Of a DNA stretch of 35,524 bases, positions 1 to 35,524 are shown piece after piece. Each line of letters starts with the position of its first letter. The stretch's first letter is position 1. The stretch comes from an uncultured Verrucomicrobiota bacterium. GTDB taxonomy: Bacteria > Verrucomicrobiota > Verrucomicrobiia > Limisphaerales > UBA9464. The notes under the pieces are model-generated. The model did not search any database. It was not told the origin of the DNA and worked only from the letters and a program-made list of their open reading frames with translations. Location of the stretch: positions 1 through 35,524 of the forward strand of contig CAIVQH010000053.1 in the NCBI GenBank assembly GCA_903907995.1, given 5' to 3'. Position numbers and translations under genes: made by a program.

Positions 1-122
1 ACATGCGCCGCGAAGTCGCCGCCTGGCAAACCAGCCGCAACACCCGTGGCGCCCCGGTCAACTGGCGCTTCACCACCCCAGACGCTCGCATCAAACTCTT
101 TCGACTTTATCCGAAACTATAG
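1..122 (+). CDS. IS630-family transposase, C-terminal fragment (cut by window edge)
   Basis: An open frame enters from the left edge and stops at TAG 120-122. The visible ~40 residues run from RREVAAWQTSRNTRG to NWRFTTPDARIKLFRLYPKL. This is the typical tail of IS630-family DDE transposases, where an EVAAWE..RN stretch is followed by VNWRFTTADARIKL.RLYP. The DDE catalytic residues lie upstream of the window, so whether the element is intact cannot be judged. No terminal inverted repeat was recognised in the ~85 bp before the LamG gene. That gene's upstream region may therefore be partly IS-derived. Family call from motif memory. Confidence 0.75.
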   Translation, partial: MRREVAAWQTSRNTRGAPVNWRFTTPDARIKLFRLYPKL

Positions 123-209
123 ACGTTACAGGATACTAGGTTGCGACCTATTCATTGTCCTCGCTGGGAGGTCCACCGACTTGCCATTTCAGTCCGTACG
201 TACGCATAC

Positions 210-2690
210 ATGAACATCACACACACTCAACGTCGGTCGGCCCGCTTGGCCGTCGGCGCACTCACACTCCTGCTGCCCGCAACCCTGCTCGGCCAGGCCT
301 ACTCCACCGCCGTGCTCAGTGACGGCCCGCTGGCCTACTACCGGTTCAACGACCCGGCCCGCTCCACCACCGTCCTGGACTACGGAAGCATTGGCGCCGC
401 GGGGAACGGCACCAACCTCAACAGCCATCCGGTCGGCGGCGCGCTCGCCGGCAACACCGATTCGGCGGCGTACTACAACGGGACCGGTGCCCGCACGCTC
501 GTCCCCTTCCAGGCGGACAACAATCCGCCGGAAGGCCAGTCGTTCACCGTGGAAGCCTGGTTCATGGTCACCCAGGAAGTGACGGATTCCCCGGGGCCCT
601 GCCCGCTGTTCAACCGCATTTCCGACGGTGATCGGTCCGGATGGGTATTCTTCCAACGGTCGCCCACCACCGGCTGGAATTTCCGCATGTACCAGGGCAC
701 GGGCAGCACGGTCGGCGTGGACGTCACCGGCCAGTCCTCCGCGCCCGACGCCGGCACGGCCGGCACGTGGAGCCACGTGGTCGTGACCTGGGATGGTCCC
801 AGCTCCACGGCGACCATGTATGTGAACGGCGAGAACGTCGGCACCGCCACCGGCACCTTCAAGGCCAACACCGCGGCAAAACCGCCGTCCCTTTCCGTGG
901 GCAGCTACGACACCGGCTCCAACCCGTTCGTCGGCGCGGTGGACGAGGTGGCGATTTACAAGAAGGTGCTGACCGGGGCGCAGATCACCGCCCATTACCA
1001 GAACGGCACCAACGCCTCGCGCACGGCTGCCTACGATTCGGTCGTGGTGGCGGACGGCGCGGTGGAATACCTGCGCCTCAACGAAACCTCGCCTGACAAG
1101 GACGTGGCCGTGAACTTCGGCAGCGCCCGTAACGCCGGCGATGGCGAACACGGCGCCGGCGTGAGGCATCCCGCGGCCGGCGTGCTGCCTGGCAGCAGCG
1201 ACACCGGTGCCGGCTACCATTCCAAGAATGGCGGCGGCGGCGGCGTAAACACCCTGATCCCCTGGAGCGCGGCCCTGAATCCTGACGCGGGCTCCTCCTT
1301 CACCATCGAGGCCTGGCTGAAGGTCCTCACCGAGGTGACCGATTCCCCGGGGCCGGCCCCGCTGATGAACCGCTATTCCTACTCCGGTGAAAACCGGCAG
1401 GGCTGGGTGTTCTTCCAGCGTTCCCCGACCACGGGCTGGAACTTCCGTACCTACACGGGCCAAGGCTCCTCGGTGGGCATCGATATCACCGGACAAGCGT
1501 GCGCTCCCGATGCCGGCACGTTCGGCACCTGGACCCACCTGGTGGTCGCGTATGACGGCCCGAACAACACCGCGACGATGTACGTGAATGGCGAGCAGGT
1601 GACCTCCGGTTCCGGCGGATATGTGGCCAACACCGACGACCATGTCGGACATGTGGCAGCGGGCCTTTCGCTCGGCACCTACAACAACACCCAGCCGGGC
1701 GAAAACCCGTTCGACGGCGTCGTGGACGAAGTCGCCCTCTACGCCGACGCGCTGACGTCCGACCAGGTCACGGCGCATTACCAGGCCGGCACCAATGACC
1801 TGCAGAGCGCCAGCTATGCCTCGGTCATCCTGGCCGATCTGCCGGTCGAATACCTCCGCCTGGGCGAACCCGCGTTCAATCCCGCGAAGAACCTCGGCAC
1901 GCTCGGCACCGCCGCCACGGGCGCGCTCATCTCCGCCGCCAACGACCAGAGCGGACCCCGCCCGACGGCCTTCACCGGCTTCGAGGCGAACAATGCCGCC
2001 GTCGGCTACGATGGCCTGCTCGGCTTCACCAGTATCGGCAGCCCGGCCGGCCTGAATGTGTCCGGCCCCATCACCCTGGAAGCCTGGGTGCAGCCGGCCG
2101 CGACCCAGGGACCTGTGGCCAATATCCTCGCCCACGGCGGTGCGGACGGTGCCATCGGTGCGGTGCTGAAGATCACCGACGGCACCACCTACGTGGTCGG
2201 TTCGGCGGACCAGACGGCCGCCCATGGAACGACGTTTGACATCCCGGCCGAGGACCTCTCGGGCACCGCCTGGGTCCACCTTGCGGGGACCTACGATGGC
2301 ACCGCCTGGAAGCTCTACCGCAACGGCACCCTGGTCGCCGCCACCACCGACACCGTCGGCGCGCTGGCACTGCCCAGTCTGGAATGGGCCGTTGGCTCGC
2401 AGTGCGACGGCAATGCCAACGCCTTCAAGGGTCTCGTGGATGAGGCCGCCGTATACAACAAGGCGCTGAGCGCCACCCAGATCGCCGCGCACTACAGCAG
2501 CGGCGTGGGCGTGGTGCGGTCCCTGAGCATCGCCCCTGTGGGCGGAAATGTGAGCATCACCTGGTCGGGTGCTGCCCTGCAGTCGGCCGACGAGGCCGCC
2601 GGCACCTACACCGACGTGGCCGGTTCGCCCCAGTCGCCGCTGACGGTGACGCCGGCCGGTGCCCGCAAGTTCTACCGCCTCAAGCCGTAA
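210..2690 (+). CDS. Secreted multi-LamG (concanavalin-like) domain protein
   Basis: A protein of 826 residues that is probably exported and acts at the cell surface or in the matrix. ATG 210 is chosen because it begins a clear signal peptide (basic RRSAR, then LAVGALTLLLPATLLGQA). The open frame upstream to 141 adds no plausible start. Three LamG/laminin-G-like units follow, at about residues 30-270, 280-555 and 560-765. Each has a YYRF or YLRL entry strand, a (S/I)(F/T)T(V/I/L)EAW strand, GTW(S/T)H plus WDG or YDG, a YVNG or YRNG hairpin, and a VDE(V/A)A(I/L/V)Y exit. The first two units are close copies, which suggests internal duplication. The last ~60 residues form a small beta-rich end with FYRLKP, a tail seen in many Verrucomicrobia exported proteins. 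The ligand is unknown; LamG folds usually bind glycans or proteins. A bidirectional terminator follows directly. Confidence 0.85.
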   Translation: MNITHTQRRSARLAVGALTLLLPATLLGQAYSTAVLSDGPLAYYRFNDPARSTTVLDYGSIGAAGNGTNLNSHPVGGALAGNTDSAAYYNGTGARTLVPFQADNNPPEGQSFTVEAWFMVTQEVTDSPGPCPLFNRISDGDRSGWVFFQRSPTTGWNFRMYQGTGSTVGVDVTGQSSAPDAGTAGTWSHVVVTWDGPSSTATMYVNGENVGTATGTFKANTAAKPPSLSVGSYDTGSNPFVGAVDEVAIYKKVLTGAQITAHYQNGTNASRTAAYDSVVVADGAVEYLRLNETSPDKDVAVNFGSARNAGDGEHGAGVRHPAAGVLPGSSDTGAGYHSKNGGGGGVNTLIPWSAALNPDAGSSFTIEAWLKVLTEVTDSPGPAPLMNRYSYSGENRQGWVFFQRSPTTGWNFRTYTGQGSSVGIDITGQACAPDAGTFGTWTHLVVAYDGPNNTATMYVNGEQVTSGSGGYVANTDDHVGHVAAGLSLGTYNNTQPGENPFDGVVDEVALYADALTSDQVTAHYQAGTNDLQSASYASVILADLPVEYLRLGEPAFNPAKNLGTLGTAATGALISAANDQSGPRPTAFTGFEANNAAVGYDGLLGFTSIGSPAGLNVSGPITLEAWVQPAATQGPVANILAHGGADGAIGAVLKITDGTTYVVGSADQTAAHGTTFDIPAEDLSGTAWVHLAGTYDGTAWKLYRNGTLVAATTDTVGALALPSLEWAVGSQCDGNANAFKGLVDEAAVYNKALSATQIAAHYSSGVGVVRSLSIAPVGGNVSITWSGAALQSADEAAGTYTDVAGSPQSPLTVTPAGARKFYRLKP

Positions 2691-2727
2691 TTCACGGCCT
2701 CCCCTCACCGGCTTGCCCGGAAAAACG

Positions 2728-2765
2728 AAACGCCGCCCGGCTCTGGCCGTGGCGGCGTTTTCTTT
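2728..2765. terminator. Bidirectional rho-independent terminator
   Basis: A perfect 10-bp stem (AAACGCCGCC at 2728-2737 pairs with GGCGGCGTTT at 2751-2760) has a 13-nt loop. T-rich tracts follow on both strands: TTTTCTTT on plus and CGTTTTTCC on minus. It lies between the end of the LamG gene and the 3' end of the minus-strand tRNA-His, so it can serve both. Confidence 0.8.
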
Positions 2766-2802
2766 GGCAATGCCCTGGCAACGAAGGCTGCCAAGGGACG
2801 GA

Positions 2803-2878
2803 TGGGGTGGCCGACGGGATTCGAACCCGCAACAGCCAGCTCCACAAGCTGGGACTCTACCATTGAGCTACGACCACC
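2803..2878 (-). tRNA. tRNA-His (anticodon GTG), CCA encoded
   Basis: On the minus strand the acceptor arm GTGGTCG pairs with CGGCCAC. The anticodon arm is CCAGC-TTGTGGA-GCTGG, giving anticodon GTG, and the T arm holds the GGTTCGAATCC loop. The extra G at position -1 opposite discriminator C73 is the identity element of tRNA-His, which confirms the assignment. The 3' CCA is encoded (2803-2805). A promoter lies just upstream (2893-2921), and the hairpin at 2728-2760 ends the transcript. Confidence 0.95.
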
Positions 2879-2892
2879 AATCCGGGAGCGGG

Positions 2893-2921
2893 AAACTAGG
2901 AATCCCACGCCGGGCCGTCAA
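2893..2921 (-). promoter_or_regulatory. Sigma-70 type promoter for tRNA-His
   Basis: On the minus strand, TTGACG (2921-2916) and TAGTTT (2898-2893) are separated by exactly 17 bp. The predicted start near 2887 is a few bases before the mature tRNA 5' end at 2878. Confidence 0.6.
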
Positions 2922-2954
2922 GCACGGCCCAAAACAGAGCGTTGTAGGGTTTTG

Positions 2955-3016
2955 AATTTGGAACGCAGGAAAACAGGAAGGGACCTGCCATTTCCTGCTT
3001 TCCTGTTCTCCAAATT
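2955..3016. repeat. 25-bp imperfect inverted repeat with 8-bp internal periodicity
   Basis: The left arm (2955-2979) and right arm (2992-3016) are inverted copies differing at only a few positions, separated by 12 bp. Within each arm the sequence repeats every 8 bp (ACGCAGGA then AAACAGGA on the left; TCCTGCTT then TCCTGTTC on the right). It lies between the tRNA-His promoter and the DapA-like gene. It may be a dispersed palindromic element or a strong hairpin in the leader of the downstream gene. Confidence 0.7.
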
Positions 3017-3120
3017 AAGCAATTGCCCCGGCAATTCCCGGACACCTCGGGGTCAAAGCCGGTGGTTTCAGCTCCAAATTCTTCTTCGAGTTGCCCGGTT
3101 GCTTCCGCTTTGCTTCTCCT

Positions 3121-4074
3121 ATGACCGTTCCACCGCTTCGTCCCGGTCGCCCCATTGAGGGCATTTCCGCCGTGCTGCTGCCCTTCCATGCGGATGGGCG
3201 CACGGATTTCGAGGGCTTCGCGCGCCTGGTCGAGCGCACCTGGGCCGCCGGGCTCACGCCGGCGGTGAACATGGACACCGGCTATGCCAATCTGCTGAGC
3301 CGCGAGGAACGCGCCGAAATCCTCGGTCTCGTGAACAGCCTCGCGCGCGGTCGCCGCTTCGTCGCCGGTGCGTTCATTGAGGGCGAGGAAGGTGACCCGG
3401 CCTGGCTCTACGGCCGCGAATGCGGCGTCATTGAGTGCGCCGGCGGCACGCCGATCCTGTTCCCCTGCACCTCGGTGAAGGCGCTTTCCGAAGCGCAGCT
3501 GATCCAGGTGTTCCGCTCCGTCGCTTCGGATTGCGAGGAATTCATCGGGTTCGAGCTGGGCGAGATGTTTGTGCCCTTTGGCCGCATCTGGAGCCTGGAC
3601 ACCTTCCGGACGCTGCTTGATCTGCCGCAGCTTGTCGGTGTGAAGCACAGCTCGCTCTCCCGCGAACTCGAATGGCAGCGCCTGGCCGTACGCGATGCGC
3701 AGCGGCCGGATTTCCGGGTTTACAGCGGCAACGATCTCGCCATCGACATGGTCATGTGGGGCAGCGACTACCTGCTGGGCCTGTCGGCGTTCCACGTCGA
3801 GGCATTTGCCGCGCGTGACCGGCTGTGGGCGGCGCGCGACGCGCGCTTCCACGAACTGAACGACTGGCTGCAATACCTCGGCATGTTCGCCTTCCGCGCG
3901 CCCGTGCCCGCCTACAAGCACACCTGCGCCCAGTTCCTGAAACTGCGCGGCCTCATCCCCTCGGATGGGCCGCATCCGAGGGGACTGCGCCGGCCCGAGA
4001 GCGACCTGGCGGTGCTGGAGCGGATCACGAATCGATTGGAGGAGCTCACGGCTACCGGCAAGCCGGAGGCCTAA
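3121..4074 (+). CDS. DapA/N-acetylneuraminate lyase superfamily aldolase-like protein
   Basis: A 317-residue cytoplasmic protein with the TIM-barrel pattern of the dihydrodipicolinate synthase superfamily. It opens with GISAVLLPFHADGRTDFEG and has VGVKHSS near residue 175, where K175 matches the Schiff-base lysine. YSGND follows near residue 205. The usual GTTGE substrate loop is replaced by NMDTGYA (50-56). The Tyr-bearing YN.P loop of classical DapA is absent; FELGEMFVPFGR stands in its place. True DapA activity is therefore unlikely, and a sugar-acid or other 2-oxo-acid aldolase or dehydratase is more plausible. ATG 3121 gives the normal barrel start. No strong Shine-Dalgarno is visible. 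The gene stands alone, about 190 bp before the PEP-CTERM gene. Confidence 0.75.
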   Translation: MTVPPLRPGRPIEGISAVLLPFHADGRTDFEGFARLVERTWAAGLTPAVNMDTGYANLLSREERAEILGLVNSLARGRRFVAGAFIEGEEGDPAWLYGRECGVIECAGGTPILFPCTSVKALSEAQLIQVFRSVASDCEEFIGFELGEMFVPFGRIWSLDTFRTLLDLPQLVGVKHSSLSRELEWQRLAVRDAQRPDFRVYSGNDLAIDMVMWGSDYLLGLSAFHVEAFAARDRLWAARDARFHELNDWLQYLGMFAFRAPVPAYKHTCAQFLKLRGLIPSDGPHPRGLRRPESDLAVLERITNRLEELTATGKPEA

Positions 4075-4102
4075 AGAATCCGACACGTCGTGCCAGCCGG
4101 CC

Positions 4103-4129
4103 TTGAGTCATTGGGCACCCAGATATAAT
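4103..4129 (+). promoter_or_regulatory. Candidate promoter for the PEP-CTERM/pseudopilin pair
   Basis: TTGAGT (4103-4108) and a perfect TATAAT (4124-4129) are spaced 15 bp apart, slightly short. This would give a leader of ~130 nt before ATG 4264. The leader holds a TCGCG-CTTT-CGCGA hairpin, a GGCC..GGCC hairpin and two copies of TTTTCTCGAA (4221-4230 and 4245-4254). Confidence 0.45.
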
Positions 4130-4263
4130 AAGGGGGTGAAAATCATTCTTGAAGCCAAGGTTTCAGGCACAGCAATTGCTCGTCGCGCTTTCGCGAAGGC
4201 CGTTTATGGCTTTGGCCGCGTTTTCTCGAATCGTAACTCCCTGATTTTCTCGAAAGGCCAACC

Positions 4264-4989
4264 ATGTCCAACCAACTGTTCTCATTAACGAAAATCAGCC
4301 CGTTAGCCCTGCTGCTGGCATCCGGAGGCTGGGTGGCGCACGCCAATGCGATCGTAGGCCCGTTTAATCCGGGAACCGGCAGTTGGAATGTGCTCCCTCA
4401 AGGGGACTTTGAGTTCGGCCCTCAGGCAATCCGCAGCAGCAGCAACTACCAGCTGCGCGGCGATCTGTTCCTGCTGGTCGCCGCGGGTTCCGGTACGGCC
4501 TCGACCAGCCCGGTCGCGGCGCAAGTGGGCAGCCTGGGAGCCGTGATCCAACCGGGCACATTTACCGGATCTGGCATTGCGCTCAGCTACGACGGCAGAA
4601 TTCCGGTCAACCCAGGTGACCAGTATGTGCTGAGCGCGTTTATCCGCCGTCCCACGCCCGACGGCTCAGCAGCTCATATCTACATTGATAACGGGAACAA
4701 TCCTGGGGACCACCAAACCTTCACGTTGCCCAATACGTCACAGTGGCAGTTTGTCTGGGATGTCTATACGATGCCGGCCGGCGGCACGGGGATCACGCCC
4801 CGGGTGGTCCTGGACTTCAACGTGAACCCGAACGATGTCGTTTACGTGGATCAGTTCGCCTATACGCCCCTCTCGCAGTTCCAACCGCCATCAGTGCCCG
4901 AACCCGGGATGTTGTCATTGCTCGGCCTGACATTGCCTGTGGCCTGGGGTTGGAAGCGCGCCCGGCTTAACGACCGCAAGCTGGGGTGA
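4264..4989 (+). CDS. PEP-CTERM sorting-domain exported protein
   Basis: A 241-residue exported protein. The N-terminal signal peptide ([19 protein letters not shown]) precedes a beta-rich domain (~30-205) that looks like a carbohydrate-binding/jelly-roll fold. The C-terminus has VPEPGM, a hydrophobic helix ([14 protein letters not shown]) and the basic end KRARLNDRK, the full PEP-CTERM sorting signal processed by exosortase. No exosortase is in this window. The next gene, a pseudopilin, starts 5 bp after this stop, so the two are probably cotranscribed from the promoter near 4103-4129. The specific function is unknown. Confidence 0.85.
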
Positions 4990-4993
4990 GGGG

Positions 4994-5767
4994 ATGAAAC
5001 CTTCACACGAGGCAAGTCGGGGCAGCCGGTCGGCGTTTACGCTGATTGAGCTCCTCGTGGTCATCGCGATCATCGCGATTCTCGCCTCGATGCTGCTGCC
5101 CGCACTGGCCACTTCCAAGGAGCAGGCCAAACGCGCGAAGTGCATGTCGAACCTCCGCCAATGGGGCATCGCGCACACGATGTACGCCAACGACAATCGG
5201 GATGAGGTCCTGAGCAGCGTGGTGGACAGCGGGGCCTACGTGCATCCGACGGTCCTTTCGATCCGGAAATCGCATGACAATGCGTTCATCTCCGTCGAGG
5301 CCATCGCCCCCTATCTCGGTGGCCGGAACGAGACCGACCTGTTGCGCGGGGGGATCTACTGGTGCCCAAGCATGCCCAAGCCTTCGCCGGAAGCCATTGA
5401 GGCGGAAGCGAACACCTGGGAGCACATTTCCACCGCCTACCAGTACCTTGCCCGTTATGACCTGTGGCCGCCAGGTCTGCTGACCCGGCCGGATGACCTT
5501 ACCGAGCGGCGTCTGGAAGCCTCCCGACTGCTCATGAGCGACTACATCTACCTCTGGGCCGGCGACAACCAGTGCTACTACAACCACGGCAAGCGTCCGT
5601 GGCTGCCGAACCCTGATTTCTCCTCCATGTCCGGTGCCAACGAGCTCTTTGGCGATGGGCACGTCGTCTGGAAAAAAATCCGGCAGTTTGACGTGAAGGG
5701 CATGATTCCTGGGAACTCGAACATCGGGGTCGTCCGCGGTTACGGGACCACCTGCACCTTCTACTGA
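4994..5767 (+). CDS. Type II secretion-like pseudopilin (prepilin N-terminal domain, GDG C-terminus)
   Basis: A 257-residue protein with a basic leader, the prepilin peptidase cleavage/methylation motif and hydrophobic spine [16 protein letters not shown] (residues 15-30), then a globular domain beginning [26 protein letters not shown] near residue 218 is the C-terminal motif common in Planctomycetes and Verrucomicrobia pseudopilins. The protein ends GYGTTCTFY. Paralogues number in the dozens to hundreds in these phyla and their roles are mostly unknown. The start overlaps a GGTGAGGGG ribosome-binding region at the end of the PEP-CTERM gene. It is a close paralogue of the minus-strand gene at 8347-9123. 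Only 8 bp separate its stop from that of the convergent glycosyltransferase. Confidence 0.9.
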
Positions 5768-5775
5768 GGCCGGTT

Positions 5776-6828
5776 TCAGCGGGCCGAAACCTTCGGCAAC
5801 CCCAGCCGGCGGACCCGTTGCAGCTCGTCCCAGCGCTGGGGCGACCAGGTGAAAAATTTCCGCAGCATCCAGAGATCCCCGCGCCGGCGATACCCGCGGA
5901 TGCGGCGGCGCTCCGCCAGCCAGTGATGGCGCATCTTCCAGCAGTCGCCGATGGCCCGCAGGTAGGCCCGCTGGAAAAAGGCGAACCGGCGGGTCAGCGC
6001 CCAGCCCACCAGCCCTTCCGTCAGGATCAGCAGCACCTGCATGGGCACCAGGAGGAGCAGGAGGTTTTTCCCTCCCTTGAGCAGGGAGATCAGGGAATTG
6101 CGGTTCGAATAGTAGCGCGTGCTGTCACTTGTGCGCAGCTCGACGGTCGCGCCGCCGCCGCGGGGGTTCACGTTGGCCGCCCCCCGGTGGTGAAGCCGCG
6201 CCACCGGCAGGCCCACCGCCCGGTAGCCGGCGAGCCAGAGGCGGAACGAGAGGTCGAACTCATCGGCGTACATGAAGAACTCGGCGTCAAAGCCCCCGAG
6301 CCGCCAGAAAACCTCCTGCCGGATCAGGTAGGCGCAGCCATTGGGCGCGAAGATGTCGGTCACTCCCGCCGGGGCCTGCGCGAAATGCGTGCCCCAGCCG
6401 AAACAGTCAATCCCGCGCACGCCCAGGGACTGGAAGGAGTCGTCGGCATAGTTCAGCACCACGGGCATGGCCGCCGCCGCCGCCTCGGTCTCCGCGCCCT
6501 GCAGGAGCTTTTCCAGGCAGTCCGGCTCCAGCCAGGTGTCGTTGTTGAGGAAGAAGAGCCATTCTCCCCGGGCCGTCCGCGCGGCCCGGTTGTTCCCCTC
6601 GCAGAAACCCAGGTTGGCCCCGTGCGGCAGAAAGCGGCCGCCCGGGAAATCCCGCATCAGCCGCTCGCACAGCTGGTCGGAGCCGTCGGTGGAAAGGTTG
6701 TCGGCAAGGATGACCTCGCACTCTCCGAGCACGGTCTGCTCCCGCAACGAGGCGACGCATCGGTCCAGCCACGGTGCGCCATTGTAATTCAGCACAATGA
6801 CACTTATTCGCGGGCGGCTTTCGCTCAT
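5776..6828 (-). CDS. Family 2 glycosyltransferase (rhamnosyltransferase-like)
   Basis: A 350-residue GT-A glycosyltransferase. ISVIVLNYNGAPWL (8-21) starts the nucleotide-binding fold, followed by DNLSTDGS, ANLGFCEGNN and the FLNNDTW metal/nucleotide loop (93-99). GGFDAEFFMYADEFDLSFR marks the acceptor/base region. A hydrophobic stretch near residues 285-310 (LLLLLVPMQVLLIL) suggests membrane association. The likely role is transfer of rhamnose or a similar sugar to a surface polysaccharide. ATG 6828 was preferred to the in-frame upstream extension, which lacks family similarity. It diverges from the two methyltransferases, with 110 bp between starts. Confidence 0.88.
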   Translation of the reverse strand: MSESRPRISVIVLNYNGAPWLDRCVASLREQTVLGECEVILADNLSTDGSDQLCERLMRDFPGGRFLPHGANLGFCEGNNRAARTARGEWLFFLNNDTWLEPDCLEKLLQGAETEAAAAAMPVVLNYADDSFQSLGVRGIDCFGWGTHFAQAPAGVTDIFAPNGCAYLIRQEVFWRLGGFDAEFFMYADEFDLSFRLWLAGYRAVGLPVARLHHRGAANVNPRGGGATVELRTSDSTRYYSNRNSLISLLKGGKNLLLLLVPMQVLLILTEGLVGWALTRRFAFFQRAYLRAIGDCWKMRHHWLAERRRIRGYRRRGDLWMLRKFFTWSPQRWDELQRVRRLGLPKVSAR

Positions 6829-6938
6829 CAATGGGCGGACGATAGCGGTCGATCGGGGGCGGTTGAAGCCCGCACTTGGCCGCCGGCCGGCAAAGTCCGC
6901 TCTGGCATTTGGCGCGCCGCTTTCCATCCTTTGCGCCA

Positions 6939-7523
6939 ATGAACGCCACCGCGCCCGCCGACGCGCCCCGCCGACTCAATGTCGGCTGCGGCCTGGACAT
7001 CCGTCCGGGCTGGGTGAACCTCGACATGGTCGATTACGGCGGCAACACCCTCACGGACCTCAACCGGTACCCGTGGCCCTTCCCCGACTCGCACTTCGAC
7101 GAGGTGCTCGCCAGCCACATCCTCGAGCACATGGGCAACTTCAACGCCGTGATCAACGAGCTGTGGCGCGTCTGCCGGCCCGGCGCGGTGATCGTGGTGC
7201 GCGTGCCGTTTTTCCTCAGCACCAAGTATTACTCCGAGCCGGACCACCGCATCCCCTTTGGCATCCGCTCGTTTGACAACTACGAGGACATCACCAACAA
7301 ACGCCTGAAGTTCTACGAGCGCTGGAAGCTGGGGCACCGCACCAACTATCTCAGTCCGGCCCGCTTCGTCGTCGAGGAGCAGCGGTTTCATTTCTCCAAT
7401 TTCGCCGCGCTGAGCTGGCTGGATCACCTCATCAACCTGGAACCGGTCCTCTTCGAGCGGTTCTTCGCCACGCTGCTCACCCCGGAGGAGGTCTGCTTCC
7501 GCCTGCGCGTCGTCAAAGCCTGA
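6939..7523 (+). CDS. Class I SAM-dependent methyltransferase
   Basis: A 194-residue protein of the Methyltransf_11 type. RLNVGCGLDIRPGWVNLD (12-29) is the SAM-binding motif I with its acidic post-I residue. FDEVLASHILEHM and LWRVCRPGAVIVVRVP are motifs II-III. The substrate is unknown. Divergence from a family 2 glycosyltransferase and 6 bp to a second methyltransferase point to glycan or lipid-head-group modification. ATG 6939 gives the normal distance to motif I; the upstream open frame is not needed. Confidence 0.85.
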   Translation: MNATAPADAPRRLNVGCGLDIRPGWVNLDMVDYGGNTLTDLNRYPWPFPDSHFDEVLASHILEHMGNFNAVINELWRVCRPGAVIVVRVPFFLSTKYYSEPDHRIPFGIRSFDNYEDITNKRLKFYERWKLGHRTNYLSPARFVVEEQRFHFSNFAALSWLDHLINLEPVLFERFFATLLTPEEVCFRLRVVKA

Positions 7524-7529
7524 TCCCCG

Positions 7530-8234
7530 ATGATCCTCCCCGGCCTGCTCTGGCGGTTTCTCAAGCATCGTGATGACCCGGTCTTTTACCGGATGCAGGC
7601 CACGGACGCGATCCGCTGGCTCATGGCCAACGGCATCGCCTTGGGGCCGCAGACCTCGGCGCTGGATCTCGGGTGCGGCCACGGCGTCTTCGGCGGGGAG
7701 CTGGTCAGGCACGGCTGCCGTGTCACCTTTGCGGACGAATTCAGCCAGCTTCTGCCGGAGCATCAGACGGCCCCCTTTGTGCCGATCAACCTCGACCGGG
7801 ATGCGCTTTCCGGGCGCGGCCAGTATGACCTGGTGATCTGCTCCAACGTGCTGGAACACCTCGCCAAACCCGAGGCGTTCCTGCGACAGGCGCACGAGCT
7901 GCTGACCGAACGCGGCTCGCTGTACCTGAGCTGGACGAACTGGCTGTCGCCGTGGGGCGGCCACGAGTTTTCCCCGTTTCATTATCTGGGCGCGAAAACG
8001 GGTGCGCGGATATACGATTCGCTGAGCAAGCGACCCCGCTTCCACCAGCCGCATGTGAATCTTTTCCCGACCTACGTGGGAGACATCCTCCGCGTGATCC
8101 GGGAGGAAACCCGGCTCGAACTGGTGAAGGCCGCCCCGCGCTATTACACCGAGTTTCCCTTCCTCATGTCGGTGCCGGGACTGCGGGAATTTGCCGCGTG
8201 GAACTGCGCTCTGCTGCTGCGCCGGAAGCCCTGA
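7530..8234 (+). CDS. Class I SAM-dependent methyltransferase
   Basis: A 234-residue methyltransferase. ALDLGCGHGVFGGELVRHG (44-62) is motif I, YDLVICSNVLEHLAKPEAF is motif II with the characteristic NVLEHL, and LTERGSLYLSW is motif III. It follows the previous methyltransferase by 6 bp and is surely in the same operon. The C-terminal half (WLSPWGGHEFSPFHYLG and on) is longer than in the smallest members and may bind the acceptor. The substrate is unresolved; a saccharide or polyprenyl-linked acceptor is inferred only from the adjacent glycosyltransferase. Confidence 0.85.
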   Translation: MILPGLLWRFLKHRDDPVFYRMQATDAIRWLMANGIALGPQTSALDLGCGHGVFGGELVRHGCRVTFADEFSQLLPEHQTAPFVPINLDRDALSGRGQYDLVICSNVLEHLAKPEAFLRQAHELLTERGSLYLSWTNWLSPWGGHEFSPFHYLGAKTGARIYDSLSKRPRFHQPHVNLFPTYVGDILRVIREETRLELVKAAPRYYTEFPFLMSVPGLREFAAWNCALLLRRKP

Positions 8235-8346
8235 CGCCTCACCGCAGTGCCAGCCCCGTGTCAACGGGACGGCCGCGAAGGCTGATGGCCGGGAGATATT
8301 TCGTAACCAAAGGGCGGCGCAGGCCGGCCGAGCCGCGTCCGGCCGC

Positions 8347-9123
8347 TCAGTAAAAGCTGGTGTCGGTCGAATAGCCGACCACCCAGCCAGCCTGGGGATT
8401 GTAAGGTTGCGTGATGGCCGGATTGAAGGCGCGTCCCTTTTTCCATTCCACCCGTCCGTCCCCGAACAGCCGGTTCATGCCACCCAGGCCCGAAAGGTCC
8501 GGGTGGGCCTTGTCGGTGCTCGCGCCGTGGTTCCAGTAGTAGCGACTGTCGCCGTTCCAGAAGAAAAGCCGGTCGGTCATCAGCAGCCGGTCCGAGCGCA
8601 GGCTGTTCTCGGTGAGATCTTCCGGATGGCTGGCCTGGCTAGGCTGGAAGGTTTCAGCCCGGGCAAAATATGCGTAGGATATGGACACAAATCCCCAGGT
8701 GGTGGCCTGGTCGAGCACGTCCTTGTCGGTGGGTGCAGTCACACTGGGGCACCACCAGATTCCCCCCACTTTCAAGCCGGCGGTGCCGGTGGAAGGAACG
8801 AAGACGTGCGCCAGGTAGGGCGCCAGTTTTGCCAGACTCACATATTCGTCATCGGGCGTGGTCCGCAGGTTCAGCACCGAAGGGAGCCGGTAGGTGCCGT
8901 CCGGCGAGACGGTGGCCAGGAGATGGTCACGGTTGTCGTTGGAGTAGAGCGTGGTCGCGAGGCCGAACTGCCGGAGGTTCGAGATGCATTTGGTGCGCCG
9001 GCCCTGTTCCCGCGCCTTCGCCAGGGCCGGTAACAGCATGGAGGCCAATATCGCAATGATGGCAATGACCACCAGCAGTTCAATCAGCGTAAACCCCCTG
9101 GCCGGCCGGGAAACGGATTTCAT
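8347..9123 (-). CDS. Type II secretion-like pseudopilin (paralogue)
   Basis: A 258-residue protein. It has the prepilin motif [17 protein letters not shown] (10-26), then [35 protein letters not shown], a central GGIWWCPS and the C-terminal [12 protein letters not shown]. It ends GYSTDTSFY. It is collinear with the protein at 4994-5767: NDNRD, a GG(I/V)WWCP-type motif, YFAR or YLAR, LTE.SLR.LLM.D and a final aromatic pair all match. The two genes are therefore diverged duplicates 3.3 kb apart on opposite strands. It should be exported and assembled or anchored by a pilin-like machine. It converges on the second methyltransferase and follows the rhomboid gene by 80 bp. Confidence 0.9.
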
Positions 9124-9203
9124 GCATGAGTTTTATACGGCGCCCGCAACCGATGTGAAACTGAGGCGAAATGAAATGCCTTGGCAAGGCGTGTCTTCGC
9201 ATG

Positions 9204-10088
9204 TCACCGCAGCGCCAGCACCCACGTTACCAGCACGATCCCGACGGTGAGCATCGCCCCCAGCCGGCTGGCCAGACGTCGCCGCGCTTCCGGAATCATC
9301 GCTGCGAGGGCACCGAGCAGAGTTCCGATCAAAAAACCCGCCGCATGGACGAGCACGTCGGCGGAAGGATCGGTGCCAAAGAGCACGAAGAGCAGCGCGC
9401 CGGCACCCAGGCCAGTCAGCACCAGCTTGGTGCCGTAGCGCCCGGCCCGCCAGCGCGGCATGGGCGCGGCGACCAGCATGCCGAGCGCGGCCATGATCAG
9501 GCCGGAGGCTCCCAGGCCCACATACGCCGTCGGCCGGAAGGCGAGCCCGATCCCGTTCGCGGCGGCGCCGGCGAGCAGCGAGCCCAGCAGGGCCACGCCC
9601 GCGCCATAGCGTGCCATGGCCAGCCCGAGAAAGATCACGCCGAAGGCCACGTTGGAGCCGAGATGGGCAAGATCATGGTGCAGCCAGAGGGCGGTGAATG
9701 CCCGCCACCATTCGCCCGCCCTTACCGCCGGCGACAGGAAGAGGCCGCGTTGCAGCTCGCCCTGCAGGGTGAAAATGAGGGTGACGGCGAAGACCCACAG
9801 CAGCACGCCGGCATGGAACAGCACGTTCGAACCCGGCACCATGTGCTGCCAGGAGGCGCCCTGGTTTTCCTGGCGGTATTGCCGGATGGCAGCCCGGGCG
9901 CGAGTTTCGTCGGCCGGCGAAACCAGCAGCGCCCACGCCTGGCCTTCCACGCCCCGGTCCAGCGCCACCTCGATGCCCTGGCTGGCCAGCACCAGCGACC
10001 AGTCCATCGCCTGCCGCTCGGAATAGGCCCGGATGCCGACAGTTTCGGGACCTGCCGGCCCGTTCACGTTGGCTGCTTCCAAGGACAC
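9204..10088 (-). CDS. Rhomboid-family intramembrane serine protease
   Basis: A 294-residue inner-membrane protein. The N-terminal ~75 residues form a small soluble domain (VGIRAYSERQAMDWSLVLAS..) similar to the DUF2007-like domain found before some rhomboids. The rhomboid core has about seven hydrophobic segments: WRAFTALWLHHDLAHLGSN (loop and TM2 region, 128-146), GLGASG (191-196) with the catalytic Ser195, and VHAAGFLIG with the partner His248. Both dyad residues are present, so activity is likely. The chosen GTG start (10088) is the only start that keeps the N-terminal domain. The upstream ABC ATPase stops 36 bp before it, so the two may be cotranscribed. Confidence 0.88.
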   Translation of the reverse strand: MSLEAANVNGPAGPETVGIRAYSERQAMDWSLVLASQGIEVALDRGVEGQAWALLVSPADETRARAAIRQYRQENQGASWQHMVPGSNVLFHAGVLLWVFAVTLIFTLQGELQRGLFLSPAVRAGEWWRAFTALWLHHDLAHLGSNVAFGVIFLGLAMARYGAGVALLGSLLAGAAANGIGLAFRPTAYVGLGASGLIMAALGMLVAAPMPRWRAGRYGTKLVLTGLGAGALLFVLFGTDPSADVLVHAAGFLIGTLLGALAAMIPEARRRLASRLGAMLTVGIVLVTWVLALR

Positions 10089-10124
10089 GGGCGGGAAGCT
10101 CGGTGAACCCCGTGCGGGCGCAAC

Positions 10125-11123
10125 TTATCCTGCGGCCTTCGTTTCCCCGCGCGAGAAGAGCTGGCGGATGACGTCCTCGATCGGCACCTCCTCGACGCTG
10201 AAATCCTTCACCGGCAGCTCGTCGAGCAGCGCCTTCACCACCGGTATCACGCGGTCGCGTTTCACCTTGAGCTTCAGGCCGTCCTCGCCGCGCTCGATGA
10301 CCTCGCCAAAGCGCGCGGGATCGCTGGTCTCGCACTTGTCGGCGTGGTCGAAGCGGATGGTCACGACCTTGTAATCCGCAAAGCGGTCCATGATCTCCGC
10401 CAGCCGGCCGTCGAAGAAGATCGTGCCCTTGTCGATGATCACGACGCGCTCGCACAGCTCCTGGATGTCGGCCATGTAATGGCTCGTGAGCACGATGGTG
10501 GTCTTGCGCTCGCGGTTGTGCCGGCGCAGGAACTCGCGCACCACCTTGGCCGAGATGACATCGAGGCCGATGGTCGGCTCGTCGAGGAAGAGCACCTTGG
10601 GCTGGTGCAGCAGGGCGGCGATCAGCTCGCACTTCATGCGCTCGCCCAGGGACAGCTCGCGGACGGCGGTGTTGAGCTTGTCCTTCACGCTCAGCAGCTC
10701 GCTGAGTTCGTCAATGGTGCGCTCGAACTCCTTGGGTGAAAGGCCGTAGATGCGGCCATTGAGTTCGAGCGACTCGCGTGCCGGCAGGTCCCACCAGAGC
10801 TGGTTTTTCTGCCCGAGCAGCAGCGCAAACTGCCGGCGGTAGCCGTCCTTGCGTTCCCACGGCGTGTAGCCGAGCACGCTGGCGGTGCCGCTGGTCGGGA
10901 ACAGCAGCCCGCTGAGCATCTTGAGCGTCGTCGTCTTCCCGGCGCCGTTGGGGCCGAGAAAGCCCACAAACTCGCCCTCCTCGACGCGGAAGCTCACGTC
11001 CTTCACGGCGAAGACGGTCTCGTAATCGCGGCGGAACAGGCCGCGAAACGCGCCCTTCAGGCCCGGCTGCTTTTTGGCGGTGCGGAAGGACTTGGTCAGC
11101 CCTTGCACCTCGATCAGTGCCAT
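10125..11123 (-). CDS. ABC transporter ATP-binding protein (ABC-2 export type)
   Basis: A 332-residue ATPase. Walker A is GPNGAGKTTT (57-66), the Q-loop lies in LLLGQKNQLWWDLP, the signature is LSLGERMK, Walker B is VLFLDEPTIGLD, and the H-loop is TSHYM. A ~95-residue C-terminal extension after the D-loop region (MDRFADYKVVTIRFDH and on) matches the regulatory tail of ABC-2 type export ATPases. These normally work with one or two ABC-2 permeases encoded beside them. Here the next gene is a rhomboid protease and no permease is visible in the window, so its membrane partner must lie elsewhere or be lost. ATG 11123 directly precedes the conserved ALIEVQGLTKSF strand. Confidence 0.88.
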   Translation of the reverse strand: MALIEVQGLTKSFRTAKKQPGLKGAFRGLFRRDYETVFAVKDVSFRVEEGEFVGFLGPNGAGKTTTLKMLSGLLFPTSGTASVLGYTPWERKDGYRRQFALLLGQKNQLWWDLPARESLELNGRIYGLSPKEFERTIDELSELLSVKDKLNTAVRELSLGERMKCELIAALLHQPKVLFLDEPTIGLDVISAKVVREFLRRHNRERKTTIVLTSHYMADIQELCERVVIIDKGTIFFDGRLAEIMDRFADYKVVTIRFDHADKCETSDPARFGEVIERGEDGLKLKVKRDRVIPVVKALLDELPVKDFSVEEVPIEDVIRQLFSRGETKAAG

Positions 11124-11239
11124 GCCGGGGAAGGTGACGCAGGTCGCCGGATGCGCCCAATGAATTTCATCCGGGCCCTCGTCATTGAGGGATTCCTTTC
11201 ACCGTGGTCGGCTGCGGGCAAGGGGAGCACGGGCGGAGT

Positions 11240-11259
11240 GGGGTGAGGGTGAACGGCCC
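11240..11259 (-). repeat. REP-like element head, copy 1
   Basis: On the minus strand the 20-nt block GGGCCGTTCACCCTCACCCC matches the head of the palindromic element near 35234 at 18 of 20 positions. Unlike that copy it lacks a perfect following stem. It lies in the 200-bp gap between the ABC ATPase start and the end of the Trypco2-like gene, a gap in which I see no gene. Confidence 0.5.
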
Positions 11260-11324
11260 GTGGTCACCGTGACCGACTTTCTCTGTGGGATCGGAGGCTG
11301 ACCACTGAAAAGATACGTCCCGCA

Positions 11325-11993
11325 TCATGTGGGCGAAACCGAGGCGGCGGCCCACTCCGACTGCGTGCGCCAGCGTTCGGCGGCCAGCCGGATCAGCACG
11401 CCGGCGGGCACCCGGCTGGCGAGCTGTCGGAGCAGCTCCGGACCACGCCTCGGGCCGGCGGGACCGCTGCCGGCCAATCGCTGTACCAAGTGGCGTGCCC
11501 GGCTGAGGGCCGGTTCTTCGCCTTCCGGAGCCGGAGTACCCAACGAGGTGAGTACGGCTTGGCATTCGGCTTCGTCCAGCTCTTCCAGGGTTTCCCGGAA
11601 CACCGTCGCCCGCGCGGAACTGTCGAAGCCCGGCGCGCCGAACACTTCGGACAGGGCGGCCACCTGGGCAGACTCCGTCGCGGCCTGAGCCGTGATCGGC
11701 GCGGCTGGGGCACGCGTGACCGCCATTGCGTCTCCTTCCGCAAGCTGGCCGGGGAGTGCCGCCGGCTGAAGTTTGAATTCCAGCGTCAGGTGATGAACAC
11801 AGGCGGAGGCATCGGTTGCGACCACCAGCCCACTGCCACCGTCGTTCCCGGCGGCGGCTTGGAATTGCAGGCCGAGCGAGACGGAGATCCGATCCGCCAC
11901 CAGCAAAACGCCGCCCGGCAACGGCGCGTCCTCGGCGAGGGCCGCCAGAATCTCCCGGCGCAGCGCGTGCACCGTCTGTTCGACTGAAAGCAT
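11325..11993 (-). CDS. Trypco2-like domain protein of unknown function
   Basis: A 222-residue soluble protein. The first ~75 residues (VEQTVHALRREILAALAE..LLVADRISVSLGLQFQAAA..HHLTLEFKLQP) follow the layout of the trypsin-co-occurring domain 2 (Trypco2): an amphipathic helix and then alternating beta strands ending in an H.(V/L)TL motif. A Pro/Ala-rich linker leads to a helical C-terminal domain (~100-220) with many Glu/Ala/Leu residues that I do not recognise. Trypco domains are known from predicted NTP-dependent conflict and signalling systems, where they act as adaptor modules. No trypsin-like protease or STAND ATPase is adjacent. The family call is by pattern only. The gene could otherwise be an unrelated lineage-specific protein. 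Confidence 0.5.
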   Translation of the reverse strand: MLSVEQTVHALRREILAALAEDAPLPGGVLLVADRISVSLGLQFQAAAGNDGGSGLVVATDASACVHHLTLEFKLQPAALPGQLAEGDAMAVTRAPAAPITAQAATESAQVAALSEVFGAPGFDSSARATVFRETLEELDEAECQAVLTSLGTPAPEGEEPALSRARHLVQRLAGSGPAGPRRGPELLRQLASRVPAGVLIRLAAERWRTQSEWAAASVSPT

Positions 11994-12052
11994 GGCGTGA
12001 AGCTAGCGAAAGAAGCCGTCGCACCAACAGCGGTGATTGCCGGCTGCCGAAC

Positions 12053-12220
12053 GGAGCGCCGGTCTCCGACCCGGCGTGATGGTGCGGTGACTTGATCCCA
12101 ATCGTGTTCACAACCACGAAAGCCCGGGGATTAGGAGAAAGATTACGATTCCGATTACGACCTTGGCGGCACCGAGGATTCATTGCGACCAGGCCACGCC
12201 GGGTCGGAGACCGGCGCTCC
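12053..12220. repeat. BIME-like pair of inverted REP hairpins (26-bp perfect inverted repeat)
   Basis: The arms at 12053-12078 and 12195-12220 are perfect 26-bp inverted copies, 116 bp apart. Each arm is also a hairpin by itself (CGCCGG..CCGGCG with an 8-nt loop). The spacer holds two GATTACGA words but no open frame. The layout matches bacterial interspersed mosaic elements made of two opposed REP units. It fills most of the 236-bp gap between the Trypco2-like and zinc-ribbon genes. Confidence 0.75.
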
Positions 12221-12229
12221 CATTTGCAG

Positions 12230-12439
12230 TCAGTCCTTCCGCTGGTTGGGCAGATGAGTGTCCCACGTGCGACCCGACTCGGGCGAGACCTGCGTGAAAC
12301 CCGACCCCGATGGCGGGCTGGGTACGCGGATCACATGCTGGCAGCCGGGACACTGGATCTGCCGGCCGGCAAAGCGGGTTTCGCACTTCAGCGGCTGGTC
12401 ACAGTGCGTGCAGTAAAACTTGAACTCAGGTGTTTCCAT
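12230..12439 (-). CDS. Small zinc-ribbon protein
   Basis: A 69-residue protein starting at ATG 12439 (METPEFKFYC). Cysteines C10-x2-C13 and C30-x2-C33 with C19 between them (CTHCDQPLKC..QIQCPGCQHVIRVP) form a zinc ribbon, followed by a Pro/Ser-rich tail. Similar short ribbons occur widely in Verrucomicrobia and Planctomycetes, often at the start of longer membrane or FHA-type proteins; here the ribbon stands alone. The function is unknown. It diverges from the sigma-factor gene by 123 bp, so they may share a regulatory region. Confidence 0.65.
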   Translation of the reverse strand: METPEFKFYCTHCDQPLKCETRFAGRQIQCPGCQHVIRVPSPPSGSGFTQVSPESGRTWDTHLPNQRKD

Positions 12440-12562
12440 GATGCGACGGGGTGGCTGCTGTCCCGATACTAGCAAAGGACGCCCGCTGTTGAAAATGAGG
12501 TTTCCGGGAAAGCCAGCGAAAGTTGGCTGTTACCTCGCCGCCAAAGCGGGTGTTGTTCTCCT

Positions 12563-13412
12563 GTGGACCGGTTGTCTGACCTTGAATTGCTGGGAGAATA
12601 CGCCGCTTCGGGCTCCGACGAGGCTTTTGGCGAACTGGCGCGGCGGCACCTCGGGCTCGTCCGGGGAGTCGCGTTGCGCCAGCTGCGCGACGAGCACCTG
12701 GCGGACGAGGTGTGTCAGGCCGTGTTTCTCGCGCTCGCCCGCAAGGCGGGAACCTTGCCCACGGGCACGGTGGTGGCCGGCTGGCTCTTTCGCGCGACGC
12801 GCTTCGCCGCTGGCAAGCTTGCGCGGGATGAGGAACGGCGTTCGCGCCATGAAAGGGAGGCTGCCATGACCCATTTCGAAAGTGTCACCGAGGATGCGGC
12901 CAGCCACGAGGCGTGGGAGGGGATTGCCCCCCCTCATGAACGAGGCACTGGAGGCCCTGCCACCCAAGGACCGCGAAGCCGTGCTGCTCCGTTTCTTCGA
13001 GCGGCAGGCCTATGCGGAAGTGGGCCGCGATCTCGGCACCAGCGAGGATGCCGCCAAGATGCGCGTGGGCCGGGCGTTGGAGCGGTTGCGGTCGTTCTTC
13101 CGCAAGCGGGGTGTCGCGCTGGGAACGGCCACGCTCGCCGGTGCGCTGGCGGCCCATGCGGCGGTGCCAGCGCCCGCGCATCTGGCCAGCGCCGTGAGCG
13201 CAGGCCTTGCGGGCACCGATGCAGCAACCGCCCGAATCGCACCGCAGGCGGATGCGATCCTGCACCACTGGCGCTGGTTGCGAGTGAAACCGTGGCTCGC
13301 CGGTGGGGTGATCCTTCTGTTTGCGGTCGGGCTGCTCTGGCTGATGGGAGGTGTCTTCGGTTGGCGGCGGAACTCAGCCGCGCCGGCCTGGCCGCAACCG
13401 GCCCAGCAATAG
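12563..13412 (+). CDS. ECF-type sigma-70 family factor with C-terminal membrane segment, interrupted by a frameshift
   Basis: The first part (frame of GTG 12563) carries sigma region 2: LSDLELLGEYAASGSDEAFG, DEVCQAVFLALARKAG and GWLFRATRFAAGKLA. The second part (frame of 12882, stop at 13412) carries region 4: EALPPKDREAVLLRFFERQ, YAEVGRDLGTSEDAAKMR, VGRALERLRSFF. The switch is at a run of seven C (12927-12933). Six C would give the uninterrupted sequence WEGIAPLMNEALEALPPKD, as expected for the family. The defect is thus a single-base insertion: a sequencing error, phase variation or a true pseudogene. After region 4 the protein continues ~90 residues and holds one hydrophobic helix (LAGGVILLFAVGLLWLMGG), the extension typical of Verrucomicrobia sigma factors. 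No anti-sigma gene is adjacent. Confidence 0.8.
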
Positions 13413-13519
13413 CCAGGACGGTGAGCCCCCTGCCAATGCGGAAACGCACCCTTCGCCCTCGGCCGGGCCGACGGAGCCACGTTACCTTTTTTTGGGCGTG
13501 GGTGTAATGCAGGGAAACC

Positions 13520-14431
13520 ATGATCAAGACGTGTTTTGCGGTCCCGATGCTGGCGGTCGCCCTACTTTCCCCGTTGCAGGCGGCCGAGAAGTTCTGGGAC
13601 AGCCCCGAAGCCTACCTCCGCCAGTCTCCGCCGTCGGACACCCCGAAAATCTTCGCTCCCGGGAGACTGGCCGATGCCGGCGCGTTCGCCTTGGGAAGAG
13701 TCGCCTTCTCGGCGGACGGAAAGGAATTCTACTACAGCCAGAACACCTCTTGGTATAGCGACAAAGATGCCCGGATGAAGCTGATCCGCCACAGGGACGG
13801 GAAGTGGGAACAGCCGGTGGTAATCAACGAGGGATTTGTCTCCCCGACACTGTCACCGGATGGCTCGGTGCTCTACCTCCGACGGGCCAATGGCATGAAC
13901 AATGTCTGGCAGTCGCGCCGGGCGGGAGATGCATGGTCGGCTCCCGTTCCGTTTCTCCAAACGGCCTTCGGCGTGTACGACTACTTGCCGACGCTGAGCG
14001 GCAATGCTTATGTCGGCAGCGGGCCGGATGCGGAGGATACCCGGTACGGCAGCACCTATGTGTTCAGTCGGCTCACCTGGACCAACGGCCAGCCCAGCGT
14101 CCGCAGCCTCGGCCATCCGCCGAACGCCAAGGGGTGGAACGGTGATCTGTACGTGGCGCGCGACGAGTCCTTCATGATCGTCAGCGCGAAGGAGACGAAG
14201 GATTTTGAATCCGAACTGCATATCACCTTTCGCAAGCCCGACTCGACCTGGACGGAACCGGTAAGTCTCGGGCCAAAAATCAACGACGGGCCGGCCCATC
14301 GCTGGGGCCAGTATGTGACGCCCGATGGGAAATTCCTCTTTTACAGCCACGGCACCAGCGAGCGGGACTGCGCGATCTGGTGGGTCCGGTTCGATCATCT
14401 GCTGCAGAGCCTGCGACCGCGATCCCAATAA
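13520..14431 (+). CDS. Exported WD40-like/PD40 beta-propeller protein
   Basis: A 303-residue protein with a signal peptide (MIKTCFAVPMLAVALLSPLQA, probable cut before AEKF). PD40-type propeller repeats follow: LGRVAFSADGKEFYYS, SPTLSPDGSVLYLRR, VARDESFMIVSAKE and YVTPDGKFLFYSHG, the last with the D/N-G-K turn typical of TolB-like blades. It is likely periplasmic and the ligand is unknown. It lies 107 bp after the sigma factor on the same strand and converges with the PurA-like gene, whose stop is 64 bp away. It has no catalytic motif that I can identify. Confidence 0.78.
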   Translation: MIKTCFAVPMLAVALLSPLQAAEKFWDSPEAYLRQSPPSDTPKIFAPGRLADAGAFALGRVAFSADGKEFYYSQNTSWYSDKDARMKLIRHRDGKWEQPVVINEGFVSPTLSPDGSVLYLRRANGMNNVWQSRRAGDAWSAPVPFLQTAFGVYDYLPTLSGNAYVGSGPDAEDTRYGSTYVFSRLTWTNGQPSVRSLGHPPNAKGWNGDLYVARDESFMIVSAKETKDFESELHITFRKPDSTWTEPVSLGPKINDGPAHRWGQYVTPDGKFLFYSHGTSERDCAIWWVRFDHLLQSLRPRSQ

Positions 14432-14495
14432 CAGGCACCGGCACAGCCTGCCCCGCGAACAACGCGCCAGCGTCGCAGCGCCGCGCTCCGGAATT

Positions 14496-15863
14496 TCAAC
14501 CTTCACAAACATCGGCCGAAGTGGCTCCGAAGGATCGCATGACAATGGGCAGGGCGGTGACCGCGCGCACGCGCCCCAAAAAATCCCCAGCCGAATCCAC
14601 GGGGCGGGGATCGTATTCCGGCTGGGCGCTCAGGAGCAGGCGGGTCAGCCCCGCTTGGTGGGCCAGATCTTTGGGGTCACCGACGGGCAGCCGCTCCACG
14701 CTTGGGGAAGCGCCCGCTGGCCGATTCGCCTGATAACGCTCGCACCATTTCAGCGTGACGCCACGTTTGAAAACATCCAGGTGACTTATCAGCAGGCCTG
14801 ATAAATTGCCGACCGTAGCCAGCGCGTAACGCAATAGCACGGCATCGGGGTGCCCGCGCCGAAAGGAGCCCTGCCACCCTTCAGCGTTATTGTACGGTTC
14901 GGGCAATTGCGCGTCCAGTGCCTCGTCATGCGTGGGCAACGGCCCGGCCCCGTGACGGGTAAGGTAGCTGCGCAGGACGCCGTAATGCTCGATCGTCACA
15001 TCCAGGCCGAACCGCGCCGCTACCCGGTCGACGGCCGCCGTCGTAATCGAGCTCCAAGTGGTATGGGGATGAAAGCCGCGCCACTCATCGAGCAGGACGC
15101 CTTGGGCGCCTTCAAACAGCACGCAGCCGGGCTGCGTGAGCCGGACAAGGAGCGCTTCGGCGGAAGCAGGGACGCATTGGCGCGCCAAGGCCCGGGCAAT
15201 GTTCAGCCACCGGTCCGCGAGCGATTCCTCTTGGAGTGCCTGAAACTCCGTCTCCTTGGCCCAGATACTTCCGGGCAGACAGAATGAGGAAAATTCAGCC
15301 AGCAGCGTTTCGCGAATCGCTTGCAGTTTTTCCCGCAGCGCGCGTGCTTCGGCCGGGGCATTCACAATCAGGTCGGCGTAACGCAATACCTGGTCGGGAT
15401 GCTGCAGCGAGTGCCGAACCGTTTCACCCACACCGACCCCGCAGGTGCCATGGGCGTCCACGCCGCGCAGCCGCTCACGCAGCCGCCCGGCCGCCTGATG
15501 GTACGGGGTCGTGAGGCGGCATTGCCCGTCAATCTGCAAACGCGTTAGCGCATCCCCAACACCAAGTCGGCCGAGGGCTTCCGCCTCCACCAGCAAGGCC
15601 GTGGGATGCACCACCACTGGGTCGAGGAGCACCGTGCCCACGCCCGGCACCAGGGTGCCCGCGCCAAACTGGGAAAACGTGTGGTGCCGTCCCTCGGAGC
15701 CGCCTCCGGCCGGTGTCACCACATTATGACCGGCCTGGGCTCCGCCATTGAAGCGCACCACCGTATGCGTCGGAGATAGGCGTGCCAGCGCATCGACAAA
15801 ATGCCCCTTGCCGCAGTCCCCGAAACCGAGGCCCAGGATCGAAACGTAACGGGTCGCGCCCAC
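14496..15863 (-). CDS. Divergent adenylosuccinate synthetase (PurA)-like enzyme
   Basis: A 455-residue protein, slightly longer than PurA (~430). It shows the PurA order of motifs: LGFGDCGKGHFVDAL (12-26, P-loop; PurA has GDEGKGK), VRFNGGAQAGHNVV (36-49) with His46, HGTCGVGVGE, VLFEGAQGVLLDEWRG, TTWSSITTAA, GVLRSYLTRHGAGPLPT and LLISHLDVF. The catalytic Asp (D16), Lys (K19) and His (H46) are kept. The aspartate-binding loop (TTTGR.RRCGW in PurA) reads WQGSFRRGH, and Glu14 of PurA is Cys. The reaction is likely GTP-dependent activation of a purine 6-oxygen, but the amine donor or nucleotide may differ, as in phage PurZ. It starts at GTG 15863, 12 bp after the VWA gene, as the last of three genes. 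Confidence 0.8.
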   Translation of the reverse strand: MGATRYVSILGLGFGDCGKGHFVDALARLSPTHTVVRFNGGAQAGHNVVTPAGGGSEGRHHTFSQFGAGTLVPGVGTVLLDPVVVHPTALLVEAEALGRLGVGDALTRLQIDGQCRLTTPYHQAAGRLRERLRGVDAHGTCGVGVGETVRHSLQHPDQVLRYADLIVNAPAEARALREKLQAIRETLLAEFSSFCLPGSIWAKETEFQALQEESLADRWLNIARALARQCVPASAEALLVRLTQPGCVLFEGAQGVLLDEWRGFHPHTTWSSITTAAVDRVAARFGLDVTIEHYGVLRSYLTRHGAGPLPTHDEALDAQLPEPYNNAEGWQGSFRRGHPDAVLLRYALATVGNLSGLLISHLDVFKRGVTLKWCERYQANRPAGASPSVERLPVGDPKDLAHQAGLTRLLLSAQPEYDPRPVDSAGDFLGRVRAVTALPIVMRSFGATSADVCEG

Positions 15864-15875
15864 CAGGCTGGAGCC

Positions 15876-16838
15876 TTAGCCAAACAGGCGCTTCCACCAA
15901 TTGCTGCCCGGCACGCCGGCCGGCCGCGCGAAGGCCGCCGGTCCACCGGTCAGAGCCGCATAGTGCTGGATTGCGCGGTGGGTGGAACCGATCCGTTCAC
16001 GGCTGAATCCGTTGGCGGTCAGGATGCCCGAGAGGGCGGTGAGGTCCGGAATGCGCTTTTCGGTTATACCCACGATGGCTGCGGCCACCGCGCAGGTGTC
16101 CAGAGGGGACTCCATGCAGATGGTGTGGTCGCCCAGCAGTTCCCGCCAGCGCGGCTCGCACTTCTTGCGGCGATCCAGATCCGGGATCAGGAAGAAGACG
16201 TGGTAGGATTCGGCCGCCGCGGCGATCACCTCTTCGATGGGAATGTCCTCGTCGAGTTTTTCACCCACGAGCGCCTCGATGTGGTGCCGCGACACGGTAG
16301 GGTAGGGAAGCTCGTCACCCGTGAGGAAGAGATAGCCCTTCTGCTTGCGCTTCACCCAGTTGTCCATGTCGGTGTGTTGCGCGGCGACATAGAAGGCGAG
16401 TTCGTAGCTTTCCTGTCCCGTCCCGCCACCGCCGCCTTCGAGGTAGCTCCAGGTCAGCCACTGATCCATCAGCTCCGCCGTGCTTTCAAATTGGCCCACC
16501 TGCAACGCGGCCACATCGGAGTTCGCATCACCGATCGCCATGAACATCGGCTGCGGATCGGACACGCCGCAGGCCGTGAGCAGCTTCATCAGGTTGGGCA
16601 GCTCCTGCTTCGCCAAAAGCTCCGGAATGGCCCCCATCGAGCCCGTGACATCCAGCGCAAAGACGATCCCGAGGGAATTGGGATGATCCGCACTGTCACG
16701 GCATTCGCGCACTTTCAGTCCCTTGGGATTCATCAGGGCATGACATTGCCGCTGCTTGAAGACTTCCGCTCCCGCCTGGTGCGCCCGGCCGGCGGTCAGT
16801 GCGGCGTGGGCGGCATAGGAATAGTTTCCGTAACCCAT
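15876..16838 (-). CDS. VWA (von Willebrand factor A) domain protein with MIDAS
   Basis: A 320-residue protein, probably cytoplasmic since no signal peptide or membrane helix is seen. It has a conserved N-terminal tag (MGYGNYSYAAHAAL) and a HALMNPKGLKVRECRDSADHP strip. The VWA core follows, with MIDAS ALDVTGSM (D63-x-T-x-S67), FMAIGDANSD and the third metal-loop region YLFLTGDELP. The QFESTAELMDQWLTW and GGGGGTGQESYELA segments look family-specific. The C-terminus PGSNWWKRLFG reads like a docking peptide. VWA proteins of this kind usually act as metal-dependent assembly partners for ATPases or kinases. It lies between the pseudokinase (43 bp upstream) and the PurA-like gene (12 bp downstream), which suggests a complex. 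Confidence 0.85.
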   Translation of the reverse strand: MGYGNYSYAAHAALTAGRAHQAGAEVFKQRQCHALMNPKGLKVRECRDSADHPNSLGIVFALDVTGSMGAIPELLAKQELPNLMKLLTACGVSDPQPMFMAIGDANSDVAALQVGQFESTAELMDQWLTWSYLEGGGGGTGQESYELAFYVAAQHTDMDNWVKRKQKGYLFLTGDELPYPTVSRHHIEALVGEKLDEDIPIEEVIAAAAESYHVFFLIPDLDRRKKCEPRWRELLGDHTICMESPLDTCAVAAAIVGITEKRIPDLTALSGILTANGFSRERIGSTHRAIQHYAALTGGPAAFARPAGVPGSNWWKRLFG

Positions 16839-16881
16839 AATGAATGCTTTCCGGTGTGTTTGGTGTTCTCTGATCGATGCG

Positions 16882-17826
16882 TCAAACCGTCAGGGAAACG
16901 AACGCGGGCGGGCCGAAGGCGGCCCTCGCCGCGGCTTGTAACAGGCCGTCCAAGCCGTCCGTCCCCTGCTCGCTGCAAAATTTCTCGTCCTGACCGGCCC
17001 GGGTCACCAGTTGGGCCAGCCCGGTCGGGATGTGGCTGGGGATCGTGTTTCCGTCGCCGGCCCCGTTTAGCAACACGGAAATAACGCGGGCGCTGTGCAG
17101 GATATCCGTGGCCTGGGCCTGTGCATGGACAATTGGTTCGGCCGAAGCCCATCCGATCAGCCGAATGCCATGGTCCTGCGGGTGGACCAGCGCGTGTTCG
17201 GGCCGGACATCGCCGTGAGCCCAGCCCTGACGGTGAATGAAACCAAGAACTTCAAGCACGCGCCGCCAGATCCAGACCGCATGGCGCGGATCGAGGCCCT
17301 GCGGATAAAGTTCGTTCAGCGACGCCAAACTGCCCCAGAAGCCGTTGGGATGCCGCAGCACCAGTGCGTGCCGGTCCTGGGTCCCCTCCACCATACCCTG
17401 GGCCATCACCTCCGGCAGACGTTGCGAGAAATACGAGCCGTCCATGCCGCTGCCCAACGCTTGCAATTCCCGCAGCACCTCCGCTTCCCGTGCGTAGCGC
17501 GAGGCCGCCTTGGGCGAGGACGAAAGTTTGATGGTGGCCAGCGACGGCGACAGCCCGAGCCGCTGCGCCAGATAGACCTGCGAGATCTCGCCGCTGCCCA
17601 AGAGCTGCTTCAGCTGATAGCGCTCTCCGGCGCATTCGATGTCCCGACCGGCCGCGGCGGATTGCAGACGCGCCCGGGCCAGGGCCTGGCGAAACGTGTC
17701 GCGACTCACCACCGATTCAGTCCGGGAGATCAGCGCACCGCAGGAGATGCACTTGACCGTGCGCCAGATGGCCACCCTTGGGAGCGGCGCACCGCATTGC
17801 GGGCAGCTGATCGAAACCCAGGCCAT
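16882..17826 (-). CDS. Zinc-ribbon plus protein-kinase-like (probable pseudokinase) protein
   Basis: A 314-residue protein starting at ATG 17826, supported by GGAAGGA 8 bp upstream. A zinc ribbon (C8-x2-C11, C26-x2-C29) comes first, then a linker, then a protein-kinase fold. The fold has a glycine loop LLGSGEISQVYLA (75-87), ATIKL with Lys100, Glu114 or Glu116 in the C helix, and the catalytic loop HGDVRPEH (204-211). The catalytic Asp206 remains, but the loop Asn is His211 and the DFG motif reads IGWA (224-227), so the metal-binding Asp is missing. A pseudokinase or an atypical kinase is likely. No transmembrane segment is visible. It heads the three-gene unit with the VWA and PurA-like genes and diverges from the MBL-fold gene. 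Confidence 0.8.
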   Translation of the reverse strand: MAWVSISCPQCGAPLPRVAIWRTVKCISCGALISRTESVVSRDTFRQALARARLQSAAAGRDIECAGERYQLKQLLGSGEISQVYLAQRLGLSPSLATIKLSSSPKAASRYAREAEVLRELQALGSGMDGSYFSQRLPEVMAQGMVEGTQDRHALVLRHPNGFWGSLASLNELYPQGLDPRHAVWIWRRVLEVLGFIHRQGWAHGDVRPEHALVHPQDHGIRLIGWASAEPIVHAQAQATDILHSARVISVLLNGAGDGNTIPSHIPTGLAQLVTRAGQDEKFCSEQGTDGLDGLLQAAARAAFGPPAFVSLTV

Positions 17827-17834
17827 CAAGGTTG

Positions 17835-17841
17835 TCCTTCC
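17835..17841 (-). promoter_or_regulatory. Ribosome binding site fixing the pseudokinase start
   Basis: GGAAGGA on the minus strand, 8 bp before ATG 17826. It excludes the in-frame start 51 bp further upstream, whose extra residues (PALLWPPPPARGRTTL) are not zinc-ribbon-like. Confidence 0.6.
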
Positions 17842-18055
17842 GCGGGCGGGCGGTGGCGGCCAGAGCAGGGCAGGCAATGGGACCGGGACGGACTCAGGAA
17901 AAGGCCGCTTTCAAAGCCCTCGAAAACGCCTCTTTTCCCGTGATCCGAATTGTCCCGTGCGGAGGTCATGCAGTCCTTAGTGCTTGGGAGCGTGAGCATC
18001 CCCGCCGTCTTGCCAAGCATGTTTTCCAGCGCGCCTTTCGTCAGACCTCCGCTCA

Positions 18056-18061
18056 TATACT
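18056..18061 (+). promoter_or_regulatory. Candidate -10 element for the MBL/REC/GAF gene
   Basis: TATACT lies 31 bp before ATG 18092. No good -35 is seen at 16-18 bp upstream. If real, transcription would start near 18068, after the GTG at 18062, and this favours ATG 18092 or 18104 as the start. The rest of the 265-bp divergent region toward the pseudokinase holds no gene that I can see. Confidence 0.35.
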
Positions 18062-18091
18062 GTGACCTTTCAGCGGATCGCTTTCTGGGCT

Positions 18092-19957
18092 ATGTCTTTG
18101 TGTATGCCATCGGCGCGCGTGCAATTCTGGGGAACCCGCGGTTCGCTCGCGAAACCCGGCCCACCCACCCTTCGCTACGGTGGCAATACGTCCTGCGTCC
18201 AGCTGACCTCGCCGGCGGGCACCCACGTCATCATCGACGCCGGCACGGGCGCGCATGATCTCGGGCGGGCCCTGCTGGCCCAGGCAAGCCAGCAAACTCC
18301 CGGGCTGCCGTTGCGCGGGCACATCCTCATCAGCCACACGCATTGGGATCATATCCAGGGGTTCCCCTTTTTCGCGCCGCTTTTTGTGCGCGGGGGCCAG
18401 TGGGACATCTACGGCCCCGCCGGTCTCGGCCGGTCGCTGCATGACACGCTCGCCGGGCAGATGCAGTACACCTACTTCCCCGTCACTCTGGAAGATATGG
18501 GGGCCAGCATCCGGTTCCACGATCTCGTCGAAGGCGTGTTCGAGATTGATGACCTCCGGATCACCACGCGTTATCTCAACCATCCGGTCCTCACGCTTGG
18601 CTACCGTCTCGAGACGGACCGCGCCACCATCGTCTATTGCTGTGATCACGAGCCGCATGCGCGGGTGCCCGGCCAGCACCCGCCGCTGCACGAGAGCGAC
18701 CGCCAGCATCAGCGCTTCCTCGCCGGTGCCGATCTGCTGATTCACGACGCGCAATTTACGGACGCGGAATATCCGTCTCGGAAGGGCTGGGGTCACAGCA
18801 CCGTCGAGTACGTCGTGGAAATGGCCGAAGCGGCGGGTGTCAAACAGGTGGCCCTGGCCCATCACGACCCCACGCGAACGGATGACGCCCTGAACCAGAT
18901 CGTGGCCGGCACGCGCGCGACCCTCGCCGCCCGGCAATCATCGTTACAGGTGTTCGCCGCCGCTGAGGGTCAGGTCATCGAGCTGTCCACCCGCGAAAGC
19001 GCGCGAGTGGCTCCGCTGGCCAGAGAAAACCTCGGGACGGCCGCGCCCGCCGCCGCCCCCGCCTTGCGCCATGCCACCGTCCTGCATGTGGCGACGGAGA
19101 CCACGCTCGTATTGAACCTCGCCGAAGCCGCCCGTGGGGATGGGGTGCAGGTCCGGCAGGCCACGGATGCCAGGACCGCTTTGGCCATCGCGACCGCGTT
19201 CCCGCCCGACCTGATCGTGCTGGAGGACCAGGCTCCCGGCCTCGACGCGTTATCGCTCTGCCGTGACCTGCGGGCGTCGTCCGATGTCCACCTGAAGGTG
19301 GTGCCGATCATCGTGGTTGCCGCCAAGGAGCGGGCTGCGGAGGGCCAGGCCGCCGGCGTCACCGCGTGGTTGGTAAGTCCCTTCTCGGACCAATACGCCC
19401 GCGCCTTTCTGCAATCGTGGCTCCTGCGCTCGAAGTGCCGCTGGGCGCGGGCCCCGATCCCGACGGACGAGGAACAACGGCTGCAGGCTCTGCGTCAGCT
19501 CGGGATCCTCGACACCCCGGCGGAAGAGCGATTCGACCGCCTCACCCGGCTGGCCGCCGCGCTGGCGGATGTGCCCATCGTCACGGTGACGCTGGTCGAG
19601 ACGAACCGGCAATGGTTCAAATCCTGCCTCGGACTGGAGGCCCGGGAAACGCCGCGCGAGCTTTCGTTCTGTGCGCATGTCGTGGTGGATCGCCAGGCAC
19701 TGGTGGTAGCGGACACCTTCGCGGACGACCGCTTCGCGGACCATCCGCTCGTCCTTGGCGCCCCGCGCATCCGCTTCTACGCCGGGTTCCCCGTCTTCCA
19801 CGAGGACGGCGTCTGCCTGGGCACGCTGTGCCTGATCGACACCCGCCCGCGTCAGCTCGGCGAAAGCACGCTCCTGCAGTTGCGGGAACTCGCCGGCCTC
19901 GTCGAACAGGAACTCCACACCGCTCCGCGTCGGGCTTCCAAAGGCAACGGGAATTAG
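18092..19957 (+). CDS. Metallo-beta-lactamase fold hydrolase fused to a degenerate receiver domain and a GAF domain
   Basis: A 621-residue protein (617 if it starts at ATG 18104). The N-terminal MBL domain (~1-285) begins VQFWGTRGSLAKPG and holds the metal motif SHTHWDHIQGFPFF, a later CCDHEPHA and LAHHDPTR, as in the phosphodiesterase-like MBL proteins of signalling fusions. A receiver-like domain follows (~325-445): DLIVLEDQAPGLDALSLCRDLR aligns with a REC acceptor strand, but the phospho-acceptor Asp is Glu, the N-terminal acidic pair is missing and the conserved Lys is Ser (VSPFS). The C-terminal GAF domain (~465-605) runs LGILDTPAEERFDRL to GTLCLIDTRPRQL. The protein is likely cytoplasmic and may hydrolyse a nucleotide or phosphodiester under small-molecule control; the substrate is unknown. 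Confidence 0.82.
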   Translation: MSLCMPSARVQFWGTRGSLAKPGPPTLRYGGNTSCVQLTSPAGTHVIIDAGTGAHDLGRALLAQASQQTPGLPLRGHILISHTHWDHIQGFPFFAPLFVRGGQWDIYGPAGLGRSLHDTLAGQMQYTYFPVTLEDMGASIRFHDLVEGVFEIDDLRITTRYLNHPVLTLGYRLETDRATIVYCCDHEPHARVPGQHPPLHESDRQHQRFLAGADLLIHDAQFTDAEYPSRKGWGHSTVEYVVEMAEAAGVKQVALAHHDPTRTDDALNQIVAGTRATLAARQSSLQVFAAAEGQVIELSTRESARVAPLARENLGTAAPAAAPALRHATVLHVATETTLVLNLAEAARGDGVQVRQATDARTALAIATAFPPDLIVLEDQAPGLDALSLCRDLRASSDVHLKVVPIIVVAAKERAAEGQAAGVTAWLVSPFSDQYARAFLQSWLLRSKCRWARAPIPTDEEQRLQALRQLGILDTPAEERFDRLTRLAAALADVPIVTVTLVETNRQWFKSCLGLEARETPRELSFCAHVVVDRQALVVADTFADDRFADHPLVLGAPRIRFYAGFPVFHEDGVCLGTLCLIDTRPRQLGESTLLQLRELAGLVEQELHTAPRRASKGNGN

Positions 19958-20052
19958 CGGGACGCTGGCCCGGGAGCGGTCCCGTTGGGCACACCGTGAA
20001 AACCCGGCTGGAGTTTTGTGTCCCGGCATTGCCAGCCGCTGGCCGCCACCCC

Positions 20053-20877
20053 TTACGGTTTCCTGGCCGGCTCAGTGAACCCGTCAAACCCTTCGAACCC
20101 GTCGGTTTCGATGAGCATCACTTCGCCTTTCGAAGGCTCCGGGGGCAACGGTTTGTCACTCTTCGAAAGGGATTGCGACCCGGGCGGGATGACCGTGATT
20201 CCTGATTCCCGGACGTACTTGAGCGGCACATCCGAATCCTTGTCCACCACCTGCGTCCCATCGGCGGCGATGATGTATTGGCCCTTGGTGCCGCCACCGC
20301 CGATGACCGCGAGTCCGCCGCCGCTCCTCACTTCCAACGTGCTGCCGGCCACGAGCGAACGCACCGCGACGACCACATTTCCTCTGGCCAGAGACAGGCT
20401 CACCTTCAGCACCGGTGTGCTTCCGGCATGGGCCAGCTTCTCGATCTTCAGTTCCGAGTCCGGTTGCAGGCGCACAGTCGTGGCCATTCGCTTGAGGAAG
20501 ATGTCCACGCGCGCATCCTTTCCGGTCCGGATGACCGTTCCCTCCTTGAAACTTCCCTCCCAGAGGCGCTTGACGGAACCATCCTCAGCCCCGCCACCAC
20601 TGACAGTGTCCCCCTGTTTGAATGTTTTCAGCGGGGAAAAGGTGGTGCCGTCCTCGGAATATTCACACACCCCGCTGACGTCCAGCACCACCGCCTGCGA
20701 TTCGGCGGAACCCGTCGGCGACGAGACCCGTGCGGGCAGCGTCCGTACCGACTGCGCTTGGGCCATCGGGAGAGCTGCCAATTGCAGGAAAGCCGCCCCC
20801 AATGCCAAGGGCACCGGCATCCTCCGCAGCAGACGGGAAGAAGTCCCCGCCCGCGATTGTTTGATCAAAGTTTTCAT
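20053..20877 (-). CDS. Exported FecR-domain-like protein
   Basis: A 274-residue protein with a long signal peptide (RRMPVPLALGAAFLQLAALP, cut near AQAQ). The middle (~60-190) resembles the FecR domain: a glycine-rich G(D/E)TV.GG turn, WEGSFKEGTVIRTGKDARVDIFLKRM, and VRLQPDSELKIEKL, the strand pattern of FecR/LPXTG-like beta sandwiches. The C-terminal ~50 residues are Ser/Pro/Lys-rich and end in an acidic FEGFDGF stretch. In Verrucomicrobia such proteins are free-standing exported FecR-like domains, with no sigma/FecA system beside them. The role is unknown. It diverges from the DUF2959 lipoprotein over 365 bp. Confidence 0.7.
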   Translation of the reverse strand: MKTLIKQSRAGTSSRLLRRMPVPLALGAAFLQLAALPMAQAQSVRTLPARVSSPTGSAESQAVVLDVSGVCEYSEDGTTFSPLKTFKQGDTVSGGGAEDGSVKRLWEGSFKEGTVIRTGKDARVDIFLKRMATTVRLQPDSELKIEKLAHAGSTPVLKVSLSLARGNVVVAVRSLVAGSTLEVRSGGGLAVIGGGGTKGQYIIAADGTQVVDKDSDVPLKYVRESGITVIPPGSQSLSKSDKPLPPEPSKGEVMLIETDGFEGFDGFTEPARKP

Positions 20878-21242
20878 ATTACGATTTCCCTTTCGAGTTG
20901 TGGGATGCTTCGCCGCTGGCGGACATTCCGTTAACCGCCTGGGTCAGGCGGCGGGGCGATGCTGAACCGCTTCCATACCGCGCCTTGCCGCTGACGCCCC
21001 GTTCAGTCCGGCCATTTTTGCAGGCAGGTTACCTTAATGGTGGCGGGAGCCGCTCACCACGGGGTGAAACCCTACCATTGCCTGGAGCTCCCCGAGGGCA
21101 GGCGGTCTGAAGGTGCGACTGCGGAATGCCCGCTGGCGCACCGGGCAGCGCGCTTTCGGCGGATAAGGTGCCGTGCGCCAAAAGCGTGAAAGCGCCCGCC
21201 TTTGACTTTTCAACCCCGCGGTCGGGGCATAGCTTGGAGCCG
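20878..21242. other. Divergent intergenic region, 365 bp
   Basis: No gene is supported here. It holds the start regions of the FecR-like gene (minus) and the DUF2959 gene (plus). TTGACT at 21202-21207 could be a -35 for the lipoprotein, but no good -10 follows at normal spacing. A CCCCG-CGGT-CGGGG hairpin (21214-21227) sits just before the start. Confidence 0.4.
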
Positions 21243-21893
21243 ATGAATCGCATGCCCGTTCGCCTCGGCCTCCTCGCAGTGTTGTTGGCGACCCTGTTCG
21301 TGGGCTGTCAGAGCGCCTACTACGACGTGATGGAGAAGTTCGGCATCGAGAAGCGTGACCTGCTCAAAAAGGCCGTCACCCGCGCACGGGACCAACAGAA
21401 GGAAGCCGGTGGGGAGTTCAAGGACGCCCTGACACGCCTGCAGGAGGTCTATGGGGGCACAGGTACGGACCTCGAAAAGACCTACTCCAAGCTGAAATCG
21501 AATCTCGAGCGGTGCGAATCCGAGGCGGCCCAGGTGAGGACACGCATCAAGGACATGGATCGCATCGCCTCCGATCTCTTCGCGGAATGGGAGGGCGAGA
21601 TCGGCCGTTTTTCCAATCCCGCATTTGCGACGGACAGCCGCCGGAAACTTTCCGAAACCCGGGACAAATACCAGCAGCTGTCCGCGTCCCTGCGGAATGC
21701 GGAATCGAAAATGGAACCCGTCCTGAGGTCGTTTCAGGACAACGTCCTCTACCTGAAGCACAACCTGAACGCCGCCGCCATCGGCTCGCTCCGGGGCGAG
21801 TCCTCCCGCATCGAGGCCCAGATCCAGACGCTCATTTCCGAAATGAACAGCTCGATCGCGGAGGCCGATGCGTTCATCAAGACGCTGAACTGA
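21243..21893 (+). CDS. DUF2959 family lipoprotein
   Basis: A 216-residue protein with a lipoprotein signal (LGLLAVLLATLFVGC, cysteine at residue 22), so it is membrane-anchored. Its long helical body matches DUF2959: YDVMEKFGIEKRDLL, VTRARDQQKEAGGEFKDAL, the GTGTDLEKTY step, RIKDMDRIASDLFAEWE, NVLYLKHNLNAAAIGSL and SSIAEADAFIK. The sequence is strongly coiled-coil-like. The family is common in gammaproteobacteria and Verrucomicrobia and its function is not established. ATG 21243 is the only start that keeps the lipobox at the normal place. An IS3 transposase remnant follows 67 bp later. Confidence 0.88.
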   Translation: MNRMPVRLGLLAVLLATLFVGCQSAYYDVMEKFGIEKRDLLKKAVTRARDQQKEAGGEFKDALTRLQEVYGGTGTDLEKTYSKLKSNLERCESEAAQVRTRIKDMDRIASDLFAEWEGEIGRFSNPAFATDSRRKLSETRDKYQQLSASLRNAESKMEPVLRSFQDNVLYLKHNLNAAAIGSLRGESSRIEAQIQTLISEMNSSIAEADAFIKTLN

Positions 21894-21960
21894 GGTCGTC
21901 CGCCAGGCGCCTTTTCCAAGCAGATCGCTTCATCCCCACAGCTGCCGGTCGAGCGAGCGG

Positions 21961-22071
21961 CACTGGATCGCCCATTACGACGAAGTCGCGCCCCACGGCG
22001 CCCTCGCCCTGTCCTCGCCAGCCACTTTCGATCAACGGTCGTTGACAGAGTCACACCCCTATACCAACTAA
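21961..22071 (+). pseudogene. IS3-type transposase (OrfB) C-terminal remnant
   Basis: The frame reads HWIAHYDEVAPHGALALSSP, then ATFDQRSL, and stops at 22069-22071. It matches the tail of IS3-family OrfB integrases (W...YN..RPH.ALG..(T/S)P..F). There is no start and no catalytic core, so this is a scar of an old insertion. It lies in the ~300-bp gap between the DUF2959 gene and the small membrane protein; the rest of the gap shows nothing else. Confidence 0.55.
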
Positions 22072-22196
22072 TCCTCTGTCCAGCCCTAGCTGGGCCACAC
22101 CACGGATGGGTGAGAAACGCCGCGACCTTCGTGGCCCCGACTGATAGGAATTTGGTTTCGATGCGCCGCGGAACCATCCAATCATCCAAAGAACCA

Positions 22197-22715
22197 ATGA
22201 ACACGTTCGCCGAATTGCTCAAGAGCTGGGAATCCTTCTATGTGGCTGTTGCCACAGCCGCGGCGACTCTCATGGGGCTGCTCTTCGTCGCGCTTTCGGT
22301 CAACCTGCAACTCTTGCGCGGTCCTGACGGCGCGCATCATCGCGACACCGCAGTTCGCACGTTCGGTGATTTTCTGCTCACACTGATGCTTTCCCTGGCC
22401 CTTTTGATTCCGCATCAGGAACCCATCGGGTTGGTCACGACCCTCTTCGTCATGGGGTTTGTCCGCGGGGTAAACCTGGTCCGGCAGGCTTCGAAGGCCC
22501 GCCGAACCACAACAAGGCATTCAAGCGCCTCTCCGGTCGTCCGGGATTATGCGCTGCCCGTCTTGGCCTCGGTCGGAATGATCGCGGTAGCCGTAATGAT
22601 TCTGTGCGGCCACTTCGCATTGATCCTTTTGGTGGGAGTTGTCTTCGCCATGCTCCTTACCGCATGCCTGAACGCTTGGTCTCTACTTCTGCATCAAGCC
22701 CGTACGGTTGATTGA
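22197..22715 (+). CDS. Small integral membrane protein, unknown function
   Basis: A 172-residue protein with about four hydrophobic segments: FYVAVATAAATLMGLLFVAL (~12-31), FLLTLMLSLALLI (~57-69), LPVLASVGMIAVAVMIL (~120-138) and FALILLVGVVFAMLLTACL (~141-160). The N-terminal NTFAELLKSWESFYV..AATL.GLLFVA layout occurs in uncharacterised bacterial membrane proteins. No catalytic residues are recognised. ATG 22197 was chosen because the upstream frame (to 22110) is hydrophilic and unlike the family. The gene stands alone between two mobile-element remnants, which hints at an accessory spot. Confidence 0.65.
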   Translation: MNTFAELLKSWESFYVAVATAAATLMGLLFVALSVNLQLLRGPDGAHHRDTAVRTFGDFLLTLMLSLALLIPHQEPIGLVTTLFVMGFVRGVNLVRQASKARRTTTRHSSASPVVRDYALPVLASVGMIAVAVMILCGHFALILLVGVVFAMLLTACLNAWSLLLHQARTVD

Positions 22716-22777
22716 GCGTGGCGGCGCGATTATCATCAAAGCTCAGCAGTCTTATATTGCCCCACCGTTACGCCTCA

Positions 22778-22888
22778 TCAATGCGGATATAATGTCTGGC
22801 CACACTCAGTCAGCCGGTTGACTGATTGGCCGATGCACTCAGCCAAATGAGTCTTGCCGACGCCAAGAGACCCCAAGTAGAGGACCTC
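22778..22888 (-). pseudogene. P-loop ATPase fragment, IstB-like (IS21)
   Basis: The minus strand reads EVLYLGSLGVGKTHLAECIG, then QSVNRLTECGQ, to a stop at 22778-22780. A stop codon lies a few codons upstream of this stretch. GVGKTHLA followed by a short helix is typical of the IstB helper ATPase of IS21 elements. No Walker B or second gene (istA) is present, so this is a remnant. A Clp-type AAA fragment is a less likely alternative, because those usually have GKTE. Confidence 0.5.
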
Positions 22889-22998
22889 GGTGCGACAGAA
22901 TCTTCACGGGCGTTTTCCAATCTATCCCCGTCTCCCGTAGCACCTGACGCCGGCCCTTGATCAACGATCAAGAAATTCGCGTAAACTGTTGATTATGT

Positions 22999-23084
22999 TG
23001 GTGCCGGTGGAGGGACTCGAACCCCCACTCCCTTGCGAGAACCAGATTTTGAGTCTAGCGCGTCTGCCATTTCGCCACACCGGC
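22999..23084 (-). tRNA. tRNA-Leu (anticodon CAA), CCA encoded
   Basis: On the minus strand the acceptor GCCGGTG pairs with CACCGGC. The anticodon loop CTCAAAA between CTAGA and TCTGG gives anticodon CAA. A long variable arm (TTCTCGCAAGGGAG region) marks it as class II, the T loop is GGTTCGAGTCC, the discriminator is A73 and CCA is encoded. Together these give tRNA-Leu reading UUG. Confidence 0.95.
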
Positions 23085-23111
23085 ACCGGGGGCGCGTAAA
23101 ACGCCCGGTTG

Positions 23112-23139
23112 GTATGCGGGACGGCCCGCCGGTTGGCAA
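23112..23139 (-). promoter_or_regulatory. Candidate promoter for tRNA-Leu
   Basis: On the minus strand, TTGCCA (23139-23134) and GCATAC (23117-23112) are 16 bp apart. The predicted start near 23105 is about 20 bp before the mature 5' end. The -10 match is only fair. Confidence 0.35.
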
Positions 23140-23172
23140 CCTCCAAAGCGCGGGGCGGGGAGCGTCCCAAGC

Positions 23173-23200
23173 GCGGAATGCGGAGCGGGGAGCGCGAAGC
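23173..23200. repeat. Heptad-periodic repeat upstream of abgT
   Basis: Four consecutive 7-mers, GCGGAAT GCGGAGC GGGGAGC GCGAAGC, share a G.GGA.. or similar core. A related GCGGGGAGCG block precedes them at 23155-23164. They lie between tRNA-Leu and the start of the AbgT gene. Confidence 0.55.
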
Positions 23201-23282
23201 CACAACGACTGGCCGTTCCGGCTCGCCCAAAGGCAAAATCCCTCGCCGCGTCGGCCGTCTTCGATGAGTCTCCAGCTTCGTC

Positions 23283-24842
23283 GTGGCTGCCTCCACCCAC
23301 CCGCCCGAACACCGCTCCGGCTCCTCCCGCTGGCTTGACCGGCTGGAACGGCTCGGCAACCGGCTGCCCGATCCGGTCGTCCTTTTTCTCTTTTCGCTGC
23401 TGGCGGTGTGGGCGGTGTCGGCGTTGCTCGCGCCGGTGATGTTTAGCGAGACAGATCCGCGCACGGTGATTCGCGACACGGTGGGGCACGTGACGGCCTC
23501 CGCGCCGATCCGGGTGGTGAACCAGCTTGCGCCGGCTGCGCTCACGCAGTTCCTCGCGCGCATGGTGAAGACCTTCGTCGAGTTTCCGCCGCTGGGCATT
23601 GTGCTGGTGGCCATGCTCGGTGTGGGCGTGGCGGAGCATACGGGCTTCATCACCGCCGGGCTGAAGGTGCTGCTGCGCGTGACGCCGCGCCGGTTGCTCG
23701 CGCCCGCGCTGCTGCTCGCGGCCATCATCAGCCATTCGGCGGCGGACTGCGGCTTTGTGCTAGTGGTGCCGCTGGGCGGGCTGCTCTTCGCGGCGGCCGG
23801 GCGGCATCCGGTGGCAGGGATCTGCTGCGCCTTTGCCGGGGTGAGCGGCGGCTACAGCGCCAGCTTCCTGCCCACGACGCTCGATCCGCTGTTGCAGAGC
23901 TTCACGCAAAACGCCGCCCAGCTCGTGGAGCCGGGACGCCTCGTGAGCCCGCTCGGCAACTGGTATTTCACCAGCGCCTCGTCCGGACTCATCATCCTGC
24001 TCGGCTGGTGGCTCACGGAGCGCGTCATCGAGCCGCGTCTCGCCCGGGTGCCGGTCGATGGTACGGCGAACGACGCGGCGACGCTGAACGAACTCACTGG
24101 CGCCGAACGCCGGGGGTTCTTCGCCGGGCTGGGGACCTTCGCCGCGCTGCTGCTCCTGCTGGTACTGATGGCGGCACCCGCATCGTCGTCCTTGCGCGGC
24201 AAGGGCGGTTCGCTCACGGCACCCGGCGCGCCGCTGATGGACGCCATCGTGCCGCTGCTCTGCCTGTTTTTCCTCGTGCCCGGCATCATTCACGGCGTGA
24301 TCGCCGGGACGGTGAAGAACCATCGCGACGTCGTGGTCGGCATGAGCAAGAGCATCGGCTCGATGAGCACCTTCCTGGTGATGGCCTTTGCGGCGGCGCA
24401 GTTCAGCTACGCTTTCCGCGAGTCGAACCTGGGCGCGCTGCTCGCCGTGAAGGGCACGGGCCTCTTGCAGAGCCTGCATGTGCCGCCGGCGGTCACGCTG
24501 GTCGGCGTGGTGCTGATCTCGGCGTTCATCGACCTCTTCATCGGCTCGGCGTCGGCGAAGTGGGCGCTGCTTGCCCCGGTGTTCGTGCCGATGCTCATGC
24601 AGCTCGGCCTGCCGCCCGAACTTACGCAGGCGGCCTTCCGCGTGGGCTCGTCGAGCACCAACATCATCACGCCGCTGATGACGTACTTCCCGCTCGTGGT
24701 CGTCTTCTGCCAGCGCTACGTGCGCCAGACGGGCATCGGCACGGTCATCTCGTTGATGCTGCCGTACTCGGTGGCCTTTCTCGCGCTGTGGACGGGCCTG
24801 TTGCTGGTGTGGTGGGAGTGCCGGTGGCCGCTGGGATTGTAG
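23283..24842 (+). CDS. abgT: AbgT-family transporter (p-aminobenzoyl-glutamate type)
   Basis: A 519-residue inner-membrane protein with about 11-13 hydrophobic segments and the AbgT pattern: a WLDRLERLGNRLPDPVVLF N-terminus, PPLGIVLVAMLGVGVAEHTGF, AIISHSAADCGFVLVVPLG, GVSGGYSASFLPTTLDPLL, MSTFLVMAFAAAQFSYAF, LFIGSASAKWALLAPVFVP and RVGSSSTNIITPLMTYFPL. AbgT proteins carry p-aminobenzoyl-glutamate or act as sulfonamide/antimetabolite exporters using the ion gradient; which one applies here cannot be told. The start is GTG 23283. The heptad repeat at 23173-23200 lies in its upstream region. No abgA or abgB hydrolase gene is beside it. Confidence 0.9.
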   Translation: MAASTHPPEHRSGSSRWLDRLERLGNRLPDPVVLFLFSLLAVWAVSALLAPVMFSETDPRTVIRDTVGHVTASAPIRVVNQLAPAALTQFLARMVKTFVEFPPLGIVLVAMLGVGVAEHTGFITAGLKVLLRVTPRRLLAPALLLAAIISHSAADCGFVLVVPLGGLLFAAAGRHPVAGICCAFAGVSGGYSASFLPTTLDPLLQSFTQNAAQLVEPGRLVSPLGNWYFTSASSGLIILLGWWLTERVIEPRLARVPVDGTANDAATLNELTGAERRGFFAGLGTFAALLLLLVLMAAPASSSLRGKGGSLTAPGAPLMDAIVPLLCLFFLVPGIIHGVIAGTVKNHRDVVVGMSKSIGSMSTFLVMAFAAAQFSYAFRESNLGALLAVKGTGLLQSLHVPPAVTLVGVVLISAFIDLFIGSASAKWALLAPVFVPMLMQLGLPPELTQAAFRVGSSSTNIITPLMTYFPLVVVFCQRYVRQTGIGTVISLMLPYSVAFLALWTGLLLVWWECRWPLGL

Positions 24843-24881
24843 AAAATCTCGTAGTGAGAATTTCGATTACGAACGGAGAAG

Positions 24882-25940
24882 TCACGCCGCCGCGCGGCGC
24901 AGGCGGTCGGTGATCCCGGCCCATTCGGGGGTCTCGGGCGGGGCCTCCACCACGATCAGTTTCGCGCCGGTGTCGTCGCAGTGGTGCAGTTCGCCGTAGA
25001 GCGCACGGGCAAAGGCTTCGGCGTCGTGCGGGATCACGCTCACGTGGGCGAACCGCCCGCCCAAGGGAATGTGCGTGTGAGCGAGGATATGGGTCTGGGG
25101 TCTGGGGTTTTGGGTCTGGAGTTCTGGGTCACGGGTCCCGGGTCCGAGGTCCAGCGTCCTGAGTTGGGCGAGCAGGTCGGCTTCGTCGCGCCAGGAGAGG
25201 ATGAGAAGTTTGGCTTTGGGCGAGTAATGCTTCGCCAGCATTCCCGGGCTCCTTAAAGCGGTCCCGGGTCCCGGGTCCAAAGTCCGAAGTCTTGGCGAAG
25301 GCGCCCCACACGCGGCCGCGATCGCCTCCGCCGAAATCATCCCCGGCCGCAACAACCGGGGAACGTCGCCGGTCACATCCACCACGGTGCTCTCGATGCC
25401 CACGTTGGAGTCGCCGCCATCCACGATGAGCGGGATGCGGTCGCCGAGCTGCTTGGCGACGTGCGCGGCGTTCGTCGGGGAGAGTTGGTCGGAGAGGTTC
25501 GCGCTGGGAGCGGCCAGCGGGAAGCCGCAGGCGCGGATCACCGCCGGCATCAGCGGATGGATCGGCCAGCGTACGCCCACGGTCGGGCCGCCCGCCGTGA
25601 CGATGTCGGGAATGTGCGGCGCGCGCGGCACGATGAGCGTGAGTGGCCCCGGCCAGAAGGCATCGGCCAACCGGTCGGCCAGCGCGGGCCAGGCCGAGGA
25701 GCATTCCCGCGCCATCGCCCGCGAACTGACGTGGACGATCACGGGATTGTGCGCGGGCCGACCTTTCGCGGAGTAAATCTTCGCGACAATCGCGGCGTCG
25801 AGGGCGTTGCCGGCGAGGCCATACACCGTCTCCGTCGGCAGCGCGGCGATTCCGCCGGCGCGCAGCAGGGCGGCCGCCCGTTCGACGGCGGCGGCGAACA
25901 GGGCGGGCGTGTGCGTGGACAGGATCTCGGCAGACGGCAC
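24882..25940 (-). CDS. tsaC: L-threonylcarbamoyladenylate synthase (Sua5/YrdC/TsaC family)
   Basis: A 352-residue enzyme that makes threonylcarbamoyl-AMP for t6A37 of ANN-decoding tRNAs. The YrdC domain (~15-215) shows ALPTETVYGLAGNAL, the SAKGRPAHNPVIVHV lysine/arginine site, FWPGPLTLIVPR, VGVRWPIHP, AAPSANLSDQLSPTNA and STVVDVTGD. A Sua5-type C-terminal domain follows (PGMLAKHYSPKAKLLIL and on). Two peptide stretches look inserted: RLRTLDPGPGTALRS near residue 223, and LRTLDLGPGTRDPELQTQNP near residue 265. Both are encoded by heptad-periodic DNA repeats (25260-25294 and 25092-25161). They fall at the linker between domains and inside the C-terminal domain, so they may be tolerated. It diverges from trpD across another repeat. 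Confidence 0.88.
   Translation of the reverse strand: MPSAEILSTHTPALFAAAVERAAALLRAGGIAALPTETVYGLAGNALDAAIVAKIYSAKGRPAHNPVIVHVSSRAMARECSSAWPALADRLADAFWPGPLTLIVPRAPHIPDIVTAGGPTVGVRWPIHPLMPAVIRACGFPLAAPSANLSDQLSPTNAAHVAKQLGDRIPLIVDGGDSNVGIESTVVDVTGDVPRLLRPGMISAEAIAAACGAPSPRLRTLDPGPGTALRSPGMLAKHYSPKAKLLILSWRDEADLLAQLRTLDLGPGTRDPELQTQNPRPQTHILAHTHIPLGGRFAHVSVIPHDAEAFARALYGELHHCDDTGAKLIVVEAPPETPEWAGITDRLRRAAA
25092..25161. repeat. Ten-unit heptad-periodic repeat inside the tsaC-like gene
   Basis: Ten successive 7-mers begin GGTCTGG GGTCTGG and drift through GGTTTTG, AGTTCTG and GGTCACG to GGTCCCG, GGTCCGA and GGTCCAG. The reading frame stays open on the minus strand and is translated as ..LGPGTRDPELQTQNPRP.. 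Confidence 0.75.
25260..25294. repeat. Five-unit heptad repeat inside the tsaC-like gene
   Basis: GGTCCCG GGTCCCG GGTCCAA AGTCCGA AGTCTTG. It differs at only a few positions over 35 bp from the copy inside the helicase gene at 29593-29627, which lies in an unrelated gene on the other strand. Confidence 0.75.
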
Positions 25941-25953
25941 GCGAGGGTTGTAA

Positions 25954-26072
25954 GCTCCAAGGGCCGAATTCCAAATTCCAAAGAAGCTCCAATCACCAAA
26001 CAGGGGAGCCGGTCCGAATCGGCGATCTGATCGCCGACGTTGCTTTGGAACTTGGAGCTTGGTCCTTGGAAT
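25954..26072. repeat. Inverted pair of heptad arrays around a hairpin in the tsaC-trpD divergent region
   Basis: The right array (26045-26072) is TTGGAAC TTGGAGC TTGGTCC TTGGAAT. The left array (25954-25992) is its imperfect inverse (GCTCCAA, two ATTCCAA, GCTCCAA). Between them lies a perfect 9-bp stem (TCGGCGATC 26019-26027, GATCGCCGA 26029-26037) with a 1-nt centre. This fills nearly the whole ~146-bp region from which both genes must be transcribed. Confidence 0.7.
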
Positions 26073-26086
26073 TTCATGCTTGCGGG

Positions 26087-27133
26087 GTGCTCGCAGAACT
26101 CATTGCCCATGTCCGCGCCGGTCAGCACCTGTCCCGGGAACAGGTCGCCCGGGCCGTCACGGTGCTGGCGGACGAGGCCGTGGCGCCGGAGCCGAAGGCC
26201 GACTTCCTGACGGCGCTCGCGCAGAAAGGCGAGACCACGGACGAGATCGCCACTTTCGCCCACGAGCTGCGTGAGCGCGCCACGCCGGTGCCGCTGGATG
26301 CGGCGACCCGCGCCCGGGAAATCCTCGACGTGTGCGGCACCGGCGGCGACCGGCTGAACACCTTCAACATCTCCACCACGGTCGCGCTCGTCTGTGCCGC
26401 GGCCGGGGTGACGGTCGCCAAACACGGCAACCGCGCCATCACCTCGCAGTCAGGCAGCGCGGATGTCCTTGCGGCGCTGGGTATTCCCATCGAGCAGACG
26501 CCGGAGCAGGTCGCGGTCTCCCTGCGCGACCACGGTTTCTCGTTTCTCTTTGCTGCGAAATTCCACCCGTCGTTCAAGGCCATCGGTCCGGCCCGCCGCC
26601 TCTGCGCGGAACGGGGGCAGCGGACCCTCTTCAACTTCCTCGGGCCGCTCCTCAACCCCCTGCGACCCAGCGTGCAACTCGTCGGGACCTCCCGGCGCGA
26701 ACTGGTCGAGCCGCTGGCGCGCACGTTGCAGGCGCTGGGCATCCGCCGCGCCATGGTGGTGGCCGGGGAGGTTCCCGGTCACGGTGTGCTGGACGAGTTT
26801 TCCACCCTTGGGGCGAACTGGATCGGCGAATTCTATCAGGATCGCGCCTTCCACCAATCGGAATGGTTTGCCGCCGAACTGCCCCTGCACCCGGCAACTT
26901 TGGCCGATCTGGCCGGGGGAAATGCTGCCGACAATGCTGAAATCATCCGCCGCCTGCTGGCCGGCGACGATCGTGGCCCCCGGCGCGATGCCGTGCTGCT
27001 GAACGCGGCCGCGGCCCTGTTTGTCGCCGGCAAGGCCGGAAGCATCGCCGCCGGCTGGGATTTGGCCGGAAAAACCATCGATTCCGGGGCGGTGACGCGC
27101 AAACTGGCCGCCCTGGCCACCCAAAAAGCCTGA
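26087..27133 (+). CDS. trpD: Anthranilate phosphoribosyltransferase
   Basis: A 348-residue enzyme that joins anthranilate to PRPP in tryptophan synthesis. It shows the helical N-terminal domain, VCGTGGDRLNTFNIST (PRPP glycine loop), VAKHGNRAITSQSGSADVLAALG (anthranilate and phosphate contacts), FLFAAKFHPSFKAIGPAR, TLFNFLGPLLNP and HGVLDEFSTLG, all classical TrpD motifs. The length is normal. GTG 26087 is preferred because the open frame upstream (to 26045) is made of the heptad array and encodes the unrelated ELGAWSLEF. The gene is not beside other trp genes, as is common in this phylum. A stem of 8 bp (27135-27142 with 27181-27188) follows but lacks a T-tract. Confidence 0.93.
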   Translation: MLAELIAHVRAGQHLSREQVARAVTVLADEAVAPEPKADFLTALAQKGETTDEIATFAHELRERATPVPLDAATRAREILDVCGTGGDRLNTFNISTTVALVCAAAGVTVAKHGNRAITSQSGSADVLAALGIPIEQTPEQVAVSLRDHGFSFLFAAKFHPSFKAIGPARRLCAERGQRTLFNFLGPLLNPLRPSVQLVGTSRRELVEPLARTLQALGIRRAMVVAGEVPGHGVLDEFSTLGANWIGEFYQDRAFHQSEWFAAELPLHPATLADLAGGNAADNAEIIRRLLAGDDRGPRRDAVLLNAAAALFVAGKAGSIAAGWDLAGKTIDSGAVTRKLAALATQKA

Positions 27134-27198
27134 TTCGGGGAGTGGACTCCTCAGGCCATGAATCACTAATAATCAGTACTCTCCCCGATTAATAGGCT

Positions 27199-27265
27199 TA
27201 TCAAATCTGCACTTGGCGTAACTTGTGCGACACAAAAAGACGTGCAGACGAGCTCAGATTTGATA
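27199..27265 (+). other. Structured leader before the HD-domain gene
   Basis: A perfect 11-bp inverted repeat (TATCAAATCTG 27199-27209, CAGATTTGATA 27255-27265) encloses CTGCAC (27207-27212) that can pair with GTGCAG (27242-27247). The innermost hairpin is TTGTG-CGA-CACAA. The outer and middle stems share three bases, so they could be exclusive. The end lies 12 bp before ATG 27278. Confidence 0.5.
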
Positions 27266-27277
27266 TTTTCCCTGCCC

Positions 27278-28144
27278 ATGCTCCTTGCCGTAAACACGCG
27301 TGATCCGCGCGCGGTTGAACACCGTGTGGCCCAGGATTACTGGTGCATGTTTCCGGACGGGGACCCCACCTTCGTATCCCGGGCCTTTGGCTGGGTGGAA
27401 AGTTATTTCCGGGGGGACAACCCCGATTTTCTGCGGATTGACGCCCATTATCACGATCTGGAGCACACCCTGCAGGGCACCCTGGCCTTCTCCACCCTGC
27501 TGCGTGGCCGGATGGAGGCGGGGGTGGAACCGATCCTGACCCAGGAGATGTTCGAGCTGGGGCTGCTCGCGATCCTGCTGCATGACTCCGGCTATCTGAA
27601 GCGCCGGGACGACCGGGATGGCACGGGTGCGAAGTACACCGCCACCCACGTCAACCGCTCCTGCGACTTTGCGGAGCGCCTGCTCTGGCACCACGGCTAC
27701 TCGCTGCGCCAGGTCCATGCCGTGCAGCACATGATCCGCTGCACCGGCGTGGGTGCCAAACTGGCGGCCATCCCCTTCCAGTCGGAGGAGGAACGCATTG
27801 CCGGCTTTGCGCTCGGCACCGCCGATCTGCTGGGGCAGATGGCGGCGAACGACTACGTCGAAAAGCTGCCCATCCTCTTCGAGGAGTTCTCCGAATCGGC
27901 CCAGTTCAACGCGGGCAAAGGCGGCCCGACCATGCTCTTCAACTCGGTGCAGGACCTGACGGAGAAGACGCCCGCCTTCTGGCGGAAGTACGTCCTGCCG
28001 AAGATCGAAAACGACTTCCTGGGCCTCTTCCGCTACCTCGCCCGGCCCGCTCCCGAAGGCCGCAACGAGTACATCGAGGCCATCGAGGCCAACATCCAGC
28101 GCCTCGAAAAGAGCCTGGCGATGGCGACCCGCGCCGCCGCCTGA
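27278..28144 (+). CDS. HD-domain metal-dependent phosphohydrolase
   Basis: A 288-residue soluble protein of the HD superfamily. DAHYHDLEHT (55-64) supplies the first metal His, LAILLHDSGYLKRRDD (98-113) holds the HD pair H102-D103, VHAVQHMIRCTG the next His, and ALGTADLLGQM the final Asp. Members hydrolyse nucleotides or cyclic nucleotides; HYHDLEHT resembles the entry motif of the PDEase class, but the substrate is not decided by sequence. ATG 27278 is preferred to GTG 27242, which lies inside the palindromic leader. A strong terminator follows its stop. Confidence 0.82.
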   Translation: MLLAVNTRDPRAVEHRVAQDYWCMFPDGDPTFVSRAFGWVESYFRGDNPDFLRIDAHYHDLEHTLQGTLAFSTLLRGRMEAGVEPILTQEMFELGLLAILLHDSGYLKRRDDRDGTGAKYTATHVNRSCDFAERLLWHHGYSLRQVHAVQHMIRCTGVGAKLAAIPFQSEEERIAGFALGTADLLGQMAANDYVEKLPILFEEFSESAQFNAGKGGPTMLFNSVQDLTEKTPAFWRKYVLPKIENDFLGLFRYLARPAPEGRNEYIEAIEANIQRLEKSLAMATRAAA

Positions 28145-28161
28145 GCGCCTCACAACTTCCG

Positions 28162-28186
28162 GCCGGGCCACACGCCCGGCTTTTTT
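28162..28186 (+). terminator. Rho-independent terminator
   Basis: GCCGGGC (28162-28168), loop CACAC, GCCCGGC (28174-28180), then six T (28181-28186). It ends the HD-domain transcript 17 bp after its stop codon. Confidence 0.9.
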
Positions 28187-28225
28187 GTTCGGCATTCCGC
28201 GCGCTCCGGGGCTTATTTCCCAGTC

Positions 28226-30436
28226 GTGCCGCGTGATTATCAGCTCAATCCCTTCCGCTCGGATGCCCCGTTGCGGATCGATTACGCGCGGGAACTCAAT
28301 CCCCAGCAGCTCGCCGCCGTCACCGCCGCCCCGGGACCGGCCCTCGTGCTGGCCGGCGCGGGGGCGGGCAAGACGCGCACCCTGACCTACCGGGTGGCCT
28401 GGCTGATCGAGCAGGGCATCCCGGCCGAGCGCATCCTGTTGCTGACTTTTACCAACAAGTCGGCCCGCGAAATGATGCAGCGCGTCGGCGACCTGCTGGG
28501 CGGCGAGCTGTCCCAGCTCTGGGGGGGCACCTTCCACAGCGTGGGCAACCGCATCCTCCGCCGCCATGCCGACCGGCTCGGCTACCGCCAGGATTTCACC
28601 ATCGCGGACCGCGAGGACGCCAAGGATCTGCTGGCCACCTGCATCACCGACGCGGGCGTGGACGTGAAGGCGACCCGCTTCCCCAAGCCGGAGGTGCTCG
28701 GCGACATCTTTTCCATGGCCCTGAACACGGGCCGGACGCTGCCGGAACTGCTCGAAGCGGACTACGAGAGCTTCCTGCCGCTGACCGACGTCATCGCCGA
28801 CGTGCAGAAGCGTTACGCGGCCCGCAAGCGCGCGGCCGGCCTGATGGATTTCGACGACCTGCTGGTGCTCTGGCTGCGCGTGATGCGGGAAAACGCCGAT
28901 GTGGGCGAGCTGTACCAGCGGCGCTTCCAGTTCGTGCTCGTGGACGAATATCAGGACACCAACATTCTGCAGGCGGAACTGCTCGATACCCTGTCCGCCC
29001 GGCATCACAACCTGATGGCCGTCGGCGACGACGCCCAGAGCATCTACTCGTGGCGCGGGGCGAACTTCGCCAACATCCTCAATTTCCCGCAGCGGTATCC
29101 CGGCGCCCAGGTCTTCAAGATCGAGACGAATTACCGCAGCACGCCGGAAATCCTCGCCCTGGCCAATGCGGCTATCGCAGCGAACATACGGCAGTTTCCC
29201 AAGGCCCTGAAGGCCGCCCGTGCCTCGGGTCCGCGCCCGGTGCTGGTCGTCTGTGGCGAGGGCGGCGAGCAGGCGGCGTTCATCGCACAGCGCGTGCTCG
29301 AACTCCGCGACGAGGGCCAGCGGCTGGATGACATATGCGTGCTGTACCGCTCGCACTTCCACGCGCTGGAACTGCAGCTCGAACTCACGCGCCGCAACAT
29401 CCCCTTCACCATCACGAGCGGCATCCGCTTCTTCGAGCAGGCGCACATCAAGGATGTCGCAGCCTACCTTAAGCTGGTGACCAACCCGCAGGACGAACTG
29501 GCCTTCAAGCGGCTCGTGCGGATGCTGCCCGGCATTGGTGGCAAGGGGGCGGATAAGCTGTTCGCCGCTTTTGTGGCGCGACTGGGCGCCGCAGTCCCGG
29601 GTCCCGGGTCCGAGGTCCAGAGTCTTGGTTCGCCGGTCGCGCCGGTGCCAGTGGTGGAGATTTCGGACAATGATGGGGGCGATGGGACGCCGGTGCCGGT
29701 GGCGCCGTATGTCCCGATCGCGCCGTTGCTCACGGCGATTGCGAAGGCCGTGCCGGGGAAGACCGCCGCGGCGTGGGCCCAGTTCACCGCCACGATCTCG
29801 CAGTGCGAGGGCGACCCGATCCGCAATGCGCCCGGACGGTTCATCCGGCTGGTGGTGGAGGCCGACTACGAGGACTACCTCAAGGCGACCTACGAAAATC
29901 CTCGCAACCGGCTGGATGACCTGGAGCAGCTTGCCAACTACGCCGACCAGTTTCCGAGCGTGGCGGAATTCCTCTCACAATTCGCGCTCCAGACCAATGT
30001 TGAGGCCGAGGAAAACCAGACGCGCGACGACGAGGACGAGGAACGCCTCAAGCTTTCCACGGTCCACCAGGCCAAGGGCCTGGAGTTCGGCACGGTGTTC
30101 GTGATCATGCTGTGCGACGGGCTGTTTCCGAGCGCCCGGTCGCTGGACTCCACCGAGGGCGAGGAGGAGGAGCGCCGCCTGTTCTACGTGGCCGTGACGC
30201 GTGCGCGGAACGAACTTTACCTGTGCCATCCGTTGCTGCGCTTCATGCAGGGCGGCGGCAACGCGCTGCAACAGCCCTCGCGCTTCCTCGGCGAGCTGCC
30301 CAAAGAACTGGTGGACGAATGGAACCTGCGGCCGGCGTTTGGCGCGTATCCCAGCTCCGCTCCCACAGCGACTCCACCCGCTGCGCGGTCGTCCGACGAT
30401 TTCCCGGAGGAATTCGACGGCGACTCGCCCTTCTGA
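28226..30436 (+). CDS. UvrD/Rep-type superfamily 1 ATP-dependent DNA helicase
   Basis: A 736-residue 3'-5' helicase. It shows the Q motif NPQQLAAV (25-32), Walker A LAGAGAGKTRT (42-52), LLTFTNKSAREM (Ia), FVLVDEYQDTN (II), VGDDAQSIYSWRGA (III), IETNYRST (IV), LSTVHQAKGLEF (V) and FYVAVTRARNELYL (VI). Domains 1A, 1B, 2A and 2B are all present. About 40 residues near 455-495 (AAVPGPGSEVQSLGSPVAP..) are low-complexity and partly encoded by the heptad repeat at 29593-29627, in a loop of the second domain. The start is GTG 28226, just after the terminator. The tRNA-dihydrouridine synthase gene begins 5 bp after its stop. Confidence 0.93.
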   Translation: MPRDYQLNPFRSDAPLRIDYARELNPQQLAAVTAAPGPALVLAGAGAGKTRTLTYRVAWLIEQGIPAERILLLTFTNKSAREMMQRVGDLLGGELSQLWGGTFHSVGNRILRRHADRLGYRQDFTIADREDAKDLLATCITDAGVDVKATRFPKPEVLGDIFSMALNTGRTLPELLEADYESFLPLTDVIADVQKRYAARKRAAGLMDFDDLLVLWLRVMRENADVGELYQRRFQFVLVDEYQDTNILQAELLDTLSARHHNLMAVGDDAQSIYSWRGANFANILNFPQRYPGAQVFKIETNYRSTPEILALANAAIAANIRQFPKALKAARASGPRPVLVVCGEGGEQAAFIAQRVLELRDEGQRLDDICVLYRSHFHALELQLELTRRNIPFTITSGIRFFEQAHIKDVAAYLKLVTNPQDELAFKRLVRMLPGIGGKGADKLFAAFVARLGAAVPGPGSEVQSLGSPVAPVPVVEISDNDGGDGTPVPVAPYVPIAPLLTAIAKAVPGKTAAAWAQFTATISQCEGDPIRNAPGRFIRLVVEADYEDYLKATYENPRNRLDDLEQLANYADQFPSVAEFLSQFALQTNVEAEENQTRDDEDEERLKLSTVHQAKGLEFGTVFVIMLCDGLFPSARSLDSTEGEEEERRLFYVAVTRARNELYLCHPLLRFMQGGGNALQQPSRFLGELPKELVDEWNLRPAFGAYPSSAPTATPPAARSSDDFPEEFDGDSPF
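29593..29627. repeat. Five-unit heptad repeat inside the helicase gene
   Basis: AGTCCCG GGTCCCG GGTCCGA GGTCCAG AGTCTTG. It is nearly the same 35 bp as 25260-25294 and as the end of 25092-25161. It is translated as VPGPGSEVQSL in the helicase and keeps the frame open. Confidence 0.75.
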
Positions 30437-30440
30437 CCGC

Positions 30441-31514
30441 ATGGACCACCCCGCCCAGTTCGCCGCCCTGCTGGCACGCCCGGAACCCCTGCTCGCGCTT
30501 GCGCCGATGCAGGATGTCACCGACCTGCCCTTCTGGCGGCTCATGGCGCGCTATGGCGGGCCGGACGTGTACTGGACGGAATACTTCCGCGTGCACCCCA
30601 CGAGCCGGCTCGAAAAGTGGATCCTCGAAAGCCTCATCAAGAACCCGACCGGCCGGCCCGCCATCGCCCAACTCATCGGCAATGACATTCCGTCGCTCGT
30701 GCGGGCCGCGAAGGAGTTACAACACTATCCAGTGGCCGCCGTGGACCTGAACCTCGGCTGTCCCGCGCCGGTGGTCTATCGAAAGTGCGCCGGCGGCGGA
30801 CTGCTGCGCGAACCCGCGCGCGTGGACGGCATTCTCGGCGCGATGCGCGAGGCCATCGGCGAACGCGGTGTGAAGTTCACCGTGAAGACGCGGATCGGCT
30901 TCGACGATCCCGGCGTGTTCGACGAGTTCCTTGCTATCTTTGCACGGCACTCCCTCGACCTGCTCACGGTCCATGGCCGCACCGTGAAGGAGATGTACCG
31001 CACGGAGGTGCATTACGACTTCATCGCGCGGGCCGCCGCGGCGGTGCCCTGCCCGGTGCTGGCCAATGGCAACATCCATTCGCCGGCGCGTGCGGCGGAG
31101 GTGCTGGCCGACACCGGGGCCAAGGGCCTGATGATCGGCCGCGGCTGCATCCGCAATCCCTGGCTCTACGGCCAGATCCGCGCGCACTTGCGGGGCGAGC
31201 CGGTGCGGCTGCCGGCCGGGCGCGAGGTGCTGGCCTATATCGGCGAACTCTACGAGGCCACCGAGCCGCCGGTGTCGCAGGAAAAGTTCCAGGTCGAGAA
31301 GATGAAGAAGTACCTGAACTTCCTCGGCATGGGCATCGGCCGCAGTGCGCCGGAATCCGCCCTGTTTCTGAACCGGATCCGCCGCGCGTCCGCGAAGGCG
31401 GAGTTCTTCGGCATCTGTGCCGAGTATCTCGACCACGACGAGCCGATGCCGCTGGTCCCATTCAGCCCGGATGCGCCAATCGTCCCGGTCGCTGACGCCG
31501 CATGCGCCGCCTGA
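30441..31514 (+). CDS. tRNA-dihydrouridine synthase (Dus family)
   Basis: A 357-residue FMN enzyme that reduces uridines in tRNA D-loops. LALAPMQDVTDLPFWRL (18-34) is the FMN-binding start of the TIM barrel, VDLNLGCPAPVVYRKCAGGGLL (101-122) the family signature with the GCP cysteine at 107, and VKTRIGFDD, LLTVHGRTV, VLANGNIHS and GLMIGRGCIRNPWL complete the flavin site. The C-terminal helical domain that grips tRNA is present. ATG 30441 starts 5 bp after the helicase stop, so the two are cotranscribed. Which Dus class (A, B or C) applies is not decided. Confidence 0.9.
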   Translation: MDHPAQFAALLARPEPLLALAPMQDVTDLPFWRLMARYGGPDVYWTEYFRVHPTSRLEKWILESLIKNPTGRPAIAQLIGNDIPSLVRAAKELQHYPVAAVDLNLGCPAPVVYRKCAGGGLLREPARVDGILGAMREAIGERGVKFTVKTRIGFDDPGVFDEFLAIFARHSLDLLTVHGRTVKEMYRTEVHYDFIARAAAAVPCPVLANGNIHSPARAAEVLADTGAKGLMIGRGCIRNPWLYGQIRAHLRGEPVRLPAGREVLAYIGELYEATEPPVSQEKFQVEKMKKYLNFLGMGIGRSAPESALFLNRIRRASAKAEFFGICAEYLDHDEPMPLVPFSPDAPIVPVADAACAA

Positions 31515-31564
31515 GCGCCATAAAAATCTTCCACCCCGCCCCGTCGCCCCCTTCAATCGCGCCC

Positions 31565-32044
31565 ATGGATCCGCTGCTGAAACTGCTCTCCGAAGACGCC
31601 GCCCTCTCGCCCGCCACGATGGGCGCGATGCTGAACCTGACCGAGGCCGAGGTGCGCGAGCGCGTGAAGCAGTTCGAGGCGGACCGCACCGTGCTGGGCT
31701 ACCGGGCCGTGCTCAACGAGGAGAAGCTGGACCGCGACCTGGTCCGCGCCCTCATCGAGGTCCGCATCACCCCTGAGCGCGGCGGCGGTTTTGACAAGCT
31801 CGCCGAGCGCATCGCCAAATATGCTGAGGTGCGCTCCTGCCACCTGATGTCCGGCGGCTACGATCTGCTGGTCGAGGTCGAGGGGACCAACCTGCGCACG
31901 GTGGCCTCATTTGTCTCGGAAAAGCTATCCACCTTGCAGGGAGTGCTTTCCACGGCGACGCACTTTGTCCTCCGCGCCTACAAGGAGCAGGGGGTGCTCA
32001 TGCAGCACCAGGAGACGGAAAGCCGGCTGGCCATCACACCCTGA
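31565..32044 (+). CDS. Lrp/AsnC-family transcriptional regulator
   Basis: A 159-residue protein. The N-terminal helix-turn-helix (~1-50, LLKLLSEDAALSPATMGAMLN..) fits the AsnC type but is divergent. The C-terminal RAM/AsnC ligand domain (~65-150) reads VRALIEVRITPERGGGFDKLA, YAEVRSCHLMSGGYDLLVEVE and VLSTATHFVLRAYKEQGV, the usual beta-alpha fold with the GGYDLL turn. It probably binds an amino acid and controls a metabolic gene that is not obvious here. ATG 31565 is chosen since the upstream residues are non-conserved. It is in line with the Dus gene and may be cotranscribed. Confidence 0.85.
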   Translation: MDPLLKLLSEDAALSPATMGAMLNLTEAEVRERVKQFEADRTVLGYRAVLNEEKLDRDLVRALIEVRITPERGGGFDKLAERIAKYAEVRSCHLMSGGYDLLVEVEGTNLRTVASFVSEKLSTLQGVLSTATHFVLRAYKEQGVLMQHQETESRLAITP

Positions 32045-32088
32045 GGCTGCTTGACGCTGGGAGCCGCCGGGCCGACCTTAATTCCGCT

Positions 32089-32601
32089 GTGCCACTACCG
32101 GGCTGTAAAATTCTGGTTCTCGTCGAACCGCCCGCCGCGATCATCAAGATTGCCGGCCGTGCGGCGGCGGAGAATGCCCGCGACTTTCAGCAGCTCATCC
32201 AGCGGCTGCACGGTGACGGGATCGGCCGCTTTGCCCTCGACCTGACGGGCTGCCTGCTGATGGACAGCACCTTTTCCGGGGTGCTCGCCGGGCTGGCCAG
32301 CGAGATGGGGCCCGATCCCGCGAAGGGCTGCCCCCGCTTCACCATTGTCGGGGCCAACTCCCGCGTCCTCGATCTGCTCGACAATCTGGGGGTGATCCCC
32401 CTGGTCAACGTGATCGACAGCCATGAGGAAGGGAACCTGACGGAAGCCGAGGAACTCGAGCTGGCCCAGCATTCGAAGACCGAGATGGCCACCTGCTGCC
32501 TCGAAGCGCACAAGCTCCTGATGAAGCTGAAGCCGGAAAACGCCGCCAAGTTCCGGACGGTCACGGAAATCCTCGAGCAGCAGCTCAGCACGGCGGCCTA
32601 A
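32089..32601 (+). CDS. STAS-domain protein (anti-sigma-antagonist-like)
   Basis: A 170-residue protein. The STAS fold spans ~7-110 with the strand GRFALDLTGCLLMDSTFSG; D59-S60-T61 matches the DS(S/T) phosphorylation site of SpoIIAA-type antagonists, and LLDNLGVIPLVNV is the typical last strand-helix. A ~55-residue helical extension (ELAQHSKTEMATCCLEAHKL and on) is unusual for the smallest members. It may act in a partner-switching pathway, but no kinase (SpoIIAB/RsbW-like) is adjacent. The start is GTG 32089, 44 bp after the Lrp-like gene. Confidence 0.78.
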   Translation: MPLPGCKILVLVEPPAAIIKIAGRAAAENARDFQQLIQRLHGDGIGRFALDLTGCLLMDSTFSGVLAGLASEMGPDPAKGCPRFTIVGANSRVLDLLDNLGVIPLVNVIDSHEEGNLTEAEELELAQHSKTEMATCCLEAHKLLMKLKPENAAKFRTVTEILEQQLSTAA

Positions 32602-32718
32602 ACCGCCTGCTTCAGCACCTGCCGGCCGCGGCCTCGGTGGCAGTCAGACGGTACGTAGGTTCTCTGCCCTTCTCACAGGGCGATTCAATGACGGACAACC
32701 GGATGATTAAGTGCTGGC

Positions 32719-32733
32719 TTTCATCTGATGAAA
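32719..32733. promoter_or_regulatory. Perfect 15-bp palindrome upstream of the fibronectin-type protein gene
   Basis: TTTCATC-T-GATGAAA lies 66 bp before ATG 32799 in a ~200-bp gap with no gene. Its form fits an operator or a short hairpin; the binding factor is unknown. Confidence 0.35.
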
Positions 32734-32798
32734 CCGGAGCCTCCACGTTCTCAAACGCTCCGATAATTTCACAGTTCACGGAGCTTGGAAGAAATCCC

Positions 32799-35300
32799 AT
32801 GCCCAACAATTTCCTCAGCCGGCTGCTGCCCGCGCTCATCGCCTGCCTGTTGCTCCCGCTGCCCGCCCGGGCCCAGTGGGTCCAATCACGCCGCGCAAAC
32901 GGCATCGCCTATTTCCTCCTCGGCATACCGTCACGTATCGAACGCCTCAACACCACCAACGGGGAGTGGCTGCCGCCCATTGTGCTGCCCACCGCCAACG
33001 GACCCGCAACCACCATGGCCGCCGATGCCGACACCCTTTACGTGGCGTATGGCAAAAGCGTGAAACGTTATAATCTGGAAGGGGGCGCCGAAGTCCCCAT
33101 GGTCGAGGCCGAGGAACCGATCCAAGATATTTTCACTGATGGGGACCTTGTGCTTCTGCATCATTCCACTGACACGCTCACCACGCTGAGGAAATCCGAC
33201 AATACCCGGATCGACCACTTTGGCTACGTGGGCTACGGCAGCGTCGGCGCTTCCATTGCGCCCAACGCCAACCGGATATTCGGCCGGACGGGTCGCTATA
33301 CCAGTCCCTCCGGCATGACGTATGTTCAATACAAGGATGACGGCACTTTTGCCGCCAACGGAAACAGCCTGTATTATGGCAGTTCCCCCTTCGCGACACG
33401 CACCTGGGTTTTTCCGGGCCAGACCAAGGTTGTGGACGACGCCGGCACCGTGGCCAGCGCGGGCAATCTCCTCTATCTGGGCAGCCTGGGCGACGGGATC
33501 ACCGATTTGGACTTCTACGGGACGGACATTCCCATTGTCCTGCGTGGCTCCCGGTTGCAAGCGTACACCAGCACACTGCTTCCCGCCGGCAGCTGCTCCC
33601 TCCCGACCTCCCCTCAGGCCATCTATGTGGCTGGCAAGAACGTGCTGGCCTTCACCGCCGCCCCGAACAAGCCCCATGGCATCCGGGTGGATGTCATTCC
33701 CCTGGCGAATCTGGAGCCACCGGAGCCGAATCAGCCCATTGACCCCCGAGGTCTGGCGTTCACTCCCGAATCGAGCTTTGTGGACCGGAACGGCATTGTT
33801 TTCCTGCTTAGCAAGGTGCACCAGAACCTGTTTCGTTGGGACTCCTCCAGCCAGGCTTTCCTGAGTAATATACCCCTGTTGGATTCGCCCGATTTCGTGG
33901 CTTATTCCGCTTCGAACCACACCGTTTACACGGCGTACACCAGCGGCCTGATCCGACAGATCAACCTGGGTTCATCCAACCTGCAGGAAACCCCCTTTGC
34001 CCTTCTGCCCAAACGTCCGGTTGGACTCGCGACGGCGGATTCCTATGTGTTCGCCGCCGGCTATGGTGACCGAGAGGGCACCCAGTACACCTACGATTCC
34101 AATGGGGTGCTCGCCGACAGCCAGCGCTGGGATTATGACGTCCCGGAATACATTTGGAGCCCGGTGCGCCAGAAAATGTACATGCTCCGGGCACCCGAGG
34201 ATTTGCGATGGGAGGAAATCAATGCCAACGGGAAGGCTTATCCCACACCGCCCGGGACCATAGGCGGAACCTTGGCCGTATCCCTGTTCGGCAACAACCT
34301 TGGATATTTGCACCCCACCCGGGTGGCGCCGGACGGATCCGTCGTGGTGCTCGGCTCAGGCGCGATTCATGACGCGACCACACTCGAGCGCCTGCCCTCG
34401 AGCCTGGCCAATCGGGTCGGGGACATGGCCTGGCTCAACGGCGGGTTATGCACCATCCGCTCAATCGGGGAGGCCGTGCATCTGCAGCGGTGGGCACCGC
34501 CCAATTACTGGCAGGACCAGGGCCGGCAGTTGCCTGGCCAGGCGCACCGGCTCATGGCTCTGGATGACCGCCGGCTCGTGGCGATCACGCTCGTGAACGG
34601 CGTCCCCTCGCTGAACGTGCTCGACGCCAACTTCAACATCGTGGCCCCGGCCACGCTCGCACCGCCGGAGCAACTCTCCGCCATCGTGGACTCCGCCTCC
34701 CACATCAGCCTGTCCTGGCGGGATGGCTCGGGTGAGGAATCCTACGTCATCGAGAGCCGGTCCGGCGGGAACGGATGGGGCCCCATTGGCACCGTCACGG
34801 CCGACATCACGGCTTTTGCCGACGTGCATGGTTACCCCGGCGGCCAGTATTCGTACCGGATTGTGGCCCGAAATGGCGCCCAAGTTTCGCCCCCGTCGGC
34901 CGAACTGGTGGTCACCCTGGCCCCGCCCCCGCCGGTCGTGCCCTTTGTCATTTCAAATCCGACCTCCTCCACCGCCATCGCCCTCTATTGGATCGGGGTG
35001 GAAGGCGCGGCCAAGTACGTCGTCGAGCGCAAACTGGCACCTCAGGAATGGGGTGTGGCCGCCACCGTGCCGGGCAATGTCACCTATCTCACCGACCCGG
35101 GCCTGATTGCGGACACCGCCTATGCGTACCGGGTGAAGGCGGTAAACTCGGAGGCCACCGAGGGAGCTTATTCCCCCACCACCCTCAGCCTGACGTGGAG
35201 CCAGTTGGAGGAATGGCTCAGCGTGATGAACGCGGGCCGTTCTCCCTCACCCTGCCCTCTCCCGCTGGGAGAGGGAACCGCCGGGGATGCCCACGACTGA
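32799..35300 (+). CDS. Large exported protein with two fibronectin type III domains
   Basis: An 833-residue protein with a signal peptide (SRLLPALIACLLLPLPARAQ) starting at ATG 32799. The first ~610 residues look like beta-propeller repeats (for example DADTLYVAYGKSVKRYNLEGG, NLLYLGSLGDGITDL, IVFLLSKVHQNLFRWDSSS, HTVYTAYTSGLIRQINLGS), typical of exported surface proteins that gather sensory or adhesive repeats. Two fibronectin type III domains follow (~615-700 and ~705-790; LSWRDGSGEESYVIESRSGG, YRIVARNGAQVSPPSAEL and ALYWIGVEGAAKYVVERK). The last ~22 residues (AGRSPSPCPLPLGEGTAG..) are encoded by a REP-like palindrome, so the natural C-terminus may have been replaced. The ligand is unknown. 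Confidence 0.8.
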   Translation: MPNNFLSRLLPALIACLLLPLPARAQWVQSRRANGIAYFLLGIPSRIERLNTTNGEWLPPIVLPTANGPATTMAADADTLYVAYGKSVKRYNLEGGAEVPMVEAEEPIQDIFTDGDLVLLHHSTDTLTTLRKSDNTRIDHFGYVGYGSVGASIAPNANRIFGRTGRYTSPSGMTYVQYKDDGTFAANGNSLYYGSSPFATRTWVFPGQTKVVDDAGTVASAGNLLYLGSLGDGITDLDFYGTDIPIVLRGSRLQAYTSTLLPAGSCSLPTSPQAIYVAGKNVLAFTAAPNKPHGIRVDVIPLANLEPPEPNQPIDPRGLAFTPESSFVDRNGIVFLLSKVHQNLFRWDSSSQAFLSNIPLLDSPDFVAYSASNHTVYTAYTSGLIRQINLGSSNLQETPFALLPKRPVGLATADSYVFAAGYGDREGTQYTYDSNGVLADSQRWDYDVPEYIWSPVRQKMYMLRAPEDLRWEEINANGKAYPTPPGTIGGTLAVSLFGNNLGYLHPTRVAPDGSVVVLGSGAIHDATTLERLPSSLANRVGDMAWLNGGLCTIRSIGEAVHLQRWAPPNYWQDQGRQLPGQAHRLMALDDRRLVAITLVNGVPSLNVLDANFNIVAPATLAPPEQLSAIVDSASHISLSWRDGSGEESYVIESRSGGNGWGPIGTVTADITAFADVHGYPGGQYSYRIVARNGAQVSPPSAELVVTLAPPPPVVPFVISNPTSSTAIALYWIGVEGAAKYVVERKLAPQEWGVAATVPGNVTYLTDPGLIADTAYAYRVKAVNSEATEGAYSPTTLSLTWSQLEEWLSVMNAGRSPSPCPLPLGEGTAGDAHD
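35234..35275 (+). repeat. REP-like element, copy 2, with 9-bp hairpin
   Basis: The head GGGCCGTTCTCCCTCACCCT (35234-35253) matches copy 1 near 11240. A perfect stem CCCTCTCCC-GCT-GGGAGAGGG (35255-35275) follows. It forms the last coding part of the preceding gene. Palindromes of this CCCTCACCC..CCCTCTCCC type are dispersed in many GC-rich genomes. Confidence 0.75.
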
Positions 35301-35524
35301 TCGGGAGATTTTCCGGCCGATCCCGCGCCTGCCTTCGCCGACCGGCGGGCGACCATTCCCCCTACCCATGAACCGCTCTGTACGGACAGACGGTTCCGTC
35401 TCTGTGGCCGCAGCGCTGAAAGCGCGTTTGAGTGATGCCTGGGGTGGAGCGAACGCAGAGAGCGCAGCCCCAGGGGCACGCGCTCCCGATCGGTCCGAGG
35501 GCTGATGGCCTGATCAAGAGGGAG
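35301..35524. other. Window end without a recognisable gene
   Basis: Three consecutive hairpins are visible: AGACGG-TT-CCGTCT (35388-35401), GCGCT-GAA-AGCGC (35413-35425) and CCTGGGG..CCCCAGG (35438-35444 with 35468-35474). A 45-residue open frame from ATG 35368 has no family features. The hairpins may be part of a repeat element or a terminator region. Confidence 0.4.

Follow-up and report, generated by a model that had tools for sequence, protein, structure and literature searches.

Three neighbouring genes on the minus strand, for a pseudokinase, a VWA protein and a PurA homologue, seem to specify a molecular machine that has not been described before. Its core consists of the VWA protein and the PurA homologue; the pseudokinase, which has either a Zn ribbon or a J domain, often joins them as a third component. 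The genes lie in a stretch of 35,524 nucleotides from an uncultured Verrucomicrobiota bacterium, hereafter the window. Their coordinates, single strand and short spacings, as well as the clear ribosome-binding site that the earlier note had read ahead of the first gene, were verified from the sequence (Table 1). No PP2C phosphatase gene lies between the three genes, nor was one detected with Pfam in the two nearest flanking window genes, and a MoxR-type AAA+ gene was found neither in the set nor among the ten window proteins scanned. Full-text searches of an open-access library yielded no description of the three-gene set.

Table 1 Features of the pseudokinase-VWA-PurA locus in the window
Feature	Position	Strand	Remarks
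Three-gene set	14496-17826	minus	pseudokinase, VWA, PurA homologue; gaps 43 and 12 bp
Ribosome-binding site GGAAGGA, first gene	17835..17841	minus	sequence; 8 bases 5' of first ATG
Zn-ribbon pseudokinase, 314 aa, first gene	16882..17826	minus	
Zinc-ribbon cysteines CPQC ... CISC, residues 8-29	17740..17805	minus	weak Pfam zinc-ribbon matches, below cut-off
Degenerate catalytic loop HGDVRPEH, residues 204-211	17194..17217	minus	Asn -> His
LIGW replacing DFG, residues 223-226	17149..17160	minus	
VWA protein, 320 aa, second gene	15876..16838	minus	
N-terminal signature MGYGNYS	16818..16838	minus	alignment of clusters
MIDAS motif DVTGS, residues 63-67	16638..16652	minus	alignment
GDE motif, residues 174-176	16311..16319	minus	Gly174, Asp175 in 81/81
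C-terminal WWKRLFG tail of VWA protein	15879..15899	minus	similar tail in 39/159 loci
PurA-like enzyme, 455 aa, third gene, GTG start	14496..15863	minus	
GDCGKG loop, catalytic Asp16 (E. coli Asp13) and Lys19 (Lys16)	15804..15821	minus	alignment
T-R-H, residues 302-304	14952..14960	minus	His in place of E. coli Val273
Rebuilt aspartate-loop region NNAEGWQGSFRRGHPD, residues 325-340	14844..14891	minus	
SHLD, residues 360-363	14775..14786	minus	counterpart of E. coli KLD

Recurrence of the triad in other genomes, with co-occurrence and order conserved beyond Verrucomicrobia, had been set as the test of the original proposal. The set was found to recur in Betaproteobacteria, Myxococcota, Chloroflexota, Planctomycetota, Acidobacteriota, Actinomycetota and large phages, with pseudokinase-VWA-PurA as the usual gene order, and because of this recurrence across bacteria and phages it is not a chance arrangement. 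For scoring linkage, VWA proteins were grouped at 70% identity, which gave 81 clusters (28 bacterial or plasmid and 53 viral); a partner gene was counted when it lay on the same strand as the VWA gene and within 5 kb. The PurA homologue was present nearby in 76/81 clusters (25/28 bacterial or plasmid, 51/53 viral), with a gap below 150 bp in 22/25 and 39/51 of these, respectively. The pseudokinase was near the VWA gene in 42/81 clusters, comprising 26/28 bacterial or plasmid and 16/53 viral ones; it was undetected in the other 37 viral clusters, and a recognisable copy is missing from many phages and some Nocardia. The proposed unit therefore stands as regards the VWA/PurA linkage, whereas the pseudokinase is not obligatory.

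Confirmed VWA relatives numbered 524 in bacterial and archaeal genome contigs and 301 in the viral collection, and the set was present on plasmids and phages. Its spread was patchy, with 3/387 genomes of the window's phylum (the window genome counted) and 0/38 of the nearest relatives carrying it. With the exception of a small phage ORF, neighbour families recurred in at most 6 of the 81 clusters, and among these neighbours neither an effector gene nor a gene using or degrading a product recurred beside the set. In an Allorhizobium locus (L040), an AAA ATPase gene lies 300 bp after the set, the sole case among six locus records. The rank correlation of distances between VWA and the PurA homologue (0.345, 18 genomes) was not clearly above the values obtained with housekeeping PurA (0.229 for VWA and 0.391 for the PurA homologue, 18 genomes), and co-evolution thus adds little separate support. 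The kinase distance rank correlations (15 genomes) were 0.61 and 0.62, versus 0.51 for housekeeping PurA.

For the window VWA protein, neither Pfam nor NCBIfam nor PADLOC gave a matching family at E up to 1, no PDB sequence was matched by its family profile, and PHROGs files the family as 'unknown function'. Its predicted structure (pLDDT 94) shows a vWA fold, aligning with integrin beta I-type domains over about 195 residues (VIA Z up to 15.7, rmsd 2.9-3.4). The MIDAS motif proved intact throughout the clusters, Asp63, Thr or Ser at position 65, and Ser67 each being found in 81/81; the GDE motif probably provides the later-strand MIDAS Asp. Of the fixed tags proposed for the two termini, the N-terminal one held: a Met-Gly start was seen in 78/81 clusters, with mostly Gly or Ser as residue 4 and an aromatic side chain at residue 6, and a ribosome-binding-type motif upstream in 60/81, against a background of 51/986 neighbouring ORFs with Gly at residue 2. 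The C-terminal tail did not hold as a fixed feature (Table 1).

Taken alone, the window pseudokinase matched the kinase model weakly (30.8 bits, cut-off 31.7), the match being firm with the family profile. It showed 47% identity to its Variovorax counterpart and 18-23% to the five other types aligned. The beta3 Lys, alphaC Glu and HRD Asp are kept, the catalytic Asn is His and the DFG Asp is Gly, leaving the HRD Asp as the only member of the active-kinase triad (HRD Asp, catalytic Asn and DFG Asp). Across 41 family members, the catalytic Asn was present in 5, the HRD Asp in 5 and the DFG Asp in 13; His204 was found in 41/41 and a Trp after the DFG Asp position in 31/41. This family-wide loss of catalytic motifs agrees with the initial reading of the first protein as a pseudokinase. 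The pseudokinase partner at one locus (L155) carries a J domain (DnaJ match, E 2e-25), and PADLOC matches were mostly to generic kinase-containing models.

TerY-type sets consist of vWA, kinase and PP2C genes. As in the present set, a stand-alone vWA gene is linked to one for a kinase-fold protein, in which a zinc ribbon may occur; here, however, the PurA homologue replaces the phosphatase, the kinase is degenerate and the VWA protein lacks a Pfam match. Linkage of kinase, PP2C and vWA genes is described in the available text of PMC7159879, where the vWA of MoxR-vWA ternary systems is proposed to bind peptide via its metal site. Those systems, as presented there, likewise combine a vWA bearing a metal site with a chaperone-like partner, but no MoxR gene was found in our set or in the scanned window flanks. 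PHROGs catalogues the three families singly for phages (phrog_1211, phrog_2971 and phrog_3043), in entries that name no joint system.

The PurA homologue matched PF00709 with 183 bits (cut-off 27), but remained far below the cut-offs of the NCBIfam PurA equivalogs (NF002223, 150.3 bits, cut-off 402; TIGR00184, 117.9 bits, cut-off 395.55) and of the PurZ model NF038379 (26.8 bits, cut-off 300). Its predicted structure (pLDDT 95) resembles PurA with a VIA Z of about 41 (41.4 to 1iwe, rmsd 2.6, 406 residues, 25% identity) and, more remotely, PurZ with a Z of about 34 (34.0, 19% identity). In a phylogenetic tree, the 75 family rows formed one branch apart from 26 housekeeping rows with a support of 100. 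Since the window genome and 45 of the 50 carrier genomes tested hold a separate housekeeping-type purA, the homologue is not the housekeeping enzyme; in 5/50 carriers a high-scoring housekeeping purA was not seen.

Active-site residues were counted in 76 cluster rows, gapped rows being left out at each position, and in a first alignment of 45 rows; the roles of Arg303 and Asp13 follow PMC8342488 and PMC12884076, respectively, and those of the other sites are the usual ones of PurA. The homologue is like PurA in its whole-length fold and catalytic residues, the counterparts of Asp13 and Lys16 being kept in 45/45 rows of the first alignment and 74/74 each of the full set, that of His41 in 75/75 and that of Gln224 in 76/76. 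SHLD is aligned with KLD, the guanine-recognising motif of E. coli PurA; the guanine-site Asp333 counterpart was retained in 44/45 rows of the first alignment and 73/75 of the full set, and a C-terminal guanine-site residue was missing in 4/45 rows. In contrast, as judged from the alignment, the homologue has other residues in the aspartate-binding loop and at several of the IMP contacts. The loop motif TTGRxR occurred in 0/75 family rows versus 46/49 housekeeping rows, and an aromatic-Gln loop in 68/75 versus 0/49, with a nearly invariant Arg (window Arg335) still in the rebuilt loop. The Val273 counterpart was His in 75/75 rows, within TRHGxG in 68/75 family versus 0/49 housekeeping rows; Asn38 was replaced by Gln in 74/75 and Thr129 by Cys in 62/76, Arg143 was not conserved, and the Arg305 counterpart was hydrophobic in 75/75. 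Arg303 faced a gap of uncertain placement in the 76 rows. The separate branch and the linkage to VWA and pseudokinase genes further distinguish the homologue from PurA.

Database labels would make this protein a spare or phage-type PurA, or a PurZ making 2-amino-adenine precursors. PHROGs (phrog_1211) and RefSeq phage records among those listed name it '2-aminooxy adenylosuccinate synthetase', a label unsupported by the active site as aligned. Matches were obtained to 189 Mycobacterium, 10 Rhizobium and 6 Vibrio phage records. Although the PF00709 match and the five carriers without a high-scoring ordinary purA agree with such an assignment, it is improbable in view of the profile scores (150 vs 402 bits for PurA, 26.8 vs 300 for PurZ), the loss of TTGRxR, the ordinary purA alongside in 45/50 genomes and the VWA linkage at most loci. 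According to the available text of PMC12884076, PurZ has Ser in place of Asp13 in 147/147 phage sequences, whereas the family has Asp in 74/74 rows. With Asp13, Lys16, His41 and Gln224 kept, the homologue is therefore not PurZ, and the analogy to PurZ and dGMP drawn in the earlier note is not supported; the loop differs from that of PurZ as well. Its resemblance to PurZ/PurZ0 of Z-genome phages is that both are PurA paralogues carried by phages and that both lack the usual Arg303 contact on the IMP side, which PurZ, acting on a deoxynucleotide, has lost (PMC8342488, as far as its available text goes). That shared loss, together with the frequency in large phages (301 VWA relatives in the viral collection), would suit a role in making modified purines for incorporation into DNA or RNA, mainly in phage genomes. 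This option is decidedly improbable, given the 524 relatives in bacterial and archaeal contigs, where genome-wide base replacement is unlikely, and the scarcity of recurrent neighbours (at most 6/81 clusters, the small phage ORF aside).

The same scarcity tells against defence or anti-defence signalling, in which infection would trigger a modified nucleotide messenger and an effector elsewhere would respond. The patchy spread and the plasmid and phage carriage are compatible with it, but no PADLOC model matches VWA or the PurA homologue, and a full set in phages is odd for defence, though consistent with anti-defence; we consider it unlikely. Because no effector gene recurs beside the set, the dedicated second messenger suggested earlier is unsupported. 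Quite unlikely, too, is a PurA homologue that is no longer an enzyme and, depending on GTP, acts as a structural or switch component in a chaperone-like VWA/pseudokinase/J-domain complex. Such a role would accord with the association with VWA and J-domain pseudokinases and with replaced substrate-binding residues beside a kept guanine-site Asp; however, Asp13, His41 and Gln224, needed for PurA chemistry on IMP, are invariant where present in the 76 phage and bacterial rows, an invariance not to be expected of a pure switch.

We tentatively favour, at somewhat under an even chance, the view that the PurA homologue is a GTP-dependent purine ligase, that its nucleotide has changed or its amine is not aspartate, or both, and that it acts in a complex with VWA and the pseudokinase. 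In this proposal we infer the ligase activity, the physical complex, the nucleotide and amine identities and the biological role. The three genes would constitute one accessory module with the PurA homologue as its catalytic part. O6 phosphorylation of a 6-oxopurine nucleotide is PurA chemistry; the homologue would perform it using GTP and then couple an amine at that position, the amine being other than aspartate and the nucleotide or its context probably other than free IMP. The VWA protein, with its intact metal-site motif, would bind the PurA homologue and present or receive the substrate. The pseudokinase, with a zinc ribbon at its N-terminus in the window and a J domain there in many relatives, would be a regulatory adaptor through which the two reach a target or the DnaK machinery. 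The role would most likely be a stress or phage-host function serving both cells and lytic phages. Given the prevalence of Met-Gly, the VWA N-terminal glycine comes up as an acceptor: after removal of the initiator Met it would replace aspartate in the PurA homologue, where an aromatic-Gln loop stands in for the loop that binds aspartate, so that a purine nucleotide would be joined via C6 to the VWA N-terminus under the control of the pseudokinase/J-domain partner. We regard this as very improbable, and to our knowledge no such post-translational modification has been described.

PurA is a textbook housekeeping enzyme, and its phage offshoot PurZ helps replace adenine in phage DNA. The homologue described here represents another PurA offshoot, found in many bacterial phyla and large phages and associated with two regulatory proteins. 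Its function can be addressed directly by experiment, since workable hosts exist in Bxz1-type mycobacteriophages on Mycobacterium smegmatis, in Variovorax and in Myxococcus; a negative enzyme result, too, would clarify annotation in about 200 sequenced phages. If active, the enzyme would yield an undescribed purine conjugate, used by cells and viruses alike, in the form of a small molecule, a building block of nucleic acids or a modification on a protein.

The VWA gene and the gene for the PurA homologue recur together in plasmids, in other bacteria and in phages, so that the recurrence beyond Verrucomicrobia expected in the earlier note was found for the whole set or for its core. In the window, the three-gene unit described there was seen again, with minus-strand coordinates of 14496-17826, spacings of 43 and 12 bp, and a GGAAGGA ribosome-binding site upstream of the first gene. 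Bacterial and archaeal genomes scanned with a nine-row VWA alignment gave at least 524 confirmed relatives, from which 79 loci were kept, and viral contigs gave 301, from which 80 were kept; with plasmid and phage records, the total was 159 VWA loci (L-numbers) in 81 clusters at 70% identity. Of the 28 bacterial or plasmid clusters, 25 had the gene for a PurA homologue on the VWA strand and no more than 5 kb away, as had 51 of the 53 viral clusters; fewer than 150 bp separated the two genes in 22 of the 25 and 39 of the 51. The pseudokinase gene, normally upstream, was found in 26 of the bacterial or plasmid clusters and 16 of the viral ones. VWA and PurA were thus taken as the core, with the pseudokinase as a common third member. 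At the cluster representatives without a nearby PurA homologue (bacterial L085, L091 and L109; viral L164 and L170), no obvious replacement enzyme was seen by eye. Distance correlations did not clearly separate co-inheritance of the set from general kinship. In the phage collection, 207 records matched the VWA protein (188 from Mycobacterium phages) and 227 matched the PurA homologue (189 from Mycobacterium phages), the latter count including ordinary-looking PurA from bacterial records. Tandem or second VWA copies lie beside the set in Myxococcota (L087, L089, L090, L091, L093 and L098).

Loci of the gene set and features observed in or near it
Record or locus	Position	Feature	Remark
Window	16882-17826	Pseudokinase gene	Minus strand
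Window	15876-16838	VWA gene	Minus strand
Window	14496-15863	PurA homologue gene	Minus strand
Window	18104-19954	One protein with beta-lactamase-fold, response-regulator and GAF domains	Divergent from set; response regulator slightly below cut-off
Variovorax plasmid		Example locus of the set	
Rhodococcus opacus plasmid		Example locus	
Allorhizobium pAtS4e (L040)		Example locus	
Acetobacter plasmid		Example locus	
Mycobacterium phage LRRHood	gp253, gp254, gp256	Example locus	
Vibrio phage Va1		VWA and PurA	No kinase detected
Rhizobium phage RHph_TM30		VWA and PurA	No kinase detected
L084, one Myxococcales genome	6942-8648	Helicase-like ORF	By eye; between VWA and PurA genes
L224, Mycobacterium phage Sauce	3182-4966	VWA gene with Hint/intein-type insert	
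L225, Pinkcreek	2888-4708	VWA gene with Hint/intein-type insert	
L134	5630-5998	Small phage ORF	Directly 5' of VWA; also at further viral loci
L121	5658-5999	Small phage ORF	Directly 5' of VWA
L129	5630-6001	Small phage ORF	Directly 5' of VWA
L203, RHph_TM30	228-4227	Metallophosphatase, HAD-type hydrolase, ComF-like PRTase (PF15610), NUDIX	Few kb 5' of VWA/PurA
L038, Rhodococcus opacus pR1CP1	9280-9927	NUDIX gene	After set
L040, Allorhizobium pAtS4e	6070-6795	NUDIX gene	Before set, divergent
L040, Allorhizobium pAtS4e	10330-16726	AAA ATPase, DUF5682 and DUF4132 genes	Immediately 3' of set

The first protein of the window set has a kinase-like fold behind two CxxC pairs; its kinase match is slightly below the Pfam cut-off for the window protein alone and clear with the family profile. 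A family alignment of 41 rows, from which L068, L097 and copies under 60 bits had been removed as split or low-scoring, showed the HRD Asp in five rows, the catalytic Asn in five and the DFG Asp in 13; the β3 Lys and the αC Glu were each retained in 32 rows and the HRD His in every row, a pattern that marks the family as one of pseudokinases. The window copy has the HRD Asp and has lost both the Asn and the DFG Asp. Among 43 cluster representatives, the N-terminus showed a zinc-ribbon Cys pattern in 14 and an HPD-like motif in 22; two showed both, the HPD-like match there being probably due to chance, and nine showed neither, partly because of mis-called starts. A J domain was unambiguous in L155 (PF00226, E 2e-25), and of three other proteins examined for it, two gave matches short of the cut-off (E 0.0014 and 0.0007); in the third none was detected.

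The VWA protein had no matches in Pfam, NCBIfam or PADLOC at E values up to 1, and its family profile matched no PDB sequence. An AlphaFold2 model built on a 78-row alignment gave a confident vWA fold (pLDDT 94) that aligned to integrin I-type domains with Foldseek and VIA-align; the best 50 matches listed by VIA-align against solved structures were all integrin-type vWA domains, a listing that leaves room for other families, and the VWA protein of Sauce was the top Foldseek match in a viral library. The metal-site motif Asp-x-Thr/Ser-Gly-Ser was present in 81 of 81 cluster representatives. Met-Gly stood at the aligned N-terminus in 78 of the 81 clusters, mostly with Gly or Ser as the fourth residue and an aromatic one as the sixth. 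Starts were sought from -14 to +7 codons about the profile start, with preference for any start codon that had Gly next; they were ATG in 74 cases, GTG in five and TTG in two, with a Shine-Dalgarno-type motif upstream in 60 of 81 clusters. Alignment position 2 was Gly in all 79 rows with a residue there and in 51 of 986 neighbouring ORFs, and it was variable in the pseudokinase and the PurA homologue; seven loci had tandem or second VWA copies, 14 in total, and 13 of these carried the motif. An initiator Met ahead of Gly is normally removed, so the mature VWA protein would begin with Gly. The insert in the Sauce VWA gene, a type absent from that of LRRHood, covers about 255 residues (188-442) just ahead of a conserved GDE motif, with Cys first, Asn last and Cys next; its Pfam Hint and intein matches fall under the cut-offs.

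The third protein (PF00709, 183 bits in the window) takes the full PurA fold in its model (pLDDT 95). In VIA alignments, PurA was the nearer structure (Z 41.4, 25% identity) and PurZ, the phage paralogue for 2-amino-adenine, the more distant one (Z 34.0, 19%). A phylogenetic tree, built without 23 further Verrucomicrobia housekeeping rows, separated 75 rows of the VWA-linked family from 26 housekeeping rows by one branch with support of 100. Sites were counted in E. coli numbering, first over 45 rows and then over a new alignment of all 76 cluster rows, with gaps (up to two rows at a given site) omitted. The family kept Asp13 (74/74), Lys16 (74/74), His41 (75/75), Gln224 (76/76), Thr239 (72/75) and the guanine-site Asp333 (73/75). 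Asn38 was replaced by Gln (74/75), Thr129 by Cys (62/76), Val273 by His (75/75) and Arg305 by hydrophobic residues (75/75), Arg143 was unconserved, and the aspartate loop TTGRxR had become an aromatic-Gln loop shorter by one residue. In E. coli PurA, these positions have catalytic, IMP, guanine and aspartate roles, those of Asp13 and Arg303 being taken from papers. Arg303, which in PurA touches the 2'-oxygen side of IMP and the aspartate (PMC8342488, in part), was aligned to a gap in all 76 family rows, a placement to be read with the caveat that Arg335 of the window protein, in the loop, is nearly invariant in the family. By motif count, TRHGxG and the aromatic-Gln loop each occurred in 68 of 75 family versus 0 of 49 housekeeping rows, whereas TRVGxG (0/75 versus 47/49) and TTGRxR (0/75 versus 46/49) were confined to the latter. 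Regular-expression counts for GDxGKG (70/75) and EG[AS]QG (62/75) in the family were lower than the alignment shows, owing to truncated rows or further substitutions; housekeeping rows were chosen by G[DN]EGKG, which makes their GDxGKG count of 49/49 true by construction, and L213 and L215 failed this choice and were dropped.

PurZ carries Ser in place of Asp13 in all 147 phage sequences of PMC12884076, which counts 481 phage homologues of PF00709 and, in the part covered here, treats the PurZ part. In contrast, the PurA homologue of the set keeps Asp and its NCBIfam score lies below the PurZ cut-off; an identity as PurZ was rejected, and the analogy with PurZ drawn in the earlier note was not borne out. 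The label '2-aminooxy adenylosuccinate synthetase' in PHROGs (phrog_1211) and RefSeq records (e.g. NC_023725.1) is unsupported because the PurZ-defining Ser is absent; the other label on the listed mycobacteriophage homologues is 'PurA-like adenylosuccinate synthetase'. PHROGs catalogues the protein families of the set singly.

The window genome encodes a second, normal PurA scoring 593 bits versus 183 for the set copy, and a PF00709 gene of at least 333 bits plus a lower-scoring one, presumably that beside the VWA gene, was present in 45 of 50 carrier genomes searched, on which grounds a housekeeping role of the PurA homologue was rejected. The best scores in the other five were 252 (G442), 235 (G444), 212 (G447), 219 (G462) and 197 bits (G463). 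Neither the VWA gene nor a second PF00709 gene was found in any of the 38 nearest relatives of the window genome. The VWA gene occurred in 3 of 387 genomes drawn evenly from the phylum, the window's own counted, and in 27 of 146 genomes drawn from the surroundings of a Myxococcus carrier, a count that takes in the centre genome and other known carriers and includes three partial matches. In the PurA tree, the window homologue clustered with four Betaproteobacteria and one Acidobacterium (support 100); the verrucomicrobial loci L042-L044, whose VWA proteins are 79-80% identical to the window's, belong to the window's cluster at 70% identity and for that reason are missing from the tree. The absence in relatives and this tree point, by inference, to horizontal movement of the set. 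On recent transfer, base composition is not decisive, since the set genes (GC 0.63-0.66, GC3 0.72-0.79) are near or somewhat under six other window genes (0.62-0.68 and 0.78-0.91).

Neighbouring genes were clustered from 1849 ORFs of the 159 loci, L057 and L168 being excluded, and the 45 most widespread families were considered. The single frequent neighbour was a small phage ORF (26 of 81 clusters), found at 36 loci, all viral and none with a detected kinase, where it precedes the VWA gene in the pseudokinase's stead; it encodes 77-161 aa (median 123), and for two copies searched against Pfam and PHROGs there was no match. A response-regulator-type family (6/81) came next, then three families at 5/81 each, including a GIY-YIG-type and an NMN-adenylyltransferase-type (named by eye). 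With regard to a link with RNA repair, RtcB and TROVE (Ro-type) scored over the cut-off in 8 and 11, respectively, of the 41 set-carrying phage records behind L033-L203, bare counts from which no such link is drawn. A TROVE-type ORF lay no farther than about 6.5 kb from the VWA gene in 4 of 81 clusters (L039, L123/L124, L125 and L152; BLAST clustering), and an ORF judged by eye to be RtcB-type did so in 3 (L128, L185 and L186). A polynucleotide kinase gene is close to the set in LRRHood, Sauce and Pinkcreek. We take the upstream genes of RHph_TM30 to resemble Ter-associated nucleoside-type clusters.

Ter and conflict systems are reportedly the subject of work by the Aravind group. A genome announcement (PMC9476963) names, in the part considered, the kinase gene and the PurA-like gene of the phages as separate items among those of subcluster C1; in PMC7159879, the passages seen do not mention the set and 'PurA' does not occur in the main text. 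No description was found in the open-access full texts searched, a scope outside which most subscription literature lies; with that reservation, the gene set is new as a system, each fold being already known, and an earlier description elsewhere is possible.

Several accounts of the set are each weaker than the one favoured below. That of a spare PurA or PurZ would suit the PF00709 match, and it is improbable given the rejection of both identities. A defence messenger system and an enzyme for a DNA or RNA precursor are also unlikely: with the small phage ORF set aside, the neighbour families, among which an effector or consumer was sought, each reached at most 6 of 81 clusters, which speaks against both. 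There is similarly little probability of a non-enzymatic switch, in a family that keeps Asp13, His41 and Gln224 in every row with a residue there. The conserved Met-Gly start, giving a mature N-terminal Gly, suggests the bolder idea, a long shot, that this Gly might be the amine acceptor of the PurA homologue. The account we favour, at somewhat less than an even chance, is that the PurA homologue may be an active purine ligase that uses GTP and has altered substrates, and that it would act inside a VWA/pseudokinase complex.
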